Assembly (NCBI RefSeq): GCF_022201045.2
Contig: NC_068559.1
Span: 22,823,501 to 22,887,500 of the forward strand
Length of the DNA: 64,000 nt
From: Citrus sinensis
Lineage: Eukaryota > Streptophyta > Magnoliopsida > Sapindales > Rutaceae
Direction: 5' to 3'
The position numbers and the translations under genes were made by a program. Shown here piece after piece: positions 1 through 64,000 of the stretch; the first letter of the stretch is position 1; every line of letters starts with the position of its first letter. The notes under the pieces were generated by a model. It did not search any database and was not told the origin of the DNA. It worked only from the letters and a program-made list of their open reading frames with translations.

Positions 1-3000
1 AATTTAGGCGGTTGCCTAAAGTCCCACTATAGATGAAGACCCCTAATTTTATTCTTAAATTATAGTTATTAATTAATTATTTATATTTATTATTATTTTA
101 TAATTATATTTTCCATAAACAAACTACTAAATCCTTACAAAGTCTCCTTTTAACATTTTAATTAACAATTTTAATCCCATTTATTTCCTCCAAATATTTT
201 ATCTAAAACTCTATAAAGGCCACATTTTTTTAAAAAATATTATTCATTAATATCTTTTCCAATAAAAAAAATACATGAAATCTTCATTACTTTGATGAAA
301 AAAACTACTTTCTCTACCCTACCTTTCACTTAAGGAAAAAAAAAAAATCAATTGTTTACTTTCCATTGATCATTGCTACTAAAACCCTCAATTCATCAAA
401 GTTAAAGTTATCAAATTTCATATTTCCATTCTCTTATTAATTAATTATGTTATTCAGTTGTTTTTATTTCTTTCTAAAAATATTTTTGTGTTAACGGGTT
501 TTTTTTTTCCTATAATTGTCTAGCATAATTGTTTGCTTAATTATTCTCGTTTCACTAAAAAAAGATGTGTACTAAAAAAATATGCATCAGGATACAAAAA
601 ATTTCAAAAACAAGAGAAGAATAAAAAAGTTAATTTAATTTTAAAAAGGAGCCATTGATAAAAACCTATTTAAGATCAACTATATCATATGAAGTATTAA
701 ATAGGTTAACTATATTATCTATAGAGAAATATATTTTAGGAGAATTAGAATATCAAATTTAATTAATAATTTTGAATTTCAGAAGCTAGAGAAATTGATT
801 TTAAATAAATAAAATTAATACATATATTTTATCTCAAATTTTTTTAAAAAACCTAATTAAAATAATTTACTTGAAGCCTAAAATATGATTGAGCGGCCCT
901 CCCTCAATGCGTATGAGCGTATGACTCAAAAACTTGGCCTTGGCATTAGTGTCAAGGCAGAATCAATTACAGTGCAGTTGGTAAGATTTTGTTTGTTTGT
1001 TTGTTGTAGTATACTAGTGGGCCTGTTGCAATCGATTGGATCATTTGCTTTGAAAATTTTGCAAAACCGTGTTTACACAGTGAATATATAAAATATTAGG
1101 GTCTAGGTGTTATTTTATTCTATGGGATCCCGTCAATGATATCAATTTCTTTGAACCATATAGGCCAAGGTTCAACCATCCTAATTATTAAATTTATGGC
1201 CTATATACGGCCCTTATACGATTTTCAATAAATTAAACTACAATTTACTGAACATTTGTGTCGTTCGTATATAGTATAATCCCATTATAAAATAACTATA
1301 AGGACCAATTTGATAATGCAGCAACTTAAAAAAATATAAATGATTAAATTGAATAAAATTTATCTAAACATTTATAAGTATGTACATAGATTTTTTTTTT
1401 TTAATCATGTGCATATAATAGTTGACAACTAAAATAAATTTTATATTTTATTAATTTTTTATATATGAAACTATATTAAGTATAAAAGTGATTCTCAAAA
1501 TCAGATTTTGAAAAGTTATTTTTTCCTTACTTTTGAAAATTTAATGTGAGATGAGATAATTGTGCCAAAAGTAATCTTTAAAATTTTTTATCAAATACTA
1601 AAATTAACTTTTATCTTTTTAAAATCACTTTTGAATATCTTAAAAGCAATCCCAAACAGACCCTAATACTAGCAAACAAGTTTTAGATAATATTTGAAGA
1701 GATTTGCTGTAAGTGATATGCCATTCGTTATTTCATAGTTAATAGTTAAAAAAAAAGGTAACTTTATAAGTTATCAAAATTTGCCAATCGATGATGGCCC
1801 GTGCAGATGGTTGCATTCATGACAATCATAGAGATATAAATCAGATTTTATACTTTTACCAGTACATATGAAAATTTATTTCATTAGAGATATTTCTATT
1901 ACGTCGTAGTATCTTCACCATAGAGTTTTTTATATATAGAATTTTTAGGCAAATATAACATTAAATGTCAATCATAATATTTTCTTGAAACTGTCGTATT
2001 ATATATTCTAAGTGTTTCATCTTTTTCATAGAGTTTTCGAAGAAATTATACTTAGCCATATGGTCAATGTGATGGATATATATTTAAAAACTTTGCCGTA
2101 GCATTAGTTTCAACGGGGAGCTATGGCCGTACTTGTGTCTACAATTGTATAATTAAATTGTAGTTTAAGGCATTTGTATTTTTGCTATGTTAGCTAATGT
2201 ATCATACTCGTTTCAGTCCAAAAAAAAGAAAGAAAAAGAAAAAAGAGCTAAGGTATCATATTACAATATTCATGGGATCAGAGGATAGCCTTTGAAATTT
2301 TGTAAAAACCGCGTTACGCGATGAATACATATATTACTTTTTAGTTTTTTTAATTACTTGGATCCCGTCAATGGATAGCAATTAGTTTGATCCATTCCAA
2401 GCCTCAATTAAATATGATATGATGTATGGAGCTAAAGAAAGAAAATCCTAGAAATATATATATACACACTACCAAGCAGCCACAAATCTTTAGCATATGA
2501 TATACGATTGTGTATGCATACGTATCAACATTGCAGGAAAGAGTATACGGCATAAATATTAAATCAAATTTTAGAGTTCTATATGTTAAAAGGAATGAAG
2601 AAACAAACCCAAGAAAAATTTGTTGTTTATTAGTTTTTGCAGTATATATATAGACACACACACACATTTTAGTTAATAAATTAAAGAATAGTAAAATGTA
2701 AGCAACGTAAGCAAAGCAATTAATAAAGAAACAAGTGCCGTGGATTCTAATCTAGAAAGTGAGCAACAACAATAATTAACTTTTCTTTTAATCTGATCAT
2801 GTTTTAATGTGCCGTGGATTCTAATCTAGAAAGTGAGCAACAACAATAACTCAATTCTTGATTGGTAGTTAATAAATAAAAAAAATAAAAAAAGTTAAAT
2901 CTTATCTATATACTATTACTAAAAAACATACGGTAGAAGATCTTTAAAAACTCAGTAACACTCATATCAGGAGGTAATCCTTTTTCTAATATTAAAAGCA

Positions 3001-4246
3001 TAGCCAATAATATAAAACTAGTCCTCTCTTATTAATTACAAGCGAAAATTAGTTAATTTACACAAGAACCAAGTGGATCGACAGCTGACACAGGAGAGCT
3101 TCGCGTCGATATATTTTGCTGATCAATCTTCATTTATGATTTAACCAAGAGAATTTTGGAGGGAATAAAAATATCTGAATATGGAAGCCCCCATCCAGTT
3201 TACATTACAACGACCTGTCGGTTTTTTTTACCCCAATTAATTAATTGCTTCCAATTGGACTTGGAATTGGATTTTGGGTCGGATCTAACCTGGCCCAATA
3301 CTAATAAATTTCGTCAAGTTTTCCATCAGGAAGTTTCACGACCGACAATGAATTTGTATCAACAATCCAACGTAATGTTATCCATGCATGTACAAATTCA
3401 TTGTTGCTCATAAATTTCTATGGCACAAATTCATTTGTGCACACTGTTAAAAAATTCATTACAAATATTTATCCAATCTTGGTTGTTGATGTTTGTTCTT
3501 GATCGAACATTGTTGATTGATCATCTGTCAATTATTACGACAATCAGTTGAATTCGAGGACAGAGTTAGAACGAGCCACCTCTAGCACGCGAAAGATTTT
3601 CTTTCTCCTTTTAAAGGGCCAAAGAATATTTAAAAAAATTCAATACAAATATCTAATATAAATAAGCATTCATTAAGAAAATGAAACAAAAAAAGAAAGT
3701 AAGCTTTTTTTTATAATATACTAATATCTCAATAAAATTTCACACTCCATACCAAACCATATAGTCAAGTAAAGAATTAAAATTATAAAAAATTTCTTAA
3801 AGTTAGCATTACTTCTTTCAAAGAACAGAAACAATCTGCTCTTATTTAATTCTTAAGAGATTTAGGGAATATTATTCTCATGGGTTAAATGTTTAACATT
3901 AATTAGACAGGTTCTGACTCAAAGAAGTTAGATTTTATGATGTATAATTCATTTTAATTGTTACATTTTCAATTTTTTTTTTTGTGCGAGTCGGTTAAGA
4001 TGTGAAAAATTTAAATAAAAAACACAACAAAAATTAATACCATCATCAAACTTGTTTTTTTGTTTTACATTTTTGTAAAATGAAAAATGAAGGGCAGAAA
4101 ATAATATTAAATGCACCTTTAGCTTTAGATATCATCCGCACGGATGTTGGAGGATAACTCCTTCAATTTTTTTTTTAATGGAAATTTAAGATTGCAAGTG
4201 AAGTGAGATGAAAAATTCACTAGATGCACAAGAATGAGATCAGACT
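1..4246. other. AT-rich intergenic region
   Basis: I see no supportable gene here. Reading frames are short and lack codon bias or recognisable motifs. The stretch contains two diverged copies of a segment of about 150 bp (near 1035-1185 and 2268-2405, sharing GGATCCCGTCAATG) and an exact 41-bp direct duplication (starting at 2735 and 2809, offset 74 bp). The first 50 bases resemble the leader of plant hAT-type elements, but no end or target duplication can be shown inside the window. Confidence 0.6.
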
Positions 4247-4255
4247 CAATTTGAG

Positions 4256-4302
4256 GGACATGGCTACCATGCAGGGCATAAAATCCCTGTATGGTGCAGG
4301 GG
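4256..4302 (+). repeat. Left terminal inverted repeat of the MULE
   Basis: It begins GGACATGGCTA immediately after the target duplication CAATTTGAG (4247-4255). It matches the reverse complement of 14007-14056 at 16 of the first 21 positions. Further in, both ends share a CAGGG...CCCTGTAT hairpin and an AGGGG block. An 11-bp perfect palindrome (arms 4314-4324 and 4334-4344, 9-base loop) follows just inside. Confidence 0.88.
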
Positions 4303-4344
4303 CCAAACTTGAGCCGTTGGATTCAGCTTGTTTGAATCCAACGG

Positions 4345-5148
4345 TTGTGGTTTTAATTTAAAAAAAAGAGAAAAAATGAACAAAAACAGGAAAAAAAATA
4401 AGGCAACCGATTGAATCAAAAGCATTTTCTCCTCCCTTCCTCTCTTTCTCCCTCCCTTTCTCCCCCCAGAACATTGAGTAGAACTTTGTCGTTCCCCACA
4501 CTATCACGGTCTCGTTCTTGGTCACTCTCTCACTCCGGCTCACACTCTCGCTCCCGCTCTTGCTCACACTTAGGCTCCTATTCTCGTTGTTGTTGTTGCT
4601 GTTGGTCTTGGCTTTTCTTCCAACTCACACTCACGCCCGAACTTGCTCTCACTTTCGCTCTAGCTCCCGGCTTCGACTTTCACTCTTCTTATCAAGGTTA
4701 CTTAACTTTAAACTTAGCCTTGTATTTGTTAAAATGATTTAGACCTGTAATTTGTTATATTTTGGGAAAACGATTTGTTAATGATATAGTGCAGAAATAT
4801 AATGCTTACATAATATTTGACAAAATGCCACAAAGAACTATAGAACTATTTTTCATCTTTTAAGATAATAGGTTTTTTTTTTTTGTTGACAAAATGCTGT
4901 AGCCGTGTTTTCAAATTTTTTTTATAATAATTCGATGATGAAAAAAATTAGACTTGGCCATTCGAGTGTGGTAGCTTTGTGTGATAGTTTGGCGGATGCA
5001 TTCGTTTGATGCAAGATGCATTTCGATTAATGCCCATCGCACGTGTGAGGTGTGTTTTGGTGTGATAGGCACCGTCGCACCTAACACGTGTGCGAGAGGC
5101 AGTAATTGTTGTTTATTAATTGCTTTCTTGTAGATTTTACAAGAAGAC
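4345..5148. other. Left subterminal region and presumed leader of the ULP1-like gene
   Basis: This MULE segment contains a strongly pyrimidine-rich tract on + (4425-4690, CTCNCN-type repeats) and then AT-rich DNA. It is placed where the promoter and 5' leader of the ULP1-like gene would be expected. The open frames across the pyrimidine tract are low-complexity Ser/Leu/Arg strings and are not taken as genes. Confidence 0.5.
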
Positions 5149-8100
5149 ATGGAATCTGTTGATGGTAAGAGGAAAAAATCGAAAGAAAAATCATTACGGC
5201 AGGAAAAGCAAGCAGTGAAAAAAAAAGCACGGATATATTATTTGTAAGTATAATTTATATGCATTTATGTACCCATTATGTTAAAAGGTTCAATTTTTTT
5301 AATTAATGTAACTTAAAATATTGATCACAGTAAGGCAGAAGCAAAACGACTAAGGCTATTAGGGGTAGAAAATGTGGATAAAAAGGTATGTAGAAAAAAA
5401 AATGACCTGCTGGATATTCAATTTTCTCTTGCCTAAAATGATATGCCACTGATCGTATATATATTATCATTGTTGTAGGTTAGAGCTGATATTGCACAAA
5501 ATTGGAAGAAACTAACCCCTAAGGAGAGGCATCAATGGATGGTTAGTAATATGAATGAGATATCTAGCTCAAATAGTGGTACGAGTAAAAATATTAAGGA
5601 ATCTGATGAGGAGAAGACTGATGGTGGCAACCTTCTATCTCGATGTCGTGTAGCCTCATTCTCCGATGTGGTTTCATCTTTTTCAAGTGACCAACAAGTA
5701 GCAGTGAATGAAACCGGCTTAGGAAGTCTACTTGACCTAAAATGTGGACCTTAAGACAAGAGTTATGTGCAGCACTAATTGAACAATGTGATGTAGGTAG
5801 GCAAAATATAATTCTACATGGGAAAGAATACAATTTAAGCCCTATAATGTTTGCAACTATAATGGGGGTTAGAGATGGAGGCACACGTGTGGACTTAAAT
5901 GACCAAGCAATTGATATAACTAATTTGCGTGTAGTGTATAGTAGTGGAAAAAAAGGCTAATGAATACTTCAACTTCTGATGATGAATTTAAGATAATTTT
6001 TAGTCTTTTTGCGTTGGGAACCATATTATGTCCCACATGTGCAATATACATTAATCCGTTGTATCTTCGTGCACTGAAAGATATAAATTCAATTAGAGAA
6101 AAAAATTGGGCTAGTTGGTGCTTTACATTTTTATGGGAAGGTGTGCAAAAGTTTAAAGACTATAAAGTTAGCTCCGTTAGCGGCTGTGTTCTTTTCTTAA
6201 AGGTTCGTATTTAATTAAGAAAAAATATATTGTTGCTTGTTTCTTGTATTTTGGTTATTTCAATCCATAACATACGTACTTTGCCATTGATGGACAGTTG
6301 TTCTACTTTTCCTCCGTTGTATATGATCGACCTTCTATTGATAGAACAATGTGTTCTATCAGTGCGTGGAATAATGATGAGATTCGACGATTCTTGAAAT
6401 AACAAAAAAATCTTGGTGGCATCAAAAGCAATAAGGTATAAAATACATGCATACTATTTTAATGAAATCAATTACCATATTTTTGGACTAAATTGTTATT
6501 ATTTTATGAATTATTTTAGGTTTCGATGCGTGACCCTGATCGGTTTCATAAGCCTGAACAAGCAGAACCTCCTAGGTGGAACAATGCGAATAATAATGCT
6601 TTTCAGTTACTAATGGAAAGGTTTGGGTCATTCGTCGCCCAAAACAAAAAGTCGTTCCAAACCATTGAACGGAGATTGGAAAACATAGAGAAAATATTGG
6701 GAGAGTTGACATCAAAGTATCACGGAGGATCAAGCAAACAATCAGTTGCTCCCGATCCACCTTCAAATTTGAAAAGTCAAAATCGTACATCTCCGGATGG
6801 AAAAACAATGTCAAAAACTGAAGGGAAAATGATTTTGGTCAATGATTACGACACCGTGGATCGTAGAGTGAAAGCAAGTTTACGAGCCTTTAATGCTATG
6901 CTGGGCTGTATTGGGACTACTGCACATATTAGTGAAACTCTGCTCGATTCATTTCAATTTGATAGAGGACATGATCTCCATCTAACACCAATACCTCGAG
7001 AGGAGGGAGAGATTTGTCTAAGCGATCTTTAATTGTAATTTAGTTTTAATGATAATGAATTAATTTTGACCCTGGACATATATAGAATTTAGCTGAACCA
7101 CTTGACACTAAGCAAGAGTTCCAGACCTCCAGACCTCCACTAGCATGAGCGTACCAGCAACACGACCAGCACAGAACAGAAGGCCGGGACGATACCAACT
7201 CTCTCCTTATGATAAAGTGTCTCGAGGAGCGAATGCTAAGTTTAAAGCTGGTCCTTTCTATGTAAATAACCCCCTTTCTCTTGACCAATTGAAGCTCATT
7301 CAATATGCATTTAATAAAGGTGGTAACGGAAGGTACTTGTGGTTTATAGGGCTTTGTATTTTTTATTCCCCTGTACATATATATTGATTAGCTAACACTT
7401 TATTACTTGTTTATGTTTTCAGCGAAATTATTGTCTCTACTGATGATCAATTTATCTCCAGGCATAATTTCATGAGCCTTTTGCCTAACACGGATCTAAG
7501 TGGAGAGATTTGTAGTGTATTGGCACTCACATCATCGTACTATATGTTTGGATGCCTTATTGCAAAATTAAATACTAAGTTGTCACTTATTGACCACTGT
7601 TTTAGATTCTCACCATGATAGCATATCACCTCACACTATATGAACAGGCTAAACGCAATGATGCACCAATAAACTGGTATTTACTGACAATATATGCAGT
7701 AAGTATCCACCACTATTATTTCTATGTGAATTGAAGTTGTTTATCGATAATAATTTTTCAAACATTGCTCTGTACAAAAAGATTTTTTTCAATACTTGTG
7801 CATTTATTAACATATCACTTGTTTACTTATTGTTCTTTTATAGCAATCAGCACTTATCGTTGGAGCCGACGTTGATGGTTTTGCACAAGTAGCAAGTGTC
7901 AGAAAACCTTTCATGCAAGACTTTCAAAGGTGCCAAAAGGCTACTTTCTACAATCTCAACTGATTACAATTTTACTTTTTGTAAAACATCTTCTATGAGA
8001 AAAATACTTATTTTTGTTTGTTAGATTTATGTTCCAATTATCGATGGTGACTGATTTTTTTTGTTAGATTTATGTTCCAATTAACGATGGTGCTTTTCAT

Positions 8101-8803
8101 TGGTTCCTGTTCATCGTGAATGTCAAAGAAGGCTATGGTGAGGTTTGGGATCCTCTTCCTGATGGTCGAAGTAATCGAAAACGCGAGCAACAAGCTGAAC
8201 GCATAGTATGTTACATGTGTATATGTCATTCATCAATTTGGTGTAGGTTTTTATTATTCATTAATCTAATTTGCCATTTAGATTTGAACTTCGCAGTTAC
8301 ATTCTCTTGATTCCATTTTTCATTCTAAGTTACCTCCAAATGCCAAGCCATCAACACGATTCATTTGGTTCCTTATTCAGTCTGGTGAGGGGGTTCTGAA
8401 ACAACCAAATGGGTTTGATTGTAGAATCTATGTCATCAAATTCATGGAGACTCCAGGGCTCATTCCTAACAAATCATATATGGTAACAATTAAAAATTTT
8501 AATAGAGACATTTTAACTGATTGTCTCCTTATTGTATTGATCAAGTAAAACAACTTATTCCAAAATATTCATCATGCGTAGCATGATTCCCAAGATGTCC
8601 GTGGAAGACTAGCAGTTCAACTTATCGGCTCAGCCTTTAATGAAGCACGAGCTGGATTGCTTGCTCAAGCAAACGTCACATTTGCTGAATATACTACCCA
8701 GGCAAGAGTCATACCGTCTACGCTGAAGGCAAACACATATAGAATAGGTGCGAAAGCTCCTGGGAAAAGTCAGAAAAAAAACCCAAAAAGATTACAATCG
8801 TAA
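5149..8803 (+). pseudogene. ULP1 (peptidase C48)-like gene captured by the MULE, degenerate
   Basis: Spliced blocks encode a basic Lys-rich N terminus (from the ATG at 5149), a middle region typical of plant transposon-borne ULP1 proteins (5480-6400), a coiled segment (6526-7032) and a C-terminal cysteine-protease domain. The catalytic features are visible: His and Asp in HWFLFIVN...VWDPLPD (about 8098-8165), and Gln...Asp-Cys in KQPNGFDCRIYVIKFME (about 8400-8450). The last exon (about 8580-8803) ends in a Lys-rich tail. ULP1 proteases cleave SUMO conjugates; a role in transposition is unproven. Reading is broken by a frame change near 5750, another at the A-run near 5950, a stop near 6399 where an exon should continue, and a likely frame conflict near 7130. 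The Gly usually following the catalytic Cys is Arg. These breaks point to a pseudogene, although unusual splicing could bypass some of them. Confidence 0.75.
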
Positions 8804-9606
8804 ATGTTAGGTCTTCTTCATTGGGTTCGTGTGAAATTCCACATTTTGTTGTAGGTTTAGCTGTGGAAACATAATTGTTCATTTTGTGCACTGACTTTTG
8901 TGGTTTATCACTAACATTGTTCTGATTAGTGTATTCAAATTAGTAAATGTCATGAATACTACTTCGAAGACACGCACTCTATTTGTATAATATATTTTTT
9001 AGGATGACATAACACATATTACAATTGTGACGATTGATTCCCTTCAATATTGCAGGATTTAAAACTATCCAAATATAAGACAAACACATTGGTTAAAAAT
9101 TATCCAAATACATTAAGCATGATGAGAATGATTTTTGTAAACCCATTTGATGATAAAACAGTTGAAAATGATGGCTTTTGGAGTGAGAAAGAGAAAATAT
9201 GAAATAGTTTGAGATAGAGAAAGATATCCGGTTTGCCGAAAGGGCAGGTCGGATTCGGCCAGCCGGTTTTCCGGTTTCGTTCCAGAGCTCTCTGGAACGA
9301 ATCCGGTAAATCGTTTGGCGTGATCCGGTAAGCCGGATTCGTTCCAGAGCTCTGTGGAACGAATCCGGCCTTCCGATTTCGGCCAATTGGTTTGCCGATT
9401 TCGTTCCAGAGCTCTCTTGCTCGAAACTAGCTATCCGGTTTGATAAATCTACACGATAAACGGCTTTGCATGTGATTAGAAGTGGTATATCAGTTTATCT
9501 TTGGAAATATTTTGCATTATAATTAAATACATCGTTAAAAAAAACTTCAATTAAATACATGTCTTTCGAATAGTGAAAAGCTTCAATTAGATACATTACA
9601 TGTTTT
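8804..9606. other. Intergenic junction between the converging MULE genes, with a palindromic island
   Basis: The two genes' 3' ends face this segment. 9230-9440 is GC-rich compared with its surroundings and is built from repeated GTTCCAGAGCTCT and CCGGTTTNCCG motifs. One perfect palindrome has 12-bp arms TTCGTTCCAGAG/CTCTGGAACGAA around CT (9276-9301). A second has arms GGATTCGTTCCA/TGGAACGAATCC (9336-9367). A third, half-palindromic copy lies at about 9399-9417. Such hairpins could act in bidirectional termination or small-RNA production; that is inference. Confidence 0.8.
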
Positions 9607-12064
9607 CTAAGTAGTGAAAATAATTGTCTCCAGGGCACATATCAGAGTGCATGGCGGGATATGGAAGAAATGTGAAGGTATTACTTCCCATCGATGGTGG
9701 CATTGATGAATTATTGCACAAGTGATCTGTGGATTCAGAGCACGGTTGAGAACTACTCCCACATTCATTTTGGGTTCAATTTCATATGAGGCTTCACTGT
9801 TGTAGAATGGAAAATGTTCACTCGAGCTAGCTAATATAGATGTACCCCAACTGTCGTTGTTAGCAACATTGGCTTCGCTACTCCTGCAATTAATCAATTG
9901 TGAATAAAACTTAATACTGAGACCAGAAATGGATCAAACAGTCAAAGACAAACATAAAAACATATTAAATACCTCGCGCTATTACTGGCAATAGGACAGC
10001 TTCTTGCTGTATGGCCAGGTTGTCTACAAACGCTACACTTCCTGTTGTTTGAAGGGAATTTTTTTAATCTTGTCGCAACCTTTTTGTCATGACCACAACT
10101 GGATCTAGTACTATGGATTTTGTTTGTGGATCGTATACAGAACTTTGAGGGCAAGTTCTCTGTCCTCCAAACAGTTCTTGAAATTTTGATGTCAATTGAT
10201 TGATCGCAGCTAAAGCTTCTTTATACGAGTGCTCGTTTTTTGCCGCATAGAAACACATTTTGTTAGTTGCGGTGCTCAAAGAACTGAATCTAGCAACATC
10301 GGAAATCTCACTATCAACTTGTGATCGGGCTAAGCTGCACGATGTATAATCCTTTGCCTTTTTTGTCCACTGATGAAGAATCATATTATCAGGAATATTT
10401 CTAAATTGTTCCACTTTCATGACATGAAACATGTGTCGACATGGGATTCCAGCAGAATCCATCATTTGAAAAGAGCAATCGATTTTGTTAGTGGGTTTAT
10501 TATATACCACTGTCCACTTTATGTCTACGTTCCTAAATTGTGTTAGCGTGTAGTAGTTAGTATCAGTGCAGTTCAAGGCTTCAAACTGAATCAAAGTGGC
10601 TTCTTGACGAATTTCTTCCCTAATCCAATGAAATATTCTAATTGGAAAAACATTTGTAGCATGCTTTTCTAGGCTGCGTAAGTGTGTGGTCAACACAGGA
10701 GTACTAAATTTTGTTTTAAACTCATCTTGGACTTCGGTGGTCCGAATGTTGTGGAGTAAGCGATCAATTTGTAGCACAAATTCATATAATTTTAACATGT
10801 ACTGCAGAAAACGATTGAGATAACAATGAATACTTTTACACCGTTGAGTGCTTCGCATACCAGCAAAAAATGTTCCTTTAAGAAAAGCTTCGGCCCATTT
10901 ATGTCGCTTTGCATACATTTGTTTAACCCAACCATGTTCGTGTAGCTTAAACTCATCAACTAAAGAAAACCACCGCTGGTCAAATTCACCTGCACTCATG
11001 CCTGTCAACATAAGATCACAGAATTTACGAGTGAAGTCTTCATTTTTAATATTTGCTTGTGCATTTTTCTCTAAATGCCAGCAACAAAGATGGTGCGTAG
11101 CTCCAACAAAAACTGTCTTAATTACCTTTGACATTGCTTTATCGCCATCAGTAATCACGGACTTCGGCTTTTGATTACCCATAGCAGACAAAAAAATTTG
11201 GAGTAACCATGTGTATGATTCAACGGTCTCGTCGCCCAATAAGCCAAATCCAAAAACTGTAGTCCTATGATGACGGTTAGTGCCAACAAGGGTCACAAGT
11301 GGTTTTTGATATGCATTAGTTTTGTATGTCGCATCAAACACCAAAACATCACCGAAGCATTCATAATCATACCGTGCCATGTAGTCGGTCCAAAACAAGT
11401 TTCTTAACCTATTTTCATCATCTAATGTGTACTCATGATATAGATCAGGATCATTATCAGATTTTGCCGTGAAATATGCTATAGTTGCCACGGAATCAGT
11501 ATCACCAATTTCAGCACGTCTATCTGCATCTAATATATTTTGTAAATCCTTACGCTTGAACCTGAGATTATGTGAACCCCTAACTTGATCACCCATGTAA
11601 TCCACAACTTGGCATGTCTTCACGCCAACATGCCTCAATGCCTTAGCTTGAGCAAGATCTCCTTCACTAACATGCCGGTGTGAACGAAGGAGATGTACTT
11701 CATTCGGAGAAGTCAACGGATGATTGTGCTCAGTTTTAAATTCTGTCACAGTATACTTGCCACTGGAATTGTCGTAATTCACTCGAAACGATGCTTTACA
11801 ACCCGTACGCGTTATTGGTCGTGGTTCCCGCACTCTATTATCATTTGCCAAATATTTTTCAGCCATATATCCTTCCAAATTACAAACCCACCGACGGATC
11901 ATGGTTTGTCCAGACTTGGAACGACGAAGCTCATTTTTTCTAACACTAAAACCAACCAATCTTAAATAGTTCATGTACCATGCATCTGCATCTTCTACTG
12001 AATCAAACTGAGCTCCAAGTACATTGGTCCAAGGTAACTTAAGATTATCAGAGGATTTACTCAT
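9607..12064 (-). CDS. FAR1/FHY3-Jittery-type MULE transposase, frameshifted near its 3' end
   Basis: The 666-codon main exon (10064-12064, ATG at 12064) has a FAR1 DNA-binding zinc region (about residues 25-115; C61, C89, H113, H115), a MULE DDE core and a SWIM region (about 523-550). D244 (VFDATYK) and D306 (ITDGDKA) are present. The position of the usual Glu in the RSTQRSES-type motif is Lys410 (RSTQRCKS). The SWIM finger shows C530-S-F instead of Cys-x-Cys, followed by C542 and H544. The reading frame then ends at LRQD, while a CCHC knuckle (CSVCRQPGHTARSC) lies just downstream in the -1 frame. This fits a one-base loss in an A-run near 10080. The knuckle exon ends at 9973 and splices in frame to 9883-9607. 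Transposases of this type cut and paste the element in the nucleus; this one is probably inactive. The neighbouring ULP1-like gene converges on it. Confidence 0.88.
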
Positions 12065-12496
12065 CTGTAAATCTTGAAAGGTAATAGCACGAAATTTGAC
12101 AAAACAAATAAAATACAGTGATCAAAATACAATGACAATGGGTATATTTTTAAAAATCAATCCACATTCATCCAACACCATTTTAATGTCATTCATATAT
12201 TAAAAAATAAAAACAAAATTGATATAAAACAAATATTTAAGTCATAAGAACTTACTTGAGGAACAACACTGAGATTTTGCAATGGCTGAAATTTGCACTT
12301 GTAGTAGCTATGCAGGCGAAAGAAAATGTTGATCCAAGGTGAGTGAGTTATGGTAGGTAGGTGGCATTTAAAATGGAAATATATATATATATATAGGTAT
12401 ATTTATGAAGGAAGGAACAATGCCATTAATTGGTTCAATAGTGAGTGAGTTATAAATGCAACAATAAATATACTATAGAGTAGGTGAAAAAAATTA
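12065..12496. other. Transposase 5' leader and promoter region
   Basis: AT-rich DNA lies between the transposase start codon and the minisatellite. It carries a short TATA microsatellite near 12382-12394. A 5' leader intron is possible (an acceptor-like sequence near 12070 on -), but nothing decides it. Confidence 0.4.
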
Positions 12497-13690
12497 TTAC
12501 ATTTCGAAAATATGTACATGGAACATTAAACAACAAACACGAAACATCTTACTTAAAATATGCAACCGCGAACATAAAATATGAGTACATCGATAACATT
12601 GAACACACAACAACAAACATGAAACGTAGTGTGCAAACATGAAACGCGGAAGGTAAACATGAAACGGGGGCAAAAGAGAAAAATTTCGGGGTATTTGAAA
12701 AATTATTATATGGAACATTAAACAACAAACACGAAACATCTTACTTAAAATATGCAACCGCGAACATAAAATATGAGTACCTCGGTAACAGTGAACGTAC
12801 AACGTCAAACATGAAACGTAGAACAACAAACATGAAACGTAGAACAACAAACATGAAACGTAAACATGAAACGGGAGAAAAAAGTAAAATCTTAGGGTAT
12901 TTGAAAAATTATTACATGAAACATTAAACAACAAACATGAAACATCTTACTTAAAATATGCAACAACGAACACAAAATATGAGTACCTCGGTAACAGTGA
13001 ACATACAACGTCAAACATGAAACGTAGAACAGCAAACATGAAACGTGGAACATAAACATGAAACGTGGAACGTAAACATGAAACGTGGAACGTAAACATG
13101 AAACATGGGAAAAAAGAAAAATTTTGGGGTATTTGAAAAAATATTACATGAAACATTAAACAACAAACATGAAACATCTTACTTAAAATATGCAACAACG
13201 AACACAAAATATGAGTACCTCCGTAACAGTGAACATACAACGTCAAACATGAAACGTAGAACAGCAAACATGAAACAGGGGCAAAAAAGAAAAAAATTTG
13301 GGGTATTTAAAAAATTATTACATGAAACATTAAACAACAAATATGAAACATCTTACTTAATTTTTGCAACTGCAAACATAAAATATGACCACGTCTGTAA
13401 CAGTAAACTTACAACATCAAACATGAAATGTAGAACAACAAACATGAAACGTAGAATATCAAATATGAAACGTATAACGTAAACATGAAACGGGGGCAAG
13501 AAAGAAAAATTTTGGAGTATTTGAAAAATTGTTACATGAAACATTGAACAACAAATATGAAACATTTCACATAAAATATGCAATAAAGAACATGAAATAT
13601 GAGTACCTCTGTAACAGTAAATAAGAAAATCAAACATGAAACGAGAGCAAATCGAAAAATTTTGGGGGGTTTAAAAAATAATTATATGAA
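12497..13690. repeat. Minisatellite array in the right subterminal MULE region
   Basis: At least six diverged units can be aligned on the landmark TGCAAY, at 12561, 12753, 12959, 13191, 13365 and 13579, giving unit lengths of 192, 206, 232, 174 and 214 bp. Each unit has GGGGTATTTGAAAAATTATTA, a CATTAAACAACAAACATGAAAC block and a variable number of short AACATGAAACGT sub-repeats, which explains the length variation. Long open frames on both strands here arise only from the absence of stops in the repeat. The array sits between the transposase promoter and the right terminal repeat. Confidence 0.9.
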
Positions 13691-14006
13691 ACATAAAACA
13701 TAAAATATGAAACTTGAAACGTTAAATATGAGACATATTTCATAGAAAATAAATTAAACTTTTGTCATTATGTTAACATACATTTTACTTTGTTTTTTAA
13801 ATTATTTTTAATAAAAAATATTTTTTCTATTTTTACTTTACTTATCTTTTTTTACTTTTTATTATTATTATTTTTTTAAATTTATTTATTTTTATATTTT
13901 ATATTTTAATTTATTTAAATAAAAAATACATATTAATGACAGCAAGCGGCTTTCGATCATAAAAATTATTTGTGGCAGCCAAACAACTAGGGGGTCAACA
14001 AATTAA

Positions 14007-14056
14007 CCCCTTCTAGGATACAGGGTCAACAAAGTCCCTGTATCATAACCGTGTCC
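14007..14056 (-). repeat. Right terminal inverted repeat of the MULE
   Basis: The end reads ...CCGTGTCC on +, directly followed by the target duplication CAATTTGAG (14057-14065). Its reverse complement starts GGACACGGTTA and aligns with the left end, with small gaps in the hairpin loop. Confidence 0.88.
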
Positions 14057-14065
14057 CAATTTGAG

Positions 14066-14939
14066 AGGTGAAAAGATTGTGTAATTGTATTAAGGTTTCA
14101 AGTTTCAAATATTTATATTTATTAATTAATGGCTATAAATATCACGATCATCAATTTTTTGTTTATTAGAAAATCGAGTTTTTCTTAAATTAATCCATAA
14201 GTGTTGAAAAAAAAAAGGCGGTTTGTCTGTCTCTGATCCGATGAAAGGCGGTATGATTAGTGTTACCACGCAGTTTACACGTGTGGGAGCAATACTGTCT
14301 CTTTTTTTTTTTTAATATAAATAAATAAATACTTTTTGTTTGGATAAAGAGACAAAACCCGTACGATAATAGAACCGAACAGAAAAGCACAAATTTTTCT
14401 CCGAAGCTGAAACCGAACAGCGAGCACCAAAAAAGGCAAAAAAGAAAGGAAAAGACTTCAGCTTGAGAACCGAGAGTGTTAGAAGTAGTGAAAGGGCAGG
14501 GCACTGGGCACTTTCTGCACAGAGTACGGCGCCAAATCCAATTCCACCAGTCAATGCCAATTCAACCCCCTCACTTTTTTCGTTTAAGTCTTATTCCCTT
14601 TCCCTCCTCGAGATTTCTATTGTTGGCGCCACTTTTCAAAACCCACCGCCCACTGAATTTTCCCAAAAACCAACAGCATCAATCCCTAACCCTATCCCTA
14701 TCCCTAACCCGACCCTAACCAGACCCCCCATTCTTCTTTTGTACTTTTTTTTTTTCATATTTCTTTCTTTACTTGGAGAGAGAGACTGAGAGAGTCCCTA
14801 CTCCTTAATTAGCACGGACTGAAAGTTCGTGAAACCGAAATAGAAACACAAACACTCTTTTGTTTGCTTGTTTATTAATCGGGGACAGAGAAAAAGACTC
14901 GCAGTAGAGACAAAAAGTTGATTCTTTTTGTACTCTTTA
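14066..14939 (+). promoter_or_regulatory. Upstream region and 5' leader of the JmjC gene
   Basis: This 874-bp stretch separates the MULE target duplication from the JmjC start codon. The part nearest the gene (14560-14800) is pyrimidine-rich, as is common in plant 5' leaders. It includes a telomere-like run of CCCTAAC/CCCTAT units at about 14682-14722. No clear TATA box is placed. Short open frames here are ignored. Confidence 0.5.
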
Positions 14940-17900
14940 ATGGTGAGAGAGCAGCAGAGGCCGGAGAGTGAGGCCGTGCGAGAAGATCATAAGCCGATGA
15001 AGCGGGGCCGGAAACGGAAGGTTTTCGAAGAGAGGAAAGAGAATGGGGTTAGTGAAGTTGGTGTTGAGGATGGAGAGAGTGTGGTGAAAAGTGAAGGGGA
15101 AGCTGGGGAAAAGGGGGAGCACAAGGAAAGTATGGATATTGTGACTGAGAAAAAAATAGAAATCGGCGAAAGCGCCGAACGCGAAAAAGACATTGGGGAT
15201 TCTGAGGACACAAAGGGTTCGTTGAGGAAGAGACTGAGAGGCGGTAGGAAGAAAGTGAACTACAGTGAGTATGCATTTGATGAAGAATTTGAAGAAGCTA
15301 TACTTGGAGAGACGAGGAAGAAGAGAAGGGGAGGTCGAAAGGGGAAGAAGAATTCCACTGCTGAGGATGAACAACACTTACGACAAGAGAATGATGGAAA
15401 TAAGGAAGACAATGAAGGAGTGGTTATTAAGAAGAAGAGAATGGGAAGTCAAAAGGGGAACAAGAATTCCACTGCTGAGGATGAACAACACTTGCAACAA
15501 GAGAATGGTGGAAATAAGGAAGACAAAGAAGGAGTGGTTACTAAGAAGAAGCGTGGCAGAAAGAGTAATAAGAATGGGAAAGTGAAGGAAAATGGGAGTG
15601 GAGAAGGTGTGGATTTACAGATTGCTGAAGGTGAAGCCAAAGAGGAAAAAGTGAAGGATGAAAGTGCCGGTGATTTGGATCGCGTGGAGCAGGAGAAAGA
15701 TTCTTCACAAAGAGATGATGTGCGTCGTTATGCGCTGAGGGCTTCAAGAAACCGAAATGAGCAACCTGTGTTGAACAATTCAAAGAAAAATAAAGTAAGA
15801 AACTTCTCCTTTTTGTTTGCAGTGGTGGCGGTGTATTCCTTTTTTTTTTTTTTTTTCCCTTTACTGTTTTTTATTGTAGATTTAATTGTGTTTTTTATAT
15901 GATATTTTACAGCGGATTGATGGGAATTCATTGATGTGCCATCAGTGCCAGAGGAATGATAAAGGCAGGGTTGTTCGGTGCAATAAATGTAACACAAAGC
16001 GTTTTTGCATCCCATGTATAACCAATTGGTATAGCTACTTTACTTGCAGTCAACTTTGTTGAACCTACTTTTCTTGCAAGCAGATGTTTGACTTGTTGAA
16101 TTTGTGTTTTGGTTTATGTCTTTGCATTTACTGAATTTTGTTTTTCAGTAACCTAGTTTTCATAGGAATGATTTGTATCACATTTTGGGTTTGTGAGTGG
16201 TTGCTAAGAAAGCAACTCTGAATGCGCCATTGTTGTGAGAAATGAATAATGGAAGGTAACTAGTGCACATTGCTTTCATGCTTTTGAGCTTGGATCTTTA
16301 GTCTGTTGTGTATTAGAAGAAGTGTATGTCTTAATTGAATTCCTTCTTTATGGTCTAACTTTAGTTTATGGAAGAGTATGATGAAACATAGATCTAGTTA
16401 ATTATACTTTTGATTTAAATAAGCTGGTTTGGAACTATGAACATTATATGGAATGCTTTAATATTCCCACTGCATCACAAAGCAAATAAAGGCTTTTTCT
16501 TCTCAAGTCAGATACTTGTTGCTGTCAAATTTTCCTATCAATGTTACAATTTGGAGTCTTACATCTCATATTTGTTGAAAATTTGCAGTTTGGCAAACAG
16601 AAAAAGATTTTAATTGTTTTAATTCACCTGCGATGCAATATCTGATGCTATTTAAGTACCGAGATGTATCAATGTATTATATGTTTAAGCTTTATGGAGA
16701 TTTCTAAATTGGTTCATTGTGGGCTTTTATATTTTTTTTTGTACTCTTCGTTGTTCTTGTTCTCGCAAAAACATCATTGCCATTTTTCTCCTTCATGTCT
16801 TCTAGGTATCCTAAAATGTCAGAGGATGAAATTGCCGAATCTTGTCCGGTTTGTCGGGGTAATTGCAATTGCAAGTCCTGTTTACGCATGGAGGGAGTAA
16901 TAGCAGTTAGTTTTGCACATCATGCTCAATTCTTTTGTTGATTTGATGTATTTTCTGTACAAAATTTGATAATTGTTGTTTATACAGGATGCATTGAAGG
17001 AATTGAAGGCGGGCCCAAAATTTACTAAAGCCGAGAAAGTTCAGCACTCTAAGCGTTTACTCCAAGCACTTCTCCCTTACATTCAAAGTCTTCATGAAAG
17101 GCAAATGAAAGAGTTGGTGATGGAGGCCAAGATACAAGGTATTAGGATGATTTAGATTTGATACTTATGTAGGAACTGTTTTTTGTTTTACAAATCTGGT
17201 ATTTTAAAATTAGAGCTTGTAGACATTGCGTCATGTGAATTAATTATCCGTATCAGAAGTCATTAAGGTTTTGCTTAAAACCCTTGTCTGACCTAAATAA
17301 GAAAAATGTCTTTTGGTCTCCAGTGTGCGGTTAAATTTTCATTCTTGAAATACCTTCACTACTAACGTCAAATTCACTGAGCCCTCAATTCTACTTTTTT
17401 CCTTCACAAAACATCAGGCTTGACTCTTAACAGTCCTAAAAGATCCAGCCTTTGAGAAGTGAATCCTTATTACAATGACCATTATTGGATATAGAAATCT
17501 ACTGCATATAACATTTTCTCTGGCTGTCTATGCTCTTTGCTTCTAGTTTGCAACATGATTTGGCTTCCATTTGCTTCTTAGACATTTTAGTCGGCTAAGG
17601 AAACTCCTGTAGTCTTGGAGGGGTTTCTTTTAGATTTTGTTTAGAAGCTGTAATATAGTTTCTTTACTTCAAAGAAAAAGAACAAGTAAAAAATAGTGAC
17701 ATGCTGTCCACAGTAGCAAGTTTCTCTCCTTGGTAGTTTAAAAATGATGGATATGATTTTCTAACATTTCATTCTCTCACAATTCTGATATTGAGCAGGT
17801 CTATCAAAATCAGAAATTCAGCCGCGGAAGGCAGTTTTTCGCCGTAATGAGCGTGTTTACTGGTAAATAATTGTGCCTTAGCTAATTTTTTTAAAAGGAT

Positions 17901-20900
17901 TCATTTTATTCTTTGTTTCTTATTTTTCATCTACTGGTTGATGCTGTGATGTATATCAGTGACAATTGCAGAACTTCGATTGTTGACTTCCACAGAAGCT
18001 GTCCAAACTGTAAATATGATCTCTGCCTTACGTGTTGCTGGGAAATACGTGATGGTCACTTGCAGGGAGGGGGTGAGGAAGTAATTGTGGAATATCCCAA
18101 TAAAGGTCTTGATTACTTGCATGGAAAAGTAAATGGTTCTAAGCCTCAAAAAGTATATGGTTCTAAGCCTCAAAAAGTATTTGATTCTAAGCCTCAAAAA
18201 GGAAGCAGACGTTCTGCCTCTATGAGAGACTTTAAGGTAGATTCAACTCCTGAGACAGATTCTAAGTTTGATACAACTCCTGGGACAGACTCTAAGGTAG
18301 GGTCAAACCCTGAGAAAGACTCAAAGGGTCGGGAAAAACCAATATCTGATTGGAAGGCAAATGAAAATGGTAGCATCCTTTGCCCCTCCATTGAGTTGGG
18401 TGGTTGCGGTAACGTTTTGGAACTAAGATGTACGTTTGATGAAAATTGGGTTGCTGAGTTGCTCAGAAAGGCTGAAGAAATTGCCAAAGCTCATAATCTT
18501 GAAGATACGCCTGAATCTTCTGAACGAGTGTGCACTTGTTATAACCCACTGGGTGAAATTGACATGACCAACAGTGAATTAATAAAAGCAGCTTCTCGAG
18601 AAGACTCCACTGATAATTATTTGTATAACCCTGCTGCTAAAGACATTCGGCATGGAGATTTAAAGCATTTCCAGTGGCACTGGGCTAAAGGCGAGCCAGT
18701 TATTGTCAGCAATGTGCTTGAGAATGCATTAGGGTTGAGTTGGGACCCAATGGTTATGTGGCGTGCTTGTCGTCAGATTTCGAATACCAAACATAGGCTA
18801 TATCTGGATGTTAAAGCTATTGATTGCTTGGATTGGTGTGAGGTTGGTATGCTCGATTAACTGTTGCAGTGTAGTGTCATAAACATATCTAGCTAAAACT
18901 TGGTTGCGTGCCACCTGTTATACCAATGTGCATTTTTGTTTTAGAGAAATTATTTCTTATGGTTAGTAGTAGAGACTGAATCAAAGTGTTTAACGCAGGG
19001 AGAAGTCAACATTCACCAATTTTTTAAAGGGTACACAGATGGTCGTTTTGACAAGGAATCATGGCCGCAGATATTGAAGTTGAAAGACTGGCCGCCGTCT
19101 AATTTATTTGAGGAACGTCTACCACGTCACAATGTTGAATTTTTGGGTTGTTTGCCTTTCAAAGAATATACCCATCCTCGTGCTGGTGCTCTAAACATAG
19201 CTACAAAATTGCCTAAGAAATCTCTGAAGCCAGACATGGGACCAAAGACGTATATTGCTTATGGGGTTGCTCAAGAGCTTGGACGTGCAGACTCTGTTAC
19301 TAAACTACATTGTGATATGTCTGATGCGGTATATGCTTATTTCCTTTAAATTTTACTGCTGTGCTCTGCTTAATGCTATTACTTAGGTTTTCCTGTCATT
19401 TTTTCTTTTTCGTGAGGATGATGGCTGAATAGTTCTATAACATACTAGTAACCGAATAGGTTTGCTAGCTTTCATTATTTTGCAGATTTTTGCAGCAAAG
19501 CATATTTTTGAAATTGAGATTGTAATTTTGTTATGGATTTGGGAATAAAGATAAATGGAGAATTGGATGATGGTACATATATCATTATAGAGTTTGGTTG
19601 GGATTTCTTTCCTACATTACCTATTATGTTTTTAATTAAGACCAGCCTATAGATAGCATCACTTTCATGGCCTGGGATTCTGTGTTCATGACATGTATTG
19701 ATTTGCTACTGCTTGGGAGTGTTATCTGCATGTCACTGTCTCTATTACCATAATTAAACATTACTTAGGTTCTTTTGCATTCCAGTTTTTCATTGTTTTT
19801 GCATTTTCGTTGGCAGATTATGTAGCAGCAAGTTCTTTTGCCGCTGCTTGGATCCTTTTTTTCCCCCTGGTTTTCTTTCTCTAACTGGAAAGTAATTGAA
19901 CTGTTCTTGGGGTCCATGGAATTACTATTGCTTTTTGAGTAATTAAATATTGCATAATTAAAGTATCTGCAAATGTTTTGAGTGTATGATAGTCCAAAGT
20001 TCTAAAGTTTCTTGCATTTACTCACCCTTCTTATCCTGTGTTCCCAGATTTTTTGTTGAAATTATGCTTAATGTTAACATTTGCTAATTATTTGTTTAAA
20101 TTTCCTATTTAGGTCAATGTTTTGACCCATACCACTGATGTGAAACTTAAACCTGAACATCTTGCTAAGATAGAGAAGTTGAAACAACAGCATAAAGCTC
20201 AAGACCAAATGGAATTTTTCGGTTGCAGCCAGTTTTCAGATGAAAACTCACATGCGAATTCTTCTGCCATACCTGTCAAAAATGAGCAATGTGGTGGGAA
20301 GCCTGATGATGGAGATGGTGTTGGCGTTGTTCCACAAGACAGTCAAATCTGTGATTCCATGTTGAATGACCCAATTCCTGTTCAGAGAGCTATATCAGAG
20401 GAGGCCTCAGAGGCAATTGCGGATCTTGGTAAAAGTAGGGAGAGTGGTGAACCATCCAACATTCCTGAAAATGAGTTTGAATCAGCTGATGGTGGTGCTG
20501 TTTGGGACATTTTCCGGAGACAAGATATTTCTAAGCTACAGGATTATCTTAAGAAGCATTTTAGAGAATTCAGACACATTCATTGCTGTCCAGTACAGCA
20601 GGTAACTGCTTAGTAATGAATGATTGTGGCTGTAGTTTTCATTTTAACTATTATAGTATATTTCCTTATAGAGCTTTGATCTCTTGATGTAATCATATTG
20701 AGTAGTGTTTTATAATAAGTAGTTTTTATGTTTGTTATTTAATGACCCAAGCTATCATATTCATGCTGCCAGCCAAGTATATTTGCTACAAAATAGGAGA
20801 GACTGGATTATTTAGTCATGGATCTTTGCCATTGTTGGATTCAAATTAATTGGAAAACCACTACTGAAAATGTGTTTCTTTTGCTAAAACTATTGCTTAA

Positions 20901-23806
20901 AAAATATATCAAAGATATTCAACTAGTTGTTGTGTTTAAGTTTCCTGGTGAGATGTAACGATTGTCTGAATTTAGCTTGTCTTAATGATTTGAATAACTA
21001 ATAGGACCACAATGAATGCTGTCAAAAAGTTGTGTTTATTATCTCTCCTGGTGCCATTAAGCACCATGAAAGAATTGGTTGAGGGGTAATGCACATTGGG
21101 ATTAAGGACTGACCATTTTGCAGACTTGTTAATCCTACACATGTTGAGTATCAATGACAATTTTTTGTGATGTTATCAATGAATTGTTAATCTTTATATG
21201 CCTCAGTGAGTTCAGATATTTATGTCTAGTTGCCTAGATTTGGAAGTTATTCATATCCCTCTTTATGCATACACAATAACATTTTATCAACTTCTTGATT
21301 CTTTCTTGGAATAGGTTATTCATCCTATACATGATCAGGTTTTTTACCTCTCTTCAGAACATAAAGCAAAGCTTAAGCAGGAATATGGTATGTTTATTGA
21401 AATGTGCCTGTATTGTTCACGCTTTGTACTTCCCTTTTCTGCCAATTCAATGTGTTTGGTTTCTTTAAAAATATCATTGCTAATATTGGTCATATGATGG
21501 AACATAGGAATTGAGCCCTGGACATTCATTCAAAAGCTTGGGGAGGCTGTTTTCGTTCCTGCTGGATGTCCGCATCAAGTCAGGAACCTTAAGGTAAATT
21601 TATGCGCCAATATCTTAGTATTGGTTCACTTTGGAAAAGATGGGTAAATTTTGGTTTTTTATTTTGAGACTGCGAGCCTGTGAGGTCTCAAGAATAAGTT
21701 TATCATTGGGGTTGTGGTGGGTACAGTGTCTGTTTTGTCACTTTGTTGTAAAGATGCGTGTATATTATTTACTAGCTTTAATTCAAATTATCCTCAGTTT
21801 AGAATGATGTTGCAGTCCTATTTTGGTTTGCCCTATTATAATAGTTTTTTAGTTGCTTGAAGTTTGCAACTAATGAGATTTGGAAATTTTGATATGAATT
21901 AAAGCCATAAAAAACCACCCTCGATTGAGTTCTGGTTTATGTTGTCTGTGGTGTCTAGACTTAAAGATGTTAATGTCACCAAAAGCCTATGTTACCAAAT
22001 TGTGCTTAGCAGCAAAACTCAGTTAAATGGCCTAGGGTTTTTGTGTTATTACTTCTCACATGTACACCTCTACGTCAGATAGGAGTACAGTAAAACCTTG
22101 ATATTTTGAAACTTGATAATTAAAACCTTGATTAAATATGTTTTTCCAATCCCCACTGGGGGTCAATGTGCTAAATTATAGTTCAATTAATTAATATTTG
22201 CATAATTAATAAGTTTTTCTTGGTCCTAATGTTATTAATTTATTAAGGTTTTACTGTAGTTTAGAAAGTGCTTATATTTTGGCCAGATATGTGGATTATG
22301 AGTTATAAGATGTCAGGTGGGTGTATTTTATGTTCCTTTGTTTATATTTAAGACTCTCTCTGCCCCCTCTCCCCATGCTTCTTGCAGCGTATCATCTTAA
22401 AAGTACCATAATTTTTCAGCATTTGATGCTCTGATTATAAATAGACCACTCAATGTGTAGTAGCTTCTGTAATTCTGATATTTTTTTTCCCTTCTTCCCC
22501 CCCCCCCCCCTTCTCCTGCAGTCATGCATAAAGGCTGCACTTGACTTTGTTTCTCCTGAAAATGTAAGCCAATGTGTTCGCTTGACAGAAGAATTCCGTT
22601 TGCTTCCACCAAATCATCGGGCTAAAGAGGACAAATTGGAGGTATGTCTTTGCATTTTACTTGTTAATATAACCTTGAAATTATCTATCACAAACAGTTT
22701 TCAGTAGTGTTCGATTTTGAGTACTTTTGATAGTGAACACTGGAATGTTAATGTTTCTGGACAACCCGGTCCGTTATTGTTTTTACTTTCTTTTGATAAG
22801 TAATCAATTATTTCTCTTTCCTTTCAAAAAGAAAAGAAAAATTCATTAATCTACATGCCCAATGGATGTCGGCTGGATTGAATTTGATGTACCCTGAAGC
22901 AATTTGGTTAGGATGTCAAGATATGTTATGCATACGGATCTCAATACTATAGATTATATTTTATTTTTTTCCCTCAATTGCTAGTGATTATTTGTGTTCT
23001 AGAATGATGTTTTGACAATAATTGTCTGAAACAGGTAAAGAAAATGATTCTCTATGCAGTGTCTCAGGCTGTGAAGGATATTTCAGAGTAAGTAAAGGAA
23101 GTTTTTGGAAATTGTTAACTGATCTTGTGTGTGGGAAGGTTTTGAAATATGTTAAGGGGGGCAATCGACACTGTCTGAAGTCCCTTGTTATTGCTAAATT
23201 TCTCTGGCTTGTTATTGACCTTTTTTTTTAAATTTAAATGGTGCCCTTTCTGTTTTGGTGGTTATAGTCTCTGTTCTGCTCTTGAATGGTAGAACTATTT
23301 ACTGGCGAGCTACCATGTTGTATACTTGTATATAGAGTTCAAGAGTAGATGAGACCAGAATGATAAGATAGCTGAAGTTCTAGTTTGAAAGACTTTTTTG
23401 GCTTAGAAACAAAAGATAACTATATGAGATATGTACAAGGATTGGTGGAACTACAAATCCGCAAAAACAAGCACTTAGGAACTATCTATTTTGAAAGTTT
23501 TATTTGACATGTTTTCAAATTTTAAATTGATTGTTATATGTGATAAATGTGGGATTATAATCATAGTTTATGACAGAAGGGTTTACAATTGGACAACAAA
23601 ATCATATTATATTGCAAACTGTTTGTTTTTCTAACCATTCTTGATCTAATTGAAAGATGGAAACTGTTTCCATTCTTTTCATCAGGCATTCTATTTCTAT
23701 CTTTTCATTTCTGAGGGAGAATTAGTTTCAGACATGCTGATGTGCCTTGTGGTTTTTTATTTTCAGTCCTGGAGCTGCCAATAAGCCTAGAATTCTGAAT
23801 CAGTGA
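14940..23806 (+). CDS. JMJ25: JmjC-domain histone H3K9 demethylase, KDM3/JMJ25-like
   Basis: Thirteen exons: 14940-15794, 15913-16028, 16806-16905, 16988-17138, 17799-17862, 17960-18842, 18999-19328, 20113-20601, 21315-21387, 21508-21593, 22522-22641, 23035-23087, 23767-23806. They sum to 3360 nt (1119 aa). The N terminus is charged with basic KKKRGRK-type nuclear signals. A RING-like Cys-rich domain follows (about 294-345, CHQCQRN...[13 protein letters not shown]), then a second zinc cluster (about 429-460). The JmjC core spans about 724-1060 with Fe(II) ligands H827, D829 (LHCDMSD) and H1043 (CPHQVRN), so catalysis looks possible. An insert of roughly 120 residues in exon 8 separates the ligands. 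Relatives use Fe(II) and 2-oxoglutarate to remove methyl groups from H3K9 in chromatin. Exons 1 and 6 hold internal tandem repeats. The family is sure; the exact orthologue (JMJ25 versus JMJ26/27/29) is not. I start at the first ATG, as the codon frame upstream has none. Confidence 0.93.
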
Positions 23807-26800
23807 ACTTGATGATAGACGTGTTACTTCACCTCAGGCTGATCTATCTGATGTCAGTATGAAGCTTCGGATCATCTTCAGCTGTGACTAGTATGTTTTT
23901 GGAGCTGCTATTATTGTGTACAGCTCAGTAATATGTGTCATCAATATTGACTGGAGGCACTATCTAGGTTATTTGCTGTATATTTAATCATCTATAGCGT
24001 GTTCTCTGCCCTCAATAGTCTTTGGCTACCATTTTTGTCTTGGCAATGGTAGGGGTTGTGTATTTTGTGAAACTACATTTTAACAACGGTACTGACAGCA
24101 TGCAACTGCAATTTGCTTATTTGCCATCTGGCTATATGGGCATCTAATCTTAATGGAAGTAATTTGTATCTACTTTAGCCAAACATATTATTCTGTCTTG
24201 GTAAAAAAAAATTATTTTTACTTATCAGTGATACTTATTGTCGTCTTTTACTAAATCTTATGAGATTTAGTAAATAAATGTTGTCTTCGCTTGAATGCTC
24301 CATTGTGGTTAAAAAGAAAAGGAAGCCATGGGTTCACCACAACTATTTCCGTAAGACACTCACATTTGACTGCTCCATTGGGTAAAAAATTTCTAAAACA
24401 AATGAATGAACAAATTCTTTTTATTGAAAATTTGTTGTGCCGCTAGTCTTCAGTCATAATATTTTGACCATTTCTTTGGGGCAAACGAGATAATTAGATG
24501 CCTGCAAAGGCCATGTGAATCTGAAATTGAAGTGGACATGAAACCGCTTCTGCCTCGGTCATCATTTCTAGTAATTAATTAATCAACAATCAACATTTCC
24601 TCTATATATGTTTATATTGCATTATTTTTCTTCCAATTGTGAACTGGTCTTTAATGATTCTAGCAAAAATTAAAACATATAAGCATCATATACGGGGCTT
24701 TATTGAATTTGAGCTCTTTCAATAATACTTTTATGGAAACTTTTAATTTACATATTATGTTAATATCTATAGACCAAAAATCTGAAGAAAATTTTGTGGT
24801 CAACATGATGATGAGTGCTGCAACTGAAAAGCTAAGTGGGATACTATGATGTTGACTATGAGATTGAGGACAAACCCTAGCTGGGGGGACCAATTAACCT
24901 TACCAATATTATCACACACCTAGCTATGCTTATTCCTTGTATTTATAGAATACTTAACATGTGCTTACTGGCTTTCCCACTGCAATAGAGAAAAAAGAGG
25001 GAGAGAGAAAAGAAAAAACCTAACGTTATTGATGATTACGCTAAAATCTTCTTTTTGTTGAGAAATTCATCTAAAGGTAAGGTTCCAAAAGACGCCGAAT
25101 TACAGCATTTATTTAGGTTCTGTCGCTTTGGAGTTTTTACACGTTACTTGGCGTTGGTGGATTTTTATTTTTTTGATCATTTTAAAATTTGATCTAAATC
25201 AAAGCAATTTTAATTGGACTTAGACAGTAACACATGTCTAATGGATTAATATATCTGGAGTTGATAATTTATTTGGCAAATTAATGCCAGAAATAGTGAT
25301 CAGTATATGAATGTGTGTACCTATATATAATGTTATGATGATGTTGTATGAACCAGGCACATCCTGAATCCTGATGATACCTTAATCGGTTTTGATAATT
25401 CAAACTAATGACTTCCATTAGCGGTACTTGGTTGACTCTTTTCAAAAATTTTATTAGAGAAGAACCGACCAGATAACACAACAGATTGGGACTTGGGAGT
25501 ACTCAAAATAGATGTTCATCTTATATGTGATCAGATTAACACAAATTGTTATTTTTGTACCTTCTCACTGCGATGAGTAAGAATGAAATTGCCAAATCCC
25601 AATAGAACAAAATATGTCTATGAGAGTATGACAAAGCCTACAATAATTCCGTCATATGATTTCATGTCAAATTAAATGAAAATCTCTATCAACTCATACT
25701 ATAAAGTAATAGTCTCTAGTTTCAAAAAGACAAAACCACAATCAAAGGAGTTTAAAGTTATAGTTTTAAGAAAGAGTGTTAGTCAAAAGTGAAGGACGTG
25801 TATTTAGGATTTTCAAGGAACCTATATATGTAGAGGTAAAATGGAGTTGGTGAAGATATGGGTATCAGAGATTAACCTCAATGTTTAAAAGCAATTAAAT
25901 TGCTTAAGGAATTAGAATTATTTCTTTAGTTGCCAAGATGCTAGCTAAATGACTAAACCACGATTAAATTAAAAGCCTCAACTGATCAAGAGATATTGTT
26001 ACACTTTGTCGTTTCCCTTTAGGTCTCTATTTGAGTTATGGCAACACCATACTATTGTAACCATTGTTAAAATTTTCCGAAATTGGAAAAATTCACGTTG
26101 CTTGGCAGATCAAATGCAGAGGCCAGAGAGTGGTTAACAGTCACCAGCCAGCTACCTTTTGTCTTTGCTTTCGTAAGAGGAAATTAATTGATCAACTAGC
26201 TAGGGCACCCACCCTTTCTCATGAGAAATTACATCACTGCCATCATTGCATCAACTTAATGCATGCCGACTAGCTAGTGAGTGGTGATACATCATGATAT
26301 GGTTTAATGACCCATTGAAAGTGATGAAACAAAAACTCTGCTTCTTTCGCATGATTCAATTTATAGAATGAGAACCCAGTAATGCTATATATGCTTACAA
26401 AATGATATGGCGTAAGAAAGCGGGTGATCTAGGAAATAAATTTTACATAGTGACAAAATGCAAAAATGTAAAACTTCATGGGTTCATGAGTTATATAGTT
26501 ATTTTAATAAATTTAATGAGGGCTAAATAAATAATAGTAAAATCATCTATATGAGTTATGTTTTTTTTTTTAAATTAAAGAGTGACCTTTTATGATTTTT
26601 AAAGTTAAAGTTTAAACTTTTATGGGTTTATGATTTTATGGAGCTATTTTTATGAATTTAATAGAAGTTATTTTGATAGATTTAACGGGGATAATAAGTC
26701 ATTCAAATAATTTTTTTCTTTAATTTTTCTAAAATTATTTTCTTTAACTAGGGATTGAGACCCTCATTGGTCATGAGGTGGAGCCGCCTTTGGCGTGAGA

Positions 26801-27270
26801 TAAAATTCTTTGTGTCTAATCAGATAAATTAGGAAACATTTAAAATTTCGAGTGTAATATTGCTATTTATGGAACCATAGGGCTTTGTTTGGATGACATT
26901 TGGTAATATTGTTTTCATACACTGTATCACAAGACACATATAAATTCTAGAATATTTCAAATGTATTACTATCAATTGATGCATGCATGATATGTGTAGT
27001 TGAATTTAATACAACCATCACTTGTATGATAGTTTTTCAAAATAAATGCACACATGTCATGATATTTTTACTTATTGTATGACTGACATGGTACCTTAGA
27101 TATATTATAGAGTTTCTCGAAGACACGGTATACAATTGTATGCTAAAAGACTTGAGCTGGTGCGCGCAATCGCGTACCTTACGGTCTGAGTCTACACACA
27201 TAGTGAGCTCCCATTACGCGATTGGTGAATCTTACATACGCTAGTGATGAGTCATGTATATAATAGAGAT
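23807..27270. other. Intergenic region with JmjC 3' UTR at its left
   Basis: The first few hundred bases are probably the 3' UTR of the JmjC gene. The rest is AT-rich with low-complexity tracts and degenerate repeats (for example 26440-26720, variants of TTTATGGGTT and AATTTAATG). I see no convincing open frame, RNA gene or element ends. Confidence 0.55.
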
Positions 27271-27636
27271 ATAATGCATGCATGCATGCATGAGGTTCAT
27301 TTTGGTAGTTTTTCTGAAATAGATGGGCGATAAAGAAAGCCAATAGTCGCCCTGCACACACTACATATATAGTAAAATCAGCTCCTCATAAACGCTTACT
27401 ACAAACTGATCCAGTCATTCCAACTTTACAAGCAAAGCAAGAGAAAGCGAACAAGAAAAGATCAGGTAAAAAATGGAGCCTTCTCTCTTACTAACACTTT
27501 TCTTTTTCTTTTCTGAACTTCATGTATATAGAAATTTTTTCTTTTAAAAGCTTTTTTGTTTTAGCATTAATTTGAATCCAATTTCATATAACTATATATG
27601 ATCATGTTCTTATATATGAGTGATCATAAAAGAATA
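27271..27636 (+). promoter_or_regulatory. Promoter and 5' leader of the B-sister MADS gene, with an RY-repeat cluster
   Basis: An uninterrupted run of overlapping RY elements (ATGCATGCATGCATGCATG, 27274-27292) lies about 350 bp before the start codon. A TATA-like ACATATATAG occurs at about 27363. A leader intron is plausible from a donor near 27465 (CAG/GTAAAA) to an acceptor near 27563 (TTTTAG). RY motifs bind B3-domain seed regulators, which would suit a seed-coat gene; binding here is inference. Confidence 0.5.
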
Positions 27637-29419
27637 ATGGGACGTGGGAAGATAGCGATCAAGAGGATTGAGAACCCGACGACGAGGCAAGTAACCTTCT
27701 CTAAACGGAGAGCTGGGCTTTTGAAGAAGACTCATGAACTCTCAGTGCTCTGTGATGCTCAAATTGGCCTCATCATCTTCTCAAGTACCGGAAAATTGTG
27801 CCAGTACTGCACTGAGCCTTTCAGGTTAATTTGTTTACAGCAACCCCATTTCACCACTTTTATCTTTTTCAATATATCTTGTTTGTGTCTAGGGCTTTTG
27901 CTTACAGAAGTGTTAAGCCTATGTTTTTTTATTTTCTTTTTTTATTTGTTCATATGACATGCATGATCTCTCCTTATTCTGTCTCTCTCTTTCCCTTTCA
28001 CTCTGATTTCTCTGCAATTCTTGTTGACTAAATTGAGAGTTTTGACCAGTTCTTTTCATTCCTCTGACAATTTTAGGGTTTCTTTCATGTTGTATATTCA
28101 CGTATCTTGCCTGAAGCAGACAGTAAAAAATCTTAATTCATGTTTAATTATTACTATCTGTAGCACTCACATGATTTGAGTTTTACTTCTGAGTTCTAAG
28201 GGTCCATACTAATGATTAGAGAAAATTCATGAGATGGAGAAATGAAAGATATTAATATTAGCCGGGTTTCTTTACATGAAAGACATTTTATGACTCTATT
28301 TTCTTTTCTTCTCTTAAATCAAGTTGTTTAATTAGCATCATAATAATCATATAACTGTTTCAATTACCACAGAATGGAGCAAATCATTGAGAGGCGCCTC
28401 AAAGTTACTGGGACCCGCATCCCTGAGCATGATAGCCGGGTATAGAACTAGATAATAATTAATAATACTAATAATTTACATATATATGTTATTATCAATA
28501 ATAGTAAACCCCTAATTGTAATATATATAGATTTAAAAGAAGATCGATTAATTTGATTGTATTGGTGTGCCTTAATATTATCATCATCATCACTTTAATG
28601 ATAGGAACAAATATTCAATGAGTTGGCGGTTCTGAGAAAAGAAACCCGCCGCCTTCAGCTAAGTATGCGACGCTACACTGGTGAGGACTTGGGTTCTATA
28701 CCTTATGATGATCTCGATCAACTTGAACATGAGCTTGAAAGCTCTGTTAACAAGGTCCGAGATCGCAAGGTAATTAATATTGATCAATTCTTGCTTGCTC
28801 ATTGCTTAATGCTAGTTATATAACTTGAAATATTTTTACTGTCATATCAAACTATTTGCCTTTTCTTGAGTTTCTTATTTCCTTTGACTGGCAATGCATA
28901 TTAAAGAATGAGCTTCTTCAACAACAGCTGGATAATCTTCGTAGGAAGGTAATAAAATAATAATATTGCACTTTCACTTTTCAACACAATAAAATTTAGT
29001 TCCGTTTTAAAATTCTCTTTCAATTCCCCTTGATAATTAGGAGCGAATGCTGGAGGAAGAGAACAGCAACATGTACCGTTGGGTAAATAGCTGGCTATAT
29101 TCAAGATGTTACATTAAAAACTAATTAATAATGTCTGCAAAAAAATGAGTCTATTCTGTTAAATTGCTTTTGGCTTATATATATATATATATATATATAG
29201 ATTCAGGAACATAGGGCAGCATTGGAGTACCAGCAAGCAGCAATGGAAGCAAAGCCAGCTGAGGAGCATCATCATCAAGTCTTGGATCATTTTCCGTTCT
29301 TGGGAGATCAACAACCCAGTAGTGTGCTTCAGCTTGCAACCAACAGTATCCCTCATCAAATTCACCCTTATCACCATCTTCAGCTTGCTCAGCCCAACCT
29401 TCAGGATCCCAATGTCTAG
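27637..29419 (+). CDS. TT16: B-sister MADS-box transcription factor, TT16/ABS-like
   Basis: Six exons: 27637-27824, 28373-28439, 28605-28769, 28907-28948, 29041-29082, 29201-29419; total 723 nt, 240 aa. Residues 1-60 are a type II MADS domain beginning [14 protein letters not shown] short I region and a K domain follow (about 85-170, [20 protein letters not shown]...), with a C terminus rich in His, Gln and Pro. The 42-nt exons are typical of MIKC genes. The sequence, with [16 protein letters not shown] and the [17 protein letters not shown] block, matches the B-sister clade (TT16/ABS in Arabidopsis, FBP24 in petunia), which controls ovule integument, endothelium and seed-coat tannin identity. 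An in-frame ATG at 27598 would add 13 residues; I chose 27637 because MADS proteins of this clade start at MGRGK. A TA microsatellite directly precedes the last exon's acceptor. Confidence 0.93.
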
Positions 29420-29897
29420 TATCAGCTTAAGGTATCACATCATTTATCAAAATGGACACAGTTTCATTCTTCCATTTTTAGTTTTCGTTCATCACACTGT
29501 TGATTGGCTTTGTAGTTTTTGGCAACTAACATGGGTTTACAATTTCTGTTCAGAAGGATGTCCAAAAGAGGTTGTGAAAGAGTAGATGATATAATCATTA
29601 TGAAGATGAAGACTCATAATTATCTCCTGGTTATTAATTACCTTATATAGTTTGCAGTAATTAAATTATTAATTTATGTTGTAGAAGCTACGAATGATCT
29701 GCTCGCTATGTGTGTTCCTCATATTTATAACTCTTGTGTATATGTATTGAGATTTGTGACTTCAAACAAATGTACTGTGGTATGTTTTAGACATGAAAAA
29801 GTATTTGAATTTCTGCAGTTAACTATATAATTACTTCCAGCTAGTGTTATCTCTTCATAACCCGTGATATCGGCAAAGAAGAGGCTTAACCTGGAAC
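29420..29897. other. Gap between two converging genes
   Basis: This 478-bp segment should hold the 3' UTRs of the B-sister MADS gene (+) and of the PPR gene (-). No other feature is seen. Confidence 0.6.
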
Positions 29898-31511
29898 TCA
29901 AAGACCTTTCATATCGTAGAAACAAGGTTCTTGATTTTCATGATCGACATCAAGTTTCATTTGACTTGCTATAAAATTTAGCATGGCGTAAATATTTTTG
30001 GAATCAGGATGAGTTTCATCATGGGCTATAAATCTATGGAGGTTTCCAGACATCTCTACAAAGCTCCAGCCAGGATACTTCTTCACTCCTCTCGTCTCCA
30101 TGGCTTCTCTAGTTGTTCTTGCTTCATCCCAGCGTTTGAATATTGCATAAACATTCGATAACCCGACGTACCTACCATCATGATCTGGCTGTAACTCGAC
30201 AAGTTTCTTTCCGACTATTTCTGCAAGATCTAATTTACCATGGTTCATACACCCAGTAAGCAGAGAACCCAACATTGAAGCTGTTGGCTCCAATGGCATT
30301 TGACATATGAATTCATATGCCTCCGTTACTTGGCCTGCACGCGATAGAGCATCAACCATGCAAGCATAATGCTCACTCTTAGGTACCATGCCACGTTTGC
30401 CGAGACTCTTGAAGAAATACCAAGCTTCCATTACCAAGCCTCCATGGGCACAAGCACTCAACAAGCCCAAGAACGTGATCTCATCCGGCGTTATTCCAAC
30501 AATTTGCATTTCCGTAAACAATTCAAGCGACTCTTTAACAAATCCATGCATTGCAAGCCCTCCAATCATGGCATTCCATATCAAAACATCGCTCTGATGC
30601 TTTTCAACCCCATGAAACACAATCAAAGCCTCCTTAATCGCCCCACACTTGGCATACATGTCAATAAGAGAAGTTTGCAAAGGCAAAGTCAACGACAGGC
30701 CCTTATCAATCATGTACCGAAGCATCATCCTCCCTTGATCAAGTGCACCTAAATGAGCACAAGCACACAACACACTCACCAGAGTCACCTCATTGGCCTT
30801 CGAGCCAACATCTCTCATTTCCTCAAAGATCACCAGAGCCTCTTTATAATCCCCACACTTAACATACCCATCAATCAGAGCACTCCATGACACAACATTC
30901 CTCTCTGGCATCAACTCAAACACTTGTCTTGCCATATTCATTTCCCCACACTTAGCATACCCATCCAACATGGAATTCCAAGAAACCGACATCTTCGTAG
31001 GCATTCCATCAAACACCTCGCGCGCATGCACTATATCGCCGCAGGAGCCATACATATGTATCAACGAATTCGAGATAAACAAATCAGACTCGTACCCAGT
31101 TTTTGCAATTTGGGCGTGAACTGCCACAGCAAGCTCTCGCTTCGCAAGGCGCCCAGACGCCTTTGCAAGAAATGGGTATGTTAAATGGTCGGGCGAGACC
31201 CCAGCTCGCAACATTTTGACAAACAGAGAGATTGACTTGTTAGGGTTCTTGCTCTTCGAGTAACCTCTTATGACAGTGTTCCAGTAAAAGATTCTTGGGT
31301 TTGATAAGTGCGACAAGACTTTGCACGAGTAATCAATGTTACCCAAATACGATAATGCAGAAAAGGAAAGCATTCTTGACACAAACGGGTCATCTTCAGA
31401 GAGACCAAGAGTGATTAACAGAGCCTGAATTTGTTTTAGCGAATGCATAGATTTGCATTTATCGAGGAGGCTGATAAGAACTTGGCTTATTTTGACATTT
31501 TTACATAACAT
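29898..31511 (-). CDS. Pentatricopeptide repeat protein, PLS class, E subgroup (At5g08305-like)
   Basis: A single 537-codon exon with ATG at 31511. PLS-type repeats run through most of the protein (for example ISNSLIHMYGSCGDIVHAREVFDGMP, VSWNSMLDGYAKCGEMNMARQVFELMPERN, VSWSALIDGYVKCGDYKEAL). They end in an E-type tail (YVGLSNVYAIFKRWDEARTTREAMETRGVKKYPGWS, then HRFIAHDETHPDS). There is no DYW domain. Proteins of this kind bind specific organelle transcripts, usually for C-to-U editing, and work with a separate deaminase. The N terminus (LLDKCKSMHSLKQIQALLITLGL) is the usual start of PLS proteins. Absence of introns fits the family. The resemblance to Arabidopsis At5g08305 is from memory; the organelle target is unknown. 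Confidence 0.92.
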   Translation of the reverse strand: MLCKNVKISQVLISLLDKCKSMHSLKQIQALLITLGLSEDDPFVSRMLSFSALSYLGNIDYSCKVLSHLSNPRIFYWNTVIRGYSKSKNPNKSISLFVKMLRAGVSPDHLTYPFLAKASGRLAKRELAVAVHAQIAKTGYESDLFISNSLIHMYGSCGDIVHAREVFDGMPTKMSVSWNSMLDGYAKCGEMNMARQVFELMPERNVVSWSALIDGYVKCGDYKEALVIFEEMRDVGSKANEVTLVSVLCACAHLGALDQGRMMLRYMIDKGLSLTLPLQTSLIDMYAKCGAIKEALIVFHGVEKHQSDVLIWNAMIGGLAMHGFVKESLELFTEMQIVGITPDEITFLGLLSACAHGGLVMEAWYFFKSLGKRGMVPKSEHYACMVDALSRAGQVTEAYEFICQMPLEPTASMLGSLLTGCMNHGKLDLAEIVGKKLVELQPDHDGRYVGLSNVYAIFKRWDEARTTREAMETRGVKKYPGWSFVEMSGNLHRFIAHDETHPDSKNIYAMLNFIASQMKLDVDHENQEPCFYDMKGL

Positions 31512-32078
31512 TGTTTTTTGAGAGCTTAGATAGACTTTTTACGTAACATTGTCTTATTGAGATTCGGTTCAGTCAGTTATTTCTGTATAAGAACGGAGAC
31601 GGCTATAAATTCTCTTTCATCTAAATAGTATTGACTGATCCGATTCCAAAATAATCATAGCTATTTTCTTCCAACCAAATATGGTGGTCATTTAGTTTGA
31701 AGAAATATGAGGAGAGGAGAGGAGAGGAGAGGAGAAGAGAGGAGGCGAGGAAAAAAAAAATAAAGGAGAAAAATGAATTCCTTATTCATCCAAAAATCAA
31801 ATTAATTTTCTTTTTCACTCATTTTTCCTCTCCTTTTCTTTCTATTCTTCTCCTCTCCTACCATTTCTTCCGACCAAAAAATGGACTTAGGATAAATTAA
31901 ATTCCAAAGGTGGGCGTGAAATATTTCATTTAAAGAATTGTATACAAGCAGGTGTCTTTTTTTCCTTAGTCTACATAGGATTAAAGAAGCACCGCAATTA
32001 TATCATTCAGTATCAGTATAAGCAGTGCAGGACTTTTTTCTTTCTTTGTCTAACAGAGAAGGAGACTTCATCGATATG
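31512..32078. other. Gap with GA-rich inverted repeat
   Basis: This lies between the PPR start and the RING-ligase stop. 31709-31750 is a GGAGA microsatellite, and 31825-31860 is a pyrimidine-rich counterpart (TTCTCCTCTCC). Flanking TTCTTCCAACCAAATATGG and TTCTTCCGACCAAAAAATGG-like sequences are in direct orientation, so the whole could be a degraded foldback element, but no target duplication is clear. The 3' UTR of the ligase also falls here. Confidence 0.45.
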
Positions 32079-35000
32079 CTAACTGTGCCCAGAAGTGGAG
32101 ACCTCGGCACTGCAAACAGGACAGACCTGCAACCAGTGACACAGCAGTGATCAACATTCTGATAAAATGGCAAGATATTGATCTAATCTGAAACAATGAA
32201 TCAAATCACAATATGGGAAGAGTGATTCCAATCATCAAGATACTGATTCTAGCTATTGGCAGATCCCAACAATCAGGTGACTAGAAGAATTTACTAAAAT
32301 ACCCCAGAAATTTCACCAAATAGAAAAACAAATTCTGAATCAAGCAAACTGGTTGGAGCAGAAGTAATTTCTTAACATGAAATAACCCCAAAATTAAAAA
32401 ATAAAAAATAAATCAGCACTTGCAGTAATTATCTATCATCTGGAAATAACATGCAGATTAAATAAAGGAACAAAACTTAATAAACCTGATAAAAACAGTA
32501 AAACAATGCTTCAATGCGTCATAGATTGCATCAACTTTATTTAATAGCAACTTTGCTGGTTGAGCTAAACATTCAAAGGTTTATATTACCCATCAATAAA
32601 GTGAAAGACTCAATGGTAAAAATGTAGTTCAAGATTTTCAATAAGATGATAAGTTTAACAAATTTCTTCATTAAGCTACTAAGATGCCTTTATAACAGTG
32701 AAACTTCAGAAGACCCCTACAGGCAAGACCATCATTTTACCTAAGGCAGTGCTTGATCTGGGTCAAACAAAAGACTGAGAAACCAGATTATTTATTGCAA
32801 TTATTACATAATAAGAAAATAACTGCAGTGTACTAATAGATGAAAGAAGCAGTTTCAATTTTGACCAGCCACTTCTTTAAACTAAATGCTGGAAAGATGA
32901 TAAAAAAGTCTCAAAAAATGAATTTCCATAGTTATAAACCACAACAGTTGCATCATATCCTTAACAAAAGCACATTTACTAAATTTATTCAAACATTTTG
33001 TGTTGGCCTTCCAGATTCCAACTATGGACCTATCTCAACAATTCAATTATCATCTATATTTCCTAAGTTCTTAATGAAATTTGCTAATTTTGACTGGTTT
33101 CATTAAGTAAAATAGCCAGTCACTTTTTACATATGTTATCAAAACTTAAAGTACATACCAAGTAAAAGTTGATGTAAAGAATGTGAGAAAGGACACAGAA
33201 CAACAGAATCAAGCAGGGACTATATCAAATAACTAGAAAGAAAACAAATGAAGTAAGAAAAACAAGTCTTGTTGGAAACAGGGAAAGATTAGTAAAATGT
33301 GGACTTGAGGTCCACGATCATGCTGCAAGCTAAACCATGATGCAAATCACTATACAATCTACAAACAAAAACGTAATATTCTCATGAAAAAATAAGGGTC
33401 CATTTCTTTAAGAAATTTACTCATTCAATAACCAGCACCCTACACAGAACATTTAACAAGAGGAAAACAAAATATAACAGATACATACCTTGTTTATTTT
33501 CAACCAATTGTTTATGCACTCAGAATGGTACGAGTGTTTGCAAGAAAGCACAGTCAAGGTCTCACCATCCTCATAGTCCAAACGACAAATAACACAGCTG
33601 AAGCCCAAGCAACTAATTCTAATAAGCATATGACAGCTAGTTAAACATGAGAATTAAGCAACCAATTCTAATGTACTCACGAATCATTGCTTCCATTTTG
33701 ACTGGTTCCTGCCTTGTAATTTACTGTAGGCAAAGTGGCAAGTGTATCAGCTGATAGACCTCTACTCTCACTTCCAACCACTTCACCCAATGCAAGCAAT
33801 TCCTGAAATAATTAAATTTTACCATGAAAAGGGAAATGAGAAAGAAGTTTCACTGAGAGCAGAAAGATAGAAAGCCAATGTAACCTCATATGAGAGCTCA
33901 TCCGGATCAACCTCCTCCCATGTATCCTGCAAATGCAAGAGCATTTTAGATGAACACATGGCCAGAATACTATAGTAATGAGAACAAGCAGAAAATTTTT
34001 AAACCTAGAGTAATCTGATGTAAACATCTTTTTATTATTATCATTTTGTTCACATGACAAAAAGACTATGAGTGGTTGTGGGGAGATTGAAGCTAAGACA
34101 AATATTCATGATCTCATCTGCTATGTCAGCGATAAATTCCCAGCCCCAAATATGAGTTTCAGATAATAAATATGAAACTTATTCCAGAAGTTCAATAATA
34201 ATAGAAAATAACATTAAATGGTGTCAATGGTCAATGGGAAAGATCAGGCATTGGTTACTAATCCTCTGATCATAGATTTCACATCATTGGCCGTTTTTTT
34301 TAACCTGATAACAAGACATACTGGAGTTGAAAAGTTTTAAGTATCTTCAACGAATTATACTGCTTCTAATTATGATATTCCAAATAAGCTTACAATTTAG
34401 CAACATAAGCATCTATCTGTTTCCTTTACAAATATCTTTCTTAATAAAATAAAGAAATTGTGGATCCATCCACATGAAGAAGCAACTAAACCAATTATTG
34501 CTCCTGATTTGAGCAACTAAGTGTTCACAATTGGGCAAGCAACTAATTCCAGTCACGAATTTTGTTAACAATATGTAGCATATTCCACATCTCACAGCTC
34601 ACTAAAAGGCCTCACTGCCGATAAAAAGAGAAAATTTAATATCATAAAACAATTTTCTATCTTAATGCAGGCACACAATTATCACAGTAAAAATCGATTA
34701 GGAAAGTAGAAGCTTCTTCAGAAGCAATAAAACCAAGCAACTCAGAACAATATACATGTTTGAACAGTGCTTTTTAATATGATGTCAAAAAATGAACCAT
34801 ATGCGTGAACTGACTATACAAGCAGCAGTCTCAACTAAGCCTTCCTTTCACCAAATTGCTGACATTGAGAAAAGCATGACACCTTGCAAAAGCCAACTAA
34901 ATATTCAGGCAGCTTAAATCTATTTGCTAAATCCAAAGAAGATATTGAGAAAAAGCTTAGCAAGGTAAAACATATGCCAATGGCAGAACTCAGCAAACGT

Positions 35001-36684
35001 TTGACAACTTGCTGCTACAAAACATGATAGGCCAACAAGAGAATGGCTTCAGTGTATATTCTAGATGTGACATTTCTAACCTCCCACTCAAAAAAATATT
35101 TGTAAGTAGCCCATGTCTGATTCTAAAGCATCTCCAACAGCTCTACCTGCCTTGGTTTCTAAAAATTTGATGAAGCTAAATTGGAACTTACCTCCCTCAC
35201 AGTTAATAAGAGATTTCGTCACAAGATAGCTCATTTCCTTGAGAAAAAAGAATAGAAGCTCATTTCCTTGAGAAAAAAGAATAGAAGCTCATTTCCTTGA
35301 GAAAAAAGAATAGAATTCTGCAATAGCATACAAAAGGTATACATAGAAGATAATTTTTGCTGGAAAGGAGAAAAGAAAATGGAAATAAACAATAGTGTTC
35401 AAGCCAATCTGTTGAGAAACCGATAAAGCACACTAATGAAGAGAATGGCTTGTTTGGAACACACAAACTTGAGCTATCCACTTCCTATGCGATTACTTTA
35501 TTAATCAATGGAATCCATGAATTACACCAATACACCCGCGGGGGGGGGTTGTTGGTGAATCAATGCACTAACATAAACTAAAAGGAAATATATATGTAAC
35601 CTGGCTGTTTAGATCACTATTGTCAAAGGTGACAATTCAATCATATAAAGTCTAACCTTGTGGCATATTGGCAAATGAAGAATACACATACGGACAGAGA
35701 GAGACAGTAACAAGCACATGCCAAGAAAAAAAAAGAAACATCAATAACAATAACAATCAACATCTACAGCACGCCATAAATTTCCACAAAGTATTCACTT
35801 AAGATTCTGAGCCAAGAAATTAATACCTGAGAGTGACCGCCATGATCCTCTGGGTCCTCAATTTCTCCTGCAAAGACGGACAGTAAGTAAACACTCAGAA
35901 AACTTATAATTGCAAAACTTTACAGAGAAATATACACTAAATCAGCACACTCACGGTCATGGATTTCAGCAAGAGCCAACAACCTAGCAGCCATGTCTCT
36001 TTCTTCAGCGTCCTGTAGAGCTCTTGCATAAGCCTCATCACTTGAAAACACATCCGAGTCATATTCAACACTAGGATTGTTGTCTTCTTCAACTTCTTCA
36101 TGAGCATGCACATCAAATGCATCCTCATCTTCATCATCATCGTCAATAACAAAATCAGAGCCATCACACTCATGGTTCTCATGATCACCAGCATCACTTT
36201 CATCCTCATCATCATCATCATCATCGTCATCACCATCACCACCAAAATCATCATCTTCATCATGCAAATAACTTCCAGCTTCCCAACTTCCATAGTCACT
36301 CCCCTCATTATTATTCATCCTCAGCATCATGTACGCTCTTTCCTACTCAACACACACAATCAATCAATCAAATACTAATCAGTAAGCAATTCTAGGGGCA
36401 AAAGAATAATTTAATAAAGAAAAATAAGTAAAGATTAAAGCTTTAACCTGTTCTTGGAGAGTACGGGCAAGAGCGAGGTCAGCATCGACCTGACTAAGAT
36501 TAGTGAACGGAGTCCTTGTTCTTGAATCCTGTCGCTGTCCGTGCTGCTGCTGCTCCAAATTAGTTTCTGTTTCTTCATCACTCAACTCATTGCTGTTGAT
36601 ATTATCATTGTTACTATTAGGGTTCTGTTCTTGTTCTTGCTCTCTTTCCTTATCGTCGTTGGTTGCTTTCCCTTTGCTATCCAT
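32079..36684 (-). CDS. BBR: RING-H2 E3 ubiquitin ligase, BIG BROTHER-related
   Basis: Seven exons read right to left: 36448-36684, 35955-36342, 35827-35867, 33885-33926, 33681-33802, 33489-33597, 32079-32126; total 987 nt, 328 aa. The N-terminal half is acidic and disordered, with Asp/Glu runs encoded by GAT-type triplets (36120-36260). Two short ALARTLQEQE / AYARALQDAEERDMAARLLAL helices resemble the BIG BROTHER family. The C-terminal RING-H2 reads C278-x2-C281-x14-C296-x-H298-x2-H301-x2-C304-x10-C315-x2-C318, with every ligand present. The protein would transfer ubiquitin from an E2 to substrates; BIG BROTHER limits organ size in Arabidopsis, but a growth role here is only inference. ATG at 36684 is the first in frame. 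The penultimate intron-side organisation has a 1.4-kb last intron and a 1.9-kb third intron. Confidence 0.92.
35229..35315. repeat. Exact 29-bp triplication in a RING-ligase intron
   Basis: Three identical head-to-tail copies of a 29-bp unit (starting GCTCATTTCCTTGAG) begin at 35229, 35258 and 35287. They lie in intron 3 of the BIG BROTHER-related gene. Complete identity points to a recent slippage or unequal-crossover event. Confidence 0.95.
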
Positions 36685-38526
36685 CAATTTTGTTTCAATA
36701 ACTCAAATCGATCCCGTTTCCGATCTCTTGTGCTTTTTTATTTGAATTTTTTTCCCCTTTTTCCTGCTATTGATCGAATAAGGGAATTTAACGAAGAATC
36801 TTTAGGTTTATATAGAGGGAGAAAGAGACGAATGATTAGAGAGAGAGGAAGCGTATAACACGCATATAAAGTGGAAACGTAGAAGAAAGGAAAAAGGCTG
36901 GTTCGTGTAGGTTTGGGCCGATCTTTTAATGGGCTGGACAGGACTGGTTCTATGGAGATTCTGCCATGTCAGCATTTTTGGAGCGGAGTTGAATTAGACG
37001 CGTCCGGTTGTTTGTGGGCCGTTCGATTCGGTGGGTCCCGATAGTGAAAGTACACAACGGACATACATCCTGCTGTATCATGGATAAACTGAATCGCACG
37101 TTCTCCTCGCCAACTCGGTCGGTATCTGATAAGGTCTCTCAAATTTCAAAACCCTTTTCCCTGGGGATTTTTTTTTTTAATTACATGAGAGTCTTGTTTA
37201 TATTATAATTTATATTTTATAAAATTAATATATTAATATTTATAATTAGATAATTATTGAGACATTTTATATAGTATAACTCAAATTTTTTACTCTGTTT
37301 AATATTTGAAGAACGTCTATTTCACTCATATTTTGAAATAAAAAAGATTGTTTTCACTCAAATTGAGGAAGTAAATTAAACCCCTACAATACATTATGAG
37401 GGCTCAAACTCATAAATTAACAATTGTGAGGTTTGAATTCTAACCACTAATTAACCTAGTGGTTTCTTTTCCCCAAAGATTTAAATCATATAATATGTGC
37501 TTTTATTAACAAAGAGTAAATTAATTTATCGATTCTCATCAAATTTTATTAATTTTATTTCTTAAGTTTGAGTTTATGTAATCTGTTTGAGTATATATGT
37601 TATATTTAAAATTGATTCTCAAAATTTTATTTTTTATTAAATTCTAATATTTAGTAAATATAATTTTTAAATAATAACTTTAACAAAACTAGTAAAAATA
37701 TTAAGATTTCAGTTGGCCTTAATTTGAATACGTCAAAGGTTTACTGGATTGGCATTAAAGGCCCCTAACGTTAATTTTGTACAACAAAAAGGAAGATTAC
37801 AGGAACCATCAAATTAAGAGATATTCTAACGAAACAAATTCAAAGTCAATTGTCATTTTTATTTTTATTCCCACTCTCTGACTTTTTGCATGTGTTTGCG
37901 TACACATGCATGCTTTCAGCTTTACCTTCATCTAAGCTTTTTATCTTTCTTTCTTTCTCTTCTTCTCCCTTTTTTTTCCCGGAAAGCTCATTATTGCCTT
38001 TATTTTGTTTTGTTTTAGTTTTCAAATGCAATTGATTATCTGCTAATTGTGTAACTAGTGGCGGAGTGGCTTCATTTAAATCAAAGTTGTAGGCAGCTAA
38101 ATATGACTTCAAGAATCCCAAGTGCTATTCTGACAACCATATTTTATATATGATCTGAGAAGAAGCTAGCTTGACTGCAGTCCGGTTAAATTAAAACTCA
38201 TAATAAACTAAAATTAAACCCCTTATATATGACCATGTTTCACACAATTTTCAACATTATTTATTTTTTAAAATTAAAGAAAATTTTCACTTGTTATTCA
38301 AGGTGCCGTGTGTGTAAAATGTTTGTGCTCTGGTTCGGATATTCAATTAGACCATCTTGTTCAAACTTCAAACTTATGCAAGTCAAATCAACCCCATCGA
38401 CTTCGTTTGAACAAACTAATGAAACCCTGAAGCTTATAAATAAATATACACATGCACAAATTAAATCAGTCTTCACCAAACTCACAATAACTAAATATTA
38501 AGCAAGACATCGATCGCTTCAACCAA
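36685..38526. other. Divergent upstream region between the RING ligase and the secreted-peptide gene
   Basis: The left part holds the leader and promoter of the ligase (-). The right end holds the promoter of the peptide gene (+), with a TATA-like CTTATAAATAAATA at about 38429-38442. The middle is AT-rich. An open frame on - at 37846-38121 (91 codons) has no recognisable domain and is not called. Confidence 0.5.
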
Positions 38527-38913
38527 ATGGATTTCCACAGAGCAAACAACGTTGGCTTCGCCACATTTTTGCTCATTTTCATAATTTTGTCCGCTCCATC
38601 AGGTAAAATACAGTTTGGTGCGGCTGCCTCAAGGCTTTTGCATGATGAGCAGTTACTGTTGGAGAAATTTTTTCGGAACCTCGTTAATGGGTCCCTAAGG
38701 GCACCTGTGCCACCTATTGGTGGTTCTCCTTGCACTAATATACCTGGTGGTGGTGGTGGTGGTGGAAACGGTCACTGCCCGAATTTGAACGGCATGCACT
38801 TTGCTGGCCGCCATGTAGTGCGTACACCCTCGTCTTCCTTTCCCGGCGGTGCCGTAATCGATTTGCCGATGGCTTTCTCTGAGAGAAAGAATAACAAGCA
38901 AGGTACAAGCTAG
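38527..38913 (+). CDS. Small secreted peptide precursor, unassigned family
   Basis: A single exon of 128 codons with ATG at 38527, 85 bp after a TATA-like box. Residues about 9-34 form a hydrophobic signal peptide (VGFATFLLIFIILS...GAAAS). The mature part has APVPPIGGSPCTNIPG, a run of glycines encoded by a GGT microsatellite (about 38747-38765), GHCPN, and two cysteines (C69, C84). A C-terminal block HFAGRHVVRTPSSSFPGG follows. The layout (signal peptide, variable pro-region, short Pro/Gly/Ser core near the C terminus) is that of plant peptide-hormone precursors. The SPC...GH core is loosely reminiscent of PIP/PIPL peptides, but I cannot place it in a family. Short length and the microsatellite lower certainty; the signal peptide and promoter placement support a real gene. 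Confidence 0.62.
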   Translation: MDFHRANNVGFATFLLIFIILSAPSGKIQFGAAASRLLHDEQLLLEKFFRNLVNGSLRAPVPPIGGSPCTNIPGGGGGGGNGHCPNLNGMHFAGRHVVRTPSSSFPGGAVIDLPMAFSERKNNKQGTS

Positions 38914-39619
38914 CTGTTGATATATCATCTGTACCATTCTCTTGGCTGTAGGCTAGGCTTCACTGTGATAATATTAATTAATCACGAGGTTTTATTTCTT
39001 TTAATCTCATTTTTTTGCCCTTTTTTAAATTTTTAAAATTTGTTGCTTGGGAGCAACCATAACACGTCGGCTGTCAACCCACGTTTATTGACTTTTAATA
39101 AGAAAAATAAGTCCAAGACCACATATTATAAATAGTTCATTACAATGTTCTCAGTTCTTAATGTTGTCTTTGATGTCGACGTGTTGATTCACCTCAACTG
39201 AGAAATTTTTTCATTCATGATCTTGGACATGTTAAACTCAAGTCCTAATTATGAACTTAATGAATCACGTTAAATTATGATCATTACCACAGTTGTTTAA
39301 AAGGATACGGCCAAAGGCCAAATTCTTTTCATGTTCTAATCCCGCAAATCTGTAGTTTCCCATTATGGTGTACTTAAATTCAAGCTCCGCTACTGTATCC
39401 AATATCATCACTATGATATATAAAAAGCGATATCTTGTTATTCTGCCGGGCATGGATACAATTACCAAGTAAAGTTAATTATTTTTTACAACCAAAAGCA
39501 AGCACCTACTATCCAATTATACAACACTTGAAAAGCTACCTAAGACGCATAGGTAAACATGAAATGTGTGTTTTGATTGTAACATTTTTGATACACTTGC
39601 ACTCATCTAATTGTAAAAT
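38914..39619. other. Gap between converging genes
   Basis: AT-rich, 706 bp. It should contain the 3' UTR of the secreted-peptide gene (+) and of the 436-aa gene (-). I see no other feature. Confidence 0.55.
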
Positions 39620-42454
39620 CTATGCGACAAGTTGGCGAGCAGACTGACACCATCGATCATAAGATGGCTGAAGATTTGGCCAATCTGAAGCCGTAATGGC
39701 AAAATCTTGTACCCAATTTGTGAGTATCACTTCTTGATCCATTGCGGGTAAGCTGGAGATCACCTCGTTCATTGTTCTCTCTATTTGAAACTTCTCATAA
39801 CTCGTTAAAATAGGATATGATAGCCCATTGCGCGCATGGCAAAACAAAGGAAGCCAAAGTACCAGTATTTTGAACTTCACTTCTCTTGTAACTTCATCGT
39901 ATTCTTGATTCAGATCCCCAAACAATATAGCTGCGCACATATATGATAATAAGCAAGACAATTTAATTAAAAAGAAATGATTAAAATGTATCCAAAATGA
40001 GGTGACGTGTGATGTGACATTCCATGATTACCTGATATCCTGACAATCAGGCCCTGGACTCTGGGACTAGCTGTCAGCGCGAGAGAAGCAAGACCAGGGG
40101 AGCAGCTCCACTGAACCAGAGCCTGTTCCACGGCACCATAAACCCTAAGCTTGTTCGTAATCCACAACAATTCTTGAGCGAACTTCTCCCCCATCACCTC
40201 AGCATACTCCTCCGCACTGCCACCAAATGCTCCTTCATTATTCCTCTTCTTCGGCAACCGAAATGCTTCAGCGGCTTCGACCCAAGACATCACCATGTTA
40301 AAGCAGGAGCTCAGTCCCTTGATATATGGTGCTACATAGGAGCCAAAGGGCAGTGCCTTGATGGTACGGACAGGCCAGCCGTTGGAGTCGTCTTGGGATT
40401 GAGTGTTATGCATGAAGCGGTATAGGAGGCTGGAAGTGCGGGCGAAGGCTGAAGATAAAGCTGCTCGATTGACTTGGAGAAGCTCGATGTGGTCGTGACG
40501 GGCATTCCCCTCCATTATTCTCTCAGCCATTGTCATTGCAAACAGGTATTTGCTAGAAGCGGCTGGGATCTCGTTCAGGAGAGCCAAAATCTGCATACAA
40601 CATAAAAAAATAAAAATTTTCCTTTTAATAAGATATTTAAATAATATTTTTGTTAAACATTATAGCAAATGAGAGAAAGATGGATTTTGAATGGATGCCA
40701 AATAATAAATAGAAGGATGGGTTATTGAATCAACAAGTATATAACAAGATAGAGATATTTAGATGAATGGAATCAATTTCTAGATTTTTCAGGTCCAGGC
40801 TCTTGCAATGACCAATTCAAAGGCGGTTCATTTAAAGATATGCTTGTACTTCCAGATTTGATCTATCTACAAATTTTACCTGGAAATATCTCATATGAGC
40901 AACACACAAACTATAATTCATTATGTTAAGTTCAGATTAACAGAAGGATAAAAAAATAGTAAAACCAATGATCTGAAATAACTAAAATTGAAAGGCAGGG
41001 TTTTTACCAAGTTAATTATAAGATTAAAATTATATATATATATATATATACACAAGGGATGGCAAAGATCCAATTCATTTTAATTTCAAATTAAAATTAC
41101 TTTAAAATCACTTAAACAAACTCAAATTAAGACTTAGGAAGACTGTAAATCTACGGGATAAACATACCAAAGGTGTATTAATCATTATGAATACGGAGTT
41201 AACAGATTAAAAACAAATTTTAAAAATCCTGAATATCGAAAAGAAAAGAAAAAAAATAGATGCAGCAGGAGCAAGACAAACTATTTTTTACGTGGCAGAG
41301 TTTGGGGAGTTTTAAATTTGCATGCAGAGACGTGTCACCCATCTGCTCAACGTTGCTACGTGCTCAATAACCCGTCAGTTTTAACTTAGTTTTGCTGCAA
41401 CGATCGGGCTTCATCTTCTGTTATATCCCCACTTCAATCTTCACGTTTAAGGTTTTGGATTTTCTACTAAAGACAATTTCTATGGGCAGCCTAGGGTCTA
41501 CAACTTTTGCTTAGCTATATTCCCAAAATTTCGTCAACTTTTTTCATAGATGATGATTTTTGTCACAAAATTTAACATGTTAAATAGCAGATATAATAAT
41601 TTCGACTGAAAATTCATTACTGGTCTGAGTCTGAAAGATTATAATGTGATTGCAGTTACAGGTGGTTCTTGTTTGTAACGTTCTACGTGCAAAACCAATT
41701 GTTTTGCAGCTGTTGACATAGGTGATACGCGGCGCCTATTTTCTATTTTTTGGTTACTAGATGAAAACAAATAAAAAATTATATATAATTTTAAAGATAT
41801 TAAAAAAAAAACTTAAATTTGAGAAAAAGATAAGAATTAAGAAATTACAAATCTTTATATCAATATTGAATTTGTCAATTTGGTAGCCACGCGTTGAAAA
41901 ATCTATGAACTAGCTAGCATATAGAAAATTTAAATTAAGCAGAATGTGTGCTTCAGTATTTTTTTAAATCAAATAAGATGTCAAGATAATTAAGATGGCA
42001 AGGGTATACTTACGTGTGTAAGTGATCTACCGAGGGCTTTAATTGAGGGTGCATCAACTTCTTCATAGAGAACCAAATCAAGTGAAGAACTAGCAGAAGA
42101 TGGTAAGGCCAAAGCTGAAGAAGAAGAAACGGATGATAATATTGAATCAAACGATCCGAGGGCTGAGAGTGATCCACCGAGAGGATTAAAAGGCAAAGAG
42201 CTGCTTAGAGGGAAATGATCCATCAAAACCCTAAGAACCCAAACAGTAAGCCAAGTCATAAGCATGATCATGAACCTCAAATGATCAGTGGTCTTCCACT
42301 TCTCTGTGCCCTCAGTTTTAGAGGTTTGTGCAACAGAAACAAGTGTCTTTGCTGCCATGTTCACTGTGTACATGAAGATGTCGTTCAAGAGACCTGAAGC
42401 CTTGTTGGTTTTGTAGCCATATTGAGCTATGGCTAAATCTGTTGCCATGGTCAT
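39620..42454 (-). CDS. Plant protein of unknown function, three exons
   Basis: Exons read right to left: 42014-42454, 40032-40590, 39620-39930; total 1311 nt, 436 aa, with ATG at 42454. Residues about 60-78 (RFMIMLMTWLTVWVLRVLM) could form one membrane helix. A Ser/Leu-rich linker follows, then a helical C-terminal region ending SLPAMDQEVILTNWVQDFAITASDWPNLQPSYDRWCQSAR. That ending is reminiscent, from memory, of plant BTB/POZ-related proteins of the At1g63850/At2g13690 type, but no BTB domain is visible here. The three exons join in phase with good GT-AG sites, so the gene is well supported although its role is not. Intron 1 (1.4 kb) contains a TA microsatellite near 41034-41050. Confidence 0.82.
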
Positions 42455-44599
42455 TTATAAACTTTGGAGGAGAAAGGGTTTTTAGCAGAGAGCAAACCTT
42501 TGTTCAGAGGTTTAGTTTTAGATAGGAGGTGTTGTGTATGTGTCCCAACACTTCAACAATTCACATGTTTATATGTAAGGTTAGTGCCTTAACGGTGGAA
42601 AATTTTACCGTCCTTTATTAGCTTCCTAGTTAATTAAGGGTGCGTTTGTCAGCCACTCAGCCGCATTATTTATTAAGTTGATAAAAAAAATTGTACATCA
42701 TTACTTAGGACAAGCCTGCGTTACGTTGCAGACTCTGTATGTAACAGCTCAGTGCAAACGCCTTGTATCAGCTGAGTTCCAACAGCTTTTCCTCTCTCCT
42801 GCAACACGTGGATGCTCCCCATTTGCTATGTTACATACAGACTCTGTAACATAGCAAGCTCCCATTACCTACCATGTTAGGCTTTTAAAACAGGCTGCAG
42901 GGCTTTGATTTCGTCACCATAGTGTTAGTGTGCTCCCCAAGTAATATAATAACGACAAAAATGAAAAGATGCCAATAGCAGCAGTAGTGATTTTCACTTC
43001 ACTTGGGACCAAATTGCCGACTCCATGAGATGAGACTATAAATGGAGCCTTCTTGCATCATTGATGACTACTGAGCCTAAAATGCCAACAACAATTGCTA
43101 ATCGTCGGATACATGACAAAAATGACAAAAGTAAGGATTTGCATAATAGACCTGCTCTGCTACACTACTACTATGTATATCACGTAACATGTATACAGGT
43201 AATATTACAGCTACCAAGCACAATTCAACTGCTTTACTGGTCTTGCACGTCACCTTATTCTTTCAATTCAACACTACGCCCGATTTATACTAAGGAAATG
43301 TCGTGCTTCAAGGCTTTGTTTACCGGTGTAAACATAGTCAGGTGGATTTCAGACAAATCCAAAGTCTTGCCGCCTATCTGAAAGCCAAACATTCACTTGG
43401 AACAGAGTTTGTGGCCGCCTTACAACTAAGTGCTCAGAGCCTCAGACTTTACGTGGTCAGCTTGGCAACAGGAAAACCTTCTCGAAGGAGATAACTGTCC
43501 TTAGCTGAAAGCGACATATGTTAGTAAAAATGGAGTACTTCTTCCTTAAAAAGACTTATATGTACATGTAAATTCAATTAAGCAAATAATTGAAACAAGA
43601 ATAAAATTGTAAAAGATAGCTGTAATTAACTCAGTTTCCAGTCTACAGTAAAATTGATTAAAGTTGATCCAAAATCTAAATGTAAAAACCAGGTAAGAGA
43701 CTGAGTGGCCTGCAAGGAGTTTGCACTCTTCAAAACGTGGTCTACTGTATATTACCATGCCAATAACATAAGCCTCTATGGGCTTTTGACTCCCTCTCTA
43801 TAATAATTTCTTGGTGGATACGAAATGGGAATATAACTTATGCAAGAAATAGGACATCACACGCTATACATGGTTATTGGAAATCAATTCTAGAGTATGA
43901 AAAGATAGATGTAAGGGGTTATAAAAGATGTACTCTACTAAAAGCGGCACAAGGGATGAAAATTGCTCAGGATAGCAATCAGCCAATGGCTAGACACAGA
44001 GAGTTTCAGATTCCTAGTTGAATGTAACAAAAGAGATTATTTTTACTTGGCAATTTTTAGGTATTTTATTTGGCAATCAACTCTATGCTATCATACTACT
44101 CTCCTTAACCACTCCATGTCACCAAGTTCTACTGGTATCATAAGTAACAGTCTGTAAAGTTGCAATTTTTAGAGATTGGTACTCTCCAAATACATTATCT
44201 TTAGTTTTTCTTCTTGAGCCTATAAATTTTCTACATATCACAGGAAAAAGAATATTGAATTAGTTTTTAAATTATTCCTAATTATATTTCCACCCACCAA
44301 AGAAACTGATACTCCAATCAGATTACCTCCAACTAATTAACCAATTGACTTGTAAAGCTTACTAGACTATATGATTTAGTGTGCTCTGTAACAGTTTCAC
44401 AAAGATTAATTTGGATACAAGTAAATGTATTAAAGGAAGTCCTAAGGAATGTACCTCAGATGATGCTGCTAGGTGCAGTTTATGCCAATGGCAACAACTA
44501 ATGGTTTCTCTACTTTGGAAAATAATACATCATCCCAACTCAGCAGGATAGCTTCTTCAATTCAGGCTTTCTTTAAGCTTAAATCATCATTCTTAATCA
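42455..44599. other. Intergenic region
   Basis: The left end is the leader of the 436-aa gene (-) and the right end the 3' UTR of the long PPR gene (-). Near 42728-42860, GACTCTGTATGTAAC recurs in inverted form (GTTACATACAGACTC), suggesting remains of a foldback element. Open frames at 43061-43494 show no domain or codon bias and are not called. Confidence 0.5.
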
Positions 44600-47137
44600 T
44601 TATTCTGATGATATAGTGGGTCGACTTCTACCTTCGTTTCCACCGTCAGATAGACTAATGGTTGGAATGCTGCCCTCTTTAATAAGATTTTTAACAGGTC
44701 GAGCAGTTCGAGTGTCTTCCGACAATTTCAATATTGCATCTCTGACTACCAAATAGTTCTTATCAAGCGGATCTGGAAAATTTCCTTCGTCAACCATCTC
44801 TTTCAATACCTCAAAAGCCAAAGGAGGGTTTAGTTCAGAAAGAAAAGCACTTATTAATGCTACAAAAACAAACATGTCAGGTTTCATTCCCTTCTCTTTC
44901 ATCATACGGAAATGAACTAGAGCTGCCCTAGGCCTATCACACTTGCAAAGACCAGTAATAAGAGCCATGAAAGTAATCCTGTTGGGTGCACATCCTTTTT
45001 CCTCCATTTCATTCCAAAGCATGATAGCATCATCAGGTCTTCCAGCAATACATAGACCGTCTATTAAAGTAGTGTAGGTAATCACATCGGGGGAGCCGCT
45101 TTCTTTTTCTAACATCCGGGAAAGACAAAGCATGGCCTGATCAATATTGCCACTTTTGCACCATCCATTGATAAGCAAGTTGTAGGTCGCAACAGAGGGA
45201 ATAAGGCCCTTTGTGATCATCTCATTGAAAAGATCCTCGGCTTCTGCAACCCTTTGGGCCTTACATAGCCCGCTAATTATTATATTGTAAGCTACTACAT
45301 CAGGGCAACACCCATGAGCACATATATCACGGAATAGCTCCAAGGCTAAATCGACTCTTTTAATATCAATTAGGCCACCTATAGCTGCCGAATAGCAAAC
45401 TATATCAGGGAGGAAACCTTCTTGAACCATGTCAGTGAGAAATCTGAAAGCTTCCATCGCTTTCCCATGTTTGCATAGCTCTTTGATAAGCAAGGTATTA
45501 TGTTTCACCCATGGTTCATGTCCTTGAACACGCATCTTCCTCACAAGATTAAGGGCTCCTACAACATCTTGTCTTCTACACAGACAACGAAACATGGAGT
45601 TGAGAGTAAAATGGGTCGGCTTAAAACCTGACTCCTCCATTTCTCTCAAAAGCTCGTAACTTTCTTCCAGCCTATTTGAATTGCATAGCCCATCAATTAA
45701 ATTGTTGTAAAGGAAAACATTTTGCATACAGCCAATTTGAGTCATTTCTCTGAAGAGGCTTAGGGCCAGATCCAGCTTTCCATCCTTCAGTAAAGTATTA
45801 ATTACAATATCAAAAGAAGAGGTGTTTGGGGAAACTGTTCCCTTAAAGATCATGAGCATTTCCACCCCAACATCAGCAATAGGTTCGCCCTTGATCATGG
45901 CCTGAAGCAGATTATAAGCCTGATCTATTGAACCATTGCTGACAAGAATCCTCATGATAGAATTACAAAGGAGAGTCATAGTATTGACATCCCTGTCCTC
46001 CCAGATTTCTTTAACTAACAGGGTCAGTTCTCCTTCATCAGAACAAGAAGTTATAAGCTTTGAAAGTATCTCAAAATCAGGTGTAATACCAGATCCCCTC
46101 ATTTCCGAGTACAATTGCAATGCCATTTCAAGTTGTTTATTCTTACAGAGCCCTCCAATTATCACATCATACATAGCAGCATCAGAAGCAAAACCTGATT
46201 TCGTCATTTTATCAAACAGCTGCAAGGCCTTATCTACTCTAGATTTCTTCACAAACCCATGAATCAACACGCAGAATGTCTTCTCATTCAATCTAATATT
46301 GCAATCATCCATTCTTTCAATCAACTCACATGCCTTATCCACCTCACCCCACTTACTAAAAGCAACCAACAAGATAGAAAATACATGTTCATCAACCCAC
46401 CCGTGATCAATAATCTCATTGAAAACACTCAAAGCTTTATCAAACTGGCCAGAATTGCAATAAACCTGCAATAGGGGCGTCAGCGTGTATTTATCATAAC
46501 CCCACCCGTAATCTTGCATTTCTTTCAATCTCATCTCAACTAAGTCAACTGAACAAGACTTACACAAAGCCTCTAACAGACAATTATAGCTATAATTATT
46601 CGGAACGCAAAGACCTTCTCTTTTAACTTGATCAAACAACATGTTAGCTTCTTCAACCAACCCTACACTACCCAAACACCTAATCAAAAACCCCAAAGCC
46701 CCGGGGGACATAAAACACCGGGATTTCACGACATCCTGAGCCAAAACTCTGAGTGGGGGAATCCGTCGAGCACGTGATAGGATCGACGCCATGGCATTGT
46801 AAGTATATATATTGTGTTTATACCCACGTTGGACTGAGGCCCAGGCAAAGAAAAAGTTTGCTAATTTCCAGCTCCTAAACTTATTCAACACATTTTCAAC
46901 AACTTTATTGGTGAGCTTTGGTGAGAGATCGATCAATTCTGGGTTATTTGGAGAGAAGGGTTTCTTGGCGAAGATAGAAATGATTTTGTCAGTGATTTCA
47001 AAGGCATCTGACGGAAGAGTATTGTTGTTTTGCGAATTTGAGCAAATGGGTCTTTCAAATTTTGTGCCGAAATAAAGCTCTTTGATCGAGTTGTAAAAGT
47101 TTCTAGGGGCAGGTACTTCAAATTTTGACAGAGCCAT
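44600..47137 (-). CDS. Pentatricopeptide repeat protein, P class (At5g08310-like)
   Basis: A single exon of 845 codons from the first in-frame ATG (47137). The frame stays open a further 12 codons upstream without an ATG. About 18 P-type 35-residue repeats fill residues 100-800 (for example YNIIISGLCKAQRVAEAEDLFNEMITKGLIPSVATYNLLINGWCKSGNIDQAM). A Ser/Phe-rich N terminus with few acids could be a mitochondrial presequence. There is no E, DYW or SMR domain. P-class proteins bind organelle RNA and act in its processing, stability or translation. The Arabidopsis counterpart suggested from memory, At5g08310, is the numeric neighbour of the one suggested for the PPR gene at 29898-31511. That would mean conserved gene order. 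Confidence 0.93.
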   Translation of the reverse strand: MALSKFEVPAPRNFYNSIKELYFGTKFERPICSNSQNNNTLPSDAFEITDKIISIFAKKPFSPNNPELIDLSPKLTNKVVENVLNKFRSWKLANFFFAWASVQRGYKHNIYTYNAMASILSRARRIPPLRVLAQDVVKSRCFMSPGALGFLIRCLGSVGLVEEANMLFDQVKREGLCVPNNYSYNCLLEALCKSCSVDLVEMRLKEMQDYGWGYDKYTLTPLLQVYCNSGQFDKALSVFNEIIDHGWVDEHVFSILLVAFSKWGEVDKACELIERMDDCNIRLNEKTFCVLIHGFVKKSRVDKALQLFDKMTKSGFASDAAMYDVIIGGLCKNKQLEMALQLYSEMRGSGITPDFEILSKLITSCSDEGELTLLVKEIWEDRDVNTMTLLCNSIMRILVSNGSIDQAYNLLQAMIKGEPIADVGVEMLMIFKGTVSPNTSSFDIVINTLLKDGKLDLALSLFREMTQIGCMQNVFLYNNLIDGLCNSNRLEESYELLREMEESGFKPTHFTLNSMFRCLCRRQDVVGALNLVRKMRVQGHEPWVKHNTLLIKELCKHGKAMEAFRFLTDMVQEGFLPDIVCYSAAIGGLIDIKRVDLALELFRDICAHGCCPDVVAYNIIISGLCKAQRVAEAEDLFNEMITKGLIPSVATYNLLINGWCKSGNIDQAMLCLSRMLEKESGSPDVITYTTLIDGLCIAGRPDDAIMLWNEMEEKGCAPNRITFMALITGLCKCDRPRAALVHFRMMKEKGMKPDMFVFVALISAFLSELNPPLAFEVLKEMVDEGNFPDPLDKNYLVVRDAILKLSEDTRTARPVKNLIKEGSIPTISLSDGGNEGRSRPTISSE

Positions 47138-47881
47138 TGGAGCAAAAGATTTTGCAACCCGCTTAACTTCCAACGTTTACAACGTTACAGGAGACTAAGG
47201 GGCAGGCAAAAATAAAATATTAGTTTGATTATTTTACTTTTTATTTCCTTTAACAAACAATTATGAATTTGTGATGATAATCTATTAATCTCACCAATAA
47301 AGGTTTTCTTTTTTTAAAAAAGAAAAAAAAACTCTTAAGCTTTTTAAATTTTTTTTGACAGGTTTGGTGATCCCATAATAAATCTACAAATTTTTAATTT
47401 TTAAATTTTGTAAAGCTATATAAATGAAAATTTTCTACACAATTTTCACCACACCAGTGAAAGTAGTTCTGCCGCCATAGAAGCATTTGCTTGTTTTTCT
47501 GTTCACTAATTAACAATAGTTAATCGATGAATATTGGAATAATTTTTAAGAATAAAAATTTTGAAATGTATAGTATCAATATTCTCATTTGTGCTAGTGT
47601 CATATAATTGAGATTAATTATTTTAATTTTTATTCTAATCACCCATCCAAATTGTACTTACAAGAAATTTAAATCAGCACGTAATTTATCCAAAGAAAAA
47701 AAGAAGAAATAAATAGATATAAATTTTATGTTGTTGATCATAAAGTGGATATTAATAAAAAAAATTTCTTTAATTAGTAAAAGTAAAAGAGATAATCTAT
47801 TCATATGCACCCAATAACCCCCGAAATAACGTAAAATGAAAAGCAGAAGGCAGCTTTAATCAGCATGCTTAGCTGCTTGAT
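47138..47881. other. Intergenic gap
   Basis: AT-rich DNA between the PPR start and the oxidase stop. It should carry the PPR promoter and the 3' UTR of the oxidase gene. Nothing else is recognised. Confidence 0.5.
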
Positions 47882-49633
47882 CTACTTAACTTGAAACCAC
47901 ATAGAAGGGCTAGGGATTCCCTTAAGAACGACAGAAAGCATATAGTAGCCAGGAGGAGCAATATTTCCTGACGGTGGCATCGCAACAACAACTTCATGTA
48001 CTCCAGGGTACACATCGTCCTTGATCTCGATAATAGCCAATTCAATAAGCCTCTGGTTCATGGAAATAGAATGTGTGACGAACGGTGGTGCAATCATTGT
48101 CACCATCAAATCAAATTCGTTCAGCATCTCAGCTGACTTAACCTTAATTCCCACCCACTTGCCGTAGGGGGCAGCCTTTTCGGTTTCGTCGACCAAGATC
48201 ATTGGTCTTCTGTCAGCCAATTCGGGAGCCAAGTAAGGAGGGCTGAATTTCTCAAGACGGAGCTCCGTTGGGAATTTCGCCCATTCTTGGTACCCGTCGT
48301 TGTCGTTGCTGCCACCGACGAACACTCTTCCGTCAGGTAGCAAATTGGCTACCGAATGGTACATTCTTGGAATGTCAGACGGGGCCAACTCTGTAAACCT
48401 GGAGCCCGGTGGTTTGCTGGGCTTGTACAACAAGGGTTTGAAGCAAGGCTTGTCCGCATCCTTCCATCCTGCTGATCCAAGCTCAGCGCCGTTGATGAGC
48501 AGCACATCACCAGTCGGGAGCAACACTCCGTCTGACATAACCCTCGGTGTCGGCATCTTCTCCGTCGTCCAAACTGGATCTGGGCTTGTTACCACCATTC
48601 TGGCACAGTCATCCAACGCGGGTACGAGTCTTTTCTCCACCTCTCCGAAGTAGAAAGCCTCGGGCACTGACCCACCACATATCAGCACTTCCGCGTCGAC
48701 TCTAGCGTAATAGTCTCGGTAAAGCTTCAGCGGGAGGAGAACGGAAGTTGAGGTGGAAGGATAGTTACGTGCTCCACCAGGGAGCGGTGGGTACTCGCGG
48801 AGGACATAATTAGCCCTCGGATCAAGCAAGATAGAACGGTTGTTGGCGAAGATGTAAAGGTTACCGTCCGGGACAAGGTAGACAAAAGGGTACAAATTGT
48901 TCTCAAGTCTGAAGTCGTCTTGGCCTGGTCGCCTGTACAAGTCATAAGTGTCTCTAAGAAACTGAAAGGGGATGGAATATGCGTTTTCTGTTCTTTCTGC
49001 TGGGATATATTCGTAGCTGAAGGAATCACGACCACCAAAGATAAGGAAGTTACCGTCAGCTAACAAAACCTGAGTTGCATACCATCTGCCATCTTTAAGT
49101 GCTGTTGGATATTCAGTCCAGTCGCACGTGGGGCAACCCCAGAGGTACCTTGTTGTTCTTGATCCTCCGAGGAAACCTCCAGTGCTAATCAAGTTTCCAT
49201 TAACATCCAGACCTCCCGAAGAGCACCAAGTGTCGGTGATCACCTTAAGCGGTGTAACTTGCAACGTGTTAACGTTATAAAATACGGAATGGCACCAACA
49301 GTCAATATTGGTGACATTGGTGGCTTTATTTTGGTGCATAGGACAAGGCCTTTTGTAATCAGGCAATGGAAGCCTTGATATTTGCCAAACCGTGGCATCG
49401 AATATTACCATCTCGTCAACATTCGGAAGCAAGACTGAGTGCATAGCTGAAATCCCCGGATTGTTAGGCAACAACTCCCATTTGCCGAGGAAGTACGGTG
49501 CCGGGTCATCGTTAGCAGCAGCCGATGCTTGATGCCCTGAAACTAACAGGAGAACTGCTAGAATGAAGACGAGTTTACTGGTAGCTGCCATTGCTATAAT
49601 TAACAATGGCAGATTAGGAATAGAAAGGCTCAT
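47882..49633 (-). CDS. GLOX: Aldehyde (glyoxal) oxidase-like copper-radical oxidase, secreted
   Basis: A single exon of 583 codons from ATG 49633; a second ATG at residue 15 gives a more usual signal peptide (MAATSKLVFILAVLLLVSGHQASA). The GLOX N-terminal Kelch-like domain spans about 60-310, and the C-terminal DUF1929-type domain about 470-582. The copper-radical centre is intact by motif: Cys137 (DTWCSSGG) with Tyr185 (RWYATQ) as the likely crosslinked pair, Tyr425-His426 (RMYHSVANLLPDG) and His521 (FVTHSISMNQR). Such enzymes oxidise aldehydes or sugar alcohols in the cell wall and release hydrogen peroxide; the substrate here is unknown. Length and absence of introns fit plant members. The upstream DNA contains a duplicated segment of about 280 bp. 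Confidence 0.92.
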   Translation of the reverse strand: MSLSIPNLPLLIIAMAATSKLVFILAVLLLVSGHQASAAANDDPAPYFLGKWELLPNNPGISAMHSVLLPNVDEMVIFDATVWQISRLPLPDYKRPCPMHQNKATNVTNIDCWCHSVFYNVNTLQVTPLKVITDTWCSSGGLDVNGNLISTGGFLGGSRTTRYLWGCPTCDWTEYPTALKDGRWYATQVLLADGNFLIFGGRDSFSYEYIPAERTENAYSIPFQFLRDTYDLYRRPGQDDFRLENNLYPFVYLVPDGNLYIFANNRSILLDPRANYVLREYPPLPGGARNYPSTSTSVLLPLKLYRDYYARVDAEVLICGGSVPEAFYFGEVEKRLVPALDDCARMVVTSPDPVWTTEKMPTPRVMSDGVLLPTGDVLLINGAELGSAGWKDADKPCFKPLLYKPSKPPGSRFTELAPSDIPRMYHSVANLLPDGRVFVGGSNDNDGYQEWAKFPTELRLEKFSPPYLAPELADRRPMILVDETEKAAPYGKWVGIKVKSAEMLNEFDLMVTMIAPPFVTHSISMNQRLIELAIIEIKDDVYPGVHEVVVAMPPSGNIAPPGYYMLSVVLKGIPSPSMWFQVK

Positions 49634-50967
49634 GTTCTTGAACCACCAATTTCACATATTTATACCGCGACTTGCTACCATTTTTAGTCAATCGGCACGG
49701 ACACTAACGAATTAACAAAACCAACTTTTAAACACCTAACAATAGGTATGGTTACATAATTATTAGTTGAAACTTGAAAGAGTCATATCTCTAATTTTTA
49801 TTTTTTTAATCATAGATTTCTTTCTTTTATTTAACAAATGAAAATTGCATCCACACACACACATATATATTGAGAAGATATTGGGAAAAGAAAAATTGTG
49901 TTATTAAATATTTCAATTTCTTATTTATATTCAGGAATAGTTGATGAGAAAAAAACACATTGATAAAATAGATTTGAATAACCAAACTAAAGTGCGTCAC
50001 TAAAAGCTTTATACAAGTTTTCTTTTTATCGAAAATTCATAAATGTTAGTTACAATTATTTAATCAAAATCATCAAAACCCTAATAAAAAAGAACTTGTA
50101 GAATGTTAGGTGTTAAAAATTATATTTGGGTTCTGCTCACCGATAACTTTAAAAAAATATAAAAAGAGTGGGTTCTGTTCACCCTTGCAAGAACTAATTT
50201 TCTTCATTCCTTTGGTCTCTACAAGCATGAATTCTAAGAATTACAATGGAAGCAACTGACTGCTGTGATCAGCTTACCATGAAGAAATGTGCAACTGACA
50301 CACTGATATATTAGCTTGCAGATAAACCTGAATTGTTCAATTTTGCTTGCCACCACATTATGTAATTTAATTTGCAGCATGGTACTCATTTTGTTTCACT
50401 TTTGTAACTTATTCTTTATTGTGCGATAGGATTTTGTTACAATTGCATTCACTAACATGATTATAGGTTAAGAAGATATTTGGAAAGAATTTTTTTTTTT
50501 TGTTTTTTAAACAATTCAATTTCTTGTTTATATTTAGGAATATTTGATGAGAAAAAAACACATTGATAAAATGGATTTCAATAATCAATTAAAGTGCATT
50601 GTAAAAGCTTTGCACAAGTTTTCTTTTTAACTTGTGGAAAATTTATGAACATACTAGCTACAATTATTTAATCAAAATCATCAATCCCTATAATTCTAAG
50701 AAAATCATGAAGAACTTGCAGAATATTAAGAGTTAAAAATTATACTTCGGGTTTGTTTACTTTTAAAAAATATAGAAAATAGAGATAGAAAGAGAGTTTT
50801 TTCTATTGTGTTCTATACTTTTATGTATAAACTAAGTTAACTTCCATAAACATAATGTTGATTGATGACATTCGCTCTGCCGAAACTTAATTAGATATGA
50901 AAAAGATGACTAATCCAAGTTTGATAACCAGATGAAACAACTATTTACCTCTTCACTCTACTTAACG
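49634..50967. repeat. Oxidase upstream region containing a duplicated segment of about 280 bp
   Basis: The segment at about 49873-50140 recurs diverged at about 50471-50755 in the same orientation. Shared blocks include GATGAGAAAAAAACACATTGATAAAAT, the stretch around ACAAGTTTTCTTTTT, and ACAATTATTTAATCAAAATCATCAA. About 330 bp of unrelated sequence lies between them. The duplication is in the presumed promoter side of the oxidase gene. No coding sequence is seen. Confidence 0.85.
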
Positions 50968-50972
50968 TCACT

Positions 50973-52502
50973 TGTTGAAAACAGAGGAGGACTAAATTGT
51001 TCAAAACTAAAATTATTTGGTTAAAAAAGAAATTTTATTAAACTAAAGGACATTATTGATATTTACAAGAGAAACACTATAACACTCCCGGCTCATTCTT
51101 CTTTCTCTCTTCTAATTCTTCACTCCTCACTTGATCCCTACAACAAAGTGCTTAGGATTATTTATAATAACTTAACAGATACAAAACACATAAATATTAA
51201 ATTAAAAAAAATTTGATAGCCACATTTTACAAAATATCTCTAAATATTCAAAAGATTTCTAGAATTAGATATTTTTATCGCTACTAGATATTTTTAGATA
51301 AAAAAATATCTCTCAATCTCTACACAATTCTTGAATCTTCCATGGATTAAGCTTTGATCTTGGGCTTGGACTAACATGAAATTGGTGTTGGATTTTTAAC
51401 TAGGGGTGGGCATCGGATCGGATTCGGATAGATCCGATCCGATCCGATCTTATTTTAATTAATTTGGATCGGGTTCGGATTTGAAGTCAAATCCAATAGG
51501 ATGAAATTTGTGCAATCTGATAAGATTTTATTCGAATCGGATTGGATTCGGGTTGATCAAAACCATCCGATCGGATCTACACTGTTGAAAAAAAGGGGCT
51601 GAAAATTAAAAAATCCAAAACATAATTCTAAACCTAATTCGTAACCACTAAGTCACTAACCAATTCAACACTCACATTCTCACAAAAACAACTCAAACAA
51701 GCAAAGTAGCAAACAACCCATTACCCAACGAAAACGAACGAAACCCATTAACCCACCACTGACCCGCGAGTCAACCACCACACCACAATCGAATATGTCT
51801 TCATCACATCCAGCAGAATCCGAGCGAAATCAAGGCGAACGAAACCCAGCTACCGCCGAGGCAAATAGACCGAATCCAATCGCCGAGCCACCTCTTGATT
51901 GCCACCAGCTGAATCCGAACCCGAATCCGAAACCCAACCGCGTCTTGAACTCTTCATCTTGTCCAGCCGGCCAGTTGCACACTGGACGCCGATAATCCAC
52001 TAGTCCCGAGCAGCTGACAACAACTTCTTCACGGTAATCAATTAATCCCGACGCATGACAACTTCCCATGGTTTGTGTTTGAAACTTTGAATTTTGTACT
52101 TGGCTTAGTTGTGTATATGAGTTGTTTGTAAATAGGAGTATATCAGCTTGTTTTCATTTCTTTTTTTTAAATGGTTATTTACTTTTCATTAATTATAGAT
52201 TTCATCAATTTTTTCTGAGAATTGTCAAAAGGTTCAAAATCTGAATTAATCTGAATCCGAATTATAATCTAAAATCTAAAATCATCGGATCCGATCCAAA
52301 TTCAAAGTTATCTGAAATATTTATCCAATCCGAATCCGATTTGAATGAATTCGAATTGGATTGAAAGTCGGATTGAAATCGAATAGGATTTAAAGTCGGA
52401 TAGAAATCGGATAGATTTTTTTCTAATTCGAATTATTCGAAATTCGATTGGATTCATCAGAATCCGATCCGAAACCGAAATTACCCACCCCTACTTTTAA
52501 CA
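50973..52502 (-). repeat. 3' LTR of the copia element, split by a hAT insertion
   Basis: The LTR sequence occupies 50973-51400 and the last base 52502, with the hAT element and its duplicated target between. It aligns with 56778-57201 over its length, with numerous substitutions and small gaps. Confidence 0.9.
51401..52493. mobile_element. Non-autonomous hAT element nested in the copia LTR
   Basis: The 1093-bp element has ends TAGGGGTGGG...CCCACCCCTA. Both subterminal regions are packed with GGATCGGATTCGGAT-type repeats in opposite orientations. An 8-bp target duplication with one mismatch flanks it (TTTTTAAC 51393-51400, CTTTTAAC 52494-52501), as expected for hAT. The interior has a short Pro/Asn-rich open frame (51795-51995) with no transposase domain, so it must depend on another copy. 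It inserted one base from the LTR terminus, after the copia element had integrated. Confidence 0.9.
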
Positions 52503-52734
52503 TTCTCCCTAAACACCAACTTTCATCATTCGATCCATATTAAGTTGTTGGCAGAACTCTTCAAATTTTTTTTGTAAACAAATCCGTAACTTGATCATTC
52601 GTCTTGATGTATCACATTTCAACTTCATTTTGTAAGACTTTTTACCTAATGAAATGATAATGGATCTCCACATGCTTGGTTCTTGCATGGAAAACTGAAA
52701 TTTCTGTCAAGCTGATCACTAATTGATTATCATA

Positions 52735-53160
52735 CTACAATGGTATTACATAATCTATTGGTTGGTGTAAATCCTTCATCAACTGCAACAACCAAGTACT
52801 TTTTTGGGCCGCCATCGCTGCTGCTCTATACTCCGCTTCTATGGTTGATAATGATACAATTGATTGTCTCTTATTATACCAAGGAATTACTCCAAACCCA
52901 ATTATGAAAATGTACCCAATAGTTGATCTTCTTGTATCATGATCTTTGGTAAAGTTAGCGTCACAATAGCTAGTCAGCTTGCAACTTTCGTCTTTCTTAT
53001 ACAATAGATTGTAGTCGATTATACTTTTCACAGGTCTTAGTATTCGTCGAACCACTTCCAAGTGAGGCTTCTTTGGATTTTGTAGGTACTGACTTATTAC
53101 ATCCACTGTATATGAAATGTCTAGTCGAGTCAACTTTAAGTAGATTAAACTTGCTACCAA
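52735..53160 (-). pseudogene. Copia RNase H remnant
   Basis: The 141-codon open block contains [25 protein letters not shown], the characteristic YCDANF (in place of YCDADWAG), [12 protein letters not shown] and [21 protein letters not shown]. These are classical copia C-terminal RNase H motifs. It is cut off from the upstream reverse transcriptase by a stop and frame change. Confidence 0.9.
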
Positions 53161-53224
53161 TTATTGATATATCATTTCATCTTGTAAATCTTTACCTTCA
53201 TGTGCGCACAATTTTACATTGACT

Positions 53225-53452
53225 TCAATTTGAGTTGAGATTATCTTGCATTCCAACATTCCAAGCTTCTTCAACAAGTCTTTGGTATATTTCTATTGGC
53301 AAAGAAATATCCTCATTTTCTGTTCTATCAACCTCCAAACTAAAGAAGTGCTTAAGCTGACAAAGCTCTTTCATTTGAATGCAAATTGATAAGTTTTCTC
53401 TCGTTCGGTGAATCTCTTTTTCATCATCACTAGTAAGAATCAAATCATCCAT
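53225..53452 (-). pseudogene. Copia reverse-transcriptase remnant
   Basis: The open block starts [22 protein letters not shown], the copia form of the YVDD region (here MDDL), and continues with [17 protein letters not shown]. Its frame ends before the RNase H block. Further weak copia matches in 53600-54700 are broken by stops. Confidence 0.85.
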
Positions 53453-55898
53453 GTATACTAGTATAATTGCTAACTTCCTTTACTAGTTTTGAGAAATAAA
53501 CTAGAATCTGCATGTGCTTCCGACTAACCACTCTGAGGTAGAAATTCAACAATCTTACTATATTATACCCTTGGTGCCTGCTTTAAATCATAAAACGCCT
53601 TTCTCAGTTTGCATATATACTCCAGATGAGTTTTATTCTCAAATCCTCTCAGTTGATTCATGCAGATCTCTTGATCTAATTCTCTGTGCAAGAATGTATT
53701 TTTTACATCTATCTGCCATAATTTTCATTCTTTACTATCTGCAAGTGCAAGTAGAACTCTAACTGTTATGAGCTTTGCCATTGAACTAAATGTTTCATTA
53801 TAGTCTAGACTGTATTATAATGAGAATCCTCAAGCTACCAATCGAGCCTTGTATCTTTTCAACTGAACCATCTGGGCACTTCTTAATCTGGCACACCCAT
53901 TTGCAAGATATTAGTTTTGTATCTTTTGGCTTTGGGACTAGATCTCAAGTCTGATTATTCTTTAATGCAACAATTTCTTCCTTTATCGCCTTCTTCGAAT
54001 GAGAATCCTCTGCTACTTCTTTAAATGTCTCAGGTTCTTTTATATTTTTTTTCTGCAATTATTATATTAGCATACTTGAGATTTGGCTTTGTCACTCTTT
54101 TGGATCTTCTAAATTGAGTTTCGGGAGTTATTGGTTCTAGTTCACTTAGTTCTTCGTCTTCAATAGAACTCTAGTGAACATTTGTTTTCAAAGGACTTTG
54201 CACTTTATCAATCTTGGTATCATCTTCCTTTGGTTCATCAGAATCTTTAGATTCTTCTTGGCTCAATCAAATTTCAGTAATTCGTTCATTCATTTGATCT
54301 TTAATTTCTTTTGACTTTGGTTACTCTTCTTTTTCTGAAGACCACCATGAAGATACTTCGTCAAACACCACGTTTTGTGTTATATAGCATCATTCACTGG
54401 TAGGATCACAACACCTCCATTCTTTTTTCTAGGTGTCATACTCGACAAAGATATAAAGAATTGCCTTCTTGTCAAATTTACTTCATAAGTGGCTTAGCAC
54501 ATACAACTGAGTACATGAAATTGGCTGACTATAGGCTTCATGTTCTACAACTTCTCATAAGGTGATATGAACCTAGTTTCAATTGAGGAAGTCTGTTGAT
54601 TACATGAGATGCCGTCTTCATAGCTTTAGCCTAAAACCTCCCTAGTACATTCTTTGTATTTATCATACTTCAACAGATCTCCATTAGATGCTGGTTCGTT
54701 CATTCTGCTATGTTGTTTTATCGTGGTGTATTGACACAAATAAACTGATGGTGTATTTTATAGTCTCAAAAATACTGGGAGAACTCATTTGATATATACT
54801 CTTCTCTGTTGTTTATTCGTACACAACAAACCTTTTTTTCAAAATTCCTTAAATTTTGAAAAAGTATTAGATTTTTCTTTTATTAAGAAGACCAAGACAT
54901 ACCTAGAGAAGTCATCGATGAATGTGACCATATGTTACATGCCACTAATAAAAAGTCGCTTTGACTCTTCATATGAGAGTTGGTGAGCCTTGCAATACTG
55001 ACACCCAACACACAATGTATTTATTCTTGCATCAAGTTAAGGTAGGCCTCTGAGTATTGATTTGTGATAGCTAACAATCCAATCGAGCATGCCATACATT
55101 TACTGTCTTATTCTTTCGTCTTTTGTCTACATATGAAGACTTTGATGATAATACATAGACTGACTTTAACATTTGTCCTTCCATAATAAGTGTCCCTGAG
55201 ATCTTTATGTCTTAATACACCTTGATATCTTGAGGACTGAATAAGACATAGTTGCATGATGTTGTTAGTTATGACACTGAGAGTAGGTTTTTCTTTATAC
55301 TTGAGACATAATACACATTTTGAAGTGACACTTTGTGTGGACCACATTGACTGTAGTGTTGACATGAGCTATTGGCAATCGCGAGTTATTTGATGTTACT
55401 ACTATGTGACCTCTTTTGTACTTAGTTATGTCTTGTGGCTTCTCTCTATCACCAGTCATGTGATTTATAAGCACCCCGAGACAACGATCTAATCACTCTC
55501 ATAGTTAATCCGGCTAGGTATTGTTACTGCAAGGGCTAGCTCTTATTTTTCGATAGCCACTGATGCCTCAACTTTTCATTCTTCATCATTATTCTTCTTT
55601 GATTTGAAGTAACAACATTACTCTCTTTAGACTTTTTCTTAGACCAACAATCTTAAGCTATGTGGTCCCTTTTTTCTGTAGTTGTAATAATTCCCTTCGA
55701 ACTTTTTCGTTGGCTTGTATTGGCCACCATTACTGCAATTCCTTTGTGTTCCTCCTATCTATGAGCTACCTTTGTGCTGATGACCTTTTGACTATCAACA
55801 TCTCCTTTAGCTTCTTGACCATTATGTCGTTTGAATCGATGTCTCTTCTTATCAGTGAAGATCGCTTCATCATCATTCTTTACTAAGGTCTTACTCAT

Positions 55899-56123
55899 TT
55901 ACTTGTCAATCGCTTCTTGATTGGCAAGTAAGTTTTTAAATTCCTCAATGGTTGGTTGAGTTAGCCAACTTTGGATAGCTATAACAAAGCTCTTAAACTT
56001 CCGCCTCAAACCATGGACAATAATTATTTTCATTATAGATTTAGAAATTGTAACAGTAGGATCTAACTCAGAAATTTTATAGCATAGAGACTTTACCTTG
56101 TTGAAGTACTCGTTAACTGTCAT
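55899..56123 (-). pseudogene. Copia gag (UBN2) remnant
   Basis: The 74-codon block MTVNEYFNKVKSLCYKISELDPTVTISK...FKSFVIAIQSWLTQPTIEEFKNLLANQEA is the UBN2/gag-polypeptide signature of copia elements. The following CCHC knuckle region (about 55640-55690) has lost its cysteines. Confidence 0.85.
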
Positions 56124-57206
56124 GTTTTATTGTGAAACTGACAGCAGCTCATTCTTTAGAAGCTGTAGCCGTGTTATTCTTCTTTCAGAAAATCATTATA
56201 AAAGTGTCCCAAGCTTCCTTAGGTGTTTTAACTTTTTTTATATGTTGTAACATCTCTTCTTCAATTGTACTCTTAATGTTCCACTTCTTCAAAGCGGCAT
56301 CCTTAGTTGGTGGTTTCACATAATTACTACAAACAATCTCCCATAGATCTTGGCCTTATAAGTAGGACTCCATCAATGTTGCCCATGTATTGTAATTTTT
56401 GTTGTTGAGCTTCTTGATTCCTCCAACTACTTGAAGGTCACCCATCGTGTTTGCAAGATTTTGACAATGCCAAGCAAACTCGATCTTCACCAACAAACTT
56501 GTAGAGTTTCAAACTCCTAATGATTCAACGAAGCTCCACTAAATGATCCTCGATCATCTTCATTGTACTCTTACGGATTCCCTACAACAGTTTATGACTA
56601 TTGTGAACTTCCAGCAACACTACTATAGTGGTCCTTGACCAACCTCGCTCTAATATTAAATGATTCTCAATCATCTTCGTTGTACTCTTACAGGTTCCCT
56701 ATGACAGTCCTTGGCTATTATGAACTTCCAGCAACACTACTATAGTGGTCCTTGACAAACCTTGCTCTGATACCAATTGTTGAAAACAAATGAGGATTAA
56801 ACTGCTCAAAACTAAAACTATTTATGCAGCAAAAGAATTTTACTAAACTGAAAACTTTATTGATATTTTACAAGAAAGACTACAACACTCATCGTTCACT
56901 CTTCTTTATCCCTTATAATTCTTCACTCCTCACTTGATACCTACAACAAAGTGCATAGGAGTATTTATAGTAATCTAGAACTAGTACAAACAACATAAAT
57001 ATTAAATTACAAAAATTGGATAATCACATTTTACAAAATATTTCTAAATGCCCAAGAGATTTCTAGAATTAGATATTTTTAAATTAGAAATATCTCCTAA
57101 TCTCCACATAATTTTTGAATTTTCTATGGATTAGGCTTTGATCTTGGGTTTGGACTAATTTAGTTGGATTGGATCATGAAATTAGTGTTGGAATTTTAAC
57201 GTCACT

Positions 57207-59043
57207 TCCAGTTATAGCTTCCTTCTTTAATTATTCAATAAAAAGCAACTTTGGTTGAAAATTTTAAATTTTCTCAAGAGGCCTTGCTTTTCTTATGATT
57301 AGTTCAGTAATTAATGGTGCTACTAGAAACAATACAATACTTATAATTGGTTGCTTATGTTATCAAGTGTATATTGGGTGAAATCTTGGGCTATGTATAT
57401 AATGTGAAGAAACCCTCAATTTTGAGGCGATTAGTTAGCATATTATTAAGGGAATAATTTCATTGTGGTTGAGTAAATCTTGGGCTATGTATATAGTGTG
57501 AAGAAACACTCAATTTTTATGTTAGGTTTTAGTATGAATTAGCTCCAAGCTTCTATAAAATTTTATCGTGTTACATGCCCATTTGAATATCAGACTTATT
57601 GAGGTAATCTAAGTTAGATTTTTGAAAATTGAAAAAGCAATATGCATTAATTGTTGCAGTTGATTTTCCACAAAAATAAACTTAGATCGGAAAGAATAAT
57701 TTATAGAGCCACATCCACATGCACAAATAATTTTATAAGAATTGACGTGTTTATGATCGGTTGATAAAAATTTTAAAAATTAATAAAAATAAACCATATA
57801 GATCATTTCATACTTTTAAGTCAACTAATCCAATGATAATATGCATTTTTTGCTTCTTCTTAATCGGCCATTTTAACCCCAGTTCATCATTCTCAATTTG
57901 AGCCTTTCCAACTGCAAATTCAATAACTAAATAATCGTTTCAACGAATCAAAGACCGATTTGCTCTATATTTGGCATGTCTATGCCCAAAGGATGTACTT
58001 GGTCAAACATTTACTCGCAGAACACTTGGGACTGAGTTGACATCTTTCGGAGCAGCTGGGTTTGCAATTATATTTTGTTTTACATTTTCTTTAATCGCCT
58101 GAAATATGGTCTAAAGGAAAGTTTGATCTTAGGTTGAATTCATTTTCATGTTCAAAATCTAAGATCCAAACGCAAATTTTGATGTGGTTCACATTTAGTT
58201 TAAAGATTGAAGGAAACAGAATATTTCTCCATATATATTAAATATTTTATATTTGCCTATTTTGATAAATAAGCGATATTTAAGTCTACTATAAAAGAGT
58301 CCTAAAACACTCATTTTGTTCATTCATACTTTTCAATAATATTTTCATTATTCAGAAACTTTATTTCTGTTAGTTATCAATCTTTTTACATTTCTGCATC
58401 GTCAATTATTCTATTTACGTACAGTGAGTTGTTACAAACTTGTTAATTGGACTAATTTGTAGTTCCAAAAACAGAAACGTGATTTTTAAATAAAAAAATA
58501 TTTAATACAAGATAGCTTATCAATTATAGTTAGAGTGATGCCTAAATCTTATAACGGAATAAAAAAAAAAGGAATTATTTAGAGAAAATGGAAAACGGCC
58601 GTTGATTTTACATAGCTGAGTTAGATGTGGTACAGTTGAGATTAGTTACCTATTTTAAGAAATTAAATAACATGAAACAAGGATAAGCCAACCGCAAATT
58701 CACATGGAACCGAAAAATAGCAGGCATTTGGATAAATTCTTGATTGATATATGGATAAAAAAGCCTGGTGGATTTAGACAAGTCTTATTCATAATTTCCG
58801 GACAGATCTGCTGAAATAAGATGCCAAATATAGAGAAACAACCACTTGGAAATCTTATATAAAACGAGTTAAATATCATGTCCATTAATTAACAGGAGTT
58901 TCTTTCTTAGGTGCTTATGAAGGATCTATCAAGGCAAATAAATACCTTGATAAATCCCTCTGCATCTGCAGCGAAGAAAAAATAATTAATAAACTCCTGT
59001 AACATTTTACCTACAAAATTAAAAGCAAAAATTTGCTGCAAAG
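57207..59043 (+). promoter_or_regulatory. Upstream region and leader of the sugar-transporter gene
   Basis: AT-rich, with a diverged direct duplication of about 46 bp (AAATCTTGGGCTATGTATAT..., near 57383 and 57476). The 5' leader is probably the last 100-150 bases before ATG 59044. No certain TATA box or other gene is assigned. Confidence 0.45.
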
Positions 59044-60975
59044 ATGGCTGGCGGAGGAGTTGTCGTTCAAGGCGGTGTAAAGAACTATGAAGGCGGTGTC
59101 ACCAGCTTTGTCCTTGTCACTTGTTTGGTAGCCGCCATGGGCGGTCTCCTCTTCGGTTATGATCTTGGAATTTCAGGTTAGCAGTACAACACATGAAATA
59201 GCGCATCAGTTATGGCCTTAGAAATTTAGTCATTCCTTTGGAATTTTAATCTTGGCCTCGTTAAGTTTGCAGTTTCTTCATTTTACATTGATATATATCT
59301 TTAAAAAATTGTGCAGGGGGGGTGACCTCAATGGATCAGTTCTTGAAAGATTTCTTTCCGAAGGTGTATCGTAAACAGCTTAATAAGGGTCACGAAAGTG
59401 CATATTGTAAATTTGACAGCCAGCTTCTTACACTTTTCACCTCCTCCCTCTACCTTGCGGCTCTTGTTGCTTCCTTCTTTGCTTCAGTAGTCACTAGGAT
59501 GTACGGCCGTAAAATGTCCATGACTGTTGGAGGCATTTCGTTTCTCATCGGTGCTATTATCAATGGTGCTGCTGTGAATATCGCAATGCTTATTATTGGT
59601 CGTCTTATGCTTGGTGTCGGTGTTGGATTCGCCAATCAGGTAAAATATATATGCACACACGAAAAGCCGTCCTGTATATTAATTGTTTCCGGAATACAAG
59701 GGTCCTGTAGTTTTCATCAAAATCCTGACGAGTTATTGCTTTGGCTTTATAGGTGGTTCCAGTGTATCTTTCAGAAATGGCACCAGCAAAGGTTAGAGGA
59801 GCCCTCAACATTGGATTCCAAATGGCCATCACCATTGGTATCCTGATCGCAAATCTTGTCAATTACGGCACAGCCAAAATCTCCGGCGGATGGGGATGGA
59901 GAGTGTCCCTAGCTCTTGCAGCAGTTCCGGCAATCTTGATGACTGTTGGTTCCTTCTTCCTTCCCGACACTCCAAACTCCATCCTCGAACGAGGCCACAT
60001 CGACGAGGCCAAGAAAATGTTGCAGAAAATCCGAGGCACCCCCAATGTGGATGAAGAGTTCCAAGATCTTTACGACGCTTCAGAAGCTGCCAAGCAAGTG
60101 CACCACCCGTGGACAAACATACTCCGCGGGAGATACAGACCTCAGCTCACCATGTGCACTCTCATTCCATTCTTCCAACAGTTCACTGGTATCAACGTCA
60201 TCATGTTTTACGCCCCTGTCCTGTTCAAGACCATCGGATTTGGCGCTGAAGCTTCACTTATGTCCGCGGTTATCACTGGTGTTGTCAACGTTGTTGCCAC
60301 GTTAGTCTCCGTTTTCTCTGTTGACAAATTCGGAAGAAGAGTCTTGTTCCTCGAAGGTGGCGTTCAAATGTTTATTTGCCAGGTATATAAATCGGATGGC
60401 TGCTGGCTCATCAAGGCGCATCCCAAATAATCAACATCTTATAAATACATTCTTATAAAATAAATATCTAGTAATTAATATTGGATTTGTTTTTGTGACG
60501 AATATAACAGTGTCTAGTAGGAATTATGCTGGCATTGAAGTTCGGGCTCAGGGGGGAAGGAACCTTGACGAAATTCGACGCGGACTTCGTGTTGTTCTTA
60601 ATATGTGCATACGTAGCAGCATTTGCGTGGTCATGGGGACCATTGGGGTGGCTGGTACCAAGTGAAGTGTGTGCTCTTGAGATTCGATCAGCAGGACAAG
60701 CCATTAACGTGTCCACAAACATGATCTTCACATTCGTCGTTGGACAGGTTTTCCTGTCGATGCTTTGCCACTTCAAATTCGGCCTCTTCTTTTTCTTCGC
60801 CGGATTTGTGGCCGTCATGACCGTTTTCGTGTTTTACATGGTCCCTGAGACGAGGAACGTACCCATTGAAGAGATGAACAGAATGTGGAAGGCACACTGG
60901 TTCTGGGGCAAATACATCCCTGACGAAGCTGTTATTGGCTCTTCTAATGAAATCCAACCTAACAAGACTGCTTGA
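59044..60975 (+). CDS. STP10: Hexose/H+ symporter, sugar transport protein (STP10-like)
   Basis: Four exons: 59044-59176, 59317-59639, 59753-60382, 60511-60975; total 1551 nt, 516 aa, the usual STP length. It begins [11 protein letters not shown], as STP proteins do. The sugar-porter motifs are visible: [15 protein letters not shown] in helix 1, RMYGRK after helix 2, [42 protein letters not shown] at the end of the first half, [17 protein letters not shown] (sugar-binding helix 7), DKFGRR, and [11 protein letters not shown] after helix 12. The Cys in [10 protein letters not shown] matches the lid-domain cysteine of STPs. Such proteins import glucose and related hexoses with protons across the plasma membrane, often in pollen or sink tissue. 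No break is seen. The closeness to STP10, rather than another STP, is judged from memory. Confidence 0.94.
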
Positions 60976-62159
60976 ATTGGGCTAATAGAGACAATTTCTT
61001 TTCTTTTATTTTCCGATTTAACTGCGTTGCCTCTGTAACTATAATTCATTCCATCTGCTTGAGAAAATTATTCATTTATACATCTGTTTACTGACACTAG
61101 GAGCTCAATCCCTAAGCAATTTGTCTAGCCAAAGGTCCCACCAAAAAAATTGTACGTTTTTATTTCTAAAAATAAAGATAATTAATTTCTTATTTAATTG
61201 TACTTTTCTTTTTCTTTTTCTTTTTTTTAATATATATATATATATATAGACATGTGTGTATTTCTAAAATCATCCTAGACAATTAACGTCTGCAATTCCT
61301 CCCGATTAATATGGGAAACAAGTGAAATAAAGTTTCCTGATAACAATTCAACCACGATGTATATAAATACTAATTAAGGAAACTTAAAAGAAATTCTCAA
61401 AAATGAAGAAACCATTGATGTATCTCAACCGACTCAAATACTCAATGATCAAGTTTTATTTTTGTGTATTGAAAAATAAAAATAAAAATAAATAAATAAA
61501 GCATGCCTTGCAAAACATCATTTGGTCTGCCATAAACATTTGTAGGGGTAAATCCGAGATTGGAGTATAATTCGCGGAGGCCAAATTTTAAAAAGTAAAT
61601 TTTTAAGGGTTAAATTGAAAAAAAATAATTATTGGGTTAAAATGTTAAAGTATTAAAGGTATTATTTCTCTTTTTCTTCACATGGTGGTATAGAAAATTA
61701 ACCTTAAAAATAATGAATATAAGAATTCATTAAATAATTAATGGAGTTTCAGAAAGCATTTTATATTTACATTTACGCTTAACAGGAAATACATCATAAT
61801 GCAACCACAATTAGAAACAAAAGTGAACAATTGTCCAACTAGCGTTCACGTACTCTTTCTCCTCGATGTTCACTTGAGAGAATTGGAGTTCTACAAAAAG
61901 AATCTGATGCCAATTGCAACTAGGAAAATAAGCAAATGAAATGAAAAACCAATTGTGGCCGTTGGAATATCAGAAATTATGTATGATATTCTTGTTCCAT
62001 AGATCAAAATTATACAATTGAATACATCCACGGATACTGTAACGAATGATACAAGATTACATAAGGAAAAGGTAAATATTTACCCATATTCGTCTTTGCC
62101 AATGATGTCAAAATCTGTTGAAGAATGAGCATAATTTGCTGAGCATGTTCAAAAGAGGG
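60976..62159. other. Gap between converging genes
   Basis: This holds the 3' UTR of the transporter (+, first about 100 bases) and of the thioredoxin gene (-, last 100-400 bases). A TA microsatellite lies at about 61225-61248. No gene is seen in between. Confidence 0.55.
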
Positions 62160-62366
62160 CTAAGCCACTGAGATTGAATCTAAAAGAGTATCAATATACT
62201 CTTTAAGCTTCAACTTCGTAATTGCACCTTCCCTCCTGCTTTCCGGAACTTCCTGTCCATTCTTGAAGAGAATCAAGGTCGGCAATCCATAAACTTTGTA
62301 TTCCTCTATTAGTTGTGGGTTTGCGTCATGATCAATCTTTACGACGGTCAATCTGTCTCCGTATTC
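62160..62366 (-). CDS. Thioredoxin X-like protein, chloroplast type; last exon only
   Basis: The exon opens at 62366 after a TTTTAG acceptor and ends at stop 62160-62162. It encodes [68 protein letters not shown], the C-terminal half of a thioredoxin fold. The cis-Pro loop is present (YGLPTLILF). The wording closely fits chloroplast thioredoxin X, which supplies electrons to 2-Cys peroxiredoxin. The exon with the WCGPC active site was not found up to 64000, so the gene probably continues past the right edge, with an intron of at least 1.6 kb. Family assignment is firm; subtype is probable. Confidence 0.82.
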
Positions 62367-64000
62367 CTAAAATAACGAACAGACGCCATTTTGGAAACCA
62401 GTACATTACATTAAACTGAGCTCCTCCCAAAATGGTACAAACTGGAGTATGTATCAGAAATTACATTTTCCAATGTATGAACCAGAAATTACAAATACCA
62501 TTCATTCCATCAACATCACTACAAAAATTATGTAGACCTACTTCCGAAATATTTAATTTATCAAAAACTCAGAGCTTATATCAAATTTCCAGCACATAGA
62601 TAAAGACATAATTTCAGATACACTAGACAGAGGCAGCATGAACCAAGCTGCAAAGCATTGCTCTGATGAATGACACAAAAAGAAAACTACAACCAAAATA
62701 TGAAAAGTAAGTTTTTTTAGGTTGTCAATAATGCTGATTGCTAGCGGAGATTAGCATCTCAGCAAGACTGAAACTACAGAGTCATAACAATAAAATATTG
62801 AACAAGGAACTTTGATTATGTCAAAAGAGCATGTGATATTTTCACTTATAACTTTATCACATTAGTTATGTCATCGCATGTTTTCCACAATGCATTCCAT
62901 TGTAACTCCTATCAGAACTAAAACAACAGAGGAACCAATTATTCCCTCCCCCACTGGTTCACCATATCTGTAAGGGAGGGTCCATCGTAAGGGAGGGTCC
63001 ATTCAACTGATCCTAGTATACATAAATTTATTCCCTCCCCCACTGGTTCACCATATCTTACATAACTTTACAATTATTATCTAGGGACCACCCTTGTGCA
63101 CCAAATCCCAATTGACACAGCTTTTTCTTTTCATAGTTTGATATGCTTGAAATGGAAAGACAATAGATACTAAATTTTGGTAATGATGTCTGAATTTCCT
63201 AGTAAGTATATTGAATGTACAGCCTCTCTTGTTTAGATCCAGACCAACATCAAAGGTAAAAAATATAAAACAAATGTCATAATGATGGTTTGCTCCTGTC
63301 AAGCTATAGAATAGTAACATCAAGTTATAGAATACCAAATAACATGCATAAAACTTCCAAAATCATTGTTGATAGCTAAAGCCAAGTGGTAAGAGGTTCC
63401 TAAATTTTGAGAACAGGAATTTGGACTTCAAATTTTCTGATAAAGAAAAAGAAAATGCACTTATAGAGCTTTGTGGGTTGAATTCATGACATTTTCCCCC
63501 CAGCCATCAACAGTTATAAATTGCAAGCTCTATTTAGCATGTCCAGAAATCTTCGACAAAATATGCTCCGGCATGGTCTAAAATGTGTCCCAACACAAAT
63601 ATCTAAATAACGAAGGCAGACCACTGCTACGGCTGCAGGTTTGTTCAAAGACTGACCACTAGGTAGCATCCTAATCACCCTGGTATAATTCTCACAAGGT
63701 TCACAAACAAACCCTTTGCAGGTTTCAGTAACCCCACACAACTGACAAAATGTCCACACAGTTCTATAATTTCCAATAGGATCTCAAAACTTTTCTTTCC
63801 ATGCACATATTGTGAGACTATCGCAACCAGCTTATGCAGAAAACTTGGAAAGCAATCTAAATAAATATAAATATGTCTAGTAGATAATAAATTGGACAAA
63901 AAATAGTAAAGAGAGTAAAATCGCATTAACTTCCACGCTACAGTTGCAATTGTACAGCAATAGCCTTAGCGTGAATATCTCGCAAAATCAATTTGACTGA
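62367..64000 (-). other. Presumed intron of the thioredoxin gene
   Basis: No exon with a thioredoxin active site or transit peptide was recognised. The segment has an 89-bp-offset direct duplication (ATTCCCTCCCCCACTGGTTC at 62941 and 63030) and a 17-bp tandem of GTAAGGGAGGGTCCAT between the copies. Cys-rich open frames at 63514-63926 on - lack any recognisable fold. Confidence 0.4.

Follow-up and report, generated by a model that had tools for sequence, protein, structure and literature searches.

A FAR1-type MULE family of sweet orange that combines an Ulp1-like gene with a one-sided motif array and may resemble VANC-type anti-silencing systems

Maize MuDR carries the two convergent genes mudrA and mudrB; it makes 9-bp duplications and has long terminal repeats, and mudrB encodes a protein other than the one described here. 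VANC/KIU of the Arabidopsis VANDAL elements is an anti-silencing system, and some VANCs carry Ulp1 (PMC13317346). The transposases of the Jittery/FAR1 group of Mutator-like elements (MULEs) have a FAR1 domain at the N-terminus and a SWIM or CCHC domain at the C-terminus (PMC6446971). Moreover, the accessible part of one report describes, from grapevine and melon, Jittery-type MULEs that carry ULP1 (PMC2528002), and excerpts of another describe CitMule, an element of about 7 kb that is active in a clementine cultivar (PMC4334395). In a sweet orange study, MULE insertions of any family are reported to account for 31 of 40 spontaneous structural changes (PMC9832951).

The window, i.e. the whole stretch of 64,000 nucleotides of Citrus sinensis DNA that was analysed, contains a FAR1-type MULE of 9,801 bp (4256-14056). 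The element is bracketed by perfect 9-bp target site duplications, CAATTTGAG, at 4247-4255 and 14057-14065, which abut its ends GGACATGG... and ...CCGTGTCC from outside without a gap, just as an earlier note on this DNA had described. The 9-mer itself is not rare, with five forward occurrences, both duplications counted, and two reverse ones in the 64-kb window; the duplication is convincing because the ends are matched throughout the family and most other copies have different perfect duplications. A search of the host genome (300 Mb) gave 45 exact matches to the element-end pattern and none to the reversed pattern. From 28 clear end pairs (counted by eye), 24 copies were examined; the pairs at C3:20.05, C3:20.91, C4:5.40 and C8:15.66 Mb and single ends stand outside this count. 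Perfect and mutually different 9-bp duplications flank 21 of the 24 copies, the window copy included, and a search for further copies of this kind had been suggested in the earlier note. The duplications of the remaining three copies, which are located at C5:14.8, C9:7.6 and C9:26.7 and were retained in all counts, comprise one match of 8/9, one of 7/9 and one without a match. The 9-bp target site duplication and the MULE transposase domain described below place the element in the MULE superfamily. Long, highly similar terminal inverted repeats, as in TIR-MULEs, were found neither in the window copy nor in the other copies: the five leading bases are identical in the window and up to 11 in other copies, and the match is weak further in. 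The inverted ends that had been claimed are nevertheless discernible, albeit weakly, with a local score of 29 that was matched by none of 2000 simple shuffles. Left and right ends are of distinct types. The left terminal part of about 160 bp (4256-4415, plus strand), which is common to the gene-less copies, consists of a terminal palindrome followed by a subterminal hairpin (4305-4353). The right terminal part (13731-14056, minus strand) also has a terminal palindrome, which on folding is weaker in the window than in two recently moved copies.

The main exon of the transposase gene (10067-12061, minus strand) matches the MULE transposase domain PF10551 (9e-28) and the FAR1 DNA-binding domain (2e-21). 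A CCHC zinc knuckle (9945-10220, minus strand; zf-CCHC, 3e-4) lies in another frame, since the window transposase is broken by a frameshift ahead of it. Three other copies have an uninterrupted frame of 726 aa in which both FAR1 and CCHC were recognised by eye; the resulting assignment to the Jittery/FAR1 group relies on domain content and not on a transposase tree. On the plus strand, the window copy carries a pseudogene of an Ulp1-like gene (5149-8803) with a DUF1985-like central domain and a C-terminal C48 domain. Its exons match Peptidase_C48 at 1e-8 and 0.0011, the latter being below Pfam's cut-off. When it is compared with the open copies, codon 340 is a stop, gaps affect codons 81-85, 145 and 211-220, and exon 6 holds an insertion of 8 bp. 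A 43-bp tandem duplication where the C48 exon begins (8006-8092, plus strand) doubles the acceptor sequence and is common to the window and C2:27.9 copies. Palindrome-rich repeats of 62 bp lie between the convergent genes (9254-9417), and clade B, a related clade, has a different repeat of 72 bp at the corresponding place. The profile matches agree with the earlier description of a minus-strand FAR1-type transposase facing a plus-strand C48-like gene, and the comparison with mudrA/mudrB holds for gene orientation. The element had also been called structurally complete, which is true of its outline and not of its genes. The earlier note saw an exact definition of the family in the window copy; as neither of its genes is intact, the family is better defined by the copies at C1:19.7, C2:27.9 and C4:26.1 Mb.

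The open copies are predicted to encode an Ulp1-like protein of 866 aa from 12 exons, a model made by hand without transcripts; it is free of stops in three of the five two-gene copies and the gene is broken in the C4:20.2 copy as well. The C2:27.9 protein matches the C48 domain PF02902 at 8e-19, as is found in KIU-type proteins with Ulp1. Its His, Asp, Gln and Cys positions, which we take to be catalytic, align with those of yeast Ulp1 (1euv) and are unchanged in the three open copies. Pfam's DUF1985 gave no match on the protein at E values up to 10. However, a comparison of sequence profiles between the central domain and DUF1985 ORFs of the same genome by hhalign, made with thin alignments, gave a score of 39.3 over 173 columns (E 2.9e-5, probability 74%); controls stayed lower, with a maximum of 16.4 among 30 column shuffles, 12.8 for the reversed comparison and 10.3-13.4 when seven transposase windows were used. 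Clade D by itself, the other related clade, scored 17.7, barely over the best shuffle (16.4). These profile scores suggest that the central domain is remotely DUF1985-like. Among the best 150 of 332 candidate DUF1985 places, inspected by eye, none falls inside any of the 24 copies or the stretches read for clades B and D. A Plant mobile domain (PF10536) was also considered and rejected because its match was weak (E 0.015, below the cut-off).

Both genes recur between the same ends, nearly full-length, in five of the 24 copies, three of which are open, so that the objection that they might never co-occur does not apply; 17 copies contain neither gene. The copies at C1:19.7 and C4:26.1 match at 99.96% of positions over 5.1 kb and have different duplications, and two gene-less subfamilies (four and three copies) share 98.8-99.9% identity with their query copy. 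Judging from these identities, the family has recently been mobile. The window copy is an old and decayed member of it. When the joined flanks of the window copy were searched for an empty site in this assembly, they matched just the two sides of this insertion. Among the ORFs of at least 90 aa in five gene-less copies, which were listed and not matched to families, none longer than 134 aa that might represent a captured host gene lies outside the array described below.

The pairing extends to other loci. Among the best 67 of 830 transposase candidates, an Ulp1 exon lies convergent and downstream within 10 kb at 42 of the 58 loci with at least 38% identity, the others comprising three with another arrangement and 13 without a detected Ulp1 partner; the chance of such a pairing is about 0.0045 per locus. 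None of the six transposase loci below 38% identity has an Ulp1 exon within 10 kb, and 22 of 67 Ulp1 exon matches have no listed transposase within that distance. The closer a locus is to the window copy in its transposase, the closer it tends to be in its Ulp1-like gene (rho 0.92 for the two identities; 41 pairs, excluding the window's own, at loci that are related and hence not independent). By its recurrence across deep divergence, the gene pair is old. Between clades A and B, dN and dS are 0.398 and 1.576 for the Ulp1-like gene (dN/dS about 0.25), whose dN may be raised because the aligned tblastn pieces may enter introns in places, and 0.269 and 1.538 for the transposase. On these estimates, both genes are under purifying selection between the two clades.

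Upstream of the transposase gene, the window copy contains an array of units of about 170-230 bp (12445-13730, plus strand). The 9-bp motif ACATGAAAC occurs in the window 23 times forward and never in reverse, between 12441 and 13735. All 24 copies, whose selection relied on the ends and took no account of the array, have such a right-hand array with 15-80 motifs in essentially a single orientation, including the 17 gene-less copies and copies as short as 2.5 kb; in the gene-bearing copies, it lies upstream of the transposase gene. By contrast, none of the 24 copies has ACATGAAAC in its left 400 bp. The two related clades have their own arrays with different repeat units and their own motif variants, ACATG[AC]AAC (ACATGMAAC) in clade B (22 forward, none reverse) and ACTTGAAAC in clade D (eight forward, none reverse), so that the comparison spans three clades. 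These variants were selected after the arrays had been inspected; their shuffle means are 0.1-0.2. The right end of clade D was placed where two copies diverge, and its stretch was read without a left end. Non-coding arrays of densely packed motifs in one orientation, as known from VANC/KIU systems, are found in all 24 copies and in clades B and D. Motifs of clade A are most commonly 20-21 bp apart, with further peaks at 14, 35, 50, 51 and 66, and those of clade B peak at 41 and 28; strict helical phasing was rejected because spacings other than 20-21 bp break the pattern. The one-sided array, seemingly the most telling part of the element, had not been mentioned in the earlier note.

How might the array and the second gene belong together? 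The chances seem to us about even that the second gene encodes a motif-binding anti-silencing factor that serves intact and gene-less copies alike. Acting in the manner of VANC/KIU, the DUF1985/C48 protein would bind the array and strip silencing marks from its own family. Intact copies would then express the transposase, gene-less copies would be kept open enough for movement in trans, and the transposase would act at the palindromic termini. The main rival of this anti-silencing reading, which we consider rather unlikely yet worth weighing, is that the array consists of binding sites of the FAR1-type transposase, either as subterminal repeats or as an autoregulatory promoter, and that the Ulp1-like protein acts otherwise, for instance by trimming SUMO off the transposase or host factors. 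The position of the array, near the right terminus and upstream of the transposase gene, is one where a promoter or binding sites would be expected; the array is kept in 24 of 24 copies (17 of them gene-less) as required cis DNA would be, and the transposase possesses a DNA-binding domain of the FAR1 type. However, known subterminal transposase sites are usually present at both ends, whereas the motif is missing from the left 400 bp of every copy, and the second gene resembles DUF1985/Ulp1 proteins of the VANC type. Tandem repeats expand unaided, and the array could also have grown within the element as a passive minisatellite, with the Ulp1-like gene as a captured, decaying host gene; the broken gene copies in the window and at C4:20.2 would fit. 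We regard this as improbable in view of the purifying selection on the Ulp1-like gene between clades A and B, the recurrent convergent pairing, the array in all copies down to 2.5 kb and a related one-orientation motif in three clades despite different repeat units. Hardly probable, too, is a VANC-like variant whose active step goes beyond binding and lies in the protease domain, which would remove SUMO locally from silencing proteins at the array: the three open copies retain the residues at the catalytic positions, but no substrate is known.

CitMule resembles the anti-silencing candidate described here in being a FAR1-domain MULE with 9-bp duplications and short degenerate terminal repeats; compared by description, it differs by a 5-exon transcript with transposase domains, by a 17-bp perfect terminal match against 5-11 bp here and, in the part of the report available, by the lack of a reported ULP1 (PMC4334395). 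The grapevine elements likewise combine a Jittery-type transposase with an ULP coding sequence downstream of it; in grapevine and melon, though, ULP is found in both orientations and in more than one clade, and the accessible text mentions neither a motif array nor an anti-silencing role (PMC2528002). In the literature searched, we found no array or VANC-like reading for Jittery-type/Ulp1 MULEs. The family differs from VANDAL in its FAR1-type transposase; we know of no VANDAL-type transposase with FAR1. The VANDAL motifs YAGTATTAY and AGTTGTCC are unlike the motif here, and VANC21 motifs are also intronic and intergenic, whereas the present array is confined to one end. In common with VANDAL elements carrying VANC/KIU, it is a MULE with weak terminal repeats and a second gene beside the transposase gene, a DUF1985-type domain (here a remote and tentative likeness), Ulp1 as in the KIU type, and a short motif in dense one-orientation non-coding tandem repeats that varies between related families (PMC5735166; PMC13317346). 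From this likeness in sequence, we tentatively propose, with slightly less than even confidence, that VANC/KIU-type anti-silencing also operates in FAR1/Jittery MULEs, that protein and array have co-diverged in several clades within one genome (ACATGAAAC, ACATGMAAC and ACTTGAAAC) and that gene-less copies exploit the array. The family offers a ready test set, with copies in which both genes are intact, copies devoid of genes and three variants of the motif. If the proposal is true, plant MULEs more widely, and not VANDAL alone, would use motifs to guide their escape from DNA methylation.

The window element at 4256-14056 is directly bordered on both sides by CAATTTGAG, which confirms the exact 9-bp flanking duplication claimed in the earlier note. 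Its ends start with GGACAYGG, and its FAR1-type transposase gene and Ulp1-like second gene are convergent, both as described there. Since the 9-mer occurs seven times in the window when both strands are counted, the case rests on the family and not on the 9-mer alone. Across the 299.7-Mb genome, an end pattern is matched exactly at 45 places and a closely similar pattern (up to two mismatches) at 70; the reversed patterns have no match. The search of the host genome with the ends, which had been proposed as a check, led to 24 copies read with both ends, including the window element, out of 28 clear end pairs counted by eye. Perfect 9-bp duplications, all different, flank 21 of the 24 copies, and those of the remaining three match at 8/9, at 7/9 and not at all.

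The left and right ends are of different types. A hairpin is possible at all eight ends that were folded: in two copies that moved recently, the right-end hairpin has arms of 16 bp around a 3-base loop (z ~ -8), at the right end of the window element it is weaker (z -2.5), and at one left end it was not significant (z -1.4; 16/200 shuffles as good). A subterminal hairpin lies at 4305-4353 of the window, around CCGTTGGATTCA. A similar hairpin is kept at the left end of clade B, a related FAR1/Ulp1 lineage of the same genome, despite differing surrounding sequence.

The family moved recently, as is evident from near-identical copies. C1:19.7 and C4:26.1 (copies named by chromosome and Mb) share 99.96% identity across 5.1 kb on different chromosomes, and two subfamilies of four and three copies lacking both genes are 98.8-99.9% identical to the query copy over about 5 kb. 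Gene-less copies outside these subfamilies are more divergent. The window copy is older, its left half being 95.1-95.5% identical to the three copies with open genes (C1:19.7, C2:27.9 and C4:26.1). Gene-less copies of 7-8 kb (L009, L014 and their sisters) have a common 1.75-kb interior, with 99.9% identity between two subfamilies. In clade D, copies at C9:2.09 and C3:18.68 Mb show 100% identity across 6.8 kb on two chromosomes, and therefore this more distant lineage also looks recently mobile. The clade B element is flanked by a 9-bp duplication of its own, AAATTTTAT, and its sister copy lies at C2:9.69 (99.2% identity across 4.9 kb).

The window element lies in gene-rich DNA, given the PPR-repeat frames (two) and glyoxal oxidase-like frame (one) on the minus strand (29901-31538, 44603-47176 and 47885-49651) and sugar-transporter exons on the plus strand (59292-60427). 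Tandem duplications at 15317-15551 (114 bp) and 56540-56772 (117 bp) are both multiples of three; the former falls within an open frame of 326 aa, for which no Pfam match was obtained.

In the three open copies, the transposase frame comprises 726 aa and the second gene, modelled by hand with 12 exons, 866 aa. Both genes are damaged in the window copy: the second gene is disrupted by a stop, by gaps and by an insertion of 8 bp, and the transposase frame is broken ahead of its zinc knuckle. Scoring of the 24 copies by tblastn (E 1e-5) matched both proteins at nearly full length in five and neither in 17; C9:26.7 matched 583/726 transposase and 268/866 second-gene residues, and C8:14.9 matched the transposase only (210/726).

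The recurrence of the two genes together was borne out by a survey of the best 67 of 830 transposase candidates, in which 76 hits were merged into 64 loci. At 42 of the 58 loci with at least 38% identity to the window transposase, an Ulp1 exon lies convergent and downstream within 10 kb; three loci have another arrangement, 13 lack an Ulp1 exon within 10 kb, and none of the six more distant loci (<38%) has one. Conversely, of the 67 hits for the Ulp1 exon, 45 lie within 10 kb of a listed transposase and the other 22 do not. Loci whose transposase is closer to that of the window copy also have a closer Ulp1-like gene (rho 0.92, 41 pairs). Between clade A, to which the window element belongs, and clade B, dS is similar and near saturation for the second gene (1.58) and the transposase (1.54), and dN is far lower (0.40 and 0.27); judged by these rates, both genes have been under purifying selection between the clades. 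Together, this covariation, like dS and low dN speak against independent capture having recurred within these clades, and the transposase/Ulp1-like pair is in all likelihood ancient. Ulp1-carrying MULEs, Jittery-like ones among them, are known from grapevine and melon (PMC2528002).

The C-terminal part of the second protein is a Peptidase_C48 domain (E 8e-19). In an alignment with yeast Ulp1, the histidine, aspartate, glutamine and cysteine positions match and are unchanged in all three open copies. Arginine replaces the glycine right after the cysteine in the window copy and occupies the histidine position in C4:20.2. For the central domain of 197 aa, no Pfam match rose above cut-off. However, its profile from clades A, B and D could be aligned over 173 columns to DUF1985 ORFs found in the same genome. 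The score was 39.3, as compared with at most 16.4 in 30 column shuffles, 12.8 for the reversed profile and 10.3-13.4 for seven transposase windows; single members scored 28.8 (A), 29.9 (B) and 17.7 (D). At C4:19391872-19401900, part of a DUF1985 gene is repeated in tandem, as seen from seven hits in one row at a spacing of 1,607 bp.

The region from the start of the transposase to the right end holds an array built from ACATGAAAC, which occurs 24 times forward and never reversed in the window element and 45/0 times in C2:27.9 (shuffle mean ~0.1). The units are about 193 bp long in C1:19.7 and C2:27.9 and less regular in the window. All 24 copies carry the array, with 15-80 motifs each; only one copy contains a reversed motif, and only a single one. 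Genome-wide, a triple-motif pattern is matched 302 times and its reverse never; the first 100 matches form 11 clusters, of which, compared by eye, nine lie by family ends and two beside transposase hits. At the corresponding place, the unit of clade B is 185 bp long and contains ACATG[AC]AAC (22 forward/0 reverse). The units of clade D measure ~160 and 311 bp, are 73-80% alike and contain ACTTGAAAC (8/0). Both motifs were picked after inspection of the arrays.

Recent mobility, a two-gene cassette, selection and the array are features of this family, and the second protein may bind the array and lift silencing. The strongest rival, binding of the array by the transposase instead, is made less likely by the lack of the motif in the left 400 bp of all 24 copies. 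A search of titles and abstracts, covering few subscription papers, found neither such arrays nor a VANC-like role in FAR1-type MULEs. For the proposed binding by the second protein, the Arabidopsis VANDAL anti-silencing proteins are the compared system: VANC proteins have a DUF1985 domain, joined by Ulp1 in the KIU type (PMC5735166; PMC13317346). The base following the motif is G for 15 of 24 motifs in the window and A for about four in five in the three open copies. Sasaki et al. 2022 reportedly found that the specificity of VANC proteins depends on how densely the motif occurs and on its helical periodicity, with non-autonomous VANDALs also playing a part in it. The shift between G and A after the motif in the present family resembles the difference between the C-type and T-type motifs of VANC21.
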